A DNA stretch of 64,000 nt, taken from Candidatus Edwardsbacteria bacterium RifOxyA12_full_54_48 (GTDB lineage Bacteria > Edwardsbacteria > AC1 > EtOH8). The first letter of the stretch is position 1. Every line of letters starts with the position of its first letter. This document shows, in pieces, positions 1-64,000 of this stretch. The position numbers and the translations under genes are program-made. Below the pieces are notes generated by a model that searched no databases, had not been told where the DNA came from, and worked only from the letters and a program-made list of their open reading frames with translations. The stretch spans positions 248,001 through 312,000 of the forward strand of contig MFFN01000002.1 of the NCBI GenBank assembly GCA_001777915.1, in the 5' to 3' direction.

Positions 1-769
1 GGGGGCCGGACACCACCAGATCTATGGTGCCGGGGGCGAAGCTGACCAGGTAATCTCTGCTCCGGTTGATCACCGATAGCGGTATGTTTTTGAACACCCG
101 CTCCCCGCTCTTCTCAAACCGAAGGAACACATCGATGGATCCGGGGCTGACTGCGAACAGGCAGGAATCCGGCAGCATCAAAGCCGAGCGCACCAATGTC
201 CCCACCGAGAAGCCATCGACTCTTATGGGGGCCGAATAAACGGCATCCAGCATCTCCAGCTGCCGGGCCGGTCCCTTTAACAGAGCCGAAGCCGGTTCAT
301 ACCGGATGCTGTCGGAGAGCACCAATCCGTCCGCCGGGTCGCCCACCAGGTCGAGCAGGATGTTTACTGCTTTCTCGGTTTGGCGATCCAGATTGATCTC
401 CATTTCTTGGTCCAGGAACTGGACCGCCCGGGCCTTAAGCCGGAAAGGCAGGACCAGGTGATCCGGGGTGAGTTTGACCTTGAATTTTTTGATCTGGCGG
501 TTCTCGGCATCGATCACCACCGCCGGATTTTTGAACTGAAAAGCGACCAGGTCCTTACCCCTGGCTTCGATATCGCAGATCACCGGGGGCAGGCACCGGG
601 CCAGGGAATACCCCGGGGGGATATTTCTGACCTCCACCGGGCAATGGAAGGTAAGTTTATAATATCTTTCGGTGGAGGCGTACAGCCACAGGGTGACAGC
701 CAGCACCAGGGATACTATCCTGATATCCAGGTTTCTGAATATTTTATGTTTATTTCCGGTGATCTTCAT
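1..769 (-). CDS. YbbR-like domain protein, 3' end cut by window edge
   Basis: The reading frame is open from an ATG at 769 to the left edge (about 256 residues). It begins with a short basic segment and one membrane anchor (RIVSLVLAVTLWLYA), followed by repeated beta-rich stretches of the YbbR type. YbbR (CdaR) proteins are membrane-anchored extracytoplasmic proteins, in Firmicutes regulators of the diadenylate cyclase CdaA. Whether a cyclase gene adjoins it lies outside the window. The ATG directly abuts the gmhA stop codon (TAAATG), so translation is probably coupled. The C-terminus is missing only because the window ends. Confidence 0.8.
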   Translation of the reverse strand, partial: MKITGNKHKIFRNLDIRIVSLVLAVTLWLYASTERYYKLTFHCPVEVRNIPPGYSLARCLPPVICDIEARGKDLVAFQFKNPAVVIDAENRQIKKFKVKLTPDHLVLPFRLKARAVQFLDQEMEINLDRQTEKAVNILLDLVGDPADGLVLSDSIRYEPASALLKGPARQLEMLDAVYSAPIRVDGFSVGTLVRSALMLPDSCLFAVSPGSIDVFLRFEKSGERVFKNIPLSVINRSRDYLVSFAPGTIDLVVSGP

Positions 770-1357
770 TTATTTTGCAAAACCCTTCTCCACCAGATCG
801 CAGATGGCGTGCTCGGCCATCAGCATGGATTCCTGGATCCGGAATGTTTTATCTCCCGCAGCCTTTATGCATACCCGGCAATATTTCCCCAATGCACCGG
901 AATCCGGTCCGGTCAGCCCGATAACGGCCAGCCCCGTTTTCTTAGCGGCTTTGGCCGCTTCGATAACATTGGGCGACCGGCCGCTGGTGGTGATGGCCAG
1001 CAGCACGTCCCCTTTTTTGCCCAATGCCTCCACCTGTCGGGAGAAGACGGTGTCGAATCCGTGGTCGTTGGCCTCCGAGGTGATGATGGAGCTGTCGGCG
1101 GTCAGGGCCATGGCCGGCAGGGCCTTTCTCTCCCTTAGAAAGCGGACCACCAACTCGGCCGCAATATGCTGGCTGTCGGCGGCGCTGCCCCCGTTCCCGC
1201 AGATCAAAAGTTTTCCGCCTTTTTTAAATGCCCCGGCGATTATATCGGCCGCTTTTATTATATCGCCCGCTGAGTTTTCCGCCGTATCGATGAGGGCCTG
1301 GGCGCTTTTCAGCATTTCCCGCCGCAATTGAGCCGAGGTGATATTCATATTTTTCAT
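770..1357 (-). CDS. gmhA: Phosphoheptose isomerase (sedoheptulose 7-phosphate isomerase)
   Basis: A 195-residue single SIS-domain protein, the usual GmhA length. GmhA converts sedoheptulose 7-phosphate to D-glycero-D-manno-heptose 7-phosphate, the first step towards ADP- or GDP-heptose for lipopolysaccharide or S-layer glycans, in the cytosol. Visible signatures are the phosphate-binding CGNGGSAADSQHIAAEL stretch near residue 53, ITTSGRSPNV near residue 122, and QESMLMAEHAICD near the C-terminus with the catalytic Glu and His positions. It follows rfbD by 13 bp and is joined to the YbbR-like gene, forming one surface-sugar operon. Confidence 0.93.
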   Translation of the reverse strand: MKNMNITSAQLRREMLKSAQALIDTAENSAGDIIKAADIIAGAFKKGGKLLICGNGGSAADSQHIAAELVVRFLRERKALPAMALTADSSIITSEANDHGFDTVFSRQVEALGKKGDVLLAITTSGRSPNVIEAAKAAKKTGLAVIGLTGPDSGALGKYCRVCIKAAGDKTFRIQESMLMAEHAICDLVEKGFAK

Positions 1358-1370
1358 GTATCCTTAAGTA

Positions 1371-2216
1371 TTATTTGATATCCCCGGTTTCCTTGAGATA
1401 GTCCCTTAAACCTTCCTCCCAGGGCCTCAATGTTTCCCCGAAGGTCCTTTCCCAGCAAAAATTCCGCAACACAGAATACGAAGGCCGGGTGGTCGGGGTG
1501 GGATATTCAGAGGAAGCAATTGGCGACACCGCGGACTTGATCCCGGACATTTCCACCGCCTTCCTGGCAAAATCGTACCAGCTGCAGGCTCCCGAGTTTG
1601 ACAGGTGGTAGGTGCCGTATTTGTCGCTGGCGATCAGGCGGGCAAGGGCCCGGCACAGGTCCCGGGCATAGGTGGGCGATCCCACCTGGTCATTGACCAC
1701 CTTTATCGTTCCGGCCTCTTTTGCCTTAGCCAGGATGGTGCTGATGAAATTGCGGCCCTGCTTACCATACAGCCAGGAGGTGCGGACGATGTAGAATTTT
1801 TTCAACAGCTCCCTGACGGAATTCTCGCCGTCCAGTTTGGATCTTCCGTAATGCCCCAACGGGCTGGGCTGGTCCCATTCGCAATAGGGTTCGCCTTTTT
1901 TGCCGTCGAACACGAAGTCGGTGCTGATGTACAGCATTGGGATATCAAGCTGCCGGGCTGCCAACGCTACATTTCTGGTGCCCCGCCCGTTGACGGCATA
2001 GGCGGCATCGGGGTCCTTTTCGCAGCCGTCCACGTTGGTCATGGCGGCGCAGTGCAGAATGATTTCGGGGTCGTACCCGACAAGCCTTTCGATCGCATCC
2101 GCGCTGACCAGATCAACCTCCTGGACATCGATGCCGGTCACCTGGTGGCCGCCAGCCAGCTCGCGGCACAGGTCGGCGCCCAGCATCCCTTTGGCCCCGG
2201 TGACTAAAATCTTCAT
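1371..2216 (-). CDS. rfbD: dTDP-4-dehydrorhamnose reductase family protein
   Basis: A 281-residue extended short-chain dehydrogenase. The N-terminal Rossmann motif is MKILVTGAKGMLGADL, the catalytic YxxxK pair is in HYGRSKLDGE near residue 127, and STDFVFDG near residue 97 is typical of RmlD. RmlD reduces dTDP-4-dehydro-L-rhamnose to dTDP-L-rhamnose with NAD(P)H. It overlaps the upstream nucleotidyltransferase by 4 bp (ATGA-type coupling), consistent with a nucleotide-sugar pathway. RmlB and RmlC are not in the window, so the exact sugar product is inferred from family membership. Confidence 0.88.
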   Translation of the reverse strand: MKILVTGAKGMLGADLCRELAGGHQVTGIDVQEVDLVSADAIERLVGYDPEIILHCAAMTNVDGCEKDPDAAYAVNGRGTRNVALAARQLDIPMLYISTDFVFDGKKGEPYCEWDQPSPLGHYGRSKLDGENSVRELLKKFYIVRTSWLYGKQGRNFISTILAKAKEAGTIKVVNDQVGSPTYARDLCRALARLIASDKYGTYHLSNSGACSWYDFARKAVEMSGIKSAVSPIASSEYPTPTTRPSYSVLRNFCWERTFGETLRPWEEGLRDYLKETGDIK

Positions 2217-2944
2217 TTTTTATTCTTGGCCTTTTGTCCTATGAACTGGTTGACCACCCACAGGTCCTCGATGGACGATCCGGCGTCGCCCCACCAGCCC
2301 TTGATGATCTCGTAGGTCATCTGGCCTTTTTTGATGAAGGCGTTGTTGACATCGGTGATCTCCAGCTCGCCCCGGCCCGACGGCTTCAGGGTCTTCAGGA
2401 TGTCCCACACCTGGGGATCATACATGTAGATGCCGATCACGGCGTAATTGCTCTTGGGGTTCCTGGGTTTCTCCACGATGTTCTTCACCAGCCGGCCCTT
2501 GACCTCGGCCACTCCGTATTCCCTGGGGTTGGCCACCGTCTTCAGGAATATCTTGGCACCGGATTCCTGCTTCTGAAAATCGCCCACCGCCTTTTTGATG
2601 GATCCGTCCAGGATGTTGTCCCCCAGCATCACCACCACCTTGTCATGGCCCACGAAATGGCGGCACAGCCCCAAAGCCTCGGCGATCCCGCCCTCGCGCT
2701 TCTGGTAGGTGTAGTTGATGTGCTTGAGGCCGAACTCCTCGCCGTTCCCCAGCAGGCGCAGGAAATCCCCGGCCGCATTTCCCCCGGTCACCAGCATGAT
2801 GTCGTTGATCCCGGCCTGCACCAGGGTCTGGATGGGATAATAGATCATGGGACGGTCGTACACCGGCAGCAGGTGCTTATTGGTGATGCTGGTCAGCGGG
2901 CGCAGGCGGGTTCCCAACCCGCCGGCCAAAATTACGCCTTTCAT
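2213..2944 (-). CDS. Sugar nucleotidyltransferase, short RmlA type (glucose-1-phosphate thymidylyltransferase-like)
   Basis: A 243-residue nucleotidyltransferase that activates a sugar 1-phosphate with dTTP or another NTP. The N-terminus has the signature GVILAGGLGTRLRPLT with the catalytic Arg, then the NKHLLPVYDRPMIYYPI motif, the metal-binding VVMLGDNI near residue 107 and the conserved VEKP near residue 158. It is shorter than the about 290-residue RmlA and resembles the short relatives found in archaea and in spore-coat polysaccharide loci. The start is preceded by an AGAAAGG ribosome-binding site and is the likely first gene of the operon running down to the YbbR-like gene. Substrate identity is inferred. 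Confidence 0.87.
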   Translation of the reverse strand: MKGVILAGGLGTRLRPLTSITNKHLLPVYDRPMIYYPIQTLVQAGINDIMLVTGGNAAGDFLRLLGNGEEFGLKHINYTYQKREGGIAEALGLCRHFVGHDKVVVMLGDNILDGSIKKAVGDFQKQESGAKIFLKTVANPREYGVAEVKGRLVKNIVEKPRNPKSNYAVIGIYMYDPQVWDILKTLKPSGRGELEITDVNNAFIKKGQMTYEIIKGWWGDAGSSIEDLWVVNQFIGQKAKNKK

Positions 2945-2976
2945 ATAAATGACCTTTCTATTTTAAATATTCTTTA

Positions 2977-2994
2977 CCACAGAATCACTGAATT
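2977..2994 (+). repeat. Period-8 repeat, left end of GxxExxY unit 1
   Basis: Two degenerate 8-mers (CACAGAAT, CACTGAAT) preceded by C. They face inward towards the GxxExxY gene and pair in type and opposite orientation with 3371-3405. Confidence 0.55.
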
Positions 2995-3002
2995 TTAGAA
3001 AA

Positions 3003-3305
3003 CTAATAAACCATCCTTTTGACTTGCAGAACAGTTTGCGCAAAATTCAACAATAACCCCACTTTGATCCTGGTAGCTTTAAGATAAGAAAGCAATTGCG
3101 CCTTATGACATGAATCAAAGGTCGTTACAGCCTTTAGCTCAATAATTACGGCGTTCTCAACGACAACATCCAGTCTATGTACTCCAATTATCTCACCGTC
3201 ATAACATATTTCTACTTCTTTCCGGCTTTCGGTCTTTAACCCTTGTTTCTTCAATTCCAAAAATAAAGCATTGTGATATATTGATTCCAAAGACCCTGGT
3301 CCCAA
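3003..3305 (-). CDS. GxxExxY protein, PD-(D/E)XK nuclease-like (unit 1)
   Basis: A small protein of the GxxExxY family (PDDEXK_3-like): the name motif is GSLESIY, followed by a nuclease-like core with D in HRLDVVVEN and ExK in IIELKAV. Cellular role is unknown for the family. The coordinates start at a TTG at 3305, but the same frame runs open upstream to 3389 and encodes the conserved family N-terminus (ELTSEIIACGIEVHKK), with no ATG, GTG or TTG there. The frame is separated from the lipid synthase gene only by that gene's stop codon. So either a non-standard start is used, the gene is read by readthrough, or it is decayed. Confidence 0.7.
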   Translation of the reverse strand: MGPGSLESIYHNALFLELKKQGLKTESRKEVEICYDGEIIGVHRLDVVVENAVIIELKAVTTFDSCHKAQLLSYLKATRIKVGLLLNFAQTVLQVKRMVY

Positions 3306-3370
3306 TTTTTTATGAACCTCTATCCCACAAGCTATTATCTCACTTGTAAGCTCTTTAAATTCTAATTCGA

Positions 3371-3405
3371 TTTCAGTGTTTTTCGGTATTTAGTGTTTCC
3401 GTGGT
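3371..3405 (-). repeat. Period-8 repeat, right end of GxxExxY unit 1
   Basis: On the minus strand: CACGGAAA, CACTAAAT, ACCGAAAAA, CACTGAAA, an imperfect period of 8. It overlaps the last codons (RKH) and stop of the upstream lipid synthase and runs straight into the GxxExxY reading frame. Confidence 0.6.
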
Positions 3406-4148
3406 TGGTCCTTGTAATGAATGGCTCTGGCAAAACTGCCAATGATATCTTTCTGCATTTTCCCTTCCAGCACGTTCCCTATGACCACTGCCGTGGCCCC
3501 GGCCCGGGCCTTTGATCCGGCGGTCTCGGGATCTTTTATACCCCCGCCCACCACCACCGGCAGGCCGGCATACCTGGCCACTCCGCTGATCATCTTCTCC
3601 GATACCGGCGACAGGGCGCCGCTGCCGGCGTCCATGTAGATGAGCTTCATGCCCAGAAACTTTGCCGCCAGGGCATGGGCCATGGCGATGTCCGGCTTGT
3701 CGTGCGGGATGGGAATGGAATGGCTCATATAGTTGGCCGAGGTCAGACGGCCGGATTCAATCAGCATGTAGCCGGTGGGGACCACCTCCAGCCCGGAGCG
3801 TTTGACCATCGGCGCGGCCTTGACCTGCTCCTCGATCAGCAGATTGGCGTTGCGCCCGCTGATAAGGGACAGATACAGCAGGGCATCGGCCTCTTTGGTC
3901 ACCTGGTAGGCGCTGCCGGGGAAGATCACTATCGGCCGTTTGAAATTCCTTTTCAAGGCCCTGGCAACCAGGCTGATCTGATCAGACAGCAGCAGGCTGG
4001 TGCCCAGGAATACGGCGTCCACCCCTTCCTTCTGGAGGACCGCCCCCAGTTTGGCGGCCTGGGCCGGCTTGACCTTGTCGGGATCCACCAGCACCACAAA
4101 AGCCGAGCCCTTGGCCTTGGCGGCCTTTAAAAGATATTCGTAGAACAT
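3390..4148 (-). CDS. Geranylgeranylglyceryl-phosphate synthase family protein
   Basis: A 252-residue TIM-barrel prenyltransferase of the GGGP synthase/PcrB family, which joins a polyprenyl diphosphate to sn-glycerol-1-phosphate in an ether bond. Seen: VVLVDPDK near residue 19, FLGTSLLLS near 48, the glycerophosphate-binding stretch PTGYMLIESG near 125, IYMDAGSGA near 171 and VVVGGGIKDP near 198 with the GNVLEG phosphate-binding loop near 224. This is the archaeal committed lipid step; bacterial members occur in Firmicutes (heptaprenyl) and the FCB group. The final codons (PRKH) lie in a repeat flanking the next gene, suggesting the original C-terminus was replaced by an insertion. Confidence 0.9.
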   Translation of the reverse strand: MFYEYLLKAAKAKGSAFVVLVDPDKVKPAQAAKLGAVLQKEGVDAVFLGTSLLLSDQISLVARALKRNFKRPIVIFPGSAYQVTKEADALLYLSLISGRNANLLIEEQVKAAPMVKRSGLEVVPTGYMLIESGRLTSANYMSHSIPIPHDKPDIAMAHALAAKFLGMKLIYMDAGSGALSPVSEKMISGVARYAGLPVVVGGGIKDPETAGSKARAGATAVVIGNVLEGKMQKDIIGSFARAIHYKDQPRKH

Positions 4149-4198
4149 GAAATTTCCCGCATATTTATAATTTTAAGTGTATTAACCGCCCTTCAAAT

Positions 4199-4238
4199 CC
4201 CCTCCTTGATCTAAGGAGGGGACTAAGGGGTGGTCAGC
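4199..4238. repeat. CCCCTCCTTGA palindrome element, copy 1
   Basis: CCCCTCCTTGATC then TAAGGAGGGG (one extra base against a perfect palindrome), followed by GACTAAGGGGTGGTC. Copies 2 and 3 are at 8965 and 47507. The right part supplies the last codons and the TAG stop of the ferredoxin gene. Confidence 0.8.
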
Positions 4239-4393
4239 GCTCCGGTGGGGCACACTGTAACGCATTTTCCGCAGGAGATGCATTTATTCTGATCGATCTC
4301 CAGTCCCCAACCGTGCAGGATAATGGCCAGCGCCGGGCAGACCCCGGAACAAAGGCCGCAATTCCCGCAGAGGCTGTTTTGTATCTTTATCAT
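4223..4393 (-). CDS. 2[4Fe-4S] ferredoxin
   Basis: A 56-residue bacterial-type ferredoxin with two cluster motifs, CGNCGLCSGVCP and CISCGKCVTVCP, the usual layout for a dicluster low-potential electron carrier in the cytosol. The start at 4393 (MIKIQ) is preferred over an in-frame ATG 27 bases upstream because it has a GAGTG site at proper spacing and gives the usual length. The terminal TTP and stop codon lie inside a dispersed palindromic repeat, so the extreme C-terminus is repeat-derived. It sits between alaS and the lipid synthase; its partner enzyme is not evident. Confidence 0.85.
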   Translation of the reverse strand: MIKIQNSLCGNCGLCSGVCPALAIILHGWGLEIDQNKCISCGKCVTVCPTGALTTP

Positions 4394-4440
4394 TTTCACT
4401 CTATTAGTTTCTGACGTCATCCTGAATGACGATTCCCAGG

Positions 4441-7077
4441 CTATGTGAAGATGATCTGCTCGATCTTCCCCATATATTCCTTCAGTTTGCCGTCGTCCCT
4501 GCCGCCCACCTGGGCCAGCTGGGGCCGTCCGCCGCCCTTGCCACCGGTGGCCGCGGCGATCTGCTTGGCGATGTCCCCGGCCAGGAACTTTTTGGTTTTG
4601 ACCAGCTCGTCGCCCACCGCGATGGTGAATCCGAACTTGCCTTGGTCGGTACTGGCCAGGATGATGACCCCGCCCGGCAGTTTGATCCGCAGCTTGTCGG
4701 CCATCTCCCGCATGTCTTCCTGGGAAAGACCATCCAGCAATTTGACCAGCAATTGAACCTCTTGAACCTTTTTAACCTCTTGAACCAAGGCTTCTATCAT
4801 TCCGCCCTGTTGAAGTTTCGCCGCATCTTTCTTTGCCTTCTCCAGTGCTTTCAGCTCCTCCATCTGGGCATTGAGCTTTTTGACGATGTCCTCGCGGTTG
4901 GCCTTAAGACGGTCCTGGATCTCGGACACCAACAGCTGGTCCTGTTTGGCTAGGCGGTAGGCGGCCTCGCCGGTCACGGCCTCGATCCGCCGCACCCCGG
5001 AGGCGATGGCCTCCTCCCTGACTATCTTAAACAGCCCCAGTTCGCCGCTGTGCTTGACGTGGGTGCCGCCGCACAGTTCCTTGGAGAAATCGCCACAGGA
5101 GATCACCCGGACCTCCTCTCCGTATTTCTCCCCGAACAGGGCCATGGCCCCGGTCTTCTGGGCCTCGGCCAGTTTCATGTGCTGGTCGGTCACTGGAATG
5201 TTGTCCATTATCTTGCGGTTGACCAGGTGTTCCACCTCGTCCAGCTGCATCGGGTCCAGGGCGGCAAAATTAGTGAAGTCGAAGCGCAGGTGCTCCGGGC
5301 TGACCATCGAGCCCTGCTGCTGGACGTGCTTACCCACCACCTGCTGCAGGGCCGCCTGCAGAAGATGGGTGGCGGTGTGATGCCGGGCGGTGCTAAGCCT
5401 GGCTGCCTGGTCAACCGCCGCATCGACCGTATCGCCCTGTTTGATCTTGCCCGAGACCACCGCTACATGATGCACCGTGGAGCCGTTGAAGGCCTTGGTG
5501 GTTCTCAGGACCTTCAATCTGGATTTTTTGTTTTCGATGACGCCCACATCGCCGGTCTGCCCGCCGCCCTCGGCATAGAAGGGGGTATTCTCCAGGGTGA
5601 TGTCCACCTGTTCTCCCTTTTCAGCGGACTCCAGTTTGAGTTCCTTGCGATAGATGCCGCTGATCTTGGTCTTTCTCTGAAGGCTATCATATCCCACAAA
5701 GATGCAGGAGGGGTAATCCAAGCTCTTCTGAACCGAGAAGGACACCTCGCCCCGGGCCGTCCGGGCCCGCTCCTTCTGCTGTTCCAGGGCTATATTGAAA
5801 CCGTCCAGATCAAGGGTCAGGCCTTGTTCCGTTGCGATCTCCTGGGCCATATCAATGGGAAAGCCGAAGGTGTCGTAGAGCTTGAACAGTACCTCGCCGG
5901 GGATGGCTTTTTTATTGGGCGGGGTGATGGCCGCGGCCGATTCCAGCAGTTTGGTAAGCCCCAGCGCCACGGTGGAGACGAAATTTTCCTCCTCGTTTTT
6001 GATGACCATGGCAATGTGCTCGGTCCGTGGTTTAAGGTCGGGATAGGCCTGGCCCATGATCTCTATTACCCCCGGCACCAGATGGTGCAGGAAAGGCTCC
6101 GTCAGTCCCAGCAGGCGCCCGTGCCGGGCCGCCCGCCGCAGGATCCGCCGGATGACGTAGCCCCGCCCCTCGTTGGACGGCAGCACTCCGTCCCCGATGG
6201 TGAAGGTCAGGGCCCGGATGTGGTCTGCGACCACCCGGAATGAAACATCGGTCTTTTCCTGGCCGTAGGTTATCCCGGATATCTTCTCCACCGCCTTGAT
6301 GACCGGATAAAAAAGGTCGGTGTCATAGTTGGAATCTTTTTTCTGCAGCACCCGGACGATGCGCTCGAAGCCCATTCCGGTGTCCACGTGCTTGCTGGGC
6401 AGTTCGGTCAGCTTTCCATCCGGCCCCCGGTCGTACTGGATGAACACCAGGTTCCAGATCTCCACGAACCGCCCGCAGCCGTCCACGTTGACCCCGCAGA
6501 CATGGCCGTCCTTCCCGGCCTTGGTACAGGTGCCTTCCCCCATGTCCATGTGGATCTCGGAGCAGGGGCCGCAGGGGCCGGTCTCGCCCATCTCCCAGAA
6601 ATTGTCCTTCTCGCCGTGGCGGCTTATATGCGAAGGGTCGATATCGGTCAGATCCTTCCAGAAACCAAAAGCCTCTTCGTCGTTGACATAGACCGTGGCA
6701 TAAAGCTTGTCCTGGGGCAGTTTCCAGACAGCGGTCAGCAGTTCCCAGGCCCAGGCGATGGCCTCCTTCTTGTAATAGTCGCCGAAGGACCAGTTGCCCA
6801 GCATCTCGAAGAAGGTGTGATGGGTGTGATCCCGTCCCACCTCCTCCAGGTCGTTGTGCTTGCCGGAGACCCTTAAAACCTTCTGGCTGTTGGCCGCCCG
6901 CTTGTAGCCCCGGTCCTCCAGCCCCAGAAATATCTTCTTGAACTGGTTCATCCCGGCGTTGGTGAACAGCAGGGTGGGATCGTCCTGGGGCACCACCGAA
7001 TCCGACGGCACGATGGTGTGGCCTTTGGATCTGAAGAAATCCAGGAACGATTGGCGTATTTGGTTTGATGATTGCAT
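4441..7077 (-). CDS. alaS: Alanine--tRNA ligase
   Basis: An 878-residue full-length AlaRS that charges tRNA-Ala. Class II aminoacylation core at the N-terminus (IRQSFLDFFRSKGH, then LFTNAGMNQFKKIFLG and HHTFFEMLGNWSFGDY), the editing domain with the zinc-binding HxxxH motif (TARHHTATHLL near residue 555) and the downstream CGGTH motif (ELCGGTHV near 660), and a C-terminal DHHA1-like domain ending in TGGKGGGRPQLAQVGG. Length and order match the family. It begins a downstream group with the ferredoxin and lipid synthase genes, all on one strand. Confidence 0.98.
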   Translation of the reverse strand: MQSSNQIRQSFLDFFRSKGHTIVPSDSVVPQDDPTLLFTNAGMNQFKKIFLGLEDRGYKRAANSQKVLRVSGKHNDLEEVGRDHTHHTFFEMLGNWSFGDYYKKEAIAWAWELLTAVWKLPQDKLYATVYVNDEEAFGFWKDLTDIDPSHISRHGEKDNFWEMGETGPCGPCSEIHMDMGEGTCTKAGKDGHVCGVNVDGCGRFVEIWNLVFIQYDRGPDGKLTELPSKHVDTGMGFERIVRVLQKKDSNYDTDLFYPVIKAVEKISGITYGQEKTDVSFRVVADHIRALTFTIGDGVLPSNEGRGYVIRRILRRAARHGRLLGLTEPFLHHLVPGVIEIMGQAYPDLKPRTEHIAMVIKNEEENFVSTVALGLTKLLESAAAITPPNKKAIPGEVLFKLYDTFGFPIDMAQEIATEQGLTLDLDGFNIALEQQKERARTARGEVSFSVQKSLDYPSCIFVGYDSLQRKTKISGIYRKELKLESAEKGEQVDITLENTPFYAEGGGQTGDVGVIENKKSRLKVLRTTKAFNGSTVHHVAVVSGKIKQGDTVDAAVDQAARLSTARHHTATHLLQAALQQVVGKHVQQQGSMVSPEHLRFDFTNFAALDPMQLDEVEHLVNRKIMDNIPVTDQHMKLAEAQKTGAMALFGEKYGEEVRVISCGDFSKELCGGTHVKHSGELGLFKIVREEAIASGVRRIEAVTGEAAYRLAKQDQLLVSEIQDRLKANREDIVKKLNAQMEELKALEKAKKDAAKLQQGGMIEALVQEVKKVQEVQLLVKLLDGLSQEDMREMADKLRIKLPGGVIILASTDQGKFGFTIAVGDELVKTKKFLAGDIAKQIAAATGGKGGGRPQLAQVGGRDDGKLKEYMGKIEQIIFT

Positions 7078-7107
7078 GATGTTAAGGCTTGATATTTATT
7101 TGTTAAC

Positions 7108-7740
7108 CTAATGGTTACCGTATAAGATTAAGCCACTAGTATCACCTTTAGAATGTTGAATTAAAAATGTGATAGATAGGCTATCACGCCGCAATACAAA
7201 CTGTTTATTTACTTTAAATTCAACAATAAAAGGTAGCTTTGTGCTATAGGGTTGTCCGTTTTTATACCTTTGATTAATTATCTCGTCTTCATAAAATGAA
7301 TATTTTAAACCAGTATTTATACTATCGTTTTTAAATCTCATTGTCCTTTCATTCACTTCCTTTTCCCCATTACGACCAGGCAAATAGATCATGGGTTTTA
7401 AAGTATCTGGTAAGTAAAATTTTATATTTACATGGGATGCTTCTGAAAGGCCTGTATTTATTATATTGAAAGATAATTTCACATTACCAAATGAATCTGT
7501 ATTTGTGTTTTGTTCTTCAAGAAACAAAGAAGGTTTCTTTAATACTTCTGCTTCAATATTTTTTATGACTTGGGTAGTTTTATCTGAGGACATTAAGCTT
7601 TTATATGCTAACCAACAAGACCCTAAAGCTGCTACAGCGGTAATAATTATAAAAGTAAACTCCACTTTCGATTTTAGTGTCGGTTTTGTTTTTAAAATAT
7701 TATCTGGTTTCTTTTTGGTTATTTTAAAAGTTTTTCTCAT
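7108..7740 (-). CDS. Hypothetical membrane-anchored protein, AT-rich
   Basis: A 210-residue protein with a very basic N-terminus (MRKTFKITKKK), one membrane segment (FTFIIITAVAALGSCWLAYKS) and a beta-rich outer portion. No family is recognised. The frame is open much further upstream into the hemolysin III gene, but the composition of that extension is that of a shadow frame and this ATG begins the natural protein. The gene is clearly richer in A and T than its neighbours alaS and hemolysin III, which suggests recent acquisition. It has no visible terminator. Confidence 0.65.
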   Translation of the reverse strand: MRKTFKITKKKPDNILKTKPTLKSKVEFTFIIITAVAALGSCWLAYKSLMSSDKTTQVIKNIEAEVLKKPSLFLEEQNTNTDSFGNVKLSFNIINTGLSEASHVNIKFYLPDTLKPMIYLPGRNGEKEVNERTMRFKNDSINTGLKYSFYEDEIINQRYKNGQPYSTKLPFIVEFKVNKQFVLRRDSLSITFLIQHSKGDTSGLILYGNH

Positions 7741-7757
7741 ACTTTTTCTATTTGCTA

Positions 7758-8462
7758 TTATATTTTCGGCAGCAAAAACAATATGGTAAAAAAGTGACAG
7801 ATGCTCCCGGCCAGCACGAACAGGTGCCAGATGGCATGATGATATTTCAATTTGTGCCACAGGTAGAAAACCGTCCCCAGCGTGTAAAACAGCCCTCCCA
7901 CCCCCAGGAACACCAGGCTGGCGGTGTTGAGGTGCGCCAGCAGGGGTTTGGCCACGATCACCACGATCCACCCCATCGCCAGGTACAGCGCCGTGGACAG
8001 CACCGCAAAGCGGTTCGCCCAAAAAGCCTTGCCCACTATGCCCGCTGCGGCGATGCCCCACACCACGCCGAACACCAACCAGCCCAGCCGGCCGTGCAGG
8101 GTGATCAGCGCGATCGGGGTGTAGGTCCCGGCTATCAGCAGGAAGATGGACGAGTGGTCGAAGACCCGGAACAGCCGCTTGGCCCTGCCGGCGTAAAAGC
8201 TGTGATACAGAGTGGAAGACAAATACAGCAGCACCAGGGTGGCGCCGTAAATACTGAAACTGACTATGTGCCAGGCGTTCCCGGACAGGCTGGCCATCAC
8301 CACCAGCACCGCCAGGGCCGCCAGGGCCAGGCCCAGCCCCACCCCGTGCAGGATGGCGTTGGTGATCTCCTCGCCCGGAGTGTAGCGTTCGACAGAATCA
8401 GCGTCGGCGTCCCGCGCTGTAGTCATTAGCTTTAGCCAGCGCCGGAAGGTAGTTTGGATCAT
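7758..8462 (-). CDS. Hemolysin III family (PAQR-type) membrane protein
   Basis: A 234-residue protein with seven predicted membrane helices. Conserved PAQR features are present: EEITNAILHGVG near residue 30, SSTLYHS near 82, FDHSSIFLLIAGTYTP near 101 and a C-terminal HAIWHLFVLAGSICHFF, giving the Ser and His residues of the predicted metal-dependent hydrolase site. Family members (YqfA/TrhA) are inner-membrane proteins whose substrate is unsettled; the hemolysin name is historical. It overlaps the recX stop by 4 bp and is probably translated from the recA-recX message. Confidence 0.9.
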   Translation of the reverse strand: MIQTTFRRWLKLMTTARDADADSVERYTPGEEITNAILHGVGLGLALAALAVLVVMASLSGNAWHIVSFSIYGATLVLLYLSSTLYHSFYAGRAKRLFRVFDHSSIFLLIAGTYTPIALITLHGRLGWLVFGVVWGIAAAGIVGKAFWANRFAVLSTALYLAMGWIVVIVAKPLLAHLNTASLVFLGVGGLFYTLGTVFYLWHKLKYHHAIWHLFVLAGSICHFFTILFLLPKI

Positions 8463-8932
8463 TCTGAAATATTTTCCTTCAGCAGTTCCTTCAGCACTTT
8501 CGAGACTATCGAGGTTTCGTACCCCCTCCGGGCCAGAAACCCCACCAAGCGGCGCTTGGCGGCAGCGACGTCAAGCTTCCGGTAAAGTTTCAGTTTTCTC
8601 CGGGCCAGATCCAGCGCTGCTGGGAACTCATCAGAATTACTTTTATACTCCCTGATGGCCTGGTCCACTATCTCCCGGTCTATCCCCTTGGCAAAAAGCT
8701 CCTGCCGCAAACGGACCACGCCGGTGGGCCGAAAGTGCTGTCGGTTCTCGATCCAGTCCCGGGCGAACTTCTCATCGTCCAACAGCCCCAGCGACAGCAA
8801 GTCGTCTATCACCAGATCGATATCCCCCGGGGAGACGCCTTTTACCTTAAGCTTGTCCCTGACATCCTTGACCGAGCGTCCGCGCATCTCCAACAGCCGC
8901 AGGGCATAGTTCCTGGCTTTATTTATATCCAT
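8459..8932 (-). CDS. recX: Regulatory protein RecX
   Basis: A 157-residue, helix-rich RecX-family protein made of the usual three-helix repeats (ALRLLEMRGRSVKDVRDKLKVKG; DDEKFARDWIENR near residue 52; LARRKLKLYRKLD; GFLARRGYETSIVSKVLKEL). RecX modulates RecA filament extension. It lies 88 bp downstream of recA on the same strand, its usual place, with a CCCCTCCTTGA palindrome element in the gap. It overlaps the hemolysin III start by 4 bp. Confidence 0.92.
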   Translation of the reverse strand: MDINKARNYALRLLEMRGRSVKDVRDKLKVKGVSPGDIDLVIDDLLSLGLLDDEKFARDWIENRQHFRPTGVVRLRQELFAKGIDREIVDQAIREYKSNSDEFPAALDLARRKLKLYRKLDVAAAKRRLVGFLARRGYETSIVSKVLKELLKENISE

Positions 8933-8964
8933 AGTTTGTTCCCGAAGGCCTTACCTCCCCTGGT

Positions 8965-9000
8965 CCCCTCCTTGATCAAGGAGGGGATTTTGGGGTGGTC
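8965..9000. repeat. CCCCTCCTTGA palindrome element, copy 2
   Basis: A perfect 22-bp palindrome (CCCCTCCTTGA and its complement) at 8965-8986, followed by ATTTTGGGGTGGTC. It lies between recA and recX. Its inverted repeat could form an mRNA hairpin that separates recA from recX expression; that role is inferred. Confidence 0.85.
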
Positions 9001-9020
9001 TATCTCAGATAATGTATAAT

Positions 9021-10088
9021 CTATTTCCGCCCCCGCTTCCTGGGCTCTTCCTTCTCCTCTTTCTCCGGTTCCTTATCTTCTGTCTTCTGCCCGGCCGGCG
9101 GATTGAGCTTGGCCTTTAGTTCGATCTCTATCTTCTCCAGCAGGTCGGGATTCTGTTTGAGCATGGTCTTGATGTTGTCCCGGCCCTGGCCCAGCCGCTC
9201 GCCCTGGTAGGAGAACCAAGCCCCGGCCTTCTCGATGACGTTGTTCTCCACCGCCAGATCCATCAGGTCGCCGACATAGGAGATGCCCTCGCCGAAGATG
9301 ATCTCGAACTCGGTGGTCCGGAAGGGCGGGGCCATCTTGTTCTTGACCACCTTGACCCGCACCCGGTTGCCGATCATCTGCTCGCCCTGCTTGATGGTCT
9401 CTATCCGGCGGATGTCCATCCGCACCGAGGCGTGAAATTTTAAAGCCAGGCCGCCCGGGGTGGTCTCGGGGTTGCCGAACATCACCCCGATCTTCATCCG
9501 GATCTGGTTGATGAACACGATGCAGGTCTTGGAGCGGTTGGCCACCGCCGTCAGCTTGCGCAGGGCCTGGGACATCAGCCGGGCCTGCAGGCCCATGTGG
9601 GAATCGCCCATGTCGCCCTCGATCTCGGCCTTGGGCACCAGGGCCGCCACCGAGTCGATCACGATCACGTCCATGGCGTTGCTGCGGACCAGGGTCTCGG
9701 TGATCTCCAAGGCGTCCTCGCCGGTGTCGGGCTGGGAGATCAGCAGGTTGTCCACGTCCACCCCCAGGGCCCGGGCGTATTTGGAATCCAGGGCATGCTC
9801 GGCGTCAATATAAGCGGCGGTGCCGCCCTTCTTCTGGGCCTGGGCCACTATCGACAGGGCCAGGGTGGTCTTGCCCGAAGCCTCGGGACCATAGATCTCC
9901 ACCACCCTGCCGCGGGGCACCCCGCCCACCCCCAGTGCATAGTCCAGCGAAAGGGAGCCGGTGGGTATCACCTCCACGTTGACCCCGGCATCGCGGCTGC
10001 CCCATTTCATGATGGCCCCCTTGCCAAATTGTTTTTCGATCTGCGAAACCGCCAGATCCAAGGCTTTTGCTTTTTCGCCCTCCGCCAT
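9021..10088 (-). CDS. recA: Recombinase RecA
   Basis: RecA of about 355 residues, catalysing ATP-dependent strand exchange and LexA co-proteolysis. Walker A is [12 protein letters not shown], Walker [10 protein letters not shown] and [10 protein letters not shown], loop L1 [20 protein letters not shown], and [21 protein letters not shown] covers loop L2. The C-terminal tail is strongly charged ([18 protein letters not shown]). Two in-frame ATGs are six bases apart; AGAGGAG is only one base before the first (10094) and seven before the second, so 10088 is chosen. No recognised LexA box was found upstream. Confidence 0.98.
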
Positions 10089-10176
10089 TTTCATGCTCCT
10101 CTCAAAATAATACGTTGAATATAATTACTAAGTTTATTTTAAACCATTGAACACGGGGCCGGTATTAGCCATATAA

Positions 10177-10200
10177 AGCACAAAATAATTTTCTTGTGCT
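10177..10200. promoter_or_regulatory. Inverted repeat in the recA upstream region
   Basis: AGCACAA and TTGTGCT (perfect 7-bp arms) separated by 10 AT-rich bases, about 90 bp upstream of recA. It may be an operator or the weak transcription end of the rnfD-like gene. It does not match known LexA boxes, so its role is open. Confidence 0.3.
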
Positions 10201-10325
10201 GCATCTTTATCAACACATCCCTATAATACAACAACCCTTCAATATTTCTTTCCCATCAATTTTGTGCCATCGGTGCCTTTTGTGGTTGAATGGTTACGCA
10301 TAGTCTACCGTTCAACTTAAAGGCG

Positions 10326-11216
10326 TCAAACCCCGGGGTCGACGGGCAGGTTGAATGTTTCAGCCGCCCGCATAGCCACCCCGCCCAGCTTGTCCAGCAG
10401 GGGCGTGGCCAGCCCGGCGATGACGGGAGCGAAAAGGATCCCCTCCAGCATCAGCCCCTTTAAGGAGAACAGGAATATCAGAATGCCGCAGAGCATTCCG
10501 TACCAATACTGTCCCCAGTGCCGGGCCGGGGTTGAGATCTGGTCGGCTCCCAGCACCCCCAGCGAGAACAGGAACAGGTTGGCCGTCCAGGACAATTGAA
10601 CTATATCCAGCCCCCCGTAAGCCCGGTATTGCAGATAGAGGAAAGCCAGGGGCATCAGCAGACCGGCCAGCAATATCCTCCATTTGTAAAGCCGGTGGAG
10701 GAATAAAAACGAGAACATAATGGTCAGTCCCACCGGCAGCCAGCCGGAGATGAAATACAGCCGGCCGCTGAAAACCGCCCCCCGCCCGGAGAGATTGGCC
10801 AGGCTTGCCCCCCCGCCGAAATAATCGCCCCCCGCCAGGACCAGCAGCGCCAGCACCAGGGGGAAGTTCAGGGGATAGGCGTACTCCCGGTCCCTGACGT
10901 AGGTTCGCAGCATGCCGCAGACCACCGTCAGCCCGGCCGGAATCATTACATTGATGCCGGCCGGCATCAGCAGGCTGATCAGGATGGCGTCGTTGACGAA
11001 CCAAAGGTCCGATCTTTTCCGGCGGCCTTTTTTCAAAGCATAGATGTGCCAGACCACCCCCAGGAACAGGGACAACAACAGCTTTGATGCCAGGCCCCAG
11101 CCCCAAAGATAGAGGCCGAACCCGGCCAGCGGCAGCAGGGCAATGAAACTGCGAAAGCCCAGCTGCTTCCAGTCAAAGCGGGTGCGGATATGGGGCCACA
11201 ACGATACGTTGAACAT
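10326..11216 (-). CDS. RnfD/NqrB-like membrane protein
   Basis: A 296-residue polytopic protein (about ten helices) of the NQR2/RnfD/RnfE family. Family landmarks are the N-terminal NVSLWPHIRTRFDWKQLGFRS, a VNDAILISLLMPA stretch and DQISTPARHWGQYWYGMLCGILIF near residue 222. RnfD normally carries covalent FMN on a Thr in an SGAT-type motif; no such motif is seen at the expected place, so flavin attachment is doubtful. It follows the RnfC-like gene, but RnfA, B, E and G are absent here. It may belong to a reduced or divergent ion-pumping complex. Confidence 0.75.
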   Translation of the reverse strand: MFNVSLWPHIRTRFDWKQLGFRSFIALLPLAGFGLYLWGWGLASKLLLSLFLGVVWHIYALKKGRRKRSDLWFVNDAILISLLMPAGINVMIPAGLTVVCGMLRTYVRDREYAYPLNFPLVLALLVLAGGDYFGGGASLANLSGRGAVFSGRLYFISGWLPVGLTIMFSFLFLHRLYKWRILLAGLLMPLAFLYLQYRAYGGLDIVQLSWTANLFLFSLGVLGADQISTPARHWGQYWYGMLCGILIFLFSLKGLMLEGILFAPVIAGLATPLLDKLGGVAMRAAETFNLPVDPGV

Positions 11217-11356
11217 TTACGCAGCGAACCTTAAAGTTAAAATATTAACCACTTTCGATGAGCTTCTTAACCCAGAGCTTAGACCGTTCACGCCTGCGTG
11301 CTGAAGCTAACTTTGGCGCGCAAGCACGGGCTTTGCCTCTCTGTCAAGAAAAAGGC

Positions 11357-12589
11357 TCAAAGTTTGCCCTTCCCCATCGTCTTGCCAACCTTGATCTGAT
11401 GCAGCAGATGAAGGCGCGACGGGCAGACGAAGCTGCACAGTCCGCACTCCAGGCATTTTTCCAGGCCCAGGGCGGAATATTTGTCCGCCCGGCCCTCGCC
11501 CACCGCGGCGTACAGGCAGTGGGGGCTCAGGCCCCGGGGGCAGATGTTGGAGCATTCCCCGCAGTTGATGCACAGGCTGTCCTCCCAGGAAATGTCGTCC
11601 TTCATCATGATCACCCCGTCGGTGTCCGGGGTCACCGGCATCTTCGGGCTGTAGTAGCTCTGGCCGGTCATCAGCCCGCCCAGGATCAGCTTGATCTTGC
11701 GGTAGCGCGACAGGTCGCGCTTGAATACCTGCTCCAGGGTCATTCCCAGCGGCAGCCGGACATTGGCCGACTGCCCGGAGGTCTGGTCCCAGACGGTGCA
11801 CAGCTTGGTGATCATCGGCCATCCCTCGATCACCGCCTGCCGGATGTTCCACACCTCCTCCAGACCGTAGACCATGGAGCTCTGGGATCCCGGGAAATTA
11901 TCCTGCAGCAGGCCGGCATGGCCCTGGGGATATTTGGGCTCCACTATTTCCACCGAAAGGTTCACCGCGCTGGTCAACAGCACCTTCATCCGTTCTATCA
12001 GGTCCGGCATGTCGGATGAAATGACCACCCGCCCCCGCACCGAGCGGTGGACCTGCATCATGATCCGCATCCCCTCTATCAGCTTCTCCGGGGCCTCTTT
12101 CAGCAGGCGGATGTTGCCGGATACCGGCGGCTCCAGACTCAGGCCGTTGAATATCAGCAGGCCTATATCCGGCGGCTCCTGCAGGTCCCTGATCCCGGCT
12201 TCCCATATCCGATGGCCCAGGTCGCCCCTGGTCCTCTCCCAGAATCGGGGAAAGGCCTCCAGCACAACTTTCGGCTGGTGCTGGGCCTGGGACACCTGAA
12301 GATAGACGGTCAGCCGGGGGAAATCAAAATTCCTGGGCCGGGCCACCAGGTCGGGAAAGTCCTCGATCCTCTCCACCTGCCCGGCCAGCGGCGCATATAC
12401 CGGAAGGCCCTTCGAATCATAGCCGATGGCGTCGTAGGCATGGACCCAGTCCCCGGGAAAGACCGAGGCCTTGCCCCCGTGCCACAGGGGGATGGTCAGA
12501 AAATCCGGCCGGTCGGGATTTTCTATGGGCTTTTTATAACAGAACATCTTGGCCGGCCAATGCCAGCCGCCGCTGATGGATCTGGCCAT
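11357..12589 (-). CDS. RnfC-like electron transport protein
   Basis: A 410-residue protein resembling RnfC: an N-terminal barrel-sandwich region (VYAPLAGQVERI near residue 65), a flavodoxin-like middle, an SLBB-like segment (LPLGMTLEQVF near 278) and two C-terminal [4Fe-4S] motifs, CINCGECSNICP and CLECGLCSFVCP. Canonical RnfC receives electrons from NADH or ferredoxin at the membrane. The usual glycine-rich FMN/NADH motif is not obvious in the middle region, so it may have lost NADH binding. Only the RnfD-like gene follows, after a 140-bp gap with no evident gene. Confidence 0.78.
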   Translation of the reverse strand: MARSISGGWHWPAKMFCYKKPIENPDRPDFLTIPLWHGGKASVFPGDWVHAYDAIGYDSKGLPVYAPLAGQVERIEDFPDLVARPRNFDFPRLTVYLQVSQAQHQPKVVLEAFPRFWERTRGDLGHRIWEAGIRDLQEPPDIGLLIFNGLSLEPPVSGNIRLLKEAPEKLIEGMRIMMQVHRSVRGRVVISSDMPDLIERMKVLLTSAVNLSVEIVEPKYPQGHAGLLQDNFPGSQSSMVYGLEEVWNIRQAVIEGWPMITKLCTVWDQTSGQSANVRLPLGMTLEQVFKRDLSRYRKIKLILGGLMTGQSYYSPKMPVTPDTDGVIMMKDDISWEDSLCINCGECSNICPRGLSPHCLYAAVGEGRADKYSALGLEKCLECGLCSFVCPSRLHLLHQIKVGKTMGKGKL

Positions 12590-12670
12590 TTAATTTGTTG
12601 AAATTTATTTTTGTAAGTTGCAATAAAACTAACTCGTTAAGTATAAGACAGTATCCATAAAAAGTCAAAT

Positions 12671-12711
12671 AAAAAAGGCGACTTCCATATGAATGGAAAT
12701 CACCTTTTTTA
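12671..12711 (-). terminator. Rho-independent terminator of the pilin operon
   Basis: Imperfect hairpin (GGTGATTTCCAT against ATGGAAGTCGCC) followed on the minus strand by TTTTTTATTT, about 10 bases after the PilX-like stop codon. Confidence 0.8.
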
Positions 12712-12721
12712 GGAAAGCGGT

Positions 12722-14086
12722 TTAGTACTTCTGGTCCACCTCCCGCTGGGATATCACCTTCATCCCTACGCCGGTGGCGTTCTGTACCACCCGGGCCAGC
12801 GTCTGGCTGGAATAGAGCACGTCGATGCTGCCAGTGATAGAGGTTTCCGTCTCGCCCAGCACCACTATGCCCCCCAACACCCAGGTGGTGCCGGTGGACT
12901 GGTAATTGCCATCGACGTATATCAATCCCTTGATAGCCAGGTTGGAGGAGGAGTGCAGGTCTCCGCCCCTGATCCACAGTATCCCATCGTGTTCCAGGCC
13001 GGAGCCATGCCCGGCGTACATGGTATTGCCATCCAGCCGCACCAGGCCTCTTACTGGGTACATGTCATTGCCCCAGTCCAGATTGGTGCAGGTAGCCGAA
13101 TCCATGCCCATGATATCCCATATCTTGTAGATCGGCCGGGTGGATTTCTCAACCACATCGGGATTGCCCCAGGCCTTTTGGTTGGCGCCGGTGTTGAAAA
13201 ACAAGCTGTCGGTCTCGATCCCCGGCACGCATCCCGCCATGGTGCAGCTGTTTCTGGCTACCACAGGATTAAGATACCCATTGGCCGCTAAACCATGCGG
13301 TTCGTCGGCCTCCACATGCCAGCCGAATGGCTGTCCGGATACCGGAATAAAGCAGTTGGGCGGGCTCAAATTATACGGAGTATTGGCGGGATGGTCATGG
13401 CCGCAGACATCGGCGTTGCCGTTGCCGGTCACCGGGGCCTTGGAGCTTAAACCCGCCCTGGTCCGGGCGGTAAAGCGCGGCACCACCACCTCGGTGACCA
13501 GGGTCCGCCGGGCCGACCCCACCTGGCCGGTGGAGATGATCTCCCAAACCGGGTATGCGTCCTGAGGCGTGGGCGAGACCCGGCCCAGGGTTATCATGTC
13601 CCGTTTGTAATCATAAAAATAGATCTCACCGGACGCCAGAATGCCATCCCCGTTGGTATCATGGCTCTTGTACCTTATCTGCAGCACGGACGAGCTGTCG
13701 CCGAAGTCACCGTAGTTCTCGGAATAGTTCAGGGTGTTAGTGCTGGTCTGGACGGTCTTCCTATAATAATTATTGCCCGATACAGCGGTACCGGGTTGGT
13801 TAAGGGTGATATATACCCGACGGTTGGGGTTCAAACTGCCACCGTTGATGTCCTCGACGATCACCGTATCGTTGCCCGAAGCATATGGCAGGGACAGCCG
13901 GGCGATGGCCTCGGCCTCCCCGGCCTTGGCCAGGGCCAGGGCCTGGGAGCTGCGCATCCGGTTGGCGGTGATGGTCTTCTCGTTGACGATGTTGTACATC
14001 AACCCGCTGGCCATAACCGAGAGCACCAATATCACCATCAGGGCCAGCACCAAGGCGATGCCTTTTTGATTATTAAGATTTTTCAT
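12722..14086 (-). CDS. PilX-like minor pilin/pilus assembly protein
   Basis: A 454-residue protein whose N-terminus is a PilX-type anchor: KGIALVLALMVILVLSVMASGLMY followed by helix residues, then a large beta-rich region with repeated short strands in the last 100 residues (GLVRLDGN, GGDLHSSSNLAIKGLIYVDGNY, GGIVVLGE) that look like a beta-helix. PilX-like proteins join minor pilins to prime type IV pili. The ATG at 14086 is chosen over an in-frame GTG 9 bases upstream because AGGGGTG lies at good spacing. Last gene of the fimT-pilV-pilW-pilX-like operon. Confidence 0.82.
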   Translation of the reverse strand: MKNLNNQKGIALVLALMVILVLSVMASGLMYNIVNEKTITANRMRSSQALALAKAGEAEAIARLSLPYASGNDTVIVEDINGGSLNPNRRVYITLNQPGTAVSGNNYYRKTVQTSTNTLNYSENYGDFGDSSSVLQIRYKSHDTNGDGILASGEIYFYDYKRDMITLGRVSPTPQDAYPVWEIISTGQVGSARRTLVTEVVVPRFTARTRAGLSSKAPVTGNGNADVCGHDHPANTPYNLSPPNCFIPVSGQPFGWHVEADEPHGLAANGYLNPVVARNSCTMAGCVPGIETDSLFFNTGANQKAWGNPDVVEKSTRPIYKIWDIMGMDSATCTNLDWGNDMYPVRGLVRLDGNTMYAGHGSGLEHDGILWIRGGDLHSSSNLAIKGLIYVDGNYQSTGTTWVLGGIVVLGETETSITGSIDVLYSSQTLARVVQNATGVGMKVISQREVDQKY

Positions 14087-14100
14087 GATATTCACCCCTG

Positions 14101-17100
14101 TTAATTAGTGTTGAAATATATGATCACCCGTCCATAGCCCACACCGCCATCTTCGAACCTCTCGCCCACTATGATATCGGGTTTGGTGTGAGTCGGCCGC
14201 AAGGGAGCGGCATTGACCGTGACCACCTCTCCGGTGTACTGCCCCCCGAACAGGTCGCTGTAGCTACTGGGCAGCTGGCCGGCCGAGCATTGCGCCAGGC
14301 GGGTGCCGCCCATAAATTCCTCGATCTTGACCCCGAAGGCGATATCGTTGATGTTGTCGCCGTTGAACTGGCCGGTGGCCAGGGCCAGCACCTCGCCGTA
14401 AACGTCCAGGGTCTGGTTCGGAGCGTTTGATGCCCCGAACGTGCCGTTGCCGTTGTTGAACCACAGGTCTATCCGGCCGCGATAATCGTCCTCGGCGCTT
14501 CCCAGGACCCTCAACCCGCAGACGATATCCAGCAGTCCTGAATGGCCCGACAGGTAGGCCGCCACGGAATTTATGTAGCCGTCGGTGATGTTGTAGCACC
14601 GTTGTAGTTCGAACCTTCGGTTGAATCCCTTGCGCCGAAATATGATCAACTGCCCGCTGTAGCTGGGATAGCTCCCGGTCTTGGTGCCTATTATCAGGTC
14701 CTGGTAAAATTTCGGCACGTCGTTTCCTACGCTCCCGGTGCTGTCCACCACGTCGGCCAGATAGATCGAATGGACCTCACCGATATTGACCCCGGTGCCG
14801 GCGTGGTACATCACCGTATCCCGGTCGAATATCCCGGTGGTGTCCCCGGTCCGGTTCCTCCAGATCTCAATATGCCCCAGGTTCTCATCATCCTTGGTGC
14901 CCACCACGAAATCCACCTCGTTGGAGTTGGTCAGACCGCCGGTGGCCAGCGCCAATACGGTTTCGTTAGCGCTCCCTCCAAAAGTAGAATAGTTTCTTAC
15001 CGAATACCTGAGAAGGCCCTTCAAAGTATCCTTGTTAACTCCGGATCCGCCGCCATCGTGGGTCAATCCCACCGAGATATTATAACCGCTGGTATTCTTG
15101 ACCAGCCCGCAGATGACATCATCCGTTATGCTGGGATTGTCCAGATCGCCGGTGGCCAGGGCGGTGATGTCATAGCTGAGGTTATATGATCTGTCATAAT
15201 TGGCCGGGAACAACGCGTTGGGCGTAGTATCCGGGCTGCCGAAACGGTTATACCACACCAGCAGGTTGGAGATCAGTCCGGCGCTGTTGACCGTGCCCAG
15301 CACGATGTCATTGTCGGCGTAGGCCGATTGGGGATTGGCCTTGGCCCCCGGCGGGTTCTTGTATTCCTCGCAGTTGGGGGTGGCCAGCGACAGCACTTTT
15401 TCGGTCTGCCCCAGGGCTATGGCCACGAAGCCCGGCACGTCTCCGAACATGACATACCTGGTGCTGTCCTTGGGGACGGACAGGTTGGATATTTTGTTGA
15501 AATCAGCGGAGCGCACCCAGCTGGTGGAATCGCCCATGGTCCTGGACAGGGCGCAGGTGGAGACCATGGAATCGGGGTCGATCTCCATGACAGTATAGAT
15601 CGAGTCTCCCGGCACATAGGCGAAGAACTTTCCGGTGCCGTCGGTCCGGCCGCTGGCCACAATATTGCCGCTGTTGGAATTGAAAACCGCACAGAACACG
15701 TTGGGCAATAACGCTTCGGTGGAATCCCGGAGGGTATCCTTGTCGGCATCCTTCCATACGATGATATTGATGGCCCCGGCGGCCGCCTTGGAGTCCCCGA
15801 AATTGACGCTCAGGTCGTTCTCGCCGTCCGCCGAGATGGTATCCACCACCGTGTTGGGGGTGGTGGAAAAATAGCCCACCGAATCGGTCTCGGTAATGGT
15901 AAATATGCCGCGGGGCAGGGCGAAGCTATAATCACCCAGGGCGTCGGTGGTGGTGCTCAAAGCAATGGTGGTGGAATCAGCCACCGCCGCCTTGCCGCTG
16001 GCCGAAACGATCACCCCGGTTATGCCGCGCTCCCCGACGGTGAGTCCGCCAATGGTGTCCAGGGTATCGTTATAGACCTTGCCGCCAATGGCCCCCATGG
16101 CCCCGCTGGCTATGGACACATAGCGGAAATCGACATCGGTGATGTCGCTGGTGGTGACGGTCACCCCTGAATCCTGGGGATTCTTCAGCACATAGTAGGT
16201 TCCGGAATACTGAAAAAGTTTTTCCGGCATCACCGTATAGGAGCCGGCCTCCACCGCAAAATTATAAGTCCCGTCAGAAACGGAGGTCTGCAGTGCGCCG
16301 GTGTTCAAATATACCTTGCCTCCTTGTATGAAGGTGCCGCTGCCGTCCACCACTAGTTTGCCGGTTATGCTATATTTAGCCGTGGTGTTGGGCACGTTGG
16401 CCAGGTTGGTGGTGGTGGAGACCGTCACCCGGCGGTACCGGTTGCCATCCACCGGCGACCGGGTCTCGGTGGTGACGGTGATGGTGATCAGTTCAATGCT
16501 GGAAATGATGGCGGTGCTGGGATTGGCGAACAGCCGCTCGTTACCGGTCAGCACCGTATCCCCGTTGCTGTCCCCTACCAGCTGCAGGACGCCGGAGGTA
16601 TTGCGGTACCAGTACTGGAACATGGGGATCACAGAGGTGTCGGTGGCGCTGGCCGGGCCCCGCACCAGGGCGATGTTGAAGTTGCGGGTGGGATAGACAT
16701 TATTGGTGTTGTCATCCATCTTGCCGTAAGCTTGTCGCAGAAGGACCACATCGTTGGGGTTTATCGTCTTGCGTTCAAAGACGTCGTCCGCCCGGTCGGC
16801 CGCGGCAAAGGTTCCGCTGTTGTCGGAATCGAAGGTATAGCGGTAGGTCTCCACCCCGGCGCCGTACTGAATGCCCACGCTGTAATTGGGGCAGGTGGGA
16901 TTGACATTGGGGTCGTAGGCCCGGGGCTGTTTCTGGCCCAGGCTGTCGGGCCAGGGGTTGAGGTTGCTGTTGAATATGATCTCGAAGGGCGTGGCATAGG
17001 CTATCACCGGCTGGTCGCTCTCCATGGGGATGCCGTAGCCGGAGGTCCTGATGTCCCGCACCAGCATCTCCAGGGCCGCCCCGCCCTGCTGCTGGGCCTC

Positions 17101-17229
17101 GATGATCATGTCGTTCTTGCGCTTGGCCCGGTCGCTGTTGATCATCACCATCACCACTCCGGCCATGATGATGCCCAGGATGGTGATGGCCACCATCAGC
17201 TCGGCCAGGGAGAACCCTTTTTTATTCAT
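14101..17229 (-). CDS. PilW-like minor pilin fused to Cna/SdrD-like and FG-GAP-like domains
   Basis: A 1042-residue protein. Residues 1-35 form a class III signal and pilin helix (MNKKGFSLAELMVAITILG, with G before F and a Glu at +5). The next about 250 residues match PilW. Residues about 285-560 hold carboxypeptidase-regulatory or SdrD B-like beta domains (GGKVYNDTLDTIGG; VWKDADKDTLRDS). From about residue 610 to the end are repeated VCBS/FG-GAP-like blades (ALATGDLDNPS, ALATGGLTNSNEVDFVVG, ALATGQFNGDNINDIAFG). Typical PilW is about 300 residues, so this is a pilin with a large exposed propeller, perhaps a pilus-tip adhesin. Confidence 0.85.
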   Translation of the reverse strand: MNKKGFSLAELMVAITILGIIMAGVVMVMINSDRAKRKNDMIIEAQQQGGAALEMLVRDIRTSGYGIPMESDQPVIAYATPFEIIFNSNLNPWPDSLGQKQPRAYDPNVNPTCPNYSVGIQYGAGVETYRYTFDSDNSGTFAAADRADDVFERKTINPNDVVLLRQAYGKMDDNTNNVYPTRNFNIALVRGPASATDTSVIPMFQYWYRNTSGVLQLVGDSNGDTVLTGNERLFANPSTAIISSIELITITVTTETRSPVDGNRYRRVTVSTTTNLANVPNTTAKYSITGKLVVDGSGTFIQGGKVYLNTGALQTSVSDGTYNFAVEAGSYTVMPEKLFQYSGTYYVLKNPQDSGVTVTTSDITDVDFRYVSIASGAMGAIGGKVYNDTLDTIGGLTVGERGITGVIVSASGKAAVADSTTIALSTTTDALGDYSFALPRGIFTITETDSVGYFSTTPNTVVDTISADGENDLSVNFGDSKAAAGAINIIVWKDADKDTLRDSTEALLPNVFCAVFNSNSGNIVASGRTDGTGKFFAYVPGDSIYTVMEIDPDSMVSTCALSRTMGDSTSWVRSADFNKISNLSVPKDSTRYVMFGDVPGFVAIALGQTEKVLSLATPNCEEYKNPPGAKANPQSAYADNDIVLGTVNSAGLISNLLVWYNRFGSPDTTPNALFPANYDRSYNLSYDITALATGDLDNPSITDDVICGLVKNTSGYNISVGLTHDGGGSGVNKDTLKGLLRYSVRNYSTFGGSANETVLALATGGLTNSNEVDFVVGTKDDENLGHIEIWRNRTGDTTGIFDRDTVMYHAGTGVNIGEVHSIYLADVVDSTGSVGNDVPKFYQDLIIGTKTGSYPSYSGQLIIFRRKGFNRRFELQRCYNITDGYINSVAAYLSGHSGLLDIVCGLRVLGSAEDDYRGRIDLWFNNGNGTFGASNAPNQTLDVYGEVLALATGQFNGDNINDIAFGVKIEEFMGGTRLAQCSAGQLPSSYSDLFGGQYTGEVVTVNAAPLRPTHTKPDIIVGERFEDGGVGYGRVIIYFNTN

Positions 17230-17256
17230 TATTGCACCTCTATTATAAATGTATTT

Positions 17257-17622
17257 TCAGGGTTTGTATAAGTAGACCGTGACCCCTACGCTGTCCAGGA
17301 CCCCGGGAGCGGTGTTCCAGGTGACCCCTATCCGGGCCCTTTTTACCCTCCGCATGGGAAGACTGTCGGTTATTACCCAGGTGCGGGTGAAGACCTCTAT
17401 GTTCTCGCTGTGGGTGCCGGCTGTCAGGTCGGGATCGGTTTTGGGCAGCCGCTCCATCTCCTCGGCCTTGGCCTGGGCCAAACTGGTGGCCTTGGACATC
17501 AGTCTGGCCTGGGTGGTATATCCCAGCCCCCGGGGAAACAGCTGGGCTATCCCCAGCAGGATTATGGCCAATATGGTGATGGACACCATCAGCTCGGTGA
17601 TGCTCAGTCCTTTTTGGTTCAT
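17257..17622 (-). CDS. PilV-like minor pilin
   Basis: A 121-residue prepilin with the signature MNQKGLSITELMVSITILAIILLGIAQLF, Glu at position +5 of the mature protein and the Ile/Leu-rich helix for membrane storage. A conserved segment SKATSLAQAKAEEMERLP follows, characteristic of PilV/type II pseudopilins. It is expected to be cleaved by prepilin peptidase after the Gly. Located between the fimT-like and pilW-like genes in the same operon. Confidence 0.85.
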   Translation of the reverse strand: MNQKGLSITELMVSITILAIILLGIAQLFPRGLGYTTQARLMSKATSLAQAKAEEMERLPKTDPDLTAGTHSENIEVFTRTWVITDSLPMRRVKRARIGVTWNTAPGVLDSVGVTVYLYKP

Positions 17623-17649
17623 GATCGTCGTTCCTTTATATATAGAAAA

Positions 17650-18099
17650 TTAAAAGATGCTGCCCGATTGCATGATCAGGATGGTGTCCACCGTCCCGTT
17701 GGCGATGCTCACTATCAGCGGGTTGATGGAGCTGTTGTTCACCATCCCCGAGGGGTTGAAGCCGATGGTGAAAGAGGTGCTGTTGAAGCTGACGGAAGTT
17801 GGCAGGGTGTTGGTCTTGATGATGGCCTCCCCGGAATCGTAGGCGCCGTTCCTGGGGGTGCTGGTATCGATGAAGATCCGGTACTGCCGGCTGTTGATCA
17901 CCCCCAACCCGTAATGGATGTCACGGCTCATGGCCATCTGCCGGATAAGGTTGAGATCCCCCACCAGCTGGGCCCTGGCGTCCTTGATCCTTCTGAAGGG
18001 CAGGTTGCGCACCAGGCCCGGCACAGTCAGGCCGGCCAGAATGCCGATGACCACGATAACCACCATCAGCTCGATCAGGGTAAAACCATTCCTTTTCAT
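17650..18099 (-). CDS. GspH/FimT-like pseudopilin
   Basis: A 149-residue prepilin: MKRNGFTLIELMVVIVVIGILAGLTVPGLV gives a classic class III leader and helix, followed by the RRIKDARAQLVGDLNLIRQMAMSRDIHYGL segment typical of GspH/FimT. First gene of the minor-pilin operon, with a GGAGG ribosome-binding site 7 bases before the ATG and a sigma-54 promoter just upstream. FimT-like pseudopilins initiate pilus assembly and in some species bind DNA; here that is unproven. Confidence 0.85.
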   Translation of the reverse strand: MKRNGFTLIELMVVIVVIGILAGLTVPGLVRNLPFRRIKDARAQLVGDLNLIRQMAMSRDIHYGLGVINSRQYRIFIDTSTPRNGAYDSGEAIIKTNTLPTSVSFNSTSFTIGFNPSGMVNNSSINPLIVSIANGTVDTILIMQSGSIF

Positions 18100-18124
18100 T
18101 TTTCTACCTCCACCATATATTTAT

Positions 18125-18141
18125 AAGCAATATTAATGCCA
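18125..18141 (-). promoter_or_regulatory. Sigma-54 promoter of the minor-pilin operon
   Basis: On the minus strand TGGCATTAATATTGCTT, matching the -24/-12 consensus with exactly ten bases between the invariant GG and GC. The predicted start of transcription lies about 10-15 bases before the Shine-Dalgarno sequence of the fimT-like gene. No competing sigma-70 promoter was apparent. Confidence 0.8.
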
Positions 18142-18229
18142 TTCCCGCTGTCAGCCATTTAACCTGTTGCATGACAAGATAATGCAGATCAGGTAGTTTT
18201 TTAGACAACCTGCCATCCCCCGGAAATAT

Positions 18230-18267
18230 TGTTACCCTGAGGTAACAGTCTTGCCCGGCCGGTAACA
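18230..18267. promoter_or_regulatory. Putative enhancer (UAS) for the sigma-54 activator
   Basis: A perfect palindrome TGTTACC-CTGA-GGTAACA (18230-18247), with another GGTAACA half-site at 18261-18267, two helical turns away. It lies about 90-140 bp upstream of the sigma-54 promoter and immediately after the stop of the neighbouring activator gene, the usual position for enhancer sites of Fis-domain activators. Confidence 0.65.
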
Positions 18268-18270
18268 ATC

Positions 18271-20523
18271 CTAGGCCTTGTCCAGGCCGTAATCCTTAAT
18301 CTTTTTCAGCATCACCCGGTAGCTTATCTGCAGCCGGCGGGCGGCCTGGCTTTTATTGCCGCCGGTCTGGGCCAGCACCTTTTCGATCAGTTCGGCCTCG
18401 GCCCTGGCCGCCGCCCTGGCCGAAACCGACATTAAACCGGCGCTTCCATCGTTTGTTTCGATTTCGTCATCGGCCGGCAGCACGATGTTCAGGTCCTCCA
18501 GGCTTATTCTCCGGCCCCGGGCCACCAGCAGGGCCCTCTCGATGGCGTTCTCCAGTTCCCTGACGTTGCCCGGCCAGCGGTATTTCTTTAAGGCGGCCAG
18601 AGCCCCGCTATCGATGTCTTCGATCTTCTTTTTGTTTTTAAGGTTGTATTTTTTCAGAAAATGGTAGGCCAATGGCTCGATATCATCAGGACGCCGGGCC
18701 AGCGGCGCCAGGTTGATGGGAAAAACATTCAGCCGGTAGAACAGGTCCTGCCTGAATTTCCCATCGGCCACCATCCTGGCCAGGTCCTGGTTGCTGGCGG
18801 CTATCAGCCGGAGGTCGATCTTCATGCTTTTGGCGCCGCCCACCGGCGTGATCTCCTTCTCCTGGATGGCCCGCAGGATCTTGGGCTGCAGGCCCAGGGG
18901 GAGTTCCCCGATCTCGTCCAGAAAGAAACTGCCGCCCTCGGCCACTCTCAGCAGGCCGGGCTTATCGCGTCCGGCCCCGGTAAAGGCGCCCTTGACATAG
19001 CCGAACAGCTCAGATTCTAAAAGATTTTCCGGCAGGGCCGCGCAGTTGATGGTGATAAAAGGTTTCCCCGATCGGGGGCTCAGGCGGTGAACCTCCCTGG
19101 CGATCAGCTCCTTTCCGGTGCCGCTGTCCCCGGTTATCATCACCGTGCTGTCGGCCGGCGCCACTTTGGCCGCCAGGTTCAATGCTTCCTGCATGGCCGC
19201 CGAGGCAAAGACGATATCCGGCGATTTCGGCCGATCGCTTATTTGGTCCCGATAACTGAAATACTGGCCGTAATCGGAGATCAACCTCTCCAGTTTTTCC
19301 AATTGCAGACCGACGGTTTTGTTGGAGGAATTCTCCAACGATTGTTTTATCTCCTGCAGGCCCGGTTGTATCTTGGCCAGAAGGTTCTGGGAGGCGCTTT
19401 CCAACAGGGCCGACTTCTCGGAAATATCCTCCAATTCCTCCATCCTCTGGACATCGGTAATGTCCGTCACCACCAGGTTCTTCCCCATCTTTTGTCCGCT
19501 GGAATTTTTCAGCTCGCTGATCTCCACCTGAATGGTTCTGGCCCGGCCGGCGGGGCTTTCCAGTTCCTTGATCATCAGCCGGGCGCCCCGGCCGATGGAT
19601 TCCAGTTCCTGGCAGCTGAATATTTCGGAGCAGGATTCAATAGCCGCGATACCGAAGATGTCCCGGGCCGCAGGATTGCAGGCCAGCATTTTCCCGGCAT
19701 TGTCAATGCTGATGATGCCCTTGTCCACGCTGGCCAATATCTGCCGGCTGAACTGTTCCAGGTCGTCGGCCCGTTCCCGCTCCTGGACATACAGCTCGTT
19801 CAGGTCCCGCCCCTTCCGCCTCAGTTCAGAGATCATCCCCTGATAGCTATCCATCACCAGCTCCACATCGGAGCCGGAAGGGATCTGCCCCCCGGAGTTA
19901 TCCCGGGCCAGCCGGGCCATGCTCCGGAAGGGATTGAATATCAGCCGCAGATACAGAAACAGTCCTATCAATACGGCCGGAAAGATCACGGCCGACCAGA
20001 TATTTTGCATCCGGGCGCCGGATTCCAGCGAAGGCAGCAAACCGGCCGGGGCCAGCATGATCAGGATGTTTCCCGCCAGGCCCTCCCTGAGGGAATAGTT
20101 GACAAATCCGTAGTCCTGGCTGGGGTGGTAGGCCATTCTGCCGGGGGTCAATTTCCCCCAACTGGCCGCCGGTTCGGTGTCGGTCACGGCCGGGAAAAGG
20201 TAGGCTTCCAATAAATACCGGTTGCTGGCCGCCACCCACCGGCCGTTGCTGTCGGCCAGGCCGATGGCGCTGACGCCGGAGATGCTGGCCAGGGCCGACC
20301 ACTTGGCCTCGATGCTGTCCCCTGAAATATCCGGGTTTCCCCGATAGCTTTCCGCTGCCAGCCGGGCGGTGGCCGCCAAATGCCCCTCCATCTGCCGGCG
20401 GTATTGTCTGACCGAGTGGTTGAGCATTAAAATCGAAGCCAGGTTCACCACCGCCAAGATCATTACCAGCAGAAAACCGGCCAGGCGGGTCTCCCTCTCG
20501 TATTTTAACCATTTGCGCTTCAT
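18271..20523 (-). CDS. Membrane-bound sigma-54-dependent transcriptional activator
   Basis: About 750 residues with no receiver domain. Order: TM1 (residues about 13-35), an extracytoplasmic sensor of about 130 residues, TM2 (about 172-194), HAMP-like linker, PAS domain (ILASVDKGIISIDNAGKMLACNPAARDIFG), coiled linker, AAA+ domain with Walker A GDSGTGKE, the sigma-54-contacting GAFTGA loop and FFLDEIGELPLG, then a C-terminal Fis-type HTH (GGNKSQAARRLQISYRVMLKKIKDYG). The architecture suggests direct control of transcription by an external or membrane signal. It lies beside the pilin operon, whose sigma-54 promoter and UAS it probably uses. ATG at 20523 preferred over GTG at 20541. Confidence 0.92.
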   Translation of the reverse strand: MKRKWLKYERETRLAGFLLVMILAVVNLASILMLNHSVRQYRRQMEGHLAATARLAAESYRGNPDISGDSIEAKWSALASISGVSAIGLADSNGRWVAASNRYLLEAYLFPAVTDTEPAASWGKLTPGRMAYHPSQDYGFVNYSLREGLAGNILIMLAPAGLLPSLESGARMQNIWSAVIFPAVLIGLFLYLRLIFNPFRSMARLARDNSGGQIPSGSDVELVMDSYQGMISELRRKGRDLNELYVQERERADDLEQFSRQILASVDKGIISIDNAGKMLACNPAARDIFGIAAIESCSEIFSCQELESIGRGARLMIKELESPAGRARTIQVEISELKNSSGQKMGKNLVVTDITDVQRMEELEDISEKSALLESASQNLLAKIQPGLQEIKQSLENSSNKTVGLQLEKLERLISDYGQYFSYRDQISDRPKSPDIVFASAAMQEALNLAAKVAPADSTVMITGDSGTGKELIAREVHRLSPRSGKPFITINCAALPENLLESELFGYVKGAFTGAGRDKPGLLRVAEGGSFFLDEIGELPLGLQPKILRAIQEKEITPVGGAKSMKIDLRLIAASNQDLARMVADGKFRQDLFYRLNVFPINLAPLARRPDDIEPLAYHFLKKYNLKNKKKIEDIDSGALAALKKYRWPGNVRELENAIERALLVARGRRISLEDLNIVLPADDEIETNDGSAGLMSVSARAAARAEAELIEKVLAQTGGNKSQAARRLQISYRVMLKKIKDYGLDKA

Positions 20524-20567
20524 AGCATAACAGAATATCACAACCCATAGCGGCTGTCAATAAAAAA

Positions 20568-20592
20568 ATGGGATGCCCTGAAGGCATCCCAT
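20568..20592 (-). terminator. Rho-independent terminator of the ECF/Spy operon
   Basis: Hairpin of ATGGGATGCC and its complement around a short loop, followed on the minus strand by TTTTTTT. It lies 18 bases after the Spy-like gene and separates it from the sigma-54 activator gene. Confidence 0.88.
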
Positions 20593-20609
20593 TTATAAAC
20601 CGGTTATTT

Positions 20610-21131
20610 TTATTTCTTGTCGCAGCCGTCGCAATCATCTTTGACCATGGCCCTCTTCATCATCCCCGGTTTGATGGATTTCATCTTCTTCTGCTGTTCG
20701 GCGGTCAGCACTTTGTTCATGGCCAGGCGATGCTCGATGCGGGCGTTATAGATCTTCTCCTGCAGTTTGGAGACCTCGGCCGCCTTTTTTCTGATGGCCC
20801 CCTCGTTTCCCACTTCGTCAAACAGATCCTGCAGCTCTATTTTGGCGATCTTCAGGTCGGCGTTCATTTTGATGGTCTCTTTGCGTTGAGCGGTGGCCAT
20901 GTCGTCGATCTTTTTTGCCTGGGCTTCGGTCAAACCGATCTCCTTGGCGATCACGGGATTCTCCCACCATTGCCCCCGGCCCATCCCCCGGCCTTCATTC
21001 ATCATACCATGCCCATCCCTTTCGATGCGCTTCTCGATCCGGATGTTCTTCTCCCCGCCGCCGGGGCACTGGGCCATGGCGCTGGCCGCCAGCATCAGGG
21101 CCGGCACCATCAACAGGATTACTTTTTTCAT
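20610..21131 (-). CDS. Spy/CpxP-like periplasmic protein
   Basis: A 173-residue secreted protein: signal peptide MKKVILLMVPALMLAASAMAQ, a Met/His/Gly-rich stretch (GHGMMNEGRGMGRGQWW), then a helical LTxxQ-type domain (IGLTEAQAKKIDDM; KVLTAEQQKKMKSI) and a Cys-containing tail (DDCDGCDKK). Spy/CpxP proteins are periplasmic chaperones or metal sensors; the Met, His and Cys residues hint at metal binding. The start at 21131 has GGAG at correct spacing and begins the signal peptide. Last gene of the sigma/anti-sigma operon. Confidence 0.82.
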   Translation of the reverse strand: MKKVILLMVPALMLAASAMAQCPGGGEKNIRIEKRIERDGHGMMNEGRGMGRGQWWENPVIAKEIGLTEAQAKKIDDMATAQRKETIKMNADLKIAKIELQDLFDEVGNEGAIRKKAAEVSKLQEKIYNARIEHRLAMNKVLTAEQQKKMKSIKPGMMKRAMVKDDCDGCDKK

Positions 21132-21242
21132 TGGTTCTCCTTTGGTTTTATGGTTATTGTTTTCTGCTGTTGTTTGCTGATTGGACCGCACCGGCGGTCC
21201 AAAGGTTTAATCTTTCTCCGGGAGTTGGCGCTTGGGTGGGGT

Positions 21243-21773
21243 TTATTGCTGCCTCACCCGGCGGTATCTTTTCTCCTTGACCTGGATCACCATCTGGCGG
21301 ATCTCCTCGTCAAAGTTCTGGTCGAAGATCCTCCACATGGCCCGCTGCTGAACGGTAAGCATGGCATCCAGCTCCTGGTGGACCTTCTCCATGTTCTTTA
21401 TGGTCTCCTTCTGGAGCTTGTCAAGGGAATCCAGCTTGACTTTCAGCTCTTGATCCTTGGCTTTCCTGATCATCAGGTCTTCAAGCTGGGCCACCAGCGC
21501 CCGGTGTTTCCGGCGCACCTCCCGCTGATCCTCCTCCATCTGTTTGAGTTTGGGGAAGAACTTGGATATCTGCTGGTTGGAAAGCTTCAGCATTTCGGTC
21601 ATCCGGGTCACCCTCACCGCCTCCAGCATCCTGCGTTCCCGATGCTCGGGCGGCGGCGGGCATTCCGGGGGGCACAGGCTGTCGTACTCCTGGAGCATGA
21701 CCGTCATCCTGGTCTGGCCCATGGCCGGCAGGGATGTAAACAGCAGGAACAGCATCAACATTGTTTTTATCAT
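21243..21773 (-). CDS. Periplasmic CnrX/Spy-like sensor protein
   Basis: A 176-residue secreted helical protein with signal peptide MIKTMLMLFLLFTSLPAMGQ, a Cys/Pro segment (CPPECPPPPEHRERRM) and long amphipathic helices (MEEDQREVRRKHRALVAQ). It is placed directly after the anti-sigma gene, the position of CnrX-type metal sensors that hold an anti-sigma factor. Role as periplasmic sensor or repressor is inferred from context. Good GGAG site before the ATG. Confidence 0.72.
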   Translation of the reverse strand: MIKTMLMLFLLFTSLPAMGQTRMTVMLQEYDSLCPPECPPPPEHRERRMLEAVRVTRMTEMLKLSNQQISKFFPKLKQMEEDQREVRRKHRALVAQLEDLMIRKAKDQELKVKLDSLDKLQKETIKNMEKVHQELDAMLTVQQRAMWRIFDQNFDEEIRQMVIQVKEKRYRRVRQQ

Positions 21774-21775
21774 TT

Positions 21776-22267
21776 TCAGCTCCTTGTATTCTGCAGTTCC
21801 GAAAGGATATACTCCATTTCGGTTTCGGACAGTTCATCCAGCAGCTGGGCGGCATTATCCGTCCCGTAGAGATAGGTCCCCTTCTGCAGGGTGGAAAGAT
21901 ATTTCTCGTGGGAGTTGTTCTGAGAGACCGGGATATCCTCGGCCACCGCTTCCAAGGCTTCATCTATATTTGACCAGCCGTAATTCTCCGAAGCCCAGTG
22001 GGCCGCCGTCAAAGAGATCCTGTTGTCGGACGATATCCGGGAACTGATCATTGCTATTCCGAACGCCAGGGCGGCAGCCATAACAAAGGATGTTACCGGC
22101 ATGGGGGCAAGGACGGCACTCCACCAAGGCTTGGCCGGTTTCAGGGCGGTCTGCTGGATCACGGCCGGCAGGTTGATAAAGAACTGCGGATCGGGCATCT
22201 CCACCTGCCACTTGTCCAGAACTGCGGACAATTCCAGATCGGTTGGTATTTTATTTATTTGTTCCAT
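21776..22267 (-). CDS. Putative anti-sigma factor, single-pass membrane protein
   Basis: A 163-residue protein with a cytosolic N-terminal region (about 70 residues), one membrane segment (VTSFVMAAALAFGIAMISS near residues 78-96) and an extracytoplasmic tail. No zinc-binding ZAS motif (HxxxCxxC) is seen, so assignment as anti-sigma rests on topology and position after an ECF sigma gene. It is separated from the sigma gene by an inserted GxxExxY unit. Stop codon is 2 bp before the CnrX-like gene start. Confidence 0.6.
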   Translation of the reverse strand: MEQINKIPTDLELSAVLDKWQVEMPDPQFFINLPAVIQQTALKPAKPWWSAVLAPMPVTSFVMAAALAFGIAMISSRISSDNRISLTAAHWASENYGWSNIDEALEAVAEDIPVSQNNSHEKYLSTLQKGTYLYGTDNAAQLLDELSETEMEYILSELQNTRS

Positions 22268-22277
22268 AATTTCCTCT

Positions 22278-22301
22278 CACTAAGCCACCAAGGCGCAAAG
22301 G
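22278..22301 (+). repeat. Period-8 repeat, left end of GxxExxY unit 2
   Basis: CACTAAGC CACCAAGG CGCAAAGG, three 8-base units, facing inward to the GxxExxY gene; partner at 22689-22713. Confidence 0.75.
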
Positions 22302-22736
22302 TTATTTCAGGTTTCCGTTTATCACCCGGACTATTCCGTTTTTCATCAATGCCTCGCCGAAATTTAAAAGGTATCCCAACTTTTTCCCGGTTAACCGCAA
22401 ATAGGTCAACACTTGCTTCTTATGGGCGTTGTTTAACATTTCAACATATTTTAATTCTATGATGACTTTGTCGTTTATTACCATGTCGGCACAAAACCCT
22501 TCATCAAACTTAAGGCCGTTGTATTCTATCGGTACTATAACCTGTCGTTTGACCGTTAAGTTTTGTTGCTCAAGTTCGTAGGCCAATATGACTTCATATA
22601 CCGTTTCCAACAATCCCGGCCCCAGCTTTTTATGCAACTTTACTGCCGTATCAACAATGATTTGCCCAATCTCATTTTCAGAAAAGTCCCTTGGTGTCTC
22701 TGTGCCTTTGTGAGATGATCTCAATTGGTCATTCAT
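22302..22736 (-). CDS. GxxExxY protein, PD-(D/E)XK nuclease-like (unit 2)
   Basis: A 144-residue GxxExxY-family protein: conserved IGQIIVDTAVKLHKKLGPGLLETVYE, then nuclease-like D in GFCADMVIND and ExK in VIIELKYVE, and a C-terminal hydrophobic strand (LGYLLNFGE). The first about 16 residues (SSHKGTETPRD) translate the flanking period-8 repeat. Its start overlaps the ECF sigma stop by 8 bp, and it separates sigma from anti-sigma, so it seems to have inserted into a running operon. Family function is unknown. Confidence 0.85.
   Translation of the reverse strand: MNDQLRSSHKGTETPRDFSENEIGQIIVDTAVKLHKKLGPGLLETVYEVILAYELEQQNLTVKRQVIVPIEYNGLKFDEGFCADMVINDKVIIELKYVEMLNNAHKKQVLTYLRLTGKKLGYLLNFGEALMKNGIVRVINGNLK
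22689..22713 (-). repeat. Period-8 repeat, right end of GxxExxY unit 2
   Basis: On the minus strand CACAAAGG CACAGAGA CACCAAGG. It lies inside the 5' coding part of the GxxExxY gene and is inverted relative to 22278-22301. Confidence 0.75.
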
Positions 22737-23265
22737 TTCCGTACTCCACAAAATCTTTCAGCTTACCCTTCAGCTTCTGGACCGCCTGAAAATAATTGGC
22801 CTTGACGCTTCCCAGGGACCGGTCGGTGATCCTGGCGATCTCATCGTGCTTGTATCCCTGGTAGTGATGCATCACGAAAACCGATCTTTGCTTGTAAGGC
22901 AGTGCATCCACCGCCTCGGAAATCTTTCTTTGTAAAAGAACGTCACGGGACCTGCTGTCGGCTATCTCTCCGGTCACTTCAAAAGAAAGGGGCTGATTGA
23001 GGTTCTTCTTGCGCCAGGTGGAGCCGGTGTTGATGGCTATCCGGTAGAGCCAGGTTCTGATGTCGCTCTCCCCCCTGAACGATCCAATGCCCTTTAAGGC
23101 CTTGATGAACACCTCCTGGGTGAGGTCCTTGGCATCCTCGATGTTGCCGGTAAGACGGTAGCATAGCCGATAGATGCCCTGCTGATGAGCCCGAATGATC
23201 TCATTGAAAGAGCTGGTATTTCCGGCTTTAACTTCTTGTATGGCATTCATTAAGGATTCAGGCAT
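22729..23265 (-). CDS. ECF-family RNA polymerase sigma factor (RpoE-like)
   Basis: A 178-residue sigma-70 family group 4 factor: region 2 (IYRLCYRLTGNIEDAKDLTQEVFIKAL; SFRGESDIRTWLYRIAIN) and region 4 (LPYKQRSVFVMHHYQGYKHDEIARI with the HTH DRSLGSVKANYFQAVQKLK). It would direct RNA polymerase to envelope- or metal-stress promoters, and is followed by a membrane anti-sigma-like protein and two periplasmic Spy/CnrX-like proteins. No autoregulatory promoter was identified with certainty. Confidence 0.93.
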   Translation of the reverse strand: MPESLMNAIQEVKAGNTSSFNEIIRAHQQGIYRLCYRLTGNIEDAKDLTQEVFIKALKGIGSFRGESDIRTWLYRIAINTGSTWRKKNLNQPLSFEVTGEIADSRSRDVLLQRKISEAVDALPYKQRSVFVMHHYQGYKHDEIARITDRSLGSVKANYFQAVQKLKGKLKDFVEYGNE

Positions 23266-23317
23266 GGTTGATATTCAATAGATTAGACTTGTGCTTATAC
23301 GGTATGGTTTAAAACAA

Positions 23318-23341
23318 AAAAGCCCCGCCTTGGCGGGGCTT
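23318..23341 (-). terminator. Rho-independent terminator after the barrel protein gene
   Basis: AAGCCCCGCC and its complement around a short loop, followed on the minus strand by TTTTTTGTTTT. It ends the outer-membrane protein transcript before the ECF operon. Confidence 0.9.
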
Positions 23342-23353
23342 AAACCTTTTGTT

Positions 23354-23929
23354 CTACTTGAGATCGTATTTGATCCCGGCCTTGATGACGATGTTGCCGA
23401 ATGACTCTTCATCCATTATCGACTCGTACTGGGCCAGGACGTTCAGGGCCATCTTCTCGTTCATCGGCATTTCGAAACCGGCGCCGAAGGAGATGCCTAT
23501 CTCTGTGGAACTGACGGACTCGTCAACTTCGTAAGTCCCCAGCCATCCCATATCAATTGTGCCTTTAACGTTGGCTTTCAACATGTGGAAACCAAACTCA
23601 CCCAACCCGTAGGGCTTCATCTTACCCTCGCCGAAATAATATTTGGCCCCGGCCTTGATCGGCATGTCGGTAAAGCTGGTCTCCAGGCCCAATATCTCCT
23701 CCTTGGCGCCCCACATCACATAACCGACTGTTCCGGTGATGGCCAGTTTTTCGTTCATCCCATATTGGAAGGTCGGGCAGATGCCGAAGCCCATGGATAG
23801 AAGATCACCCATATCGCCGGTGGGCATGAACAGACCCACATCGCCCCCGATGGACATTGCGCCCTTCTGGGCGAATGACAGGGAACCCAAGGCAACCAGG
23901 GCCACCAGAACCAGAGCCATTTTCTTCAT
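23354..23929 (-). CDS. Outer membrane beta-barrel protein
   Basis: A 191-residue secreted protein with signal peptide MKKMALVLVALVALGSLSFAQ and alternating beta strands (GGDVGLFMPTGDM, AITGTVGYVMWG, PIKAGAKYYFGEG, EIGISFGAGFEMP, IVIKAGIKYDLK) in the manner of eight-stranded outer-membrane barrels. It has its own sigma-70 promoter and terminator, so it is monocistronic. Substrate or role not identifiable. Confidence 0.78.
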   Translation of the reverse strand: MKKMALVLVALVALGSLSFAQKGAMSIGGDVGLFMPTGDMGDLLSMGFGICPTFQYGMNEKLAITGTVGYVMWGAKEEILGLETSFTDMPIKAGAKYYFGEGKMKPYGLGEFGFHMLKANVKGTIDMGWLGTYEVDESVSSTEIGISFGAGFEMPMNEKMALNVLAQYESIMDEESFGNIVIKAGIKYDLK

Positions 23930-23988
23930 GACGGAACTCCTTAATGTTGTTTGGTTGTTATTGTTCGGTTGTTGATTTCAATGGCAAT

Positions 23989-24017
23989 ATATTATCGCAA
24001 CCGGACTAAAAAGTCAA
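23989..24017 (-). promoter_or_regulatory. Sigma-70 promoter of the barrel protein gene
   Basis: TTGACT and TAATAT with a 17-bp spacer on the minus strand, giving a leader of about 50 bases with an AAGGAG site before the ATG at 23929. Confidence 0.7.
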
Positions 24018-24055
24018 GTATTATATATAGATTGAAATCAATCAATTTTTCCTCT

Positions 24056-24079
24056 CACCAGGTCACCAAGACACTATGC
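24056..24079 (+). repeat. Orphan period-8 repeat
   Basis: CACCAGGT CACCAAGA CACTATGC, of the type that flanks GxxExxY genes, but with no GxxExxY gene or inverted partner nearby. The rest of 24080-24266 holds no convincing gene. Confidence 0.55.
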
Positions 24080-24266
24080 GATTTCGTTTATTGGGTCGCT
24101 TCGCCTCGCCGGCCATATGTTTTGTCTTCCTATCTATGACGCACCCGCCACCTCATTGCGAAATGCCGGTTAAGCCCCAGGTCTGCTGCACCAGCCGGCC
24201 CGGGGTATCCGCCAGCGGTATTGATCTGTTCGTTTAATTTTCATGACGGCAACGGTAAAAATAAAA

Positions 24267-24293
24267 ATGGCTATTCCCAAAGGGAATAGCCAT
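24267..24293 (-). terminator. Rho-independent terminator after the mini ribosomal protein gene
   Basis: ATGGCTATTCCC and its complement with a 3-base loop, followed on the minus strand by TTTTTATTTTTA, 6 bases after the stop codon. Confidence 0.88.
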
Positions 24294-24299
24294 AAAGCT

Positions 24300-24395
24300 C
24301 TAACGCAATTTCTTCTTGTGCCGGTTGGCTCTCAGTCGTTTTTTGCGCTTATGGGTCGCTATCTTGTGTTTCTTCTTTTTCTTACCGCAAGGCAT
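24300..24395 (-). CDS. AURKAIP1/COX24-type mini ribosomal protein
   Basis: A 31-residue, extremely basic protein: MPCGKKKKKHKIATHKRKKR continues with LRANRHKKKLR. It matches the short AURKAIP1/COX24-domain proteins of Bacteroidetes-group bacteria, homologous to mitochondrial mS38 and related to mycobacterial bS22, which sit in the small ribosomal subunit. A strong AAGGAGGT lies 12 bases upstream and a clear terminator follows. It is encoded 44 bp after an HU gene. Its size hides it from many gene callers. Confidence 0.85.
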   Translation of the reverse strand: MPCGKKKKKHKIATHKRKKRLRANRHKKKLR

Positions 24396-24439
24396 TTAAA
24401 TTGCAAACCTCCTTCTGATTTATCATATTTAATTATTTT

Positions 24440-24721
24440 TTACTTCTTGGAAACCTGGGCCTTCAGCTCGTTGGAAGGCTGGAATATGGGGACCAACCTG
24501 GCAGGTATCTGGACCGTCTCGGTGGGGCGCCTGGGATTGCGGGCCAGCCGGGGTTTGCGCTCCTTGACCTTGAAACGTCCGAATCCCCTGATCTCGATGT
24601 TCTTGCCCTCGCTCAATGTCAGGGTGATGACGTCCAGAAAGGAATCGACCACGATCTTGGCATCCCGCTGGGTAACCCCGGTTTTATCGCAAACCAACTT
24701 CACCAGATCAGCCTTAGTCAT
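24440..24721 (-). CDS. HU-family DNA-binding protein
   Basis: A 93-residue HU/IHF-type protein: MTKADLVKLVCDKTGVTQRDAK at the N-terminus, then the core EIRGFGRFKVKERKPRLARNPRRP with the DNA-arm residues and Pro at the tip, and VPIFQPSNELKAQV. It bends DNA as a dimer and organises the nucleoid. AAGGAGGG precedes the start. Downstream of the zinc-ribbon gene, it probably shares its promoter. Confidence 0.93.
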   Translation of the reverse strand: MTKADLVKLVCDKTGVTQRDAKIVVDSFLDVITLTLSEGKNIEIRGFGRFKVKERKPRLARNPRRPTETVQIPARLVPIFQPSNELKAQVSKK

Positions 24722-24734
24722 TTGTGAACCCTCC

Positions 24735-24953
24735 TTAGTTACAACTGGAACAATTATGAGATGAACATCCGCCGCATCCTCCGGATTTTCCGGCCGAAAC
24801 GAAACCCCTCTCGGTTTTGCAGCCGAAGGTGGAAAACATCTTTTCTGTCTGGGCGCTGCCGCAATCCGGGCAGGCGGGTCTGCTTTCCGAGAGGCGCATC
24901 AGCTGTTCAAATTTATGATTACACCTGCTGCATTCAAACTCAAAGATTGGCAT
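24735..24953 (-). CDS. FmdB-type zinc ribbon protein
   Basis: A 72-residue protein beginning MPIFEFECSRCNHKFEQL, with a second CxxC in RPACPDCGS and a Gly/Cys-rich tail (GGCGGCSSHNCSSC). The FmdB/CxxC_CxxC_SSSS family is a putative regulatory zinc ribbon of unproven function. The start is unusual: no Shine-Dalgarno is seen and the predicted transcription start falls on the ATG, suggesting a leaderless message. An upstream in-frame extension would start before the promoter and is rejected. Confidence 0.88.
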   Translation of the reverse strand: MPIFEFECSRCNHKFEQLMRLSESRPACPDCGSAQTEKMFSTFGCKTERGFVSAGKSGGCGGCSSHNCSSCN

Positions 24954-24959
24954 AGCATT

Positions 24960-24989
24960 ATGATACAATTTCGGAGCGGTGTTTGTCAA
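24960..24989 (-). promoter_or_regulatory. Sigma-70 promoter of fmdB-HU-mini ribosomal protein operon
   Basis: TTGACA and TATCAT with an 18-bp spacer on the minus strand. The -10 box ends 7 bases before the ATG at 24953, so transcription should start at or next to the start codon. Confidence 0.75.
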
Positions 24990-24997
24990 TAGGAATT

Positions 24998-26014
24998 TTA
25001 AAATATTTTTTGCAGGAAAATAGCCAGCTCCTGGTCGCTGATCTCGAAGGGCATCTTATCGTGCCGGATCTGCAGCAATTCCCCCGCCAGGGGAAGTCCG
25101 CGGCTGCGGGGCCGGGCGGTGATCAGGCTGGGCACCTTGAGCATATAGGCTATGGAAAAGACGTCGTTCTTGGAGCCGATAAAGCCCCGGGCCTGCGACA
25201 GGGCCTCGGCCGTTTCGGCCGATGATGGCGAGTTCATCACCGTCTGCCCTTTCAGGACCTGCTGGGGCATTTTACCATCGGGGTTTATCACGATCAGTTT
25301 GAGCAGGGGATCTTTAGCCAGGGTCCTTAAAATCTTTTCAAAGTTGCTCCTCCTCCAATGGCTTCCGTCCAGGGCCAGCACCGCCTGGCCTTTTTTCAGG
25401 CCCTCCTCCTTGAGCCTTTCCCGGAACTCCCTTTTACCCTCCAGCCCCACCAGCTTGGGCCAGGCTGGATGATGCCCCGACACCTGGGCCCCCAAGGGTT
25501 TTATTATGTCCAGACTGCGGACCACCTCGTCAGCCGAAAGGGTCCCGGCTTTGATGATGAAATTTTTAAGGGGATAATCCCGTCCGGTCTCCTGGCCGCA
25601 CCGCACCGTTATCCCGGAGCGGAAGAAAAGGTATGACAACTGCTCACTGGGGCGGTAGTTCAGGTCCAGCAGCAGGTCGAACCGGCGCTGGCGGAATATC
25701 TTCTTCAGCCGGCGGAATTCCCTGGAGGCCAGGCCGTCGATCAGCCGGGGGCGGAAATCTATCACCTCGTCCACCTCGTTGTCAAAATGCCACAGCCCGC
25801 GCTTGTCCTCGTCGATCAGCAGAGCGATCAGACTGTCCCGGTAATGCTTGCGCAGGGCCCGGATGGCCGGAACGGCGCACAGCAGTTCGCCGTCGTCCTG
25901 GGCCGGAAAGCACAGGATCCTGCCGGGCTTTTTAAGAACCCCGGTGAAATCCACCGGCTTTTGGCGGCCGTAGCGCCGGGACAGGCTTATGGCCAGGGCG
26001 GTGAACAGAGTCAA
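24998..26014 (-). CDS. Glycosyltransferase family 9 (heptosyltransferase-like) protein
   Basis: A 338-residue GT-B-fold protein similar to ADP-heptose:LPS heptosyltransferases: N-terminal RILCFPAQDDGELLCAVPAIRALRKHY, a D-rich second strand, and a C-terminal half with ALDGSHWRRSNFEKILRTL and GFIGSKNDVFSIAYMLKVPSLI. Such enzymes extend lipopolysaccharide core or other heptose glycans; gmhA at the start of the window fits. Start appears to be TTG at 26014, just after the lon stop codon, with no better ATG. Confidence 0.78.
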   Translation of the reverse strand: MTLFTALAISLSRRYGRQKPVDFTGVLKKPGRILCFPAQDDGELLCAVPAIRALRKHYRDSLIALLIDEDKRGLWHFDNEVDEVIDFRPRLIDGLASREFRRLKKIFRQRRFDLLLDLNYRPSEQLSYLFFRSGITVRCGQETGRDYPLKNFIIKAGTLSADEVVRSLDIIKPLGAQVSGHHPAWPKLVGLEGKREFRERLKEEGLKKGQAVLALDGSHWRRSNFEKILRTLAKDPLLKLIVINPDGKMPQQVLKGQTVMNSPSSAETAEALSQARGFIGSKNDVFSIAYMLKVPSLITARPRSRGLPLAGELLQIRHDKMPFEISDQELAIFLQKIF

Positions 26015-26015
26015 T

Positions 26016-28364
26016 TCATCTGCCTTTCCGGATCTTCGGCCCGAAGGCTATTTGGGCCACGCTTTCGATGTTACTGACAAAATGGAATTTCAGATTCTTC
26101 CGCACATGATCCGGCACCTCCTCCAGGTCCTTCCGGTTCTGCTCCGGCATGATGATCTCCCTGATGCCGGCTCTTTTGGCGGCGATCACCTTCTCCTTGA
26201 TGCCGCCCACCGGCATCACCTTTCCTCTCAGGGTGATCTCGCCGGTCATGGCCAGGTTGGCCTTCACCGGCCGGTCGGTCAGCAGGGAGATCAGGGCGGT
26301 GGCCATGGTCACCCCGGCCGAGGGCCCGTCCTTGGGGATGGCTCCGGACGGCACGTGGATGTGGATATCGAATTTTTCAAAAAAACGGGGATCTATCTTA
26401 TAGATCTTGGATTTGGACCGAATGTAGGACAGGGCGGCTTGGGCGGATTCCTTCATCACCTCACCCAGGGAGCCGGTCAGGCTGAGGCCCTTCTTGCCAA
26501 GCATCTTGGTGGCTTCGATAAAAAGTATCTCCCCTCCCACCGGGGTCCAGGCCAGCCCGGTGGCCATGCCCACCTCCCCGGTCCGCTCGGCCACCTCGGG
26601 GAACACCTTCTGGGGTCCCAGATATTTGTGCAGGCTCTGGGGGGTGACGGTCTTTTTGGTTTTATCTCCGGAGGCCACGTCTTTGGCCACTTTGCGGCAG
26701 ATGGTGGCGATCTCCCGCTCCAGGTTTCTGACCCCGGCCTCGCGGGTGTACTGGGAGATTATCTGGCTGATGGATTGATCGCTGAATTTGATGTGACCCT
26801 CGGTCAGGCCGTTCTCCTTGATCTGCCTGGGAACCAGATATTTCAGGGCGATGTGCAGTTTCTCCTCCTCGATGTAGCCCGGCAATTCCAGCACCTCCAT
26901 CCGGTCCTTGAGAGCCGAGGGTATGGGATCCATCACATTGGCGGTGGTGATGAACATCACCTTGGAAAGATCGAACGGCACATCCAGGTAATGGTCGGCA
27001 AAGGAGAAATTCTGTTCGGGGTCCAGCACCTCCAACAGGGCGGCTGACGGGTCGCCCCGGAAATCCAACCCTATCTTGTCCACCTCGTCCAGCATGAACA
27101 CCGGATTGTTGGTCTCGGTGTGCTTCAGCCCCTGGATTATGCGGCCCGGCATCGAGCCGATATAGGTGCGGCGGAAGCCCCGGATCTCGGCCTCGTCCCG
27201 GATCCCCCCCAGCGAGATGCGGTAGAATTTGCGGCCCAGGGCCCGGGCGATGGATCGGCCCAAGGAGGTCTTGCCCACCCCCGGAGGGCCCACGAAGCAC
27301 AGGATGGGGCCCTTGGCGTCCCCCTTTAGCTTGCGGACCGCCAGATATTCGATGATCCGGTCCTTGACCTTCTCCAGGTCGTAATGATCCTCGTCCAGTA
27401 TCTTACGGGCGGCCGCCACGTCCAGGCTGTCGGTGGTGGAGACGCTCCAGGGAAGCTTCACCAGCCAGTCGATATAGGTGCGGGACACGGTGTACTCGGC
27501 GGCGTGTGGTGGCATCCGGGCCAGCCGGTCCAGCTCCTCCTGGGCCGCCTTCAGGGCCTCGGGGCTTAAGTTCGCCTTCTCCACTTTCTTGCGCAGATTT
27601 CCCACCTCCAGCGAATGCTCGTCGCCCTCGCCCAGTTCCCGCTGAATGGCCTTCATCTGCTCCCGCAAAAAATAATCGCGCTGGTCCTTGTCCATCTCGG
27701 TCTTGACCTGGTTCCGGATCTTGTCCCCCAGTTCCAGGATGGAGAGCTCCTTGGACAGCAGCGGGATCAGCTTCTGCAGCCGATCCTTGGGATCGATGGT
27801 CTCCAGTATCTGCTGGCGCTCGGCGATGGTCAGGTTGAGGTTGGAGGCGATCAGGTCGGCCATCTTGCCGCTGTCCTCGATGTTCAGGGAGACCGCCTGC
27901 AGTTCGTCCGGCAGGTAGGGCGCCAGGGAGATGATCTTCTGGAACAGGGACACCACGTTCCGCATCAGGGCCTCGGCCTCGATGCTCTTGCGGCCCTTCT
28001 CCTTGAGCACCTCCACCTTGGCCATGAGGTAGGGCTCACTCTGGACGAATTTGGTTATCTTGATCCGGTTAAGCCCCTGCACCAGTATCCGGATGCTGCC
28101 ATCCGGGAACCGGAGCATCTTGATTATCAGGGCCGCGGTGCCGACCGGGTAGATCTCGTCCTCCTTGGGCTCGTCGGTATCCTGCCTCAGCTGGGTGCAC
28201 AGGCCGATGATCTTGTTTCCCAGCAGGGCCTCGTCGGTGAGCTTGATCATCTTCTCGTTGGAGATGACCAGTGGGACTATCAGATAGGGAAAGATCACCT
28301 GCCCCTTGAGCGGCAGGATGGGAAGCTCTCCCGGTATTTTTATTTCTTTGGATTCTTCGGGCAT
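26016..28364 (-). CDS. lon: ATP-dependent protease Lon
   Basis: A 782-residue LonA. N-terminal substrate-binding domain (ELPILPLKGQVIFPYLIVPLVI), AAA+ module with Walker A GPPGVGKTS and Walker B PVFMLDEVDKIG, and the C-terminal serine protease domain with catalytic Ser in PKDGPSAGVTMA and Lys in GGIKEKVIAAKRAG. Degrades misfolded and short-lived regulatory proteins in the cytosol. The length is normal. An Hsp20 gene lies 77 bp upstream, consistent with proteostasis. No CIRCE element was seen. Confidence 0.98.
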   Translation of the reverse strand: MPEESKEIKIPGELPILPLKGQVIFPYLIVPLVISNEKMIKLTDEALLGNKIIGLCTQLRQDTDEPKEDEIYPVGTAALIIKMLRFPDGSIRILVQGLNRIKITKFVQSEPYLMAKVEVLKEKGRKSIEAEALMRNVVSLFQKIISLAPYLPDELQAVSLNIEDSGKMADLIASNLNLTIAERQQILETIDPKDRLQKLIPLLSKELSILELGDKIRNQVKTEMDKDQRDYFLREQMKAIQRELGEGDEHSLEVGNLRKKVEKANLSPEALKAAQEELDRLARMPPHAAEYTVSRTYIDWLVKLPWSVSTTDSLDVAAARKILDEDHYDLEKVKDRIIEYLAVRKLKGDAKGPILCFVGPPGVGKTSLGRSIARALGRKFYRISLGGIRDEAEIRGFRRTYIGSMPGRIIQGLKHTETNNPVFMLDEVDKIGLDFRGDPSAALLEVLDPEQNFSFADHYLDVPFDLSKVMFITTANVMDPIPSALKDRMEVLELPGYIEEEKLHIALKYLVPRQIKENGLTEGHIKFSDQSISQIISQYTREAGVRNLEREIATICRKVAKDVASGDKTKKTVTPQSLHKYLGPQKVFPEVAERTGEVGMATGLAWTPVGGEILFIEATKMLGKKGLSLTGSLGEVMKESAQAALSYIRSKSKIYKIDPRFFEKFDIHIHVPSGAIPKDGPSAGVTMATALISLLTDRPVKANLAMTGEITLRGKVMPVGGIKEKVIAAKRAGIREIIMPEQNRKDLEEVPDHVRKNLKFHFVSNIESVAQIAFGPKIRKGR

Positions 28365-28440
28365 TCAATACCTATTCAATGGTTGGGTTGTGGTTTGGGA
28401 TCCTTCCCCTGACGAATGGCGGACGATCGTCCCCCGGGGC

Positions 28441-28875
28441 TCATTCAATCGTTATCTCCACGGTCCTGGCTTTTTCCTTGGAGATCCTGATATCCAGCAT
28501 CCCGTCCTTGTAGACCGAGCTCTTGACCTTGTCGCTGACCGTCTCCGGCAGGTGAATTATCTTCTCGAACCAGCCTTGGGTTATCTCTATCTTGTGGTAG
28601 AAGCGTTTCTGGTCCTGCCCGGCATTGTCCATCCGGGAGCCCCTGATGGCTATCGCCCCGGGGACGAAGGTGATATTGATGTCATCCTTGGAGATGCCGG
28701 CCAGATCCAGCTTGATGACCAGTTCCTGGTCGGTCTCGTATACATCGCAGTTGGGATGCCACAGGGTCTCCTCCTCCACCAGATAAAAGGGCTGGGTCTG
28801 GTCGGTCATGTCGTTCAGCAGCCCGCTCAGGTCCCGGCGGTACACCCGCATTACTTTTACCGGTTGATTTGGCAT
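28441..28875 (-). CDS. Hsp20/alpha-crystallin small heat shock protein
   Basis: A 144-residue small heat-shock protein. The alpha-crystallin domain spans about residues 38-140 (DVYETDQELVIKLDLAGISKDDINITF; the GxL-like QGWFEKIIHLPETVSDKVKSSVYKDGMLDIRISK). It holds unfolding proteins in an ATP-independent way. AAGGAG precedes the ATG. It stands between a ferritin-like gene and lon on the same strand. Confidence 0.93.
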   Translation of the reverse strand: MPNQPVKVMRVYRRDLSGLLNDMTDQTQPFYLVEEETLWHPNCDVYETDQELVIKLDLAGISKDDINITFVPGAIAIRGSRMDNAGQDQKRFYHKIEITQGWFEKIIHLPETVSDKVKSSVYKDGMLDIRISKEKARTVEITIE

Positions 28876-28897
28876 AATTCTCTCCTTCCTCGATTCC

Positions 28898-29419
28898 TTA
28901 GGGAATGAAAAGCTTGAAATAATCCCGGTCGGTTGCGGAGATCTGGCCTATCTTGTTGCGGACATCCTCCGCCAGGCCCAGCTTTTCCGCCTGCCGGGCC
29001 AGCATCAGGATGTGGCGCCTGGTATTGGTGTTCAGATGGTCCATCTGCTGGATCCTGGCATCGTTGACGCCCTGCAGTATGCTGTCGAAGGCCTGGTTGA
29101 TCTCGCTGCTCTCCAGCTCCGCCAACAGCAGAAATATCCCATCCAGCCCTTTTTCGCGTTTCAGCCGGGCGAAGGTCTGGGCCATCTTTTGTCCGATCCT
29201 TTCCGGAAGGAGATCCGGGATGTCGAAATTGACATCCTTGATCGCCGGGATCCGGCTGATGTTTTCCAGGGCCCTGGCATGCGACAGCTCCTCATCGGAC
29301 ATGTCGGCAAAGAATTGCCGGAGTTCCAGGTCCTCAAAGCTTATGGAACACCACAGGTATACCTCGGACATCTTCAGTTCCAAGGTTTTAAATTTTTCCA
29401 GGGCCTCGGCCAGTATCAT
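28898..29419 (-). CDS. Ferritin-like/rubrerythrin-type four-helix protein
   Basis: A 173-residue helix bundle with Glu and His positions of a ferritin-like diiron site: MSEVYLWCSISFEDLELRQFFADMSDEELSHARAL near residues 17-51 (ExxH in EELSH) and a second helix pair LLAELESSEINQAFD near residue 103. It lacks a rubredoxin domain. The family includes iron-binding and oxidative stress proteins. The second metal Glu-x-x-His is not seen, so diiron activity is uncertain. Confidence 0.7.
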   Translation of the reverse strand: MILAEALEKFKTLELKMSEVYLWCSISFEDLELRQFFADMSDEELSHARALENISRIPAIKDVNFDIPDLLPERIGQKMAQTFARLKREKGLDGIFLLLAELESSEINQAFDSILQGVNDARIQQMDHLNTNTRRHILMLARQAEKLGLAEDVRNKIGQISATDRDYFKLFIP

Positions 29420-29462
29420 TTTTCACCACTTAAAAATTTACCGTCTGCCGCCCGGGGGCCGC

Positions 29463-29828
29463 CTAAACTTTGGGGCCGACCGTGATCTTGATGATGCGGC
29501 GCAGCTGCTTCAATTTTATATTGTCCGCCTTGTTCAGATCCCGCATTATTATGGAGATGATCCTTTCGCGGTCGCTGATCTTGGCCGGCACCCCTTTTTT
29601 ATTGGCTTCAACTTCCGAATTTGCCGGAAAGAGGTCGCGAACCGTGACATTCAGGGCGGAGGCCACCTTCTCCAGGGTCTTGATGGTGGGATTCACCCGG
29701 GCCTGTTCGATAAAGCCGATATAGCGGTAATCGAACCCAGCCTTCTCCCCCAGCTTCTGCTGGGAGATGCCCTTGGCCTTGCGGATCCGGCGGGCATTGG
29801 CCCCTATCAATTTAATGAGAGCGTCCAT
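29463..29828 (-). CDS. XRE-family transcriptional regulator
   Basis: A 121-residue protein with an N-terminal helix-turn-helix (IGANARRIRKAKGISQQKLGEKAGFDYRYIGFIEQARVNPTIKTLEKVASALNV, residues about 8-62) of the Cro/CI type. The C-terminal half is charged and without recognised effector domain. GGAG precedes the ATG. It lies just downstream of the dehydrogenase operon (34 bp), so a regulatory link is possible but unproven. Confidence 0.87.
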   Translation of the reverse strand: MDALIKLIGANARRIRKAKGISQQKLGEKAGFDYRYIGFIEQARVNPTIKTLEKVASALNVTVRDLFPANSEVEANKKGVPAKISDRERIISIIMRDLNKADNIKLKQLRRIIKITVGPKV

Positions 29829-29861
29829 TTTTTTCTCCTTTAAAATTCAAACCGGTTAAAA

Positions 29862-30998
29862 TTACTTCATTGCCTCCTGGCGGGAAAACTCGCGTTCCAG
29901 GGCGAATTCGGCGATGGGCGGCTCTTTTGCCCCGCTCTTTATGAAGTCGGCCGCCTTTCGCCCGATGGCCGGACCCAGCATGAAGCCATGCCCGCACATT
30001 CCGGCGATGACATAGAAGCCATCCAGGGGCGAGCGGTCCAGGATGGGGTTGCCGTCAGGGGTGTTCTCATAGCTTCCCGACCATTGGCGGATGACCTTGA
30101 CCGGGCCCAGGGCGGGAATCAGCTTGAGCATCCTTTTGGGCATCTCCGACAAAAATTCATAGCTGGAATCGGTGGAATGTCCCGGAACGTTGGGAACCGG
30201 CGAGTAGCAGCCGATGAACTGCCCGTTGTGCCGGAACTGCTGGAAATAGCCGCCATCGGCCCGGTAATCCACCAGCATGGGGATGTTCAGATATTCCACC
30301 CCTTCGGTTATCAGGGCCTCATGCCGCTCCGGCTCCACCGGCACATCTATTCCGGCCATTTGACCGATCTCCCTGGACCAGGGCCCGGCGGCGTTGATGA
30401 CGATATCGGCATGGTATTCGGTCCCCTGGGCGGTTTTGACCCCCTTGACCCGGCCTCCGCCCTGCATTATGGCGGTCACCTCGGTGAAAGTGTTTACCAG
30501 CCCGCCGCATGATCTGATCTTTTCAGCGTAGCCATTGACCACCGCAAAGGGGTAGGCCTGTCCGTCGGACGGGCAGTAGGAGCCGCCCAGCAGGCCGTCG
30601 ATGTTCAGTCCCGGGGCAACCTGCCCGGCCTGGTAGGCATCCACCCAGCGGACATCCTTCAGGCCGAAACTCTGTTGAACGGCGATATTAGCCAGAAAAG
30701 CTTCTTTCTTCTCCGGGCTGTGGGCCAGGAACAGATACCCGCCGGGATGCCAATGGACATCCATCCCCAGTTCCTCTTTCATGCTGCTGAAATGTCTTAC
30801 GCTCTCCTGCATCAGCTTGATGGACCCCTGGGAGGTGAACTGCTGGCGGATGCCGCCTATGCAGCGTCCGGTGGATCCGGCGCACAGGAAGCCCTTCTCG
30901 ATCAGCCGGACCCCATATCCTGCCCGGGCCAGGTAGTACCCGGTGGCCGCTCCGACGATACCGCCACCGATGATTATGATGTCGGCGCTCTTGGGCAT
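29862..30998 (-). CDS. FAD-dependent oxidoreductase (DAO family, sarcosine/proline dehydrogenase-like catalytic subunit)
   Basis: A 378-residue DAO-fold flavoprotein: FAD Rossmann motif ADIIIIGGGIVGAATGYYLARAGYGV, RCIGGIRQQF near residue 45, and the C-terminal GFYVIAGMCGHGFMLGPAIG. Enzymes of this family oxidise secondary or D-amino acids (sarcosine, proline, glycine). The ATG at 30998 lies 2 bases after the BFD protein stop; the frame is open upstream but without homology. Together with HcnA-, HcnB-, 4Fe-4S- and BFD-like proteins it resembles multisubunit dye-linked amino acid dehydrogenases. The substrate is unknown. Confidence 0.87.
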   Translation of the reverse strand: MPKSADIIIIGGGIVGAATGYYLARAGYGVRLIEKGFLCAGSTGRCIGGIRQQFTSQGSIKLMQESVRHFSSMKEELGMDVHWHPGGYLFLAHSPEKKEAFLANIAVQQSFGLKDVRWVDAYQAGQVAPGLNIDGLLGGSYCPSDGQAYPFAVVNGYAEKIRSCGGLVNTFTEVTAIMQGGGRVKGVKTAQGTEYHADIVINAAGPWSREIGQMAGIDVPVEPERHEALITEGVEYLNIPMLVDYRADGGYFQQFRHNGQFIGCYSPVPNVPGHSTDSSYEFLSEMPKRMLKLIPALGPVKVIRQWSGSYENTPDGNPILDRSPLDGFYVIAGMCGHGFMLGPAIGRKAADFIKSGAKEPPIAEFALEREFSRQEAMK

Positions 30999-31000
30999 TT

Positions 31001-31270
31001 TTATGAATCCGCCAGAATTTTCAGCGAGATGGGCTGCAGCGGCGAGCGCTGGGTAACGGCCTTTTGATCCTCCGGGGTCTGCCCCAGCTGGCGGGCCAGG
31101 ATCTGATTTACCAGCCGGCGGCAGGTCCGCCCCTGGCAATGGCCCATGCCGGCCCTGGTCAGCCGTTTGACCTCGTCGGCTGTGGTCGCGCCTTTTTCAA
31201 TCGCTTCCATGACCTGGGACTCGGTGATATCCTCGCAGCGGCAGATTATTTTGTCGTTGTTGTCCACCAT
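31001..31270 (-). CDS. BFD-like [2Fe-2S]-binding protein
   Basis: An 89-residue protein with a bacterioferritin-associated-ferredoxin domain: ICRCEDITESQVMEAIEKGATTADEVKRLTRAGMGHCQGRTC supplies the four Cys ligands in CxC-x(~30)-CxxxxC spacing. Separate BFD subunits pass electrons between DAO-type and HcnB-type subunits in proline and sarcosine dehydrogenases. It is encoded directly upstream of the DAO subunit and 54 bp after membrane cassette A. Confidence 0.88.
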   Translation of the reverse strand: MVDNNDKIICRCEDITESQVMEAIEKGATTADEVKRLTRAGMGHCQGRTCRRLVNQILARQLGQTPEDQKAVTQRSPLQPISLKILADS

Positions 31271-31324
31271 AACAGCGATCTCAACCTCTTTAACTTAGGA
31301 ATCTTAAACCCGCTCAGGCAAGTT

Positions 31325-31957
31325 TTATTTTATCAAATTTATCCAATCGGTCAGCAGGAACTGCACCCTACCGATCAGCAATGATACCCGGGCCATGACG
31401 GTGTTGCCAAAACTGGCCCCGAAGCCGATCATGATGAACCAGATGCCGATGTTGGCCGATACTTTGAGGGCCCCCTTCTGCTCCCGGGAGAAGAAAAAAT
31501 AACTCAAGGTGGTCAATACCCCAATAAAAGTGATCAGTCCCCAAACCAGACTCCAGCCCCCCAGTTTAAGGTTGGTGGCATCGGCGATAGCGCTCTGCAT
31601 CTGCTTGAGGACATCGGCCTGGATGGTGGGGGCCAATGCCATTCCACTCCCGGTCCCCAGCAGCACCGCCAGGGGGATCAGGATCAGCCAGCCGGTTTTG
31701 GCGCTGAACCGGAAGAAGAACATCATTCCCAGAAGGCCGGGGATGATGAACCAGAAATTGTGCTGATGGAAAATCGGCACGTAGAGGTTGGGAACGATGG
31801 CGTTGTTCCAGTAAATGGCCACGCCGTATCCGGCCGAGATCCCCACGAAAAGGTGCTCGGCAAAACGGTAGAAGGGATTCTCCTTGTATAAAAAGGAGAA
31901 GATACACAGGGTCAGTATGGCCGCGATCCATACCCAGAGATTGTTTGAAAATGTCAT
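31325..31957 (-). CDS. Uncharacterised six-helix membrane protein, cassette A gene 4
   Basis: A 210-residue polytopic membrane protein (about six helices) of no recognised family. Its paralogue is 34734-35366; both share YK-NP-RFAEHLF-G near residue 25, GMM-FFRF, ADVLKQ-Q, YFFFSRE and the C-terminal GIWF-MIGFGA-FG-TVMARVSLLI-R-QFL-TDWI-LIK. No haem, quinone or nucleotide motif is apparent. Last gene of the first cassette; AAGGAG precedes its start. The cytosolic AEH and SRE residues are the most conserved polar positions. Confidence 0.85.
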   Translation of the reverse strand: MTFSNNLWVWIAAILTLCIFSFLYKENPFYRFAEHLFVGISAGYGVAIYWNNAIVPNLYVPIFHQHNFWFIIPGLLGMMFFFRFSAKTGWLILIPLAVLLGTGSGMALAPTIQADVLKQMQSAIADATNLKLGGWSLVWGLITFIGVLTTLSYFFFSREQKGALKVSANIGIWFIMIGFGASFGNTVMARVSLLIGRVQFLLTDWINLIK

Positions 31958-31967
31958 TTGGCTCTCC

Positions 31968-32816
31968 TTACTTCTTGCTCTGGTTGTGCCGGGTCACCAG
32001 GTAGCCGATATTGCCCAGGATGATGAACAGCATCAACAGCAGGTGGACGATGGAAACGGCGTTCATCCCCTTGGTGGCCACCGGAGCGGCGCTGGAATAG
32101 CCGTTCTTCTGGTTCAGGTATTCATACTCGCTGGCCCCCTTCATGCCGTTAAGCAGTCCCACCAGCTGGCCGGCCTGCAGGAAGGGATAGTAGTCGGCGG
32201 TGCTGACCGCGGTGCAGCCGGCGCCCACGTTGGCATGATAGCGGGTATGGGCATAGAGAATCCAGCTCTGGGTGACGGCACTGCCGGCAATGGAGACCAC
32301 CAGGGGCACATCGGCATAGTTGCGGACGCCGGCCATCATCGGCAGGCTGTCCAGCGGGGTGCCGTAGAAATCGGTGGGAAAGGCCTGGCGGAAGTTTTCT
32401 CCGATGGACATCATCACGATGGAATAGCCCGGCTTGAAGCCCAGGAAAACGTAATCCCGGCCGTTCTGGGCCCCGTACTCCGGGGCGATCTTCTGCAGGG
32501 CCGTTTCCGAAAGAGCAGCGCCGTTGGGGTCCAGGGTCAGGATGGCTATCCGGATCTTCTTGGCAAAACAGTGACGGATGACCGCCTCCAGCATGGGCTG
32601 CAGCTCGGGCATCATGGAGGGGCTGTAATCGGCCGCTATCAATATCGGCTGGTTCTGGGGAGGTATCTTATCTATGAAGTCGTACAGTTTGATGGTATAT
32701 TTCCCCGGCAGAGTGGGCAGTTTCATGGGTATCACCAGGGGAAAGATCACCGCCAGGGCCACCAGCAGGAAGATGTACCGGCGGTTTATCTTGGTCAGGT
32801 TCTCTAATATCTTCAT
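31968..32816 (-). CDS. Uncharacterised membrane-anchored extracytoplasmic protein, cassette A gene 3
   Basis: A 282-residue protein with an N-terminal anchor (residues about 14-32), a large domain of about 215 residues and a C-terminal anchor (about 256-275), so the domain lies on one side of the membrane, probably outside. Shared with paralogue 35407-36258: DY-P---EL-PM--AV-RHCFA, EY---G-DY---GF-PG, TP-DSLPMM---NY-D, AGS----SWI and YPFLQ--Q--G-L-GMKG--EYE. No enzyme family recognised; the start overlaps cassette gene 2 by 4 bp. Confidence 0.82.
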   Translation of the reverse strand: MKILENLTKINRRYIFLLVALAVIFPLVIPMKLPTLPGKYTIKLYDFIDKIPPQNQPILIAADYSPSMMPELQPMLEAVIRHCFAKKIRIAILTLDPNGAALSETALQKIAPEYGAQNGRDYVFLGFKPGYSIVMMSIGENFRQAFPTDFYGTPLDSLPMMAGVRNYADVPLVVSIAGSAVTQSWILYAHTRYHANVGAGCTAVSTADYYPFLQAGQLVGLLNGMKGASEYEYLNQKNGYSSAAPVATKGMNAVSIVHLLLMLFIILGNIGYLVTRHNQSKK

Positions 32817-33451
32817 TTGCCGCCTCCTCCCAGCCAGCTGCGCTCAATGCCCAGGATTATCTTCAGCGAGGTAGCCGTCATCCCCAGGCCGATCCCGAAA
32901 AGGATCCCCCGCTTGGCTGCCATGTTGGGGACCATCATGATCCATTCGGCGATGTCCGGTATCTTGGACCAGATCATGGAGCCGAAGGGGATCACTCCCA
33001 GCATCACTATAAAGCCTGAGATCAGCAGCAGGGCCGCCTCCTGGGAACGGGCCCGGAAGGCCCGGTAGGCGGCCGAGGCCATATAGAAAGCCAGAATGGC
33101 GAACATGGCCGAATCCATGGGGGCCTGGACATAGAGGAACAGGGTGTGGTACAGCTCGCCCAGCGACTCCAGTCCCTTTACCCTCCCGAAGATGCCCAGC
33201 AGGGCCATCACCACCAGGGCCATCAGGGTCACGATGCTGTTCCACCAATGCGGCTTGCGCCTTCTGACCTTAAGCAGGTGATGGTTGAACAGGCTGCCGA
33301 CGGCCAGCACAATGGCAAAGGCGCTGATGACCAGGGTCCACTGCAGGGTGGTCTGGTAGATGTTGGTTGATATCTGGCTGGGGATGAAGAATTGGAAGAA
33401 GAAGAATATCCCCAGGGTCAGTACGATTATCAAAGGTATCTGTCTTTTCAT
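32813..33451 (-). CDS. Uncharacterised membrane protein, cassette A gene 2
   Basis: A 212-residue membrane protein (about six helices). Its paralogue is 36260-36886. Most conserved is the block AMFAILAFYMASA-YRAFRA-S-EA-LLISGFIVMLG near residue 115, followed by P--AEW-M-VPNMAAKRGI-FGIGLG-TATSLKIILGIER-W at the C-terminus. Family and function unknown. GGAG precedes the start. Confidence 0.82.
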   Translation of the reverse strand: MKRQIPLIIVLTLGIFFFFQFFIPSQISTNIYQTTLQWTLVISAFAIVLAVGSLFNHHLLKVRRRKPHWWNSIVTLMALVVMALLGIFGRVKGLESLGELYHTLFLYVQAPMDSAMFAILAFYMASAAYRAFRARSQEAALLLISGFIVMLGVIPFGSMIWSKIPDIAEWIMMVPNMAAKRGILFGIGLGMTATSLKIILGIERSWLGGGGK

Positions 33452-33460
33452 TTTTTCTCC

Positions 33461-34645
33461 TTAACCTACCTTAAGCATTTGCAGGATGATTTCCCTGATC
33501 CCGGGGGCGACCAGCGATACGGCCAGGCCGATTATCAGCAGCAGCACAATGACGGCCTTGCTCCAATCCTGGCCCTTGAGGGTGCCCAGCAGCATCGGCT
33601 CCTTGGACAGGTAGGCCGAGGCGGCATACAACTCCTCTCCGATCAGGGTGTAATCGCAGGCGGTGATGAAGAACGGCAGCTGGTGAATGGCGTCTGTGCC
33701 GGCTATCTGGATGGCCCCGGTCTCGGCCCCGGTCTCGGCCAGGATCAGGGATTCCGCCCAGAACATGCCCATGAAAAAATTGGTGGCCGGTTTTTCCCGG
33801 GCCATGATGCCGTCCACCCCCGAGGCGAAGCCCATCTGGCTGTCGGTCAGGTAGAACACCGAATCGTGGTTATAGGCGTCGGGGCGGCCGATCTCGTTGT
33901 AGGCCTCCTTGACGATCTCCTGGGCCACGGTGAACACCACCGGATCGCGGTTGGGCACCAGCAGCGGGGTGTCGTATTCGGCGGTCTTCTTGGCCACCTG
34001 TCCCAGGATGTTCAGGGCGGCGATGGTGGCCACATCCGAGATGCTAGAAAGACCCGGAACGTAAAGAATGGGGCGGCCCATCTCGGTGGCCCGTCCCACC
34101 GCCTCCTCCACCGCCGCCAGCCCGGCGATGCGGCGGATGAACAGGCTCTGGCCGCTCTTGGCCCGGCCGATGAATATCACCACGATAAGGGTGAATAGGA
34201 TGCAGCCGATCAGAGCGTTGATGCGCATGGTGTTGAACCACTGCTCCGCAGACCTGGCCGAGACAGACACCAGGCTGTAGGCCTGGCTCTCCCGGCCCAC
34301 CGCCTTGACCTGGTAGAAATAATCCTTCCCGTTGTCCGGGACATCCTGGTCGTCAAAACTGGTGAAACCGTAGGGCACATAACCCACTTTGATAAATTCC
34401 CCCTCCGGTGTTTCCGACCGCAGGACCTCATAGCCCTCGATCATTTTTTTGACCTCGTCCGGCGACGCCTGCCAGCTAACAGTGATGGCATGTCCGGCAT
34501 CATTGGGGGTATCGGCAGCCTTGATGTCGGACGGCGGGGCAATGGCCGGCACGGTAACTGTCGGTTCGGCCGGTGCCGCTGGAGCTGCGCAAACCACAGC
34601 TGCCCAGAACATCACCAACAGCAGGCCGGTGATTTTAAGCCTCAT
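33461..34645 (-). CDS. FN3-domain membrane protein with conserved cytosolic domain (DUF6754-like), cassette A gene 1
   Basis: A 394-residue protein: signal peptide MRLKITGLLLVMFWAAVVCAAPA, one fibronectin type III-like domain (SDIKAADTPNDAGHAITVSWQAS to YFYQVKAVG, about residues 40-120), a membrane helix (about 140-160), then a conserved domain (RRIAGLAAVEEAVGRATEMGRPILY; ALNILGQVAKKTAEYDTPL; REKPATNFFMG; QIAGTDAIHQLPFFITACDYTLIGEELYAASAYLSKEP) and a final helix. I recall this domain as DUF6754-like; function unknown. Start chosen for its signal peptide and GGAGAAG site. Confidence 0.83.
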   Translation of the reverse strand: MRLKITGLLLVMFWAAVVCAAPAAPAEPTVTVPAIAPPSDIKAADTPNDAGHAITVSWQASPDEVKKMIEGYEVLRSETPEGEFIKVGYVPYGFTSFDDQDVPDNGKDYFYQVKAVGRESQAYSLVSVSARSAEQWFNTMRINALIGCILFTLIVVIFIGRAKSGQSLFIRRIAGLAAVEEAVGRATEMGRPILYVPGLSSISDVATIAALNILGQVAKKTAEYDTPLLVPNRDPVVFTVAQEIVKEAYNEIGRPDAYNHDSVFYLTDSQMGFASGVDGIMAREKPATNFFMGMFWAESLILAETGAETGAIQIAGTDAIHQLPFFITACDYTLIGEELYAASAYLSKEPMLLGTLKGQDWSKAVIVLLLIIGLAVSLVAPGIREIILQMLKVG

Positions 34646-34733
34646 CAATCTTCTCCGTTTAATAGTTTTAGCTGATTTTAAACAATTATATCCTTTATAT
34701 CCTTCGAACATTTAAAACTGCTCTTGGCCCGGC

Positions 34734-35366
34734 TTATTTTATCAGATGTATCCAATCGGTGAACAGGAACTGCATCCGGGCGATCAGCAGGGATACCCGG
34801 GCCATCACGGTATAGCCGAAGGTGGCCCCGAAGCCGATCATCACGAACCAGATGCCGACGTTGGCGGTCACCTTGATCGGTCCCTTATGCTCCCGGGAGA
34901 AGTAGAAATAGGTGATGGTGCTGATCACCCCCGCCATCACCAGCAGGCCCACCATCAGGCCCTTCTGGGGGTCCCAGATGTTGCTTAGCATGGAGGTGTT
35001 GATCATGGTGCCCTGGATCTGTTTTAAAACGTCGGCCTCAAAGGTGACCGGGATGGACATCCCGTTCCAGAAGCCCAGGCTGACCGCGATGGGTATCAGG
35101 ATCAGGTGGTTAAGTTTGGGAATGAACCTGAAAAAGTACATCATCCCGATGGCCATGGGGATCAGGGTTATCCAACGATGGTTGGCCAAGGGGGTGACGA
35201 TGTAGGGCAGGGTGTAATTGTTCCAGTACAGAACGATGAAATAGCCCACCGAAAGGCCGGTGAAAAGGTGTTCGGCGAATCTGAAGGCCGGGTTATCCTT
35301 GTAAAGATAGGAGAAAATGGCCAGGCTTAAAAGGGCCGCTATCCATATCCAGATATTTGTGCTCAT
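34734..35366 (-). CDS. Uncharacterised six-helix membrane protein, cassette B gene 4
   Basis: A 210-residue paralogue of 31325-31957, identical in length, with the same landmarks: YKDNPAFRFAEHLFTG, GMMYFFRF, ADVLKQIQG, YFSREHKGPIKVTANVGIWFVMIGFGA and MARVSLLIARMQFLFTDWIHLIK. It ends with the same Leu-Ile-Lys. About half the residues look identical by eye. AAGGATATAAAG precedes the ATG. Last gene of cassette B; 88 bp separate it from cassette A. Confidence 0.85.
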   Translation of the reverse strand: MSTNIWIWIAALLSLAIFSYLYKDNPAFRFAEHLFTGLSVGYFIVLYWNNYTLPYIVTPLANHRWITLIPMAIGMMYFFRFIPKLNHLILIPIAVSLGFWNGMSIPVTFEADVLKQIQGTMINTSMLSNIWDPQKGLMVGLLVMAGVISTITYFYFSREHKGPIKVTANVGIWFVMIGFGATFGYTVMARVSLLIARMQFLFTDWIHLIK

Positions 35367-35406
35367 CTTTATATCCTTAGTTTTGAAAGTTCTGAAAATG
35401 ACGGGG

Positions 35407-36258
35407 TTATTTTTTCTGCTCGATCTTTTTGGAGATGAAATATCCGATATTCCCCAGGATGATCAGCAGGATGATCAGCAGGTGCGAATAGGCAATGGCC
35501 CCCATGGCCTTGCTGGCTACATCCGGTTTGTGGTAATACCCCGCATCAACGATCATTTGTTCGTATTCCGCCCCGCCCTTCATGCCGCCCAGCTGTCCGA
35601 TAAACTGCTTGGTCTGCAGGAAGGGATAATTATCCGGAGCCATCACCGCGGTCTGCCCGGCCCCGATCTTAACGCCGAATTTAGTACCGGCAAAAATCAT
35701 CCAGCTTACCGGATAGGTGGAGCCGGCCAGGGACAGCACCATGGCGATGTCATCGTAGTTGTGAATGTTTTTCATCATGGGAAGGCTGTCGTAGGGTGTC
35801 TGGTAATAATCCAGCGGCAGGGCCTTTTTGACATTGACCCCCATCTGCAGCATGATGATGGTGCCCCCGGGCCTGAAACCAAAATAGCAGTAATCCTGGC
35901 CCAATTTTTTATCGTACTCCCTGGCCACCTGGGTAATGATCCCTTCGCCTATGGCGTCGCCCTGAGGAGCCAGGGACATCCCCACAACCTTTACCCCCCG
36001 GGCAAAACAATGCCGCAGCACCGCCCGGGCCATGGGATCCAGCTCGGCGGCCACCTGGGGATCGTAATCGAAGGATACCAGCAAGGAACGCCCATTGGGT
36101 TCGATTTGATCTACATAATCATAAATACCCTTGGTGGCGGAATCAACATAGAACCGGGGTTTTATGTTGAACAGCAGCGGCACCAAAATAGACAACAGCA
36201 GCAGGGCGAATACGATCCGGCGATCAAGCTTTCCGAACTTGGCTAAAAACTTAAGCAT
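35407..36258 (-). CDS. Uncharacterised membrane-anchored extracytoplasmic protein, cassette B gene 3
   Basis: A 283-residue paralogue of 31968-32816: N-terminal anchor (RRIVFALLLLSILVPLLF), extracytoplasmic domain with FDYDPQVAAELDPMARAVLRHCFARGVKV, YDSLPMM, AGSTYPVSWMIFA, GAGQTAVMAPDNYPFLQ and GMKGGAEYE, and a C-terminal helix (LLIILLIILGNIGYFI). The ATG at 36258 follows the gene 2 stop by 1 base; a longer in-frame start at 36288 would overlap gene 2 by 29 bases and is not needed. Confidence 0.82.
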   Translation of the reverse strand: MLKFLAKFGKLDRRIVFALLLLSILVPLLFNIKPRFYVDSATKGIYDYVDQIEPNGRSLLVSFDYDPQVAAELDPMARAVLRHCFARGVKVVGMSLAPQGDAIGEGIITQVAREYDKKLGQDYCYFGFRPGGTIIMLQMGVNVKKALPLDYYQTPYDSLPMMKNIHNYDDIAMVLSLAGSTYPVSWMIFAGTKFGVKIGAGQTAVMAPDNYPFLQTKQFIGQLGGMKGGAEYEQMIVDAGYYHKPDVASKAMGAIAYSHLLIILLIILGNIGYFISKKIEQKK

Positions 36259-36259
36259 A

Positions 36260-36886
36260 TCAGTGCCCCCCCATCCAGTTGCGTTCAATTCCCAGAATGA
36301 TCTTCAGGGAGGTGGCGGTGATGCCCAGCCCGATGCCGAAGGTGATGCCCCGTTTGGCGGCCATATTGGGGATCAGCATCAGCCATTCCGAAAACTTGGG
36401 CAGGCCGCTCCAGATGGCGGCCCCCTGCGGGATCAGGCCCAGCATCACGATGAAAGCCGAGATCAGCAGCATGGTGGCCTCGGTGGATTTGGCCCGGAAG
36501 GCCCGGTAGCTGGCCGAGGCCATGTAAAAGGCCAGGATGGCGAACATGGTGGCCTGCATGGGGGCCAGGGCGTAATTGAACACCTTCATGTAAAAACTGC
36601 CCTCCCGGGTGCCGCTGAACACCGCCGCCAGGATCATGAACAACGCCGCTCCCAGATAGACCAGGCTGTAGCCCCAGCCCTTGGTCTTGCGGGAGATCTT
36701 CAGGATATGGTGGCGCACCAAGCTGTCCACCGCGATCACCGAGGCGAAGACAAAAAGGATCAGATCCCATTCGATCATGGTATTGAAGGCTATCTGCGAC
36801 GGCCGGCTGGGGATGAAGAACTGGATGATGAAGGCCACTCCCAACACGAAGACTATGCCCAGGGGAATATTTTTTTTCATATTCAT
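36260..36886 (-). CDS. Uncharacterised membrane protein, cassette B gene 2
   Basis: A 208-residue paralogue of 32813-33451 with the same block AMFAILAFYMASASYRAFRAKSTEATMLLISAFIVMLG (dash-free in the middle except small changes) and the same tail NMAAKRGITFGIGLGITATSLKIILGIER. About six helices. AAAGG precedes the ATG. Encoded 6 bp after gene 1 of the cassette. Confidence 0.82.
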   Translation of the reverse strand: MNMKKNIPLGIVFVLGVAFIIQFFIPSRPSQIAFNTMIEWDLILFVFASVIAVDSLVRHHILKISRKTKGWGYSLVYLGAALFMILAAVFSGTREGSFYMKVFNYALAPMQATMFAILAFYMASASYRAFRAKSTEATMLLISAFIVMLGLIPQGAAIWSGLPKFSEWLMLIPNMAAKRGITFGIGLGITATSLKIILGIERNWMGGH

Positions 36887-36892
36887 TTACCT

Positions 36893-38029
36893 TTAGTGAA
36901 TTCTGAATAGGTTGTAGATAAGATCGGAACGAAAGATCAGGGCCGTCAGGGTGCCCAGCAGGACGAACAGGATGATCACCAGTTTGCAGGCATCCTGCCC
37001 CTTCAGGCTTCCCACCAGCAGCGGTTCCTTGGATAGGTAGGCCGAGGCGGCGTACAGCTCCTCGCCGATCAGGGTGTAATCGCAGGCGGTGATGAAGAAC
37101 GGCAGCTGGGAGATCTGGTCGGTCCCGGCTATCTGGATGGCCCCGGTGGCGGCGCCCGATTCGGCCAGCACCAGGGATTCGGCCGCATAGTAACCCATGA
37201 AGAAGTTGGTGGCCGGCTTCTCGCGGACCATTATCCCGGCCAGGGCCGCGGCGTATCCCATCTGGTCCTGGGTGATGAAGTATACCGAGTCCTCCTTGAA
37301 CAGATCCGGGCGGCCCGCGCTCTTGTAGCCCTCCTTGACCATCTCCCGGGCCACCGCATGAACCACCGGGTCGGCGGTGGGAACGGTCAGCGGGGTATCA
37401 TACTCGGCGGTCTTCTTGGCCACCTGCCCCAGGATGTTCAGGGAAGCCACGGTGGATATGGAATCTATCCATCCGATGCCGTTGCAGTAAAGTATCGGCC
37501 GCCCCATCTCGGTGGCCCGGCCTATGGCCTCCTCCACCGCATCCAGGCCGGCAATACGCCGGATGAACAGCTTGCCCTTGCGGGCCCAGTAGATATACAA
37601 AAGGGTGATGGCGATGAAAAGAAAGGTGCCGAACAGGGTGTTCAGCTTGCCGGTGTTGAACCAGCTCTGGGTGGTGGCTATCGGCCCGGCTGTAGCGCTT
37701 ACCGCACTGTCCCCGTTTTCGTTGATGGCCACCACCTTATAATAATAATCCCGACCGATGAGCTCGACGGAATTGTCCTCGTGCTCAACGGCCCCCTTGG
37801 GGACCCAGGCGATCATCCGGAAGGAATCGTTTGGCAGCATGGACCGCTCGATATTGTAGCCCATGAACCCCGGCTCATTTTCCGAGGGGGATGATTGCCA
37901 TTCCATGATGACGATGGAACCGTCATCATTGGGAGCGTCAGTCAGCTTGACATCGATCGGCGGCTCCAGCCCCAAAGCCAGAACGGGCAGCAGCAGGCAG
38001 GCCATCAGTACCATTTTCAGTTTGCCCAT
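36893..38029 (-). CDS. FN3-domain membrane protein with conserved cytosolic domain (DUF6754-like), cassette B gene 1
   Basis: A 378-residue paralogue of 33461-34645: signal peptide MGKLKMVLMACLLLPVLALG, FN3-like domain (VKLTDAPNDDGSIVIMEWQSSP to YYYKVVAIN), helix (TLFGTFLFIAITLLYIYW), then RRIAGLDAVEEAIGRATEMGRPILY, SLNILGQVAKKTAEYDTPLTVP, REKPATNFFMGYYAAESLVLAE and QIAGTDQISQLPFFITACDYTLIGEELYAASAYLSKEP, and a C-terminal helix. The cytosolic part is strikingly similar between the two copies, the FN3 parts much less so. AAAAGGG precedes the ATG. Confidence 0.83.
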   Translation of the reverse strand: MGKLKMVLMACLLLPVLALGLEPPIDVKLTDAPNDDGSIVIMEWQSSPSENEPGFMGYNIERSMLPNDSFRMIAWVPKGAVEHEDNSVELIGRDYYYKVVAINENGDSAVSATAGPIATTQSWFNTGKLNTLFGTFLFIAITLLYIYWARKGKLFIRRIAGLDAVEEAIGRATEMGRPILYCNGIGWIDSISTVASLNILGQVAKKTAEYDTPLTVPTADPVVHAVAREMVKEGYKSAGRPDLFKEDSVYFITQDQMGYAAALAGIMVREKPATNFFMGYYAAESLVLAESGAATGAIQIAGTDQISQLPFFITACDYTLIGEELYAASAYLSKEPLLVGSLKGQDACKLVIILFVLLGTLTALIFRSDLIYNLFRIH

Positions 38030-38080
38030 AATGTCCCTTTTATATTTGTGGGTTTATATTAATATTTTTTACTAAATCTG

Positions 38081-38104
38081 CCACAAAGGCACTAAGACAC
38101 TAAG
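38081..38104 (+). repeat. Period-8 repeat, left end of GxxExxY unit 3
   Basis: CACAAAGG CACTAAGA CACTAAG preceded by C, inward-facing; inverted partner at 38508-38532. Confidence 0.8.
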
Positions 38105-38108
38105 TATA

Positions 38109-38501
38109 TTACAAAATTAGCCGTTTAATCCCATTTTTGATAATGGGTACGTTGACATTAATAAGGAATTCAAGGCGTTTTCCGGTCATCTTTAGATGAC
38201 TGAGCAACTGTGCTTCCCAGACGGGATTTACTTGATCAACAGCCTTCAGCTCGCAGACAACTAGATCATCCACTAGTACATCAAGCCGCAATCCTTCTTC
38301 AAATATTATTCCGTCATATTTTACCGGGATATCTATTTGCCGTTTTGATTGAAAACCCATTTTAGACAATTCATGGCAAAAGCATACTTCATAAACCTTT
38401 TCCAGCAATCCTGATCCTAATTTCCTGTGGACCTGATATGCAGCATCCACGATACCCTTCGCTATTTTCTCTTCAGATACTGAAAGAGGTTTAAACCCCA
38501 T
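38109..38501 (-). CDS. GxxExxY protein, PD-(D/E)XK nuclease-like (unit 3)
   Basis: A 130-residue GxxExxY-family protein: IAKGIVDAAYQVHRKLGSGLLEKVYE, then nuclease-like D in GLRLDVLVDD and ExK in VVCELKAVD, and hydrophobic LEFLINV near the C-terminus. The whole gene lies between inverted period-8 repeats, 4 bp from one and 6 bp from the other. It is set between the 4Fe-4S gene and membrane cassette B of the dehydrogenase operon, same orientation. Function unknown. Confidence 0.9.
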   Translation of the reverse strand: MGFKPLSVSEEKIAKGIVDAAYQVHRKLGSGLLEKVYEVCFCHELSKMGFQSKRQIDIPVKYDGIIFEEGLRLDVLVDDLVVCELKAVDQVNPVWEAQLLSHLKMTGKRLEFLINVNVPIIKNGIKRLIL

Positions 38502-38507
38502 GATTCT

Positions 38508-38532
38508 CTTTGTGCCTTGGTGTCTTTGTGGT
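38508..38532 (-). repeat. Period-8 repeat, right end of GxxExxY unit 3
   Basis: On the minus strand CCACAAAGA CACCAAGG CACAAAG, directly upstream of the GxxExxY start codon and inverted relative to 38081-38104. Confidence 0.8.
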
Positions 38533-38540
38533 TAAAGAAA

Positions 38541-39056
38541 TCAAGATAGCAGTTTAAAGAACCTTACATCCTTTTCCTTGCCCTTGGGGATGGTCAGGGT
38601 CACCAGCGGGGTCTTCCCCTGGGCCTTGGTATTCAACACTTTGATAACTTTGGCCTGGCAGCATTCCTTTCCTGCCCGGTCCAGGGCAGCGACCAGATCC
38701 CCCTTCTCCGGCAGGGGCAGGAACTCGTAGGGCATGGTGACGGCGCTTTCGGCATCCGAATATGCCGCGTCGATCACGAAGATGGCCAGGCCCGGGCAGC
38801 GGGAGACGCAGACGGTACAGCCGTTGCATTTGTTATGATCTGCCTGTGGCAGGGCGTTGATATTATCGCCCACCGATATGGCGTTGCGGGGGCAGCTGGT
38901 CTCGCAGGGGTTGCAGGGGATCTCCTGGAAGCATTCCAGCACCGCCACCGGGCCTTTCTTCAGCCGTTCCTCGGAAGGCCAAGCGGTCTGGATGTCCGAG
39001 GCGTCGGCCAGGCCGGTCGTTTTCAGTTTATCGGATATCATTAAAGTTTCCAGCAT
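38541..39056 (-). CDS. 4Fe-4S dicluster protein of the dehydrogenase operon
   Basis: A 171-residue protein with two [4Fe-4S] motifs, CNPCETSCPRNAI near residue 52 and CNGCTVCVSRCPGLAI near residue 77, and a C-terminal domain of about 75 residues. Similar ferredoxin-type subunits occur with HcnB-type subunits in dye-linked proline/amino acid dehydrogenases. A second Met (residue 6, MISDK) could also be the start. The 5' end has a partial duplicate at about 39809-39850, on the other side of the nucleotidyltransferase pair. Confidence 0.85.
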   Translation of the reverse strand: MLETLMISDKLKTTGLADASDIQTAWPSEERLKKGPVAVLECFQEIPCNPCETSCPRNAISVGDNINALPQADHNKCNGCTVCVSRCPGLAIFVIDAAYSDAESAVTMPYEFLPLPEKGDLVAALDRAGKECCQAKVIKVLNTKAQGKTPLVTLTIPKGKEKDVRFFKLLS

Positions 39057-39069
39057 TCAAACAGTTTAA
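39013..39069. repeat. Direct repeat flanking the nucleotidyltransferase pair (copy 1)
   Basis: The first bases of the 4Fe-4S gene and its leader (GAAACTTTAATGATATCC, then CGATAAACTGAAAACGACCGG on the minus strand), preceded by AAACTGTTTGAATG. A diverged copy lies at 39809-39850, and the AAACTGTTTGA part recurs at the end of the HcnB-like gene near 39896-39911. Confidence 0.55.
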
Positions 39070-39106
39070 GCCGTTTTGGTTCTGGGCCCACTTAAGTTTA
39101 CTGTTT

Positions 39107-39565
39107 TCATTTATCTTTTATAAGCGGCATCAGATTTTCAAGATCAACTTTATCTTGTAACCGGTTGGCAGCGCGTTTGGCACTGATCAAGTCCTTAAGA
39201 CCAATAAAATAGGTATTGGTTTTGCCGAATTTACTTTTCTTTCTGTTGGGCCATGCCTTTTTAAAAGTCAATCCTGCAATGTCGGTAAGAATATCAATCC
39301 GGACCGGTTCAACCCCTATCTGGAAAATTGTGCCTTTTATCGCCAGATCGTTTATACTGATTTTATTTAGCGGGGCGCCGAAATCGGACAAACATTTATA
39401 TACCTTACCTGCATTTTCAGCCGTCGGTTCTATCCATATATCCATGTCTTTGGTATACCGGGGTTGAGCATAATAGGAAACAGCAAAGGCTCCAATCAAA
39501 AGATATTTGACCTTACCGGTGTTGAAAATGCGTAATAGATCTTCGTAATCTTGGTATATCTCCAT
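39107..39565 (-). CDS. Nucleotidyltransferase-fold protein (AbiEii/DUF6036-like), AT-rich
   Basis: A 152-residue protein with a minimal nucleotidyltransferase core: YLLIGAFAVSYYAQPRYTKDMDIWIEP near residues 21-47 gives the G-(hydrophobic)-x-A and DxD metal positions, with a later Asp in PVRIDIL. It resembles small proteins of the AbiEii/MNT antitoxin-like groups. Its start overlaps the upstream small gene by 53 bp, so the two are coupled. More AT-rich than the flanking dehydrogenase genes and bounded by duplicated sequence, so probably inserted. Confidence 0.75.
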   Translation of the reverse strand: MEIYQDYEDLLRIFNTGKVKYLLIGAFAVSYYAQPRYTKDMDIWIEPTAENAGKVYKCLSDFGAPLNKISINDLAIKGTIFQIGVEPVRIDILTDIAGLTFKKAWPNRKKSKFGKTNTYFIGLKDLISAKRAANRLQDKVDLENLMPLIKDK

Positions 39566-39743
39566 TCCGCCCTTTCAATAAATAATATATTTTCAACATA
39601 TCCCACATAGCTTTCAGGCGTCCGGTTGAACCAACCCTTTGCCAAAAAGAACGATCAAATTCCCGGTTTGACGGACCCAAACGCTCTAGTTTGGTCATAA
39701 CCACTGGCTTCCTGCCCCTGGTTTTTATTGTTTCTCTTCCCAT
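39513..39743 (-). CDS. Small partner protein of the nucleotidyltransferase gene
   Basis: A 76-residue basic protein with conserved core MTKLERLGPSNREFDRSFWQ, then RLRRSITHFQHR at the C-terminus. I recall similar small proteins directly upstream of DUF6036-type nucleotidyltransferases in many genomes. The start may instead be the Met at residue 16 (39698). The pair overlaps by 53 bp in different frames and may be a toxin-antitoxin-like module; which member is toxic is unknown. Confidence 0.6.
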   Translation of the reverse strand: MGRETIKTRGRKPVVMTKLERLGPSNREFDRSFWQRVGSTGRLKAMWDMLKIYYLLKGRNGDIPRLRRSITHFQHR

Positions 39744-39808
39744 TATGAACCCATCGTTATTCCGTAGTTAAACATATTGCCGGCTAAATCATCCCCCGAA
39801 AGGCCTAT

Positions 39809-39850
39809 CCGGTTGGTTTTTGTTCATCGGATATCATAAACGTTTCAAAC
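39809..39850. repeat. Direct repeat flanking the nucleotidyltransferase pair (copy 2, remnant)
   Basis: On the minus strand GAAACGTTTATGATATCC then GATGAACAAAAACCAACCGG. It still encodes MISDEQKPTG followed by a stop, against MISDKLKTTG in the intact 4Fe-4S gene. This looks like a remnant of the 5' end of that gene left upstream of the inserted pair. Confidence 0.55.
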
Positions 39851-39897
39851 CTTTTGTCGCTGTTGGCGGCACCCCGCCAGCGGTGGTGGCAAACATT

Positions 39898-40989
39898 TCA
39901 AACAGTTTTGATCCTGCACTCTTTCAGTTTGCACTTCCCTTCCCGGGCCTTCTGTCCGAACGGCCCGGCCCTCAATCCGGCCAGCCGGCAGGCGGTGTCG
40001 TCAATCCGGCATTGCAGTTCCTTTGAGTCGCCCTTCAGGTATTTTACCGCCCCCAGCCCCGCCAGTTCGCCCTCCAGCATGGCGGTGGATGCCTCTTCGA
40101 TCCCGCTGACATCGCCGGCGGTGAATATCCCCGGGACGGTGGTCATCATCAGATCGTCGTGCCAGGCCACCTGGCCCCCCAGTTCCGGAATGTAGTTCAG
40201 CTGACAGCCGGCCTGCCATAAAAGTTCGGTCAAGGGGGAAAGCCCCACCGCCAGGCAGATGGTGTCCACCTCCAGGGTCTGCTGGGTGTCCCCTAGGGTC
40301 TGCCATTTATCGTCAATTCTGGATATGACCGCCCCGCTGACCATATCCCCTCCCAAAGCATTTAGGATGGTGTGGCGGGTTAAAATGGGCACCCCCGCCC
40401 GGGCGATCTTGGAGGCGTGCACCAGATAGCCTCCGATCTTGGGCAGGCCCTCGATGATGGCCTTGACCTGCACCCCGGCCTGCATCAACTGGTAGGAAAC
40501 GATAAGCCCGATGTTGCCGGAGCCCACCATCAGCACGCTGTTACCCGGCTTGATGCCGTAGACGTTCATCAGGGTCTGCACCGCCCCGGCTCCGTAGACA
40601 CCGGGCAGGTCGCTGCCGGGAAAGGATACGAAATTCTCCGAAGCTCCGGTGGCCACCAGAACGGCCCTGGGCTTGAGCGGTGTGACCTTCTCGTTCTGCA
40701 GCACCGCCACCGTCCCGTCGGAATAATATCCCACCGCCGAGGCCTGGCGCTCTATTTGGATGCCACGCTTCCCCATCTCCTGCTCCAGCTCCAGGCCTAT
40801 CTCAAAACCCCGGGTTCCGGCCCGCTCGGCCTTGGAACCGAAGAACATGTGGGTCTGCTTGATCAGCTGGCCCCCAATGGCCTGGTTCTCGTCAACTATC
40901 AGCGGCTCCAGGCCGAACTCCGAGGCCGACAGCGCCGCCATCAGCCCGGCCGGGCCGCCCCCGATGATAAGGAAGTCTGTATTTGTCAT
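39898..40989 (-). CDS. FAD/NAD(P)-dependent oxidoreductase, HcnB-like dehydrogenase subunit
   Basis: A 363-residue flavoprotein: N-terminal FAD motif DFLIIGGGPAGLMAALSAS, NAD(P) motif VLMVGSGNIGLIVSYQLMQAG near residue 155, and GIFTAGDVSGIEEASTAMLEGELAG near 290. It resembles HcnB/proline dehydrogenase alpha subunits but lacks a fused BFD domain, which is encoded separately at 31001. Encoded 31 bp after the HcnA-like gene. The C-terminus is Cys/Lys-rich and ends next to duplicated sequence. Confidence 0.88.
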   Translation of the reverse strand: MTNTDFLIIGGGPAGLMAALSASEFGLEPLIVDENQAIGGQLIKQTHMFFGSKAERAGTRGFEIGLELEQEMGKRGIQIERQASAVGYYSDGTVAVLQNEKVTPLKPRAVLVATGASENFVSFPGSDLPGVYGAGAVQTLMNVYGIKPGNSVLMVGSGNIGLIVSYQLMQAGVQVKAIIEGLPKIGGYLVHASKIARAGVPILTRHTILNALGGDMVSGAVISRIDDKWQTLGDTQQTLEVDTICLAVGLSPLTELLWQAGCQLNYIPELGGQVAWHDDLMMTTVPGIFTAGDVSGIEEASTAMLEGELAGLGAVKYLKGDSKELQCRIDDTACRLAGLRAGPFGQKAREGKCKLKECRIKTV

Positions 40990-41020
40990 GGGTCCTTAAA
41001 AGCCGTAGAGTAGTATTGAT

Positions 41021-41332
41021 TCAGTTTATTGCGATCCGGCCCCGCCCCTTTTGCCGCCTTACCTGCATTCCCTCGCGGATGGGGGTGACGCAGGAGAAGA
41101 CATTGGGCACCCCGTCCACCTCCATCAGGCAGGATGAGCACTTGCCCACCGCACAAAAAAAGCCCCGGGGTCTGTCCAGTTTTACGCTGTGGCGCAGCAC
41201 CTTGATCCCGGCGGCATGCAGAGCAGCGGCAATGGGTTCTCCCTGGTACCCTTCCACCGGCTGCCCTTCGAAATAAAATTTTATCTTGGCCCCTTTTTTG
41301 AATTCCAGGATGGGATGCTTGTCTATTCTCAT
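41021..41332 (-). CDS. HcnA-like (2Fe-2S)-binding protein
   Basis: A 103-residue plant-type ferredoxin-like protein: IKFYFEGQPVEGYQGEPIAAALHAAGI, then Cys ligands in FFCAVGKCSSCLMEV and a fourth in FSCVTP. HcnA-type subunits carry a [2Fe-2S] cluster next to HcnB in cyanide synthase, proline and sarcosine dehydrogenases. First gene of the long dehydrogenase-membrane cassette operon, with a good promoter about 50 bp upstream. Confidence 0.88.
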   Translation of the reverse strand: MRIDKHPILEFKKGAKIKFYFEGQPVEGYQGEPIAAALHAAGIKVLRHSVKLDRPRGFFCAVGKCSSCLMEVDGVPNVFSCVTPIREGMQVRRQKGRGRIAIN

Positions 41333-41379
41333 CTGACCGAAATTGGTTGTTATTTATGGATTATTGACGATAAAAAGTA

Positions 41380-41408
41380 ATGATACTGTAAAATATTACT
41401 GTTGTCAA
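41380..41408 (-). promoter_or_regulatory. Sigma-70 promoter of the dehydrogenase-membrane cassette operon
   Basis: TTGACA and TATCAT with a 17-bp spacer on the minus strand, upstream of the HcnA-like gene. No equally good promoter or terminator was seen inside the following 11 kb, though internal promoters cannot be excluded. Confidence 0.75.
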
Positions 41409-41427
41409 GACATTTTATCCCTTGGGG

Positions 41428-42270
41428 TTAATGCATTTTCAACAGCACCACCCTATCTATCCCGGCCAGATCCTTTTTGATGAATATTTCGGAGGCTGGA
41501 AGCGCCCGTCTCATCATCTTGGACACCATCTCCGCCTGCCCCATCCCGACCTCCAGAGCGACAAACCCCGGGTGATTGAGACGGTCGGCCACATCTCCGG
41601 CTATCCTGCGGTAGAATTCCAGCCCGTCGGCCCCGCCGTCCAGCGCCATGACCGGTTCACAAAGACTGACCTCGGGCTGGAGTCCGGCTACCTGGCCGGA
41701 TGGGATATATGGCGGGTTGGACACTATGCAGTCAAACTTTTCGTTTCCCTCGGGGAAAAGATCGGCCTGCACCAAAGACACCCTGCTTTCCAGACCGTGA
41801 AGCTTGATATTCTCTTGGGCCAGGTCCAGAGCCTCCGGGCTATAATCGGTGGCTGTTACCATGGCCGAAGCCAGATGCTTTGCCAAAGCAATGGCGATGA
41901 TGCCACTGCCTGTTCCGATATCCAGAATGGAAAGAAACCCCGGCTGCCAATTCTCCAAAACCTCCTCCACCAGGATCTCGGTCTCGGGCCGGGGGATAAG
42001 GGCCCGTTTATCGGACTGGAATTTCAGGCCGTAGAATTCCGTCTGCCCGACGATATGCTGCAACGGCCGGTGCCGGGAGCGATCGGCAAGGTATGATTGA
42101 TATTTTTCCCGAACGGCCTCGGATACAGTCAGATTGCGGTTCAAATGAAGATAAACCCGCTCCCTGCCCATGACGTATTCCAACAGCAACTCGGCCTCCA
42201 GCACCGCATCGGGAATGCCGGCCCGGGTAAGGTGGTCGAAGCCGTAGTTTAAAAGCTCGCCGATGGTCAT
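41428..42270 (-). CDS. prmC: Peptide chain release factor N5-glutamine methyltransferase
   Basis: A 280-residue SAM-dependent methyltransferase: helical N-terminal domain (LLEYVMGRERVYLHLN), SAM motif SILDIGTGSGIIAIALA near residue 115 and the catalytic SNPPYIP near residue 182. It methylates the Gln of the GGQ motif in release factors. In most bacteria it follows prfA directly; here an AT-rich unrelated gene separates the two. Confidence 0.95.
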   Translation of the reverse strand: MTIGELLNYGFDHLTRAGIPDAVLEAELLLEYVMGRERVYLHLNRNLTVSEAVREKYQSYLADRSRHRPLQHIVGQTEFYGLKFQSDKRALIPRPETEILVEEVLENWQPGFLSILDIGTGSGIIAIALAKHLASAMVTATDYSPEALDLAQENIKLHGLESRVSLVQADLFPEGNEKFDCIVSNPPYIPSGQVAGLQPEVSLCEPVMALDGGADGLEFYRRIAGDVADRLNHPGFVALEVGMGQAEMVSKMMRRALPASEIFIKKDLAGIDRVVLLKMH

Positions 42271-42279
42271 GATCTTTTT

Positions 42280-42759
42280 TTAATTCAACCCTATGCTAAA
42301 TTCATGACCAGGAACGGGTATTGGTAGCTTTAATAGTATGCCAGCTTCGTTCAGCATATTTTTTTTATTAAATGCTACAGTAATGGAATAATAAGCATAG
42401 GGTATTATAATACCGGCGAATGGTGTTACAGATGCACCAAAATGCATACCTTTATCAGTCCAGAACATTGTCGGACCAGCCTCAATACCCACACCACGGC
42501 TTATTTGATATCCCAAATGTATTTTATTAAATTTCAATTTATCTTCGTTGCCGCATATGTCCAAATTAAGCACTGCAGCATGAGCTAGATTATTGTACCA
42601 TACGATATAACTAACTTCTGCACCAACCGTTACGCCCCCGCCTTCACCGAATGTATATCCGAACTTTATGCCCGGTGAAATGTATCTTCCTTCATCGGCT
42701 GCACCCCTGTTGGCAAAAATAATCATTATAAGAAGAATAAAAATCGGTTTGTATTTCAT
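42280..42759 (-). CDS. Hypothetical secreted beta-barrel-like protein, AT-rich
   Basis: A 159-residue protein with signal peptide MKYKPIFILLIMIIFANRGAA and alternating aromatic/Gly beta strands (GIKFGYTFGEGGGVTVGAEVSYIVW; GYQISRGVGIEAGPTMFW; HEFSIGLN), like a small outer-membrane barrel. No family recognised. The gene is AT-rich compared with prfA and prmC, between which it is wedged (8 and 9 bp gaps), suggesting a recent insertion that kept the operon readable. Confidence 0.65.
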   Translation of the reverse strand: MKYKPIFILLIMIIFANRGAADEGRYISPGIKFGYTFGEGGGVTVGAEVSYIVWYNNLAHAAVLNLDICGNEDKLKFNKIHLGYQISRGVGIEAGPTMFWTDKGMHFGASVTPFAGIIIPYAYYSITVAFNKKNMLNEAGILLKLPIPVPGHEFSIGLN

Positions 42760-42767
42760 ATTAACCT

Positions 42768-43844
42768 TTATTCCTCCTCCGCCACTTCCAGGCCCTCGGC
42801 CTGTTCGGCATTGGTCAGGCCGTTGATGATCTCGTCTATCTGGCCGTCCATCACCCCGTCCAGGTTGTAGAGGGTCAGCCCGATGCGGTGGTCGGTCACC
42901 CGGTTCTGGGGAAAGTTGTAGGTCCGGATCTTTTCGCTGCGATCGCCGGACTTCACCTGCGATTTTCTCTCTTTGGCCAGCTTGGCATTCCGCTCTTCTT
43001 CCATTTTTTCCAGCAGGCGGGAACGCAGCACGGTCATGGCCTTGGCCCGGTTCTTGATTTGGGAACGCTCATCCTGGCAGGAGACCACCAGTCCGCTGGG
43101 GAGGTGGGTGATCCGCACCGCCGAGTAGGTGGTGTTGACGCACTGCCCGCCGGCCCCGGAGGAGCAGAAGGTGTCCACCCTCAGGTCGCTGGCATTTATC
43201 TGCAGATCAACCTCCTCGGCCTCGGGCAGGACCGCCACGGTGGCCGCCGAGGTGTGCAGCCGGCCCGAGGCTTCGGTGCGCGGCACCCTTTGGACCCGGT
43301 GCACCCCGCTTTCGTATTTATAATGCCCGTAGGTTCCCTCGCCCTGCACGGTGAAGATCACTTCCTTGAAGCCGCCCAGCTGGGTGGGATTGGAATTCAT
43401 GATTTCTATCTTGAATCCCTTGCGCTCGGCATACCGGACGTACATCCGGTAAAGGTCACCGGCGAATATGGCCGCCTCCTCGCCGCCGGTCCCGGCCCGG
43501 ATCTCCACAATGGCGTTCTTAAAATCGCTGGGATCCTTGGGCACCAGCAGTTTTTTAAGCTCCTCGGTAAGGGTCTGATATCTGGCCTCCAGTTCCGGGA
43601 TCTCGGCCTGGGCCATCTCCGTCAGTTCCTTGTCACCCCTCTCGGCCGCCAATGCCTTATTGTCCTCCAGTTGTTTGGCGGTATCCCAATACTCGGCATA
43701 TTTGGCAATTATGGGGGAGGTCTGGCGGTACTCCCGGGACAGATCACGGTATTTCTGCTGATCGGATATGATCGCCGGATCGCTGATCAGCTTCTCCAGT
43801 TCCCGGTAGCGTTCTTCGATCTTTATAAGTTTCTTTTCTATCAT
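42768..43844 (-). CDS. prfA: Peptide chain release factor 1
   Basis: A 358-residue RF1: helical N-terminal domain starting MIEKKLIKIEERYRELEKL, the codon-recognition loop near RVPRTEASGRLHTSAATVAV (PRT at the PxT position; E. coli has PAT) and the GGQ motif in SSGAGGQCVNTTYSAVRITHLPSG. It ends translation at UAA and UAG. The ATG at 43844 overlaps the JAMM gene stop by 4 bp; the longer open frame upstream is JAMM coding in another frame. Confidence 0.96.
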   Translation of the reverse strand: MIEKKLIKIEERYRELEKLISDPAIISDQQKYRDLSREYRQTSPIIAKYAEYWDTAKQLEDNKALAAERGDKELTEMAQAEIPELEARYQTLTEELKKLLVPKDPSDFKNAIVEIRAGTGGEEAAIFAGDLYRMYVRYAERKGFKIEIMNSNPTQLGGFKEVIFTVQGEGTYGHYKYESGVHRVQRVPRTEASGRLHTSAATVAVLPEAEEVDLQINASDLRVDTFCSSGAGGQCVNTTYSAVRITHLPSGLVVSCQDERSQIKNRAKAMTVLRSRLLEKMEEERNAKLAKERKSQVKSGDRSEKIRTYNFPQNRVTDHRIGLTLYNLDGVMDGQIDEIINGLTNAEQAEGLEVAEEE

Positions 43845-44362
43845 CTCGATAATGTCCTGGGTTTGATGTTGAACCCGATGGCGAAGGGGCACAATACGTC
43901 GGCCATCCGGTGTTTGTAGGAATCGGGGTCGATGTAATAGGCGGCTATCTTGATGAACCAATTGTCGGTGGTGCCGGACAGGGTGCCGTCCTCGTTGTAG
44001 CTCCAGTATTTATCCTTGGCCTTGTCCTTGATCTCCATCACGATGTAGACGTGTCCCGGGCTCATGCCGTAAAGGTCGTCCTCGCTCAGCGCGGTGTTGT
44101 GCCGGGGATGGGAATGGAAATCGCCCACGATGTACAGATTTGGCAGATTCTCGAAAAAATTCACTATCCGGGCGTACGATTTGTCCCTGGCCTTGACCCA
44201 GGTGGCGTGCCGCTCGGCCTTCTGGCAGGCGATGGCGTTGACCACCATGAACATGTCGCCGTCCCGATGGCCCAGCAGCAGCCCGTAGGATTCCTTCTTG
44301 TAGACCTCGATGGCCGAGACCAGCAGGCCCCAAAATGCCGCTTCATTGATGAACACCTGCAT
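43841..44362 (-). CDS. JAMM/MPN-domain (Mov34-like) predicted metalloprotease
   Basis: A 173-residue protein with a complete zinc JAMM motif, HSHPRHNTALSEDD (HxHP-x6-SxxD) near residue 77, and the upstream Glu in KKESYGLLLG near residue 19. Bacterial JAMM proteins cleave isopeptide or small ubiquitin-like bonds or process cysteine-carrier proteins. No ubiquitin-like partner gene is visible. It overlaps truA by 1 base and prfA by 4, so it is translated with them. Confidence 0.82.
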   Translation of the reverse strand: MQVFINEAAFWGLLVSAIEVYKKESYGLLLGHRDGDMFMVVNAIACQKAERHATWVKARDKSYARIVNFFENLPNLYIVGDFHSHPRHNTALSEDDLYGMSPGHVYIVMEIKDKAKDKYWSYNEDGTLSGTTDNWFIKIAAYYIDPDSYKHRMADVLCPFAIGFNIKPRTLSR

Positions 44363-45090
44363 CAGTAATATACCTCCATCAGGCACAGGCCGCAAGCCGG
44401 GGCGGTCTTGCCGGCCAGGGTCCGGTCCTTGGCAGCCAGGATATTGGGGAGATCTTTGTGATCCATCTGCCCGCGGGCCATGTCTATCATCGTTCCGACC
44501 AGGATGCGGACCATGTTGTGCAGAAAACGATTGGCCCTGATCTCGAAGGTCCACCTGTCGTCGGCAAAGCTCCACTCGGCCTTCTCCACCCGGCAGATGA
44601 AGTTGTTGACCTCGGCCTGGGCCGAGGCAAAGGCGGTGAAATCGTGCTGCCCCAGTATCTGCCCCGCCAGATCTTGCAGAACAGCCGGATCGGCCCTATA
44701 TGTCATCCGCCAGGCGCAGCGCTCCCGCAGCGGTGAGCGCCGGAAGATCATCTGGTACCGGTAGCGCCGGCTCTGGGCGTCGAACCGGGAGTGAAAATCC
44801 TCCGCCGCCTCCTCGGCCTGGAGGATGGCCACATCGCGGGGAAGCCGGGAGTTCAGACCTTCGTCAAAGGCCTTTAAGGGAATGTCACGGGAGGTCTTGA
44901 AATTGGCCACCTGCCCGGCGGCATGGACCCCGGCATCGGTCCGTCCGGAGCCCAGGACGGAGATCTTCTCCTCCAGCATGGAGGAAAGCTTTTCCTCCAA
45001 CAGGCCCTGGACCGTCCTCTGGCCGGGCTGGACCTGCCACCCGGCAAAATCAGTCCCGTCGTACTCTATGTTTAGCTTGATATTGCGCAA
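44362..45090 (-). CDS. truA: tRNA pseudouridine(38-40) synthase TruA
   Basis: A 242-residue pseudouridine synthase: IEYDGTDFAGWQVQPGQRTVQGLLE, the catalytic-Asp motif GSGRTDAGVHAAGQVANF near residue 47 and RIEIRANRFLHNMVR-like EIRANRFLHNMVRILVGTM near residue 175. It modifies U38-40 in the tRNA anticodon stem. The start is TTG at 45090, fixed by an in-frame TAA just upstream. Part of the pgsA-to-prmC operon. Confidence 0.95.
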   Translation of the reverse strand: MRNIKLNIEYDGTDFAGWQVQPGQRTVQGLLEEKLSSMLEEKISVLGSGRTDAGVHAAGQVANFKTSRDIPLKAFDEGLNSRLPRDVAILQAEEAAEDFHSRFDAQSRRYRYQMIFRRSPLRERCAWRMTYRADPAVLQDLAGQILGQHDFTAFASAQAEVNNFICRVEKAEWSFADDRWTFEIRANRFLHNMVRILVGTMIDMARGQMDHKDLPNILAAKDRTLAGKTAPACGLCLMEVYY

Positions 45091-45151
45091 TGATGACTTG
45101 TAATTTTAACATTAAACTTGGGGTTTAGCAAGAGAGGTAAAATTGAGGACT

Positions 45152-45499
45152 TCAATCAATCCAAAACTTATCATATATATTATTGTAATACATACGCCCA
45201 CTATCCGTGACACGTAGCCATATATTTGCCTTATCGGCAAATATATTATTTATATCAATGCCTTTTTCCGGTTTCCCTGAATTCGCATTTACTGCCATAA
45301 TATATTCATTATGCAATAAATAAATTAAAGAATTTATAATGTCAACATTTGTCAATTTACATTCTCTATATTCTTTCACCAACCGGTCCTTATATGATTC
45401 TTCAATCGGGGTTTCCTTTATAATCGTATCCACAGTTTCATCATCAATCTCAAGCATATCCAAAATAAGGGCATTTATGAAATCTTGATTATTATCCAT
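45152..45499 (-). CDS. Hypothetical protein, AT-rich
   Basis: A 115-residue acidic protein beginning MDNNQDFINALILDMLEID. The C-terminal part (IWLRVTDSGRMYYNN) resembles the end of a winged-helix domain, but no family is certain. The open frame extends upstream through a period-8 repeat (encoding NHKDTKTQR), which is not genuine coding. Strongly AT-rich next to truA and thpR, suggesting recent insertion; a single period-8 repeat is at its 5' side. Confidence 0.55.
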   Translation of the reverse strand: MDNNQDFINALILDMLEIDDETVDTIIKETPIEESYKDRLVKEYRECKLTNVDIINSLIYLLHNEYIMAVNANSGKPEKGIDINNIFADKANIWLRVTDSGRMYYNNIYDKFWID

Positions 45500-45520
45500 C
45501 TTGTTCTCTCTTAGATTTTT

Positions 45521-45546
45521 TCTTTGTGTCTTAGTGTCTTTGTGGT
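45521..45546 (-). repeat. Period-8 repeat beside the AT-rich hypothetical gene
   Basis: On the minus strand CACAAAGA CACTAAGA CACAAAGA. It begins at the thpR stop codon and ends before the hypothetical gene; no inverted partner at the gene's other end. Confidence 0.75.
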
Positions 45547-46119
45547 TCAAACCAACTCCACCCCGTTCAACTCAGAATATATCGCCCCTTCGCTGGTCAG
45601 GGTGCTTTTCAGTAATACCAGGCGATTGAATTCAAAACCCTTTTGGAGAATAACGGCCTGGTTTATCGCATCCCTCAATTGCATGAGGTTCTTGTTCGAC
45701 CGCACCCGCCCCAGGGTCAGATGCGGGCTGAACTCCCGGGCCTTATCCTCCTGGGAGATATCGGCCGTCAGTTTTTCCACTTGGCGATAAATTTCTTTTA
45801 TCTCTTCCGCGCCCTGCGACAGCCCGGCCCAGATCACCTTCGGCCTGTCCACCGAGGGGAAGGCCCCCAGCCCGCCCAGGCCCGAATCAATCGCCTTAAA
45901 TTTCCCCTTCAGCGTACTGAGCGCCAGCCCGGCCCGCAGGGCATCGGCCTCCGGGGTCTCGCCCAGGAATTTAAGGGTCAAATGGATATTGGCCGGGTCC
46001 ACCCATTTGACATCAGCCCCGGTCTTTTTTAATTGCCCGATGATGTCCCCCAGTTTTATCTTAATCTCAAGCGGCAGTTCCAGGGCAATAAAACAGCGGA
46101 TAATTTTCTGGGTGTTCAT
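45547..46119 (-). CDS. thpR: RNA 2',3'-cyclic phosphodiesterase (2'-5' RNA ligase family)
   Basis: A 190-residue 2H phosphoesterase: FIALELPLEIKIKLGDII at the N-terminus, the first HxT motif in NIHLTLKFLGE near residue 45 and the second in FSPHLTLGRVR near residue 131. ThpR hydrolyses 2',3'-cyclic phosphates on RNA and was first found as a tRNA ligase activity. The typical ThpR length is 175-190. Located between cinA and truA; the neighbour in many genomes is cinA. Confidence 0.9.
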   Translation of the reverse strand: MNTQKIIRCFIALELPLEIKIKLGDIIGQLKKTGADVKWVDPANIHLTLKFLGETPEADALRAGLALSTLKGKFKAIDSGLGGLGAFPSVDRPKVIWAGLSQGAEEIKEIYRQVEKLTADISQEDKAREFSPHLTLGRVRSNKNLMQLRDAINQAVILQKGFEFNRLVLLKSTLTSEGAIYSELNGVELV

Positions 46120-46129
46120 TTTATATTAA

Positions 46130-46229
46130 GTGACAGATTTGTCACACTGAGGATTGCCTTTATTACACAAATCGAATGTGTGGCAGTAGATTCTTCGGTT
46201 GCACGGCATGAAGTCAGACTCAGAATGAC
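46130..46229. repeat. Long imperfect inverted repeat, GTGACA/CTCAGAATGAC family
   Basis: Starts with GTGACA-gatt-TGTCAC and CACTGAGGATT, ends with AGATTCTTCGG and CTCAGAATGAC. The outer ends are near-complementary, so the about 100-bp element can fold. It sits between cinA and thpR and holds no gene. Confidence 0.55.
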
Positions 46230-46243
46230 GCTGGCAAGGATAT

Positions 46244-47479
46244 TTATTTCAATAAATATAGCCTCAGCATATTCAGCGCCGCCTGGGTAGCCGATTCCTT
46301 TATATGCCGGCGCTGGCCCAGGAACCTTCGTTCCTCAACCATCGTCCCTTTGGGCCCGGCCACTGCCATAAACACCAAGCCCACTGGTTTTTTGTCGGTC
46401 CCTCCGGCCGGCCCGGCGATGCCGGTTATGGTCAGCCCTAAATCGCTGCCCAGCCTTCCCCGCACTCCGTTGGCCATCTCTATCGCCGTCTCCTTGCTGA
46501 CCGCGCCGTGCAGGCGCAGTGTCTGCGATTTGACCCCCAGCATTTTTTCTTTGAGAACATTGCTGTAGGCGATGACCGAACCCAGGAAATTGACGGATGA
46601 CCCGGGAACATCGGTGATCCGGTCGGCGATCAACCCGCCGGTGCAGGACTCGGCAGTGGTCAGGGTCAGCTTCTTTTCCTTCAGCAGACGTCCGACCGCC
46701 TGCTCCATGGTCTCATCATCCTGCCCGTAGATCACATTCCCCAACAATTGTTTTATTTTCGCTGATAATTCCTGCAGTTTTGCACTGATCTGGCTGGCAT
46801 CTTTACCCGACATGGTCAGTCTTAGGTCGACCCCCAGACGGGTCGGCAGATAGGCCAGGGTGCCTTTGGCCAGGCATTTTTCAAAGGGGGCAAGCTTCTC
46901 GGCAATGACGGATTCGGGTATCCCGGTGGTCCTCAGGGTCAGCATATTGATCTTCATCCCACAACTCAATCCCGCCAGCCTTTCCTTAAGCGAACCGGCA
47001 AAGATGGCCCTCATCTCGCGGGGCACGCCGGGCATAAGGATCAATATCTTTTTACCTTTTTTGAACAACAGACCCGGGGCGGTGCCTTCGGGATTGAACA
47101 GAACTGCGGCCCTGTCCGGCACCATGGCCTGCCACCGGTTGCAGGCCGGCATCTCTATTCCCCGCTTGGCAAAACGGGACCGAATATGTTCCAGAGTCCC
47201 TTTATCCAGTTTTAATTTTGATTTGAAAAACCTAGCCGCAACTTTCTTGGTGATATCGTCGCTGGTCGGCCCCAGCCCGCCGGTGCATAGGACGATATCA
47301 GAATCCGACAAGGCCTGTTTGAAGGCCATTTGAATATCAATGGCCCTGTCCCCAACGGAGATCTTGAGAACCACCGGGATGCCTATCGTTCCCAATTCCT
47401 GTGACAGGTATGCGGCATTGGTATCTAACGTCATCCCGGAAAGGATCTCGTTTCCTATGGTGATTATGGCGGCTTTCAT
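46244..47479 (-). CDS. cinA: CinA family protein (competence/damage-inducible, NMN deamidase type)
   Basis: A 411-residue two-domain CinA. N-terminal MoaB/COG1058 domain (AAIITIGNEILSGMTLDTNAAYLSQEL; VLCTGGLGPTSDDITKKV) and C-terminal amidohydrolase domain (TTAESCTGGLIADRITDVPGSS near residue 270; GITGIAGPAGGTDKKPVGLVF). CinA acts on NMN and ADP-ribose in nucleotide salvage. The ATG at 47479 (MKAAIITIG) is the true start; 28 further in-frame residues would translate a repeat and are excluded. Confidence 0.95.
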   Translation of the reverse strand: MKAAIITIGNEILSGMTLDTNAAYLSQELGTIGIPVVLKISVGDRAIDIQMAFKQALSDSDIVLCTGGLGPTSDDITKKVAARFFKSKLKLDKGTLEHIRSRFAKRGIEMPACNRWQAMVPDRAAVLFNPEGTAPGLLFKKGKKILILMPGVPREMRAIFAGSLKERLAGLSCGMKINMLTLRTTGIPESVIAEKLAPFEKCLAKGTLAYLPTRLGVDLRLTMSGKDASQISAKLQELSAKIKQLLGNVIYGQDDETMEQAVGRLLKEKKLTLTTAESCTGGLIADRITDVPGSSVNFLGSVIAYSNVLKEKMLGVKSQTLRLHGAVSKETAIEMANGVRGRLGSDLGLTITGIAGPAGGTDKKPVGLVFMAVAGPKGTMVEERRFLGQRRHIKESATQAALNMLRLYLLK

Positions 47480-47506
47480 AATATCATAATTTTCATCTCC
47501 CCTTAT

Positions 47507-47543
47507 CCCCTCCTTGATCAAGGAGGGGACCAAAGGGGTGGTC
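47507..47543. repeat. CCCCTCCTTGA palindrome element, copy 3
   Basis: A perfect 22-bp palindrome at 47507-47528 followed by ACCAAAGGGGTGGTC, between pgpA and cinA. Translated in-frame it gives PLVPSLIKEGI, a peptide that wrongly extends the cinA frame. Confidence 0.85.
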
Positions 47544-47549
47544 TGATCT

Positions 47550-48062
47550 TTATTTAAAGGCATTGATTATAGCCGCAACCAATACTTTCAACGGAACATT
47601 ATTGGCCGGCCAAAATATCATTATCACAATTTGTCCTAGAACATTGGTATATATTCCGGCCAACACATCGTCGGCCACCACCCCCCACCCGCCGGGGAGT
47701 TTTTGGATCTGCCTTGCGCCCAGCGGTTTTATGATATCCATGGCCCGGAACATAAAGAACGCAATCAAAAAGACAACCCACGTTTTGGGCAGGAACAACA
47801 GAGATATCCACATCCCGGCCACTTCGTCTATCACGATCTTCCCGTTGTCGTGCCCCCATTTTTTCTCGGCCTGGGTCGCCGACCAGACCCCAAGGAATAA
47901 TGACAGAGCCAGCAATAATGCACTTACCCATAAAAAAGGCGGCGCCAGCCACCAGATGACAAGAGCCAGCAGGCTCCCGGCAGTGCCCGGAGCGATTGGG
48001 GAATATCCCGAGCCGAAACCTGAGGCCAATATCAAAGCTATTTTATTTTTTATAATTTTCAT
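47550..48062 (-). CDS. pgpA: Phosphatidylglycerophosphatase A
   Basis: A 170-residue membrane phosphatase: LASGFGSGYSPIAPGTAGSLLALV near residue 12, KIVIDEVAGMW near residue 82 and AFFMFRAMDIIKPLGARQIQKLPGGWGVVADDVLAGIY near residue 113. It dephosphorylates phosphatidylglycerophosphate made by the adjacent pgsA product. Three bp separate the two genes. Confidence 0.95.
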   Translation of the reverse strand: MKIIKNKIALILASGFGSGYSPIAPGTAGSLLALVIWWLAPPFLWVSALLLALSLFLGVWSATQAEKKWGHDNGKIVIDEVAGMWISLLFLPKTWVVFLIAFFMFRAMDIIKPLGARQIQKLPGGWGVVADDVLAGIYTNVLGQIVIMIFWPANNVPLKVLVAAIINAFK

Positions 48063-48065
48063 TTT

Positions 48066-48668
48066 TTACATATTATCCTTGAACAGTCCCAGGATCAGCC
48101 AGCGGTTCTTGATCACATAATCCACCCCGGACAGCAGGGTTAAAAGCATGGCCAGGAACAGCAGGGCATCGAAAGAGAATTTCAAGTCGGCCAGAAACTG
48201 CCAGGAGATGCTGATAAGTCCCGCATCCACGCAATCGTTGAGGCAGATGTGCAGCAGGATCGCGAATACCGCGGTCATCTGGCTGAAGGTCTTGATCTTG
48301 GCCAGAAAACTGGACTCCATCACCTCCCGGCGGTAGGCCACCAGGGTTCTCAGGCCCATTATCAGGAACTCCCGCCCTATTATGACCATCACCATCCAGG
48401 TGCTGGCCGACTTCAGCGCCACGAACGAGATCAGGGCCAGGGCGATCAGGAACTTGTCGGCCACCGGATCCATGAACTTCCCGAAGTCGGTCTGCTGCCC
48501 GTTCTTGCGGGCCAGATATCCGTCCAGCAGATCGGTGATCGAGGCCAGGATGAAAAGGGCCAGGGCCCCCAGCCGGGAATAGACATTGTCCACCAGCAGC
48601 AGGGCCATGAAGACCGGGCTGATAATCAGCCGGCTCAGAGTGAGGATATTGGGCAGATTCATCGTCAT
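48066..48668 (-). CDS. pgsA: CDP-diacylglycerol--glycerol-3-phosphate 3-phosphatidyltransferase
   Basis: A 200-residue CDP-alcohol phosphatidyltransferase with about five helices. Catalytic motif DGYLARKNGQQTDFGKFMDPVADK near residue 48 matches D-G-x2-A-R-x8-G-x3-D-x3-D. It makes phosphatidylglycerophosphate in the membrane. The predicted transcription start coincides with the first ATG and no Shine-Dalgarno is seen, so the message may be leaderless; a second in-frame ATG follows two codons later. First gene of a long operon down to prmC. Confidence 0.95.
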   Translation of the reverse strand: MTMNLPNILTLSRLIISPVFMALLLVDNVYSRLGALALFILASITDLLDGYLARKNGQQTDFGKFMDPVADKFLIALALISFVALKSASTWMVMVIIGREFLIMGLRTLVAYRREVMESSFLAKIKTFSQMTAVFAILLHICLNDCVDAGLISISWQFLADLKFSFDALLFLAMLLTLLSGVDYVIKNRWLILGLFKDNM

Positions 48669-48674
48669 GTCGTA

Positions 48675-48703
48675 AATTTAACAGATTTTGCAAGCTATGT
48701 CAA
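48675..48703 (-). promoter_or_regulatory. Sigma-70 promoter of the pgsA operon
   Basis: TTGACA and TAAATT with a 17-bp spacer on the minus strand. The -10 box ends 7 bases before the pgsA ATG. Confidence 0.72.
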
Positions 48704-48785
48704 ACAATAAAGTTAGCCCAATTATTAAGGATAGCCCAGGAACCTGATTCCCGGCCAGGCACTCTAATATTTATTAAACAAAAGC

Positions 48786-48814
48786 TTGACAAACGCATAT
48801 TCGCTGGTTATCAT
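48786..48814 (+). promoter_or_regulatory. Sigma-70 promoter of the plus-strand secreted protein gene
   Basis: TTGACA and TATCAT with a 17-bp spacer on the plus strand, followed by AAAGGAG and the ATG at 48838. Confidence 0.8.
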
Positions 48815-48837
48815 TGTAAAATGAAAGGAGAACGGAA

Positions 48838-49359
48838 ATGAAAACAAAATTGGCCCTTATTGCCTTATTGTTGCTTGGCTCTCTTGGGACACCGGGCTTG
48901 CTGGCCGATACCGACGTCAAGATCAACATTAACCTGCCTTTGGTTCAGATCAAGGACGAACCGGTGATGGCGGTGATACCCGGGACCTACATCTATTTCA
49001 TCTACGGCTACGAGCATGACTTCTTCTACTACGGCGGATACTGGTGGCGGTTTCACCACAACCGCTGGTACCGGGCCCACCATTACAACGGTCCGTGGAA
49101 ATACCGAAAGGACAAGTATGTCCCGGCCCCGTTCTTTAAACTCTCCCCCCAGTGGCGCAAGATGACCATAGACCATTCCGGCTTCAAATACCAGGAGGTG
49201 AAGAAGAACTGGAAACAATGGGAAAAGGGGAAACGCTGGGAGAAGAAGCAGGACAAAAAAGAGATGAAGAAGGATAACAAGGAGGAAAAGCAGAACCAGC
49301 AGGACGACAAGGACAAGAAAGACAAAGATAACAAGAAATCCGGCAAGGGCCGGAAGTAA
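48838..49359 (+). CDS. Secreted Tyr/Trp-rich protein with Lys-rich tail
   Basis: A 173-residue protein, the only plus-strand protein gene here. Signal peptide MKTKLALIALLLLGSLGTPGLLA, then an aromatic segment (IYFIYGYEHDFFYYGGYWWR, then FHHNRWYRAHHYNGPWKY) and a C-terminal about 60 residues almost entirely Lys, Glu, Asp, Gln (KKDNKEEKQNQQDDKDKKDK). The aromatic segment resembles YxxxW-type periplasmic proteins found in Deltaproteobacteria and relatives; function unknown. It has its own promoter and bidirectional terminator. Confidence 0.82.
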   Translation: MKTKLALIALLLLGSLGTPGLLADTDVKININLPLVQIKDEPVMAVIPGTYIYFIYGYEHDFFYYGGYWWRFHHNRWYRAHHYNGPWKYRKDKYVPAPFFKLSPQWRKMTIDHSGFKYQEVKKNWKQWEKGKRWEKKQDKKEMKKDNKEEKQNQQDDKDKKDKDNKKSGKGRK

Positions 49360-49375
49360 CTTCCGGAGAGAACAC

Positions 49376-49405
49376 AAAAAGGGCGCTGAGTTCAGCGCCC
49401 TTTTT
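49376..49405. terminator. Bidirectional rho-independent terminator
   Basis: GGGCGCTGA and its complement around GT, with A-run at the left and TTTTTATTA at the right, so it can end both the plus-strand gene and the T9SS substrate gene. Confidence 0.88.
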
Positions 49406-49413
49406 ATTATCAT

Positions 49414-51504
49414 TTATTTTATGACCACCATCTTTTTGACGGCGGTGCTGCCGGCGGCGTTCAGCTGATAGAAATAGACGCCGTTGGAGACAGCCCGGCT
49501 GTTCCAGTTGATGGTGTTGTTGCCCGCGTTGCCGCGGCCGTTGATGGTGCTGACAACCTGTCCGGCCACGTTGTAGACCTTGAGGCTGTAGTCCCCGGCC
49601 TTGGGTAGGCTGAAGGAGATGACGGTATTGCCGTTCACCGGGTTGGGCCGGTTCTGGTTCAGCACGAAGGGCTGGACCACATTGACCGGCTTGCCGCTGA
49701 TGCCGGACCAATCGTTGTGATTTATGATGGTACCGTTATAAAAGAAATCATAGATTTCACTCCAAGGAGATGCTTCCCCGCCGAAGTGGGAGCGAACCTT
49801 GTAGTACCACACCCCGGTCTCGGGCATGCCGGCCACGCCCAAGTAGTTGATGTCCAATAAATCACGGTAGTACCAATTGCCGAACCACCAGTCATTTGCC
49901 TTGGATATAGTCACCTCATACTGGCCGTTGACGCCGATGGCCGGTGACCAGATGAAGTTCAGTGTGTCGTTGTTGACGGTGTCCATCACCCCATCGATAG
50001 GGCCGCCCACTCCACTTTCATATGAACCGCATAATAGAGGTGCTATGTATATTTCACTGGGTCTGGTAGGTACAGACAGCAATGCGCTAGTAGGAACACT
50101 CAGGTAATACAAGCTGTCCATTGTGGCCGGTGGGGCTAATATATGTAACTTTTCCCCTCCGGCGTATTCGGCCGCTTCGACAAAGCTATAGTCAAAGTTG
50201 GCTCCGTCGTTTGTCAGGTAAACGGGCTGCAGCCAGGTGTTGCCGCCATCGGTTGAAGCCACCCCGATAATATCGGTGGTGGTATTGGAGTCCTCCGAAT
50301 AGCCCACATAAGTGGCAAAGATATTGCCATACTGATCATAACTGATGGATGGGTAATCGGCATAGGAACCCACCAGGTCGCCCGGCGTCACCCCGGCCAG
50401 GTTGCCCGGTATCTCGGATATGCGGGAGCAGGTCCATTGGGAAAGATCACCTGCCGTAGTGGGATGATATTCAAACAATGCCACGCCGTTCCATACGCTG
50501 TCGGAATGAGCATAAAGCAGGTGTGGCCTGTCACCCACCCAGCAGCCATCGAAGCGGTACCACCAGCCGCCAGAGGTATATTGATAAGGGTGCCCGTTGG
50601 CATCGGTGCCGGAAGCTGTTAAAATATTTACCGTCCCCCAATTTATGCCACCATCAGTTGATATCCTGTACATGGGGCGGCAATTCCAGGTAATAGTATC
50701 CTCCGTTTCCTCCCAGAAGGCGAAAACAGTATCCCCACTGGGAGAGAAAATCCAATCTGCGTTATCCTGGTCGTTATTTGGTGTATCGTACCAGATGCTC
50801 CAGCCCCAGGGATTATCAATATCCCAGGGATATTCCCAATCGCTTAAAGTTTTGTCGGTAGTAAGGGCCACGAAAAGTGAGGCATCACCACCAAAGGCAC
50901 CGTGTGGGAATGCACTGCAAATCAATCGAAAATCTACTCCATCATCTGCAATAGACATGTTTGGAAGATACATATTGCCAGAATCTGTGAGAGCGACTGG
51001 AGGAATAAGCCAAAGCCCTGACCCAAAGCCACCTAAATCATAAGCTATATTTATTGGCCAAGTTCCAATGTTTGTTCTATCCTGCCATATATAATAAGGC
51101 GTGAAAAAATGATCCGCTGCCAAGGCGGAATAAGTGCGCGAATTCCTGTTGGCAACAATCGTTTGATTATACCAGTGTTGGCCTACGTCCTCCGAATATG
51201 CAAGGGTGAGGTTAGATGGTGCTCCGCCAGAGCCACTATACTGAGAATACAACACCATCAGAGAATCTCCGCTTTTGCTGGAAACAATGCTTTTAGCACA
51301 GCCCGGTGTTATGGTCCGCCAGGCATCTACATAGCCCATGGGGCCGATAACCATCATTCCCGCCGGCCTCTTGGCGGCCGGTGATTTCACGGGCAAGTTT
51401 TGATCGGCAGGCCCTTCGCGGGGTATACCCTTTTTGACCGGAGCGGCTAAAAGGCATGTCCAGCCGATAAGCAAAGCAAAAGAAACCAACCATGATCTTT
51501 TCAT
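49414..51504 (-). CDS. Secreted BNR/sialidase-like protein with T9SS type A sorting domain
   Basis: A 696-residue secreted protein: signal peptide MKRSWLVSFALLIGWTCLLA, a beta-propeller region with BNR/Asp-box-like repeats (YSEDVGQHWYN; ISTDGGINWGTV; ASTDGGNTWLQP), a possible FN3-like module near residue 510, and a C-terminal Por/T9SS domain (VISFSLPKAGDYSLKVYN; VYFYQLNAAGSTAVKKMVVIK). Such proteins cross the outer membrane by type IX secretion and are attached at the surface or released. Enzyme activity is not established. Confidence 0.85.
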   Translation of the reverse strand: MKRSWLVSFALLIGWTCLLAAPVKKGIPREGPADQNLPVKSPAAKRPAGMMVIGPMGYVDAWRTITPGCAKSIVSSKSGDSLMVLYSQYSGSGGAPSNLTLAYSEDVGQHWYNQTIVANRNSRTYSALAADHFFTPYYIWQDRTNIGTWPINIAYDLGGFGSGLWLIPPVALTDSGNMYLPNMSIADDGVDFRLICSAFPHGAFGGDASLFVALTTDKTLSDWEYPWDIDNPWGWSIWYDTPNNDQDNADWIFSPSGDTVFAFWEETEDTITWNCRPMYRISTDGGINWGTVNILTASGTDANGHPYQYTSGGWWYRFDGCWVGDRPHLLYAHSDSVWNGVALFEYHPTTAGDLSQWTCSRISEIPGNLAGVTPGDLVGSYADYPSISYDQYGNIFATYVGYSEDSNTTTDIIGVASTDGGNTWLQPVYLTNDGANFDYSFVEAAEYAGGEKLHILAPPATMDSLYYLSVPTSALLSVPTRPSEIYIAPLLCGSYESGVGGPIDGVMDTVNNDTLNFIWSPAIGVNGQYEVTISKANDWWFGNWYYRDLLDINYLGVAGMPETGVWYYKVRSHFGGEASPWSEIYDFFYNGTIINHNDWSGISGKPVNVVQPFVLNQNRPNPVNGNTVISFSLPKAGDYSLKVYNVAGQVVSTINGRGNAGNNTINWNSRAVSNGVYFYQLNAAGSTAVKKMVVIK

Positions 51505-51539
51505 ATCCGCCTCCGCAAATAATTAAAGGATGGGACCCT

Positions 51540-51567
51540 TCAGGTGTCCGATACCGGACGTCTGAAG
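51540..51567 (-). promoter_or_regulatory. 5' stem-loop at the start of the T9SS substrate message
   Basis: On the minus strand CTTCAGACGTCCG and CGGACACCTGAAG flank GTAT; two mismatches in 13 pairs. The predicted transcription start lies at its foot, so the message would begin with a stable hairpin, perhaps protecting the 5' end. Confidence 0.5.
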
Positions 51568-51594
51568 TATAATCCCACCCTATCTGAATGTCAA
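51566..51594 (-). promoter_or_regulatory. Sigma-70 promoter of the T9SS substrate gene
   Basis: TTGACA and TATACT with a 17-bp spacer on the minus strand, 60-90 bp upstream of the ATG at 51504; GGAGGCGG lies before the start codon. Confidence 0.75.
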
Positions 51595-51608
51595 TAAATA
51601 AATTTATT

Positions 51609-52376
51609 TTATTCTACTTCGAGCACTGCCTTAGCGAACCATTCCTTCACCTGCCGGTATTTGGCCTTCAGGTCCTCCGGGCCTTTCACAAAATAAAGCT
51701 CCTCCAGCCTTTTCACCACCTCCGGCGGCAGGTCGTAATTGGCATATTTTGACCGGAAGGTGTAATGATACGGAGAGTGCTTCATCCGCAGGACCGCCAG
51801 CAGTCCGCTCAGGGCGAAGTTGAAATAGAAATCGAAGGCATCCAGATAATTGCCCCGATTGTATTCCTTGTCGAAGAACAGCTGAAAGATGTCCAACCGA
51901 ACCTTGGCCCGCTCCAACGCCATTAACATGTTTTGTTTGAATTTCTCCCTGTCCAGCGGCTGGGAGGCGATGATATTCTTGCGGTCGAAATGAACTATCG
52001 GATTGCCGTGGATCTCCGGCTCCAGGAACTTATCCGGCTTTTCCAGATCGCCCACCGCCAGATCTATCAGCAGGAACGGGCTGGCCTGCCTCAACCGGTA
52101 GAATTTCTGGAAGAAACCATGGGAGGTAGGCTGGGGAACATCGAAGATCAGGTCGAACCCGACCAGCTTTTCAATGGCCGTTTCAACGGTTTCGAAGACC
52201 CGGGGGATGGACTCCCAGTCGGCGATGACCATGAAGTCTATGTCGCTCCACTGGTCCACCCGGCCAAAGGCCGCCGCCCCGCCCTGCCACAGGGCGTGGA
52301 CATAACTGAATGGTTCCAAGGCGTTTACCACGGCCTTGATGATCTGTTCCCTCTGCAACTTGTTTTCGGCCATCAT
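51609..52376 (-). CDS. Nucleotidyltransferase-domain protein
   Basis: A 255-residue protein with an N-terminal nucleotidyltransferase signature: HALWQGGAAAFGRVDQWSDIDFMVIAD near residues 28-54 (GG..S-like and DID metal pair). The remaining about 190 residues are helical and charged, resembling aminoglycoside adenylyltransferase-like or DUF4111-type groups, but no substrate is recognisable. Its start is 16 bp after the TPR gene stop, so they are probably co-expressed. Confidence 0.78.
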   Translation of the reverse strand: MMAENKLQREQIIKAVVNALEPFSYVHALWQGGAAAFGRVDQWSDIDFMVIADWESIPRVFETVETAIEKLVGFDLIFDVPQPTSHGFFQKFYRLRQASPFLLIDLAVGDLEKPDKFLEPEIHGNPIVHFDRKNIIASQPLDREKFKQNMLMALERAKVRLDIFQLFFDKEYNRGNYLDAFDFYFNFALSGLLAVLRMKHSPYHYTFRSKYANYDLPPEVVKRLEELYFVKGPEDLKAKYRQVKEWFAKAVLEVE

Positions 52377-52392
52377 TTGATCCTTTCCGACA

Positions 52393-53820
52393 TTATTCCA
52401 ATGAAATGCTTTCCAGTTCCTTCACCCACTCCCGGTAATCCTTCCGAAATTGCCAGCCGGGTCGGGAAAGAATGGTGTCCTTGGCTTCCTTTCCATACCT
52501 GTTTTTTCCTGTCACCCGGTACAGCCGGTAAAGCATCTCGGCCTGTACCTTGATGGAAGCTGCCTTGACCAGCGGCTCTATTGCCGACTCATAACCTTCC
52601 CGGGACATTTCTCCCGTAGCCAAGCGTATCTCGGCTTCGGTTTTGGACAGTCCGGCCAGGTATTCCTGACGGTTCATAGATTCGGCCAGCTGGCGGGCCT
52701 GGCTGACATATTCCAGGGCTAGTGCTGTCTCGGCCAGGGCCAGGGTAGACTTGGCCATATCCCCCAGACATTCGCACAGATATTCCTTGACCAAAAGTTC
52801 CTCGAACAGCTTCCTGGCTGCGGTGTAATCATCCATTGCAAGCCGGTACTCCCCTTTATCTGCCAGAATATTTCCCCTGGTAAAACAGACTATCGCCTCT
52901 CCCCTGCGGTCGCCCATCTGGCGGGCTATATCCAGGCTCTTGCCGACCAGGGACAGGGCCTGGCCAAAATCCGCCCGGTACGAAAGGACCTTTCCGATGT
53001 TGTTGTTCACCACCCTCTCGCCGCCCAAGTTCCCCATCTCCTTGGCGATATCCAGGCTTTGGTAATAGCAGGCTAGGGCTTTTTCGTAATCCTCCCTGTG
53101 GTCGTATATGGCGGCCAGGTTGTTGAGGCCCACCCTAAGCGAGTATTTATCGCCGATCTGTTTGGCAATGGTTATCTGTTTTTGGTAGCATTCCTCCGCC
53201 AGATCATAATCGCCCCTGGAGAAATGGATGCCGCCCAGGTTAGCATAATCGGTGCCGATCAACTGCAGATTGTTATCCTCCAGATCGATCTTCATCTTCT
53301 GCTCGTTGCACTCCATGGCCCTGTCATGCTCTCCCATATACCAGTACATAAGGCCCATGTTTCCCTGGATGATGCTCATCGACTGCCGGTCACCAAGCTG
53401 CCTGGCTTGCTGCAGGGCTTGGTCGAAAAACCGGCCGGCCTTTTCGTAATCTCCGGTGTTGCGGTAGAGGTTTCCCAGGTTTCCCATGGTAGTACAGACC
53501 TGGTGCCGGTATCCTCCTTTCTCGCTTATATCCAGGGACTCCTGATATAAAGGCAAAGCCTCCTGGAATCGGCCCCTCTGCATCAGCAGGAATCCCAGGT
53601 GGTTTGTTATCTCGGCTATCATATCTCCGGTGCCGGCTCTCCGCACCACCTCAAGTATCTTTGAATACTGGGACTCTGCCTCATTCCAATCTCCGATCTT
53701 GGCCAGCACCTCGGTCCGCCGGTTATGAATGGAAAAAGGATAAAAACTGAAGCCCTGCCGGACGGCTGTAGCATCGGCAATGGTAAGAATGATATTGTCT
53801 TTGAATCTTGATAATTTCAT
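52393..53820 (-). CDS. Tetratricopeptide repeat protein
   Basis: A 475-residue cytosolic protein with about nine TPR units (NEAESQYSKILEVVRRAG; GDYEKAGRFFDQALQQARQLGDRQS; GDYDLAEECYQKQITIAKQIGDKYSLR; EDYEKALACYYQSLDIAKEMGN). The 40-residue long spacing resembles the LGN/Rapsyn-type repeats of protein-interaction scaffolds. No enzymatic domain. A strong hairpin lies just upstream. Confidence 0.85.
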   Translation of the reverse strand: MKLSRFKDNIILTIADATAVRQGFSFYPFSIHNRRTEVLAKIGDWNEAESQYSKILEVVRRAGTGDMIAEITNHLGFLLMQRGRFQEALPLYQESLDISEKGGYRHQVCTTMGNLGNLYRNTGDYEKAGRFFDQALQQARQLGDRQSMSIIQGNMGLMYWYMGEHDRAMECNEQKMKIDLEDNNLQLIGTDYANLGGIHFSRGDYDLAEECYQKQITIAKQIGDKYSLRVGLNNLAAIYDHREDYEKALACYYQSLDIAKEMGNLGGERVVNNNIGKVLSYRADFGQALSLVGKSLDIARQMGDRRGEAIVCFTRGNILADKGEYRLAMDDYTAARKLFEELLVKEYLCECLGDMAKSTLALAETALALEYVSQARQLAESMNRQEYLAGLSKTEAEIRLATGEMSREGYESAIEPLVKAASIKVQAEMLYRLYRVTGKNRYGKEAKDTILSRPGWQFRKDYREWVKELESISLE

Positions 53821-53835
53821 TTTGAGGGGTAATGC

Positions 53836-53868
53836 AGAACAAGCGGGTTAATAAAACCCGCTTGTTCT
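53836..53868 (-). terminator. Hairpin terminator-like element after the kor operon
   Basis: AGAACAAGCGGGTT and its complement (14 perfect pairs) around a 5-base loop, between the korC stop and the TPR gene. There is no U-run on the minus strand, so it may be a processing or attenuating hairpin rather than a full terminator. Confidence 0.55.
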
Positions 53869-53878
53869 TGAAATTTCC

Positions 53879-54415
53879 TTATATCTTTGTTTCCGCGCCC
53901 TTTTTAAGGGCCTTGACATTAAGCTCCAGCATCTCCGGTTTGGCCCGCTTGAAGACCTTGCCCAGGGCCTTGGCGATGGATTCGACCGATAATGCCCCGG
54001 TCAGCCCGGCATAGGCCCCCAGGGCCACCATGTTGGCGATCTTGGTGGTGCCGATCTCCTCGGCGATCTTGTTGCAGGGCACGTAGGCCACCTTGATGTC
54101 GGATCGCTTGGGCCTGGAATTGACCAGCGAACTGTTGATGATCAGCAATCCGCCGGGTTTTATCAACGGCTCGAACTTGGCCAGGGACGGTTCGTTCATC
54201 ACTATCACGGTGTCGGGGCGGGAGACCACCGGGCTGGAAACCTCTTCGGAGGCGATGACCACCGAGCAATTGGCGGTGCCGCCGCGCATCTCGGCGCCGT
54301 AGGCCGGAAACCAGGAGACGTTCTTGTTCTCCAGCAGTCCGGCCTGGGCCAGCAGGATGCCGGCCGAGATCACCCCCTGTCCGCCGAAACCGGAGATTCT
54401 AATTCCTTGATACAT
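53879..54415 (-). CDS. korC: 2-oxoacid:ferredoxin oxidoreductase gamma subunit
   Basis: A 178-residue gamma subunit: RISGFGGQGVISAGILLAQAG near residue 6, SWFPAYGAEMRGGTANCSVVIASEEVSSPVV and the C-terminal ALGKVFKRAKPEMLELN. It helps bind CoA and completes the enzyme that converts a 2-oxoacid (likely 2-oxoglutarate) plus CoA to acyl-CoA, CO2 and reduced ferredoxin. The ATG at 54415 shares one base with the beta stop codon; the longer frame upstream is a shadow. Confidence 0.93.
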   Translation of the reverse strand: MYQGIRISGFGGQGVISAGILLAQAGLLENKNVSWFPAYGAEMRGGTANCSVVIASEEVSSPVVSRPDTVIVMNEPSLAKFEPLIKPGGLLIINSSLVNSRPKRSDIKVAYVPCNKIAEEIGTTKIANMVALGAYAGLTGALSVESIAKALGKVFKRAKPEMLELNVKALKKGAETKI

Positions 54416-55170
54416 TATTTCTGCCCTCCTTCCTGTTCCGTGGAGCGGAACACGCCCAGCGGATACAACGGCATCATCTTCTCGTCCACAAATTTTGCGC
54501 CCTGCAGGGAGGTCATCCCCCAGTTGGTGGGGCACATGGAAAGTATCTCCACCAGCGAGAAGCCTTTTCCCTCGACCTGATTCTGAAAGGCCTTTTTGAT
54601 GGCCCGCTTGGTCTTGATCACTCCCTGGGCGCTGCTGACCGCGGTCCGCTCCAGATATCTGGCCCCCTCCAGCTGGGACAGCAGTTCGCAGACCTTGATA
54701 GGATAGCCGTTGACCTTGGGATCGCGCCCCTTGGGACAGGTGGTGGCCGTCTGGCCCACCAGAGTGGTGGGGGCCATCTGTCCTCCGGTCATGCCATAGA
54801 TGGCATTGTTGATGAAGATGATGGTGATGTTTTCGGAACGGGCCGCCGAATGGACCGTCTCGGCCATTCCGATAGAGGCCAGATCGCCGTCCCCCTGGTA
54901 GGAGAACACGATGCAGTCGGGCTGGGAGCGTTTGATGCCGGTGGCGATGGCCGGGCCGCGGCCATGCGGCCCCTGGATCATGTCGCAGTTGAAATAATCG
55001 TCGGAGAACACCGCGCACCCCACCGGGGCCACCCCCACGGTCCTTTGCCTGATATCCAGTTCATCCATCACTTCGGCGATCAGCCTATGCACTATCCCGT
55101 GGCCGCAGCCCGGACAGTAATGCATTTTAATGTCGACCAGGCTGGATGGCTTTTTATTGACAAGCTCCAT
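54415..55170 (-). CDS. korB: 2-oxoacid:ferredoxin oxidoreductase beta subunit (TPP-binding)
   Basis: A 251-residue TPP-binding subunit: YCPGCGHGIVHRLIAEVMDEL near residue 18, the TPP motif SYQGDGDLASIGMAETVHSAARSENITIIFINN near residue 89, and NAIYGMTGGQMAPTT. It carries the thiamine centre of the KorABCD complex. It overlaps korA by one base and korC by one base, a tightly coupled set. Confidence 0.94.
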   Translation of the reverse strand: MELVNKKPSSLVDIKMHYCPGCGHGIVHRLIAEVMDELDIRQRTVGVAPVGCAVFSDDYFNCDMIQGPHGRGPAIATGIKRSQPDCIVFSYQGDGDLASIGMAETVHSAARSENITIIFINNAIYGMTGGQMAPTTLVGQTATTCPKGRDPKVNGYPIKVCELLSQLEGARYLERTAVSSAQGVIKTKRAIKKAFQNQVEGKGFSLVEILSMCPTNWGMTSLQGAKFVDEKMMPLYPLGVFRSTEQEGGQK

Positions 55171-56408
55171 TATCTACGCCCTCCTTTCTTGGTCGATTTT
55201 TTGGCAGTCTTTATTTTTACCGTTTTCTTTTTGATCGGCGGGGATTTTTTAACCGGCTGGGACTTCTTGGTCGGCTGGGCTTTCTTGGGGGTTTTGGCCT
55301 TTTTAGCCGGTTTGATCTTTTCAACTTTTTTAGCCGCCAGCGCCGGCTTGATGCTCTGGTAAAGCTTTTCCACCACGGCGAACACTTCCTCGCCCGAGGG
55401 GATCCCGGCCGGCCGGGCGTAGAGATCGACCTGGGCAGTGCCATTGACGGCCAGACGAACGTCGTCCACGAACTGTCCCTGGCTCATCTCCACCACCAGG
55501 AAATTCTCCACCCGTTGGGCCAATTTGGCCAGCTGTTTCTTGGGGAACGGCCACAGGGTGATGGGCCGGAACAGCCCGACCTTGAGCCCCTTGTCGCGGG
55601 CCATCTTCATGGCGGCTGCGGCGATGCGGGAGGAGGTGCCGTAGGCCACCAGCACCAGCTGGGCATCCTGGATGTTCTTTTCCTCGAACTGGACCTCGCG
55701 GTCCTCGATCTCCTGGAATTTTTTGGCCCGGGCCCAGTTCATCTTCTCCAATTCCCCCTCCCGGAGATCGTAGGAACGGACGATCCTCTTCTTTCTTCCG
55801 GCGGCGTTGCCCAGAGACCAATCGGGTTTCTTTAAGGTGGCCGGATCCACCGGCGTAAATTTGAATTCCACCGGCTCCATCATCTGCCCCAGGATGCCGT
55901 CGGCCAGGATCATGGCCGGCATCCGGTATTTTTCGGCCAGTTCGTAGCATTTCTTGGGGAAATTGCCCATCTCGTCCACCGAGTTGGGGGCCAGCACGAT
56001 GGTGTGGTAATCCCCGTGTCCACCGCCCTTGACCGACTGATAGTAGTCGCCCTGGGAGGCGGCGATGTTGCCCAGCCCCGGGCCGCCCCGGACCACATTG
56101 GCAAAGAATATCGGCAGGTCGGCCCCGGCGCAATAGGAGATCCCCTCCTGTTTGAGACTGATGCCCGGACTGGAGGAGGAGGTCATGGTGCGGATCCCGG
56201 TAGCCGCAGCTCCGTAGATCATATTGATGGCCGACACCTCTGATTCGGCCTGGACAAAGGTCCCGCCCGCTTCGGGAAGGCGCCAGGACATGTACTCCGG
56301 CACCTCGTTCTGCGGAGTGATGGGATACCCGGAAAAGAAGCGGCATCCGGCCAGGACCGCGCCCTCGGCCAGAGCTTCATTGCCCTTCATTAAGATCTTT
56401 TCACCCAT
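55170..56408 (-). CDS. korA: 2-oxoacid:ferredoxin oxidoreductase alpha subunit with basic C-terminal tail
   Basis: A 412-residue alpha subunit: GNEALAEGAVLAGCRFFSGYPITPQNEVPEYMSWRLPEAGGTFVQAESEVSAINMIYGAAATGIRTMTSSSSPGISLKQEGISYCAGADLP at the start (segmented here by the family order), then the transketolase C-terminal domain near residues 230-345. After residue about 353 comes a 60-residue Lys/Pro-rich tail (KPAKKAKTPKKAQPTKKSQ and similar) that ordinary KorA lacks. The tail may bind nucleic acid or polyanions, or the membrane. Confidence 0.93.
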   Translation of the reverse strand: MGEKILMKGNEALAEGAVLAGCRFFSGYPITPQNEVPEYMSWRLPEAGGTFVQAESEVSAINMIYGAAATGIRTMTSSSSPGISLKQEGISYCAGADLPIFFANVVRGGPGLGNIAASQGDYYQSVKGGGHGDYHTIVLAPNSVDEMGNFPKKCYELAEKYRMPAMILADGILGQMMEPVEFKFTPVDPATLKKPDWSLGNAAGRKKRIVRSYDLREGELEKMNWARAKKFQEIEDREVQFEEKNIQDAQLVLVAYGTSSRIAAAAMKMARDKGLKVGLFRPITLWPFPKKQLAKLAQRVENFLVVEMSQGQFVDDVRLAVNGTAQVDLYARPAGIPSGEEVFAVVEKLYQSIKPALAAKKVEKIKPAKKAKTPKKAQPTKKSQPVKKSPPIKKKTVKIKTAKKSTKKGGRR

Positions 56409-56467
56409 TTATTTTCTCCTAAAAGTTTAGCTTAAACAGAAAAGGCGTGGACAAGGGTCGATACACT

Positions 56468-56671
56468 TTACTTCCACACCGCGATGGCCAGATCGGGGCA
56501 TATCTGGGCGCACAGGCCGCAGCCTATGCAGCAATCCTCTTTGGCCAGCTTGGCCGGGTAATAGCCGGTAACGCTGAAGGTGTCGGACATCTCTATGCAG
56601 CTTTTAGGACAGGCCTTGGTGCATAGTTCACATCCTTTGCAGCGGGTCTCATCGACCCTGATTTCTGGCAT
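56468..56671 (-). CDS. korD: 2-oxoacid:ferredoxin oxidoreductase delta subunit (4Fe-4S)
   Basis: A 67-residue ferredoxin-type subunit with two clusters, CKGCELCTKACPKSCI and CIGCGLCAQICPDLAI. It relays electrons from the TPP centre to soluble ferredoxin. First gene of the korDABC operon; a GGAGG site lies before the ATG and a promoter further upstream. Confidence 0.93.
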   Translation of the reverse strand: MPEIRVDETRCKGCELCTKACPKSCIEMSDTFSVTGYYPAKLAKEDCCIGCGLCAQICPDLAIAVWK

Positions 56672-56730
56672 AGTGGACCTCCTGAAATTATATATTAATG
56701 ATTTTGATTGACGGCAAATAAAGCCCTTTT

Positions 56731-56759
56731 ATTGTATCAGAATCGGGAATTATTTTCAA
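56731..56759 (-). promoter_or_regulatory. Sigma-70 promoter of the kor operon
   Basis: TTGAAA and TACAAT with a 17-bp spacer on the minus strand, giving a leader of about 55 bases before korD. Confidence 0.7.
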
Positions 56760-56766
56760 GAGAAAT

Positions 56767-56797
56767 AAAAAAGAGGTTGCCTTAACAACCTCTTTAA
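56767..56797 (-). terminator. Rho-independent terminator of amtB
   Basis: AAGAGGTTG and its complement around six bases, followed on the minus strand by TTTTTTATTT. It separates amtB from the kor promoter. Confidence 0.88.
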
Positions 56798-56817
56798 CAG
56801 AATCAGCCTATTCCTTG

Positions 56818-58047
56818 TTAATCGTGAATATACGCTTCCTCTCCATGCAAACTGGCATCAAGGCCGTTCATCTCTTCGGCCTCGGTGGTTCTTACCGGAG
56901 AGATCTTGTTGATGACGATCAATGCCAGATAGGAGAACAGAAAGGCGTATATCGAAGCGCCCGCCACGGCCACGGTCTGCTTGACAAAAAACCCGGGATT
57001 GCCGTAAAACCATCCATTGGCCCCGTTGGCATTGACCGTAGTGGTGGCGAACAAGCCCAGCAGGAGGACACCGATGGTCCCGCCGACCCCGTGAACCCCC
57101 CACACATCCAGGGAATCGTCCCAGCCCAGCTTGTTTTTAAGGCTTATGGCGCCGTAGCATACCATCCCGGCAATAATGCCTATCATGGCTGCGGTCTGGA
57201 CTGTGACATAGCCGGCGGCCGGGGTTATGGTGGCCAGCCCGGCGATCGATCCGGTCAGCAGACCCAAGAGCTTCGGTTTCTTTTCAAAGATCCAGGCCAT
57301 TATCAGCCAGGTGATGGCGGCGAATGACGCGGCGGTATCGGTGTTCAAAAAAGCCAGGGAAGTGATCTGATCCACCCGCAATTCGCTTCCGGCGTTGAAG
57401 CCGTACCATCCGAACCACAGCAGGCCGGTTCCCAGGGCCACCAGCGGAATGCTGTGCGGTCCCCGCTCGGCCACCCTGCGGCGTCCCACGTAGAACACCG
57501 AGGCCAGGGCCGCCATCCCGGCTATGGCATGCACCACTATTCCGCCGGCGAAATCCAGTACTCCCCAGCTTTGCAGAAGGCCGCCGCCCCAGATCATATG
57601 GACCATCGGGAAATAAACGAAAATCAGCCAGACCGTCAGAAACATCAGGTACGGAACGAAACGGATGCGATTGGTAAAAGCCCCGGTTATCAGCGCCGGG
57701 GTGATGATGGCAAACATCATCTGGTAGGCAATGAACACGAACAATGGGATATTGTTTCCGGCCAGAGGGGTCATGACGTCGATCCCCTTGAAAAAGACCA
57801 TGTCGAAATTGCCGATTATCCCCGCGATATCGGTTCCTCCGGCCATGGTGCCGGAAAAACACATGGAATAGCCGAAGGCGAACCACAGGACCGAGGTCCA
57901 CCCCATGGACACAAAACTCTGAAGCATGATCGCCAGCACGTTCTTGCGGCCCACCAGACCGCCGTAAAAGAACGCCAGTCCGGGGGTCATCAACATGACC
58001 AGACTGGTGGCCACCAGCATGAACCCGGTATTGCCAGTATCGAACAT
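56818..58047 (-). CDS. amtB: Ammonium transporter (Amt family)
   Basis: A 409-residue ammonium channel with eleven predicted helices: TPGLAFFYGGLVGRKNVLAIMLQSFVSMGWTSVLW near residue 22, DFAGGIVVHAIAGMAAL with the pore His near residue 168, and HGVGGTIGVLLLGLF with the second pore His near residue 320. It conducts ammonia across the inner membrane. There is no glnK/PII gene beside it, unlike the usual pair. AAGGAG precedes the ATG. Confidence 0.96.
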   Translation of the reverse strand: MFDTGNTGFMLVATSLVMLMTPGLAFFYGGLVGRKNVLAIMLQSFVSMGWTSVLWFAFGYSMCFSGTMAGGTDIAGIIGNFDMVFFKGIDVMTPLAGNNIPLFVFIAYQMMFAIITPALITGAFTNRIRFVPYLMFLTVWLIFVYFPMVHMIWGGGLLQSWGVLDFAGGIVVHAIAGMAALASVFYVGRRRVAERGPHSIPLVALGTGLLWFGWYGFNAGSELRVDQITSLAFLNTDTAASFAAITWLIMAWIFEKKPKLLGLLTGSIAGLATITPAAGYVTVQTAAMIGIIAGMVCYGAISLKNKLGWDDSLDVWGVHGVGGTIGVLLLGLFATTTVNANGANGWFYGNPGFFVKQTVAVAGASIYAFLFSYLALIVINKISPVRTTEAEEMNGLDASLHGEEAYIHD

Positions 58048-58121
58048 ATTTTGCTCCTTATTGTTTTGATGATTTGTTGATCACTGGCTACAGTTTAAAA
58101 TATGCCGGGGCTTTCTGCCAT

Positions 58122-58133
58122 AGGGATATCCCT
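58122..58133. promoter_or_regulatory. Palindrome upstream of amtB
   Basis: AGGGATATCCCT, a perfect 12-bp palindrome about 75-85 bases upstream of the amtB start; a possible operator. No consensus promoter could be fixed here. Confidence 0.3.
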
Positions 58134-58173
58134 GAAAAAGGCCTTCGCGTAACCTGATAATGACCGGCATAAA

Positions 58174-58202
58174 AAATCCCGGCCCCTGTCAGCAGGGCCG
58201 GG
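58174..58202 (-). terminator. Rho-independent terminator of the two-component pair
   Basis: CCCGGCCC and its complement around nine bases, followed on the minus strand by TTTTTT, about 20 bases after the response regulator stop. Confidence 0.9.
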
Positions 58203-58223
58203 AGATCCTGCGGTCATCCGCAA

Positions 58224-58871
58224 TCACAATGTCGTCAAGCCTTCCCTTACGGCATATTTGGTAAGTTCGGCGATGCCGCGAAGATTGAGCTTCTGCATCA
58301 GTTGCTGGCGGTGGGTCTCCACCGTCTTGACGCTGATTGACAGCTTATCGGCCGTCTGCCTGGTGCTCTTTCCCTCGGCCAGCAACTGCAGCACCTCTCT
58401 TTCCCTGGCCGATAATAGCGAATAAACGCTGGGGTCGGCATCGCGCTCATTGATGAGATAGTCCCGGACCAGGACATCAGTGATGTCGGAACTTAAATAT
58501 ATCTTTCCTTTAACGATGGATTTTATCGCCTGAATGAGTTCCTCAAAGGCCGAGTCCTTTAGCAGATAGCCCATGGCCCCGGCCTTGAGGGCTTCCATCA
58601 CATAGCGGCGGTCAGCATGCATGGATAAGATCATTATCTTTGCTGCCGGGCAGATTTCCTTAACCCTCCGGGTCGCCCCTATCCCGTTCAGCCCCGGCAT
58701 GGTTATGTCCATGATCACCAGGTCGGGCAGGTGCTCCTGGGCCAGTTTGACCACCGCCAGCCCGTCGCTGGTCTCCGCCACCACCTTTATCCCGGATTGT
58801 TTTTCCAGCAGGGTTTTCAAGCCCTCCCGCACGATCTTGTGGTCGTCGGCAATGATGATCTTCAGCGTCAT
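58224..58871 (-). CDS. NarL/FixJ-family response regulator
   Basis: A 215-residue regulator: receiver domain (IIIADDHKIVREGLKTLLEK with the acidic pair; phospho-Asp in LPDLVIMDITMPGLNG near residue 54; Lys in GYLLKDSAFEE near 105) and a C-terminal LuxR-type HTH (LSAREREVLQLLAEGKSTRQTADKLSISVKTVETHRQQLMQKL). It overlaps the kinase gene by 4 bp. The ATG at 58871 begins the domain; the longer open frame is a shadow of the kinase gene. Confidence 0.95.
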   Translation of the reverse strand: MTLKIIIADDHKIVREGLKTLLEKQSGIKVVAETSDGLAVVKLAQEHLPDLVIMDITMPGLNGIGATRRVKEICPAAKIMILSMHADRRYVMEALKAGAMGYLLKDSAFEELIQAIKSIVKGKIYLSSDITDVLVRDYLINERDADPSVYSLLSAREREVLQLLAEGKSTRQTADKLSISVKTVETHRQQLMQKLNLRGIAELTKYAVREGLTTL

Positions 58872-60088
58872 CCCGCCTCCTTTCCGTCCGTCCGGCAGAT
58901 GATGACCGCCTGGGTGCCGCCACCCGGAAGCGGCGCCAAGCTCAGCCGGCCTCCGAAACAACCCAATTGTTCCCGGATGCTGAACAGACCGAAGCCTCCG
59001 GGTTCCACCGCTCCACCGGCGCCTTTTTCAACCAGCCCTATCCCGTCGTCGGAGACTTCGATGGTCAGCCTCCCGCCGGAGTTTGTCAAGACGATGAACA
59101 TGTTGTCTGCTCCGGCATGTTTGATGATGTTGACCATCAGCTCCCGCACCGACCGGAATAAGGTGACCCGCAGATCTTCGGATAGCTGCAGCTTTGGGCC
59201 ACGGCATAACAGCTTGACCGCCTTCCCGTATTTTCGGCGGGTCTGCTCGGCCAGCCACTCCAGCCCGGCCTCAAACCCCAGATCGTACAGCACCGGTGGA
59301 CTTAGTTCAAAGGTCAGGTTCCTGGTGTAGCTAATGGTCTGCTCCAGCAGCATCCGGATCTCTTCCAGATCCCTTTCCGCCCCGCTGAAGACCGCATTGC
59401 CTTCCAGATTTTTAAGCTTGACCCGGATCATAGCCAAGGCCTGGCCGATATGGTCGTGCAGGTCGGAGGCAATGGCCCGCCTTTCCCTCTCTTCGGTCAG
59501 CGTCAACTCCGAAGCAAGTTTTTTCAACTTTTGCTGGTATCTTATGATCGTCTGCTCCGACCGCTTTCGCTCGGCAATTTCAGCTTTAAGTTTGAGGTTG
59601 GCATCGTTCAGCAAAGAGGTCCGTTTGGCGACCTTCTCTTCCAGATGATCCAGGGCATCGTGGATAGCCTTCTGGGCCGATCTCTTCTGGTAAAAAGCAT
59701 GCAGCATTTTGGCCAGAGAATCAATCAACTGCCGTTCCTCTTTGAGGAATGGGCCCTCAAATGCGGCCTTTTGCTTGATCAGATAGGAAACCTCTATCCG
59801 GCCCCTTTTCCCGCCACCAATGCCGAAGAAGCTGGATTGTTTCCATCTGGTGGCCGCATAATTCGGAGTGGCGAGGCTTAGATCACCGGCCACTATCCGG
59901 GCGGCGGCATCCCGGGGGTATTGCCAGGCCGCCGGCAGTATTTTGATGAATTCCCCGAGGATCTTCTCAACACCCTTCCGGTCGTTTTGCAGGATGGCCG
60001 AAGCTTTATGCAAAGCGGTCAACTCCTTGACCCGTTCCTGAAACTGCCACAACAGGCGGTCTTTGCTATTTTGGCTGGTTTTATTCAT
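58868..60088 (-). CDS. Sensor histidine kinase (HisKA_3 type), cytosolic
   Basis: A 406-residue kinase without membrane helices. N-terminal GAF-like region (AWQYPRDAAARIVAGDLSLATP; QKAAFEGPFLKEERQLIDSLAKML), a coiled coil with about 45 residues (AKRTSLLNDANLKLKAEIAERKRSE), the HisKA_3 phospho-His segment EERERRAIASDLHDHIGQALAMIRVKL, and an HATPase domain with NIIKHAGADN and EVSDDGIGL and GGFGLFSIREQLG. Partner of the adjacent NarL-type regulator; the signal is unknown and probably cytosolic. Confidence 0.93.
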   Translation of the reverse strand: MNKTSQNSKDRLLWQFQERVKELTALHKASAILQNDRKGVEKILGEFIKILPAAWQYPRDAAARIVAGDLSLATPNYAATRWKQSSFFGIGGGKRGRIEVSYLIKQKAAFEGPFLKEERQLIDSLAKMLHAFYQKRSAQKAIHDALDHLEEKVAKRTSLLNDANLKLKAEIAERKRSEQTIIRYQQKLKKLASELTLTEERERRAIASDLHDHIGQALAMIRVKLKNLEGNAVFSGAERDLEEIRMLLEQTISYTRNLTFELSPPVLYDLGFEAGLEWLAEQTRRKYGKAVKLLCRGPKLQLSEDLRVTLFRSVRELMVNIIKHAGADNMFIVLTNSGGRLTIEVSDDGIGLVEKGAGGAVEPGGFGLFSIREQLGCFGGRLSLAPLPGGGTQAVIICRTDGKEAG

Positions 60089-60190
60089 ATATGATATCAG
60101 TCGCTATAATTGCCGTAAGTTTAACCTTAATATCGCCAAAAGGCAAGTTAAAATTTATTTTCTGCTCATTTGCGGCATATAACAAAACCC

Positions 60191-60219
60191 TTGACACCCG
60201 CCGGATATTTATATATAAT
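60191..60219 (+). promoter_or_regulatory. Consensus sigma-70 promoter of tRNA-Gly
   Basis: Perfect TTGACA and TATAAT with a 17-bp spacer; the predicted start is about 5 bases before the mature tRNA. Confidence 0.92.
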
Positions 60220-60230
60220 TACCATTGATT

Positions 60231-60306
60231 GCGGGCGTAACTCAGTGGCTAGAGTGCTACCTTGCCAAGGTAGACGTCGTGGGTTCGAATCCCATCGCCC
60301 GCTCCA
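60231..60306 (+). tRNA. tRNA-Gly (anticodon GCC)
   Basis: 76 nt with the CCA end encoded. The acceptor stem pairs GCGGGCG with CGCCCGC, the anticodon stem CTACC/GGTAG holds the loop TTGCCAA, and the T arm is GTGGG-TTCGAAT-CCCAT. Followed by a strong terminator. Confidence 0.97.
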
Positions 60307-60315
60307 GTAAATATC

Positions 60316-60345
60316 AGGACAGGCTTTAAAAGCCTGTCCTTTTTA
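60316..60345 (+). terminator. Rho-independent terminator of tRNA-Gly
   Basis: AGGACAGGCTTT and its complement, followed by TTTTTATT on the plus strand. Confidence 0.92.
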
Positions 60346-60404
60346 TTGCCTATCGACAGTTTTCCCGAATTATCTAATGGGGCAATTTTGATGGACTATT
60401 TTGT

Positions 60405-60635
60405 CCCTCTGCCCTTTCTGTCCGGGCAGAAAGGGCGAAAGACCCGCCGGGGGCACAGGGCTTAACGATTCATGAGACACTTATATAAACAACCATTATT
60501 TGGTGAAAAGAGCACACGTTGCGAGGCAGTGATCGTTTTTGTATTGTTTTCCGCAGTTATTCGCACTGTGCCCCCGGACCCCATTGGGACGCTTGGTCCG
60601 CTTAACTTAACCTGTAAGTATTTACAGGTTAAGCC
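60405..60635. other. Highly structured intergenic region, no protein gene
   Basis: Between tRNA-Gly and tRNA-Leu. GCCCTTTCTG pairs with CAGAAAGGGC (60411-60436); CCGGGGGCACAG (60447) is the perfect complement of CTGTGCCCCCGG (60566), 107 bases apart; and TTAACCTGTAA pairs with TTACAGGTTAA (60607-60632). No convincing ORF (the 67-residue frames are shadows). It could be a structured RNA or the remains of a mobile element. Confidence 0.35.
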
Positions 60636-60804
60636 GGGTCTTAGGGCCTGCACTGAGAAGAGCAACTTGCTTTACTTATGAAGTGGGACGGCTACGGTCG
60701 GCGTTACTGGCATAATAGTCTTGGTGATAATAAAACAGCGGGTGAAGACATATTATTATTGATCACGTTAGTTTGCCGCCCCTAAAACTTCAGACCCCAC
60801 CCTA

Positions 60805-60825
60805 CCCTCCCCGAACCGGGGAGGG
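60805..60825. repeat. CCCTCCCCG/CGGGGAGGG inverted repeat
   Basis: CCCTCCCCG-AAC-CGGGGAGGG, flanked by ACCCCACCCTA and ATAAAGGGAGAGGTG, a dispersed-repeat type of low-GC-flank intergenic elements, similar in layout to the CCCCTCCTTGA family. The rest of 60640-60885 holds nothing recognisable. Confidence 0.6.
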
Positions 60826-60885
60826 ATAAAGGGAGAGGTGTTATAAGAGAAAGCGGGAAAGTAATTTTAGCAGTAAAATTAAATC

Positions 60886-60917
60886 AAAAAGGCAGGATGC
60901 TTTTCAGCAGTCCTGCC
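60886..60917 (-). terminator. Rho-independent terminator after tRNA-Leu
   Basis: GGCAGGA and TCCTGCC with an inner TGCT/AGCA stem, followed on the minus strand by TTTTTGATT; ends the tRNA-Cys/tRNA-Leu transcript. Confidence 0.88.
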
Positions 60918-60923
60918 TTATAC

Positions 60924-61011
60924 TGGTACCGAGGGTCGGAATCGAACCGACACGTTCTTGAGGAACGAGGGATTTTAAGTCCCTTGCGTCTACCAGTTCC
61001 GCCACCCCGGC
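60924..61011 (-). tRNA. tRNA-Leu (anticodon TAA)
   Basis: 88 nt with encoded CCA and a long variable arm (class II), 5' GCCGGGGTGGCGGAACTGGT; the anticodon loop CTTAAAA lies in the stem GGGA/TCCC, and the T arm is GTCGG-TTCGATT-CCGAC. Confidence 0.96.
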
Positions 61012-61033
61012 ATTTTGTTTCGTACTCGTCTAC

Positions 61034-61103
61034 TTGCTTTTTGTCATACCTGCGAAAGCAGGCATCCAGTCGGAACATGGATTCCCGCCTTCGCGGGAAT
61101 GAC
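61034..61103. repeat. Dispersed inverted repeat (TCATTCCCGCG family)
   Basis: Left end TGTCATACCTGCG and right end CGCGGGAATGAC with inner near-complementary parts, between the two tRNA genes. It translates to the well-known MDSRLRGND-type peptide in one frame, which is not a gene. Confidence 0.7.
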
Positions 61104-61127
61104 CCACTTTATTTATATCCATTTAAC

Positions 61128-61202
61128 TGGAGGCGGCTAGCGGGTTCGAACCGCTGAATAACGGTTTTGCAGACCGTCGCCTTACCACTTGGCTAAGCCG
61201 CC
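61128..61202 (-). tRNA. tRNA-Cys (anticodon GCA)
   Basis: 75 nt with encoded CCA. The acceptor stem pairs GGCGGCT with AGCCGCC, the anticodon loop CTGCAAA lies in ACGGT/ACCGT, and the T arm is GCGGG-type with TTCGAAC. Transcribed ahead of tRNA-Leu. Confidence 0.95.
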
Positions 61203-61220
61203 TCAAATATCAATAAGCCA

Positions 61221-61250
61221 ATTTTACCAGTTTTCGGCCCCGCCTGTCAA
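61221..61250 (-). promoter_or_regulatory. Sigma-70 promoter of tRNA-Cys/tRNA-Leu
   Basis: TTGACA and TAAAAT with an 18-bp spacer on the minus strand, about 12 bases before the predicted transcription start of tRNA-Cys. Confidence 0.82.
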
Positions 61251-61267
61251 GAAAATCCCTTTTCAGC

Positions 61268-62149
61268 CTAGTTCCCCAGCCGGTACTCCAGCTTGGTCCG
61301 GGAGGATCTGCTCAGATCGGACAGGGTCTCGGCGCTTTCGGTCAGCAGGTCCAATATCGACGGCCGGCGTTTCCTCTCCCTGATCACCTTGGGGGTATCC
61401 TTGAGCCCGGCCATGGTGCCGGCCATTATCACCGCATCGTCCTGGGTTCCCAGCCGGTCAACCAGTTTAAGATTATAGGCCTGCCGGCCGGAGAAGACCC
61501 GGCCGTCGGCAAATAGCTTTACCGAGTCCAGCGGAATGCCGCGCCCTTCCGATACCGCCTCCATGAACTGCAGGTGCACATCGTCGATCATCGACTGCAA
61601 CAGGGCCCGCTCCTGGGGCGTCATCTGGCGGAATGGCGAGGCCAGATCCTTGACCGCCCCGGCTTTGATCACCTCGTAGCCGATGCCGATCTTGCGGAAC
61701 AGCTCCTCCAACACGGCGTAGCTTAAAATTACCCCGATGGAGCCGGTGAGGGTGCCGGGGTTGGCCACGATAGAGTCGCAGCCGCAGGCGATATAATACC
61801 CGCCGGAGGCCGCCACCTCGCCCATGGAGCAGATCACCGGTTTTTTGGTCCGGGCGTTTCGGAGGGCCTCATATATCTCCTGGGAAGCGGCCACCCCGCC
61901 GCCCGGCGTCTCCAGCCTGACCACTATGGCCTTGACGGAGCTGTTGTCGCGGTATTTCTTTATCTGCCGGACGGTGTTATCCGATGAGACTATCGGCCCG
62001 ACGATCTCCACCAGTCCCACCGATTTTCCGTAGGAGAGTTCCATTGATCCCTCATTGGAGACCGCCATCACGATGGCGCCTACGAAGATGACGGCGAACA
62101 TCAGCACCGCAACCGCGATCAGGGTTATGAACAGCCCTTTTTTCTTCAT
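61268..62149 (-). CDS. sppA: Signal peptide peptidase SppA
   Basis: A 293-residue membrane-anchored serine protease of the short SppA type. One N-terminal helix (GLFITLIAVAVLMFAVIFVGAIVM), catalytic Ser in CSMGEVAASGGYYIACGCD near residue 118 and Lys in EVIKAGAVKDLASPFR near residue 165. It cleaves leftover signal peptides in the membrane. GGAG precedes the start. It stands alone after ispG on the same strand. Confidence 0.94.
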   Translation of the reverse strand: MKKKGLFITLIAVAVLMFAVIFVGAIVMAVSNEGSMELSYGKSVGLVEIVGPIVSSDNTVRQIKKYRDNSSVKAIVVRLETPGGGVAASQEIYEALRNARTKKPVICSMGEVAASGGYYIACGCDSIVANPGTLTGSIGVILSYAVLEELFRKIGIGYEVIKAGAVKDLASPFRQMTPQERALLQSMIDDVHLQFMEAVSEGRGIPLDSVKLFADGRVFSGRQAYNLKLVDRLGTQDDAVIMAGTMAGLKDTPKVIRERKRRPSILDLLTESAETLSDLSRSSRTKLEYRLGN

Positions 62150-62191
62150 CGAACACTCCTGATTAACAATCCGAATATACCGGAGTTCATA

Positions 62192-62267
62192 GGACGCAGA
62201 TTTTCGCAGATTACCGCTGTTTTATTTATTGTAATAAGATCCCGGAAATCAGCGTTTATCAGCGTCC
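62192..62267. repeat. Inverted repeat GGACGC...GCGTCC with period-10 inner repeats
   Basis: GGACGCAGATTTTCGCAGATT on the left and, in the opposite sense, GGACGCTGATAAACGCTGATT on the right, between ispG and sppA. Each arm holds the CGCAGATT or CGCTGATT unit twice. It leaves no room for a gene. Confidence 0.6.
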
Positions 62268-62275
62268 AAAATAAT

Positions 62276-63355
62276 TCATTTCATTTTTTTGGCTAACGTC
62301 ACCAACTGGCTCACCATGTCCTTCTCTTTGACCTTGGAGATGATCCTTCCCTTTTGGAACAGCAGGCCCAGACCGTCTCCGCCGGCGATCCCTAGGTCGG
62401 CCTCCCGGGCCTCGCCCGGCCCGTTGACTGCACAGCCCATCACCGCTATCTTCAGCGGTTTCTTTATCCCGGCTATTCTCTGCTCCACCTGAGCGGCGAT
62501 CCCGGCCACGTCTATTTTGCAGCGACCGCAGGTGGGACAGGCGTGGACCACCGGGCCGAAGGTCCCCAGCCCCAATGACTGAACGATCTCCCGGGCCACC
62601 GGGATCTCCTTGACCGGATCGCCGGAAAGGGACACCCGCACTGTATCCCCGATGCCCTCGGCCAAAAGGGTTCCGATGCCCACCGCCGAACGAATGGCCC
62701 CGGCGGCCGGGGTCCCGGCCTCGGTGATACCAAGATGCAGAGGATAGGGAACCATGGGGGATATTTTCCTATAAGCCTCGATGGTCATGGGCACATCCGA
62801 GCCTTTGAGGGAGATCACGATATCGTCGAATCCCAGGTCCTCCAGTATCTGAATATGGCGCAGGGCGCTGTCCACCATGCCCCGGGCGGTGGGATGGCCG
62901 TCCCGAGCCAGAATATCCTTCTCCAGCGAGCCGGCGTTGACCCCGATGCGGATGGGAACCTTTTTGCCGGCCGCAGCCTTGACCACCTGTCTGATCTTAT
63001 CTTTGGAGCCGATATTTCCTGGGTTGATCCGCAGTTTGTCCACCCCGGCATCCAGGGCCATCAGGGCCAAGCGGTGGTCGAAATGAATATCGGCCACCAA
63101 TGGCATCTTTGTCCCCTGCCGGGTACGGGCCAGGGCGGTGGCAGACTTTTTGTCCGGCACCGCCAGGCGGACGATCTGGCACCCGGCCTTCTCCAGTTTT
63201 TTGATCTGGATCAGGGTGGCCCTGATGTCGCAGGGGTCGGTGTTGGTCATGGACTGGATGGACACCGGGGCGCTGCCGCCGATGACCAGATTCCCCACCT
63301 TGACCGGCTGGGATCTCCGGCGGGGATAGGTATTTATAAGGCCTGTAGATTTCAT
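62276..63355 (-). CDS. ispG: (E)-4-hydroxy-3-methylbut-2-enyl-diphosphate synthase
   Basis: A 359-residue IspG, the short (bacterial) form: GSAPVSIQSMTNTDPCD near residue 27, PLVADIHFDHRLALMA near residue 85, LRINPGNIG near residue 107, and the [4Fe-4S] Cys residues in CPTCGRCKIDV near 263 and GCAVNGPGEAREAD near 302. It reduces MEcPP to HMBPP in the MEP isoprenoid pathway. The promoter -10 box ends 8 bases before the ATG and no Shine-Dalgarno is seen, so the message may be leaderless. Confidence 0.96.
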   Translation of the reverse strand: MKSTGLINTYPRRRSQPVKVGNLVIGGSAPVSIQSMTNTDPCDIRATLIQIKKLEKAGCQIVRLAVPDKKSATALARTRQGTKMPLVADIHFDHRLALMALDAGVDKLRINPGNIGSKDKIRQVVKAAAGKKVPIRIGVNAGSLEKDILARDGHPTARGMVDSALRHIQILEDLGFDDIVISLKGSDVPMTIEAYRKISPMVPYPLHLGITEAGTPAAGAIRSAVGIGTLLAEGIGDTVRVSLSGDPVKEIPVAREIVQSLGLGTFGPVVHACPTCGRCKIDVAGIAAQVEQRIAGIKKPLKIAVMGCAVNGPGEAREADLGIAGGDGLGLLFQKGRIISKVKEKDMVSQLVTLAKKMK

Positions 63356-63363
63356 TACGATGG

Positions 63364-63392
63364 ATTATAACTCTTTTAAAGGAGATAATCAA
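63364..63392 (-). promoter_or_regulatory. Sigma-70 promoter of ispG
   Basis: TTGATT and TATAAT with a 17-bp spacer on the minus strand, ending just before the ispG ATG. Confidence 0.75.
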
Positions 63393-63444
63393 CCATTAAA
63401 ATGTCCCTGCATTCATACTTGCAGGGACTGAGAATAACTGGGTT

Positions 63445-64000
63445 TTATCTACTGCTGACAACAATTTCATTATATTTCTTAATCAGATCATTTAATAAGG
63501 TGATTTCTTTCTTTGACATTCTTCTGCCGCCATTAAATTTATTTATCGCAAATATGCTGCTTCCTATTGCCAGACCGGCAACTGTAGTTATGGCAATTAC
63601 CTCCCCGGCTGCAAGAATCGATAAACCCGCCATGCTTTCAGGTCCAGAGGAGGAAGAGAAAGCCCAAACCATAAAGGCAGATCCTATGACAGCACCAGTG
63701 ATAAAACCGTATTTAGCCCCTTTCTTTATCGGTCTAGCTTCTGATCCCGCAGCATTATATAAGCTATCTGCTTTAAGATAGATTTCTCTCAGGTCATTAT
63801 AAACGGAATAATTATAGGAACTTTTGTGGCGCACCTCAAGGGCCTTAAATTGGTATTCCGACAAATGAACATTTTCAAAAGCAATTGAATCAATCATTGT
63901 AGGTTCATTTGAAAAGTTACCCATTCCCCGTTCCGGCATGACGGTAGCGCATCCGTACATAAGCAGCATTGGGAATAGAATTACAATTAGCCTTTTATTC
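63445..64000 (-). CDS. Hypothetical lipoprotein, 5' end cut by window edge
   Basis: The frame reads NKRLIVILFPMLLMYGC at the right edge, a lipoprotein signal peptide with Cys as first mature residue; the final window base is probably the G of the ATG, so only two bases are missing. The protein continues for about 165 residues, with two helical hydrophobic stretches (YGFITGAVIGSAFMVWAF and VIAITTVAGLAIGSSIFAI) after residue 100. AT-rich relative to ispG. No family recognised. Confidence 0.65.
   Translation of the reverse strand, partial: NKRLIVILFPMLLMYGCATVMPERGMGNFSNEPTMIDSIAFENVHLSEYQFKALEVRHKSSYNYSVYNDLREIYLKADSLYNAAGSEARPIKKGAKYGFITGAVIGSAFMVWAFSSSSGPESMAGLSILAAGEVIAITTVAGLAIGSSIFAINKFNGGRRMSKKEITLLNDLIKKYNEIVVSSR

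What the first reader, a model, noticed from the sequence alone, without database searches (positions are those of the whole stretch)
31325..38029. Two tandem copies of an uncharacterised four-gene membrane cassette inside an amino acid dehydrogenase operon
Seen: genes at 36893, 36260, 35407 and 34734 (cassette B), then 33461, 32813, 31968 and 31325 (cassette A), have the same order and near-identical lengths, and each pair is visibly paralogous (identical blocks such as REKPATNFFMG, AFYMASA-YRAFRA, DSLPMM, RFAEHLF and MARVSLLI). Gene 1 is a signal-peptide/FN3/cytosolic-domain protein, gene 2 and gene 4 are polytopic, and gene 3 has a large anchored domain. The cassettes lie between subunits of a flavin/Fe-S dehydrogenase with one promoter upstream (41380) and no clear terminator within. 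Inference: an unknown membrane complex, perhaps an acceptor, transporter or signalling device tied to the dehydrogenase, in two non-equivalent forms. No haem, quinone or ion-binding motif was found.
Basis: partly seen in the sequence, partly recalled or inferred. Interest (0 to 1): 0.88.

Follow-up and report, generated by a model that had tools for sequence, protein, structure and literature searches.

The report
Undescribed membrane machine with shared ATPase
Two neighbouring copies of a four-part membrane machine that nobody seems to have described sit in this bacterium's genome; the same machine occurs in dozens of other bacterial families, almost always together with one shared ATP-binding partner pair, which makes its function testable.

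Summary
Genes 38029-31325 (minus strand) are two complete paralogous cassettes g1-g2-g3-g4 in a Candidatus Edwardsbacteria genome. Gene 1 is SP-FN3-TM-DUF6754-TM (PF20539, function unknown, no paper found). Genes 2-4 match no Pfam or NCBIfam family and no solved structure. The cassette is not an Edwardsbacteria oddity: the order g1-g2-g3-g4 recurs in 101 complete cassettes (70 loci) under about ten phylum labels, often 2-3 in tandem, and 78-80 of 84-89 copies of each subunit tested stay linked in 26 whole genomes.

New here: the cassette has cytosolic partners. A GlmL-like ATPase (ASKHA type, ~605 aa, called MutL* here) and a barrel-sandwich protein (N1) occur with it nearly without exception. 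Of 280 further genomes, 68 have DUF6754 and N1, 5 only DUF6754, 0 only N1. N1 is single-copy while cassettes number 1-7. In several genomes all lie in one operon, N3-MutL*-N1-g1-g2-g3-g4.

The dehydrogenase link is real and conserved, but only in Edwardsbacteria; elsewhere the cassette stands without it. Best reading: a membrane complex with diversified outer parts, served by one shared ATPase/adaptor; transport is my leading guess, unproven. No known system claims it.

The parts
36893..38029 (-). gene 1 of cassette B: signal peptide, FN3 (outside), TM, DUF6754 (inside), TM
   Evidence: PF20539 378.8 bits; FN3 by PDB sequence and fold matches; model pLDDT 93.9
36260..36886 (-). gene 2 of cassette B: 6-TM membrane protein, N-in
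   Evidence: hydropathy and positive-inside on 79 homologues; no Pfam/NCBIfam/PDB family
35407..36258 (-). gene 3 of cassette B: TM, extracytoplasmic Rossmann-like domain, TM
   Evidence: paralogue modelled at pLDDT 95.9; acidic ectodomain, N-in; start ATG 36258
34734..35366 (-). gene 4 of cassette B: about 6 TM
   Evidence: no Pfam family for 63 homologues
33461..34645 (-). gene 1 of cassette A: as gene 1 of B
   Evidence: PF20539 405.2 bits; start ATG 34645 behind GGAG
32813..33451 (-). gene 2 of cassette A: 6-TM membrane protein
31968..32816 (-). gene 3 of cassette A: TM, extracytoplasmic Rossmann-like domain, TM
   Evidence: model pLDDT 95.9, pTM 0.91; no PDB fold match at E<0.001
31325..31957 (-). 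gene 4 of cassette A: about 6 TM
39898..40989 (-). HcnA/sarcosine-oxidase-alpha-like FAD subunit upstream of the cassettes
   Evidence: Pyr_redox_2 7.3e-31; kept in relatives
38541..39056 (-). 4Fe-4S protein of the dehydrogenase
   Evidence: Fer4 5e-6; kept in relatives
31001..31270 (-). BFD-like [2Fe-2S] / sarcosine oxidase A3 protein between g4A and DAO
   Evidence: Fer2_BFD 4.4e-16, SO_alpha_A3 2.5e-13
29862..30998 (-). DAO-family FAD dehydrogenase subunit
   Evidence: DAO 1e-73

Best explanation
Each cassette encodes one membrane complex of four subunits: g1 shows a conserved domain (DUF6754) to the cytosol and an FN3 domain to the outside, g3 shows a Rossmann-like domain to the outside, and g2 and g4 form the membrane core. 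SHOWN by comparison: the four genes are one inherited unit; a GlmL-like ATPase-family protein (MutL*) and a barrel-sandwich protein (N1) occur with it nearly without exception and sit in one operon with it in several genomes; one MutL*/N1 pair faces one to seven diversified cassettes. INFERRED: MutL* and N1 dock on the cytosolic DUF6754 domain and power or gate the complex with ATP, while the variable outer parts give each cassette its own partner or substrate, so that the whole works as an ATP-driven envelope transporter with exchangeable membrane units. In Edwardsbacteria cassettes A and B would then serve the sarcosine-oxidase/HcnABC-type dehydrogenase beside them, for instance by bringing in its substrate.
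For: Unit: 101 complete cassettes in 70 loci; 80/89 g1, 78/85 g3 and 79/84 g4 linked in 26 whole genomes, several exceptions lying at contig ends. Partners: of 280 genomes outside the phylum, DUF6754 and N1 in 68, DUF6754 only 5, N1 only 0, neither 207, with 17.7 joint expected; DUF6754 and g3 71/2/2/205; DUF6754 and MutL 68/5/9/198. The weakest DUF6754 matches go with the weakest N1 and weak MutL matches (G095, G236). Operons N3-MutL*-N1-g1-g4 in L123 and L128, MutL*-N1-g1-g4 in L125 and L130, g1-g4-MutL*-N1 in L127. Sharing: 161 DUF6754 copies in 78 genomes, 43 of them with more than one, and one full-length N1 each. Inside constant, outside variable: tandem paralogues share 67% in DUF6754, 52% g2, 51% g4, 45% g3 ectodomain, 37% FN3. 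MutL* keeps the ASKHA-type motif DcGSTTTK. Positional copies t1/t2/t3 form separate clades in Zixibacteria, as expected for specialised units.
Against: No direct evidence of transport, of ATP hydrolysis or of physical contact. No fold match for g3 above noise; the g1 fold search was swamped by FN3. GlmL itself is regarded as an accessory protein of a mutase, not a transport ATPase. WOR-3 and Poribacteria genomes keep MutL* away from the cassettes. Five DUF6754 genomes lack N1 and a few lone g1 genes exist. The identity gradient would also fit a sensor or a scaffold.
Confidence: 0.35

Rival explanations
1. MutL*/N1 is not the motor but an ATP-dependent assembly or repair factor for the membrane complex, as GlmL is thought to be for glutamate mutase; the complex itself does something else, not necessarily transport.
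For: MutL* is closest to GlmL-family accessory proteins; one copy serving many complexes and lying apart from them in many genomes suits an assembly factor.
Against: Operon N3-MutL*-N1-g1-g4 in several genomes suggests stoichiometric parts; no cofactor to insert is apparent.
Confidence: 0.25
2. A trans-envelope sensor or signalling scaffold: ligand binding at FN3/g3 changes DUF6754 inside, and MutL*/N1 relays the signal.
For: Outer parts vary, inner domain is nearly constant; multiple specialised copies per genome; in L010 a DUF4388 gene lies downstream, and tblastn finds a homologue beside the L051 cassette.
Against: Two conserved 6-TM subunits are more than a sensor needs; no known signalling domain in any subunit.
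Confidence: 0.2
3. An ion-translocating or ion-regulating unit coupled to bioenergetic enzymes (V-type ATPase, membrane dehydrogenase).
For: One cassette lies downstream of NtpC, before NtpA, in every Edwardsbacteria V-ATPase locus fetched, as far as contigs reach; conserved charged or polar residues in or near the membrane parts, e.g. g4 E34 and R190, g3 H258 and N269.
Against: V-ATPase genes are absent from all other fetched cassette loci, including the WOR-3 and Latescibacterota members of the same clade; no ion-channel family hit.
Confidence: 0.1
4. Electron acceptor or membrane anchor of the HcnABC/sarcosine-oxidase-type dehydrogenase.
For: Conserved HcnA-FeS-B-A-BFD-DAO order across Edwardsbacteria; a lone g1 lies beside another DAO/SoxA-type pair in L133.
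Against: HcnA/FeS/DAO found in no fetched cassette locus outside Edwardsbacteria; no haem, Fe-S or quinone motif; MutL*/N1 would be unexplained.
Confidence: 0.08

Closest known systems
DUF6754 (Pfam PF20539)
   Same: gene 1 belongs to it beyond doubt (378.8 and 405.2 bits, cut-off 27)
   Different: a domain of unknown function; I found no description of the three partner genes or of MutL*/N1 with it
GlmL/MutL accessory ATPases of B12-dependent mutases (PF13941, NF040745, TIGR01319)
   Same: MutL* has the whole GlmL-like ASKHA region and the DxGSTTTK motif
   Different: scores below the curated GlmL cut-offs (221.7 vs 475; 165.8 vs 204.05), carries a C-terminal extension of about 120 aa, goes with a membrane cassette; no mutase gene was noticed beside it
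RnfC / NqrA N-terminal barrel-sandwich domain
   Same: N1 shows weak barrel-sandwich similarity (RnfC_N 5e-4, NQRA_N 0.014)
   Different: below Pfam cut-offs; no hit to the FMN, SLBB or Fe-S parts of RnfC
Type IV pilus PilM-PilN/O/P inner-membrane platform
   Same: works-like only: actin-fold cytosolic ATPase with an inner-membrane complex reaching outward
   Different: no pilus genes noticed beside the cassettes; PilM match is E 0.086; the likeness is from general knowledge
ECF and other importers with one shared ATPase for many membrane units
   Same: works-like only: one cytosolic energising pair, several membrane modules
   Different: no ABC ATPase among the system's proteins; no sequence relation found

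Membership tests
DUF6754 (PF20539) | full-length domain above curated cut-off | tested here: met
   378.8 and 405.2 bits vs 27, positions 2-249 and 2-248 of 257
ABC transporter | ABC-type ATPase and ABC permease subunits | tested here: not met
   no above-cut-off ABC hit in g1-g4 or MutL*/N1/N3
GlmL equivalog | score above NCBIfam cut-off | tested here: not met
   MutL* 221.7 vs 475 and 165.8 vs 204.05 bits
PF13941 MutL superfamily | full-length ASKHA domain above cut-off | tested here: met
   414-426 bits over positions 1-450
Rnf / Nqr redox pump | RnfC/NqrA subunit with its FMN/Fe-S parts and RnfABDEG/NqrB-F partners | tested here: not met
   N1 has only a sub-threshold barrel-sandwich match; no Rnf/Nqr family hit in g1-g4
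HcnABC / heteromeric sarcosine oxidase (for the flanking genes) | Pyr_redox, Fe-S, BFD/SO_alpha_A3 and DAO subunits in one locus | tested here: met
   conserved order
HcnABC / heteromeric sarcosine oxidase (cassettes as subunits) | cassette accompanies the dehydrogenase across lineages | tested here: not met
   no HcnA/DAO in other fetched cassette loci
Known anti-phage defence system | match to a PADLOC model | tested here: not met
   no hit for seven proteins at E 0.01
Secretion or transport system of solved structure | sequence or fold match in the PDB | tested here: inconclusive
   no sequence match for g2 or g4, only insignificant ones for g3, FN3 only for g1; g3 fold without hit at E<0.001; g2 and g4 not modelled
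ATP-driven transporter | substrate flux dependent on ATP hydrolysis by MutL* | not testable with these tools
   needs biochemistry

The most novel reading that the evidence does not exclude
A hitherto undescribed, widespread bacterial envelope machine: four membrane subunits per module plus one shared ASKHA-type ATPase/barrel-sandwich pair, an energy-coupling design with no ABC, P-type, rotary or SecA ATPase.
Probability: 0.4. Interest if true: 0.93.

Novelty: categorically new. Interest (0 to 1): 0.8.

Why it matters
About a quarter of the 280 sampled genomes outside the phylum carry this gene set, yet no paper in the library names its one catalogued domain. If MutL* energises the complex, ASKHA ATPases gain a role as motors of a membrane machine. 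At the least, several gene families of unknown function fall into one testable system, with a defined operon and a strict co-occurrence to start from.

Tried and rejected
DUF6754-SppA (S49) fusion in L126: rejected, the two parts are joined across a run of unknown bases in the assembly. Homology of the g1 and g3 Rossmann-like domains: the order of helices and strands is alike, but the sequence-profile test gave z = 0.2 and hhalign 2%, so it is not claimed. g2-g4 homology: not supported. Neighbour families F6 and F7 of my first clustering appeared to be antisense ORFs and vanished after recalling genes with the cassette ORFs fixed. Plasmid spread: no match for g1. Defence system: no match. Outer-membrane dependence: Omp85 is in 272 of 290 sampled genomes, so the test is uninformative, though G095 and G236 have DUF6754 without a detected Omp85. 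Papers naming DUF6754, PF20539 or PF13941: none in the library.
Full report
WHAT IS THERE. The window comes from a Candidatus Edwardsbacteria genome (nearest named contigs 94-95% identical over g1). Eight minus-strand genes form two cassettes, B (36893-38029, 36260-36886, 35407-36258, 34734-35366) and A (33461-34645, 32813-33451, 31968-32816, 31325-31957). Gene 1 is PF20539/DUF6754 in both. Genes 2-4 have no significant Pfam or NCBIfam match alone, no consistent Pfam match over 63-79 homologues, and no PDB relative by sequence; g1 matches only FN3 domains.

STRUCTURE AND TOPOLOGY. AlphaFold models are confident for g1 (pLDDT 93.9) and g3 (95.9, pTM 0.91). g1 is signal peptide, FN3, TM, alpha/beta domain, TM; g3 is TM, alpha/beta domain, TM. 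Charge bias over the alignments puts FN3 and the g3 domain outside and DUF6754 inside; g2 reads as six TM with N and C inside, g4 as about six TM with unclear orientation. Foldseek gives no hit at E<0.001 for g3; the listed hits for g1 are nearly all FN3.

ONE UNIT IN MANY PHYLA. A scan of 84,980 species genomes found at least 523 relatives; the best 80 carry labels of WOR-3/Stahlbacteria, Zixibacteria, Latescibacterota, Poribacteria, Eisenbacteria, Fermentibacteria, Coatesbacteria, Nitrospirae, Methylomirabilis and others. The order g1-g2-g3-g4 is nearly invariant, with tandems of two or three, 101 complete cassettes in all. In 26 whole genomes 80 of 89 g1, 78 of 85 g3 and 79 of 84 g4 lie together. 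In Zixibacteria the first, second and third tandem copies form their own clades: old, kept, non-equivalent. In Edwardsbacteria the A and B clades each span genera, but the tree does not show them to be sisters.

CYTOSOLIC PARTNERS. Clustering of neighbours picked out a ~605-aa MutL/GlmL-type protein (MutL*), a ~375-aa barrel-sandwich protein (N1) and a small protein (N3) beside cassettes under several phylum labels. MutL* scores below the GlmL cut-offs. Over 280 genomes outside the phylum: DUF6754 and N1 68 both, 5 only DUF6754, 0 only N1, 207 neither (Fisher 1e-59; 17.7 joint expected); DUF6754 and g3 71/2/2/205; DUF6754 and MutL 68/5/9/198. Genomes are not independent, so the Fisher value is only a yardstick, but by my count from the tables the 68 lie in 52 families. 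The sample is the tool's choice of relatives and leans to diderms (Omp85 in 272 of 290), so 26% is not a figure for all bacteria. Of the 9 genomes with only MutL, most hold shorter (about 455-503 aa frames) proteins that look like ordinary GlmL types; G122 and G308 hold the ~610-aa type without a detected DUF6754. The co-occurrence does not rest on linkage alone: N1 lies within 8 kb of a listed DUF6754 in 34 of 76 genomes checked (a lower bound, since the match tables were cut). Where linked, the operon can be N3-MutL*-N1-g1-g2-g3-g4 (L123, L128; partly L125, L127, L130). N1 is single while DUF6754 counts 161 in 78 genomes.

LOCAL CONTEXT. In Edwardsbacteria, HcnA-FeS-B-A-BFD-DAO is kept as far as contigs reach, with an extra cassette in G004 (= L043), and one more cassette sits downstream of NtpC, before NtpA, in the V-ATPase operon of the window genome and of all six other genomes fetched for it, as far as contigs reach (V-ATPase families). 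Neither link appears in the other fetched cassette loci. Glycine decarboxylase genes lie near the MutL*-type locus in L010, L055, L058, L060, L070 and L101. A lone g1 lies beside a DAO/SoxA-type pair in L133. These links suggest, but do not prove, amino-acid substrates.

HOW IT PROBABLY WORKS. The cytosolic DUF6754 face is nearly constant (67% between tandem paralogues) while the outer FN3 and g3 parts vary (37%, 45%). One ATP-binding pair serves several such modules. The simplest model is a shared ATPase/adaptor that drives or gates exchangeable membrane modules, most likely for transport. Shown: unit, partners, sharing, identity gradient. Inferred: contact, ATP coupling, transport, amino-acid substrate. 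An assembly-factor role for MutL*/N1 is the strongest rival.

NOVELTY. DUF6754 is catalogued without function; no paper in the library names it or PF13941. The library is open-access only, so a description elsewhere cannot be excluded. The whole system matches no described kind that I could test, so I rate it categorically new as a system, with its biochemical role open.

Noticed in passing
L009:6680-10182 inside 2882-18036: A complete cassette lies inside the V-type ATPase operon (I, E, C, cassette, 100-aa and 204-aa ORFs, A, DHH, B, D); same order in L144-L149 as far as those contigs reach.
   Followed up: partly
L134:3476-6238; L075:17798-20560: MutL and N1 parts fused in one ~920-aa protein; similar 960-1030-aa proteins with both matches occur in several other genomes.
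   Followed up: no
L121-L125: Gene 1 variants of 909-1012 aa with long N-terminal extensions that align in part to the FN3 region.
   Followed up: partly
L133:6125-7246; L134:8295-9446; L132:9580-10824; L118:16947-18110: g1 genes without detected g2-g4 downstream; the one in L133 lies beside a DAO/SoxA-type dehydrogenase, the one in L132 follows MutL*-N1 and ends at the contig edge.
   Followed up: partly
window 38109-38501 and 39107-39565: PDDEXK_3/GxxExxY and nucleotidyltransferase ORFs lie in the dehydrogenase-cassette operon; both are missing in relative L041, only the first in L042.
   Followed up: partly
L126:3321-5708: Apparent DUF6754-SppA fusion is an assembly gap (run of X), not a protein.
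   Followed up: yes
G128, G266: Weak g3 matches (E 2e-25, 4e-22) in a family without detectable DUF6754: possible distant relatives of gene 3 outside the cassette.
   Followed up: no
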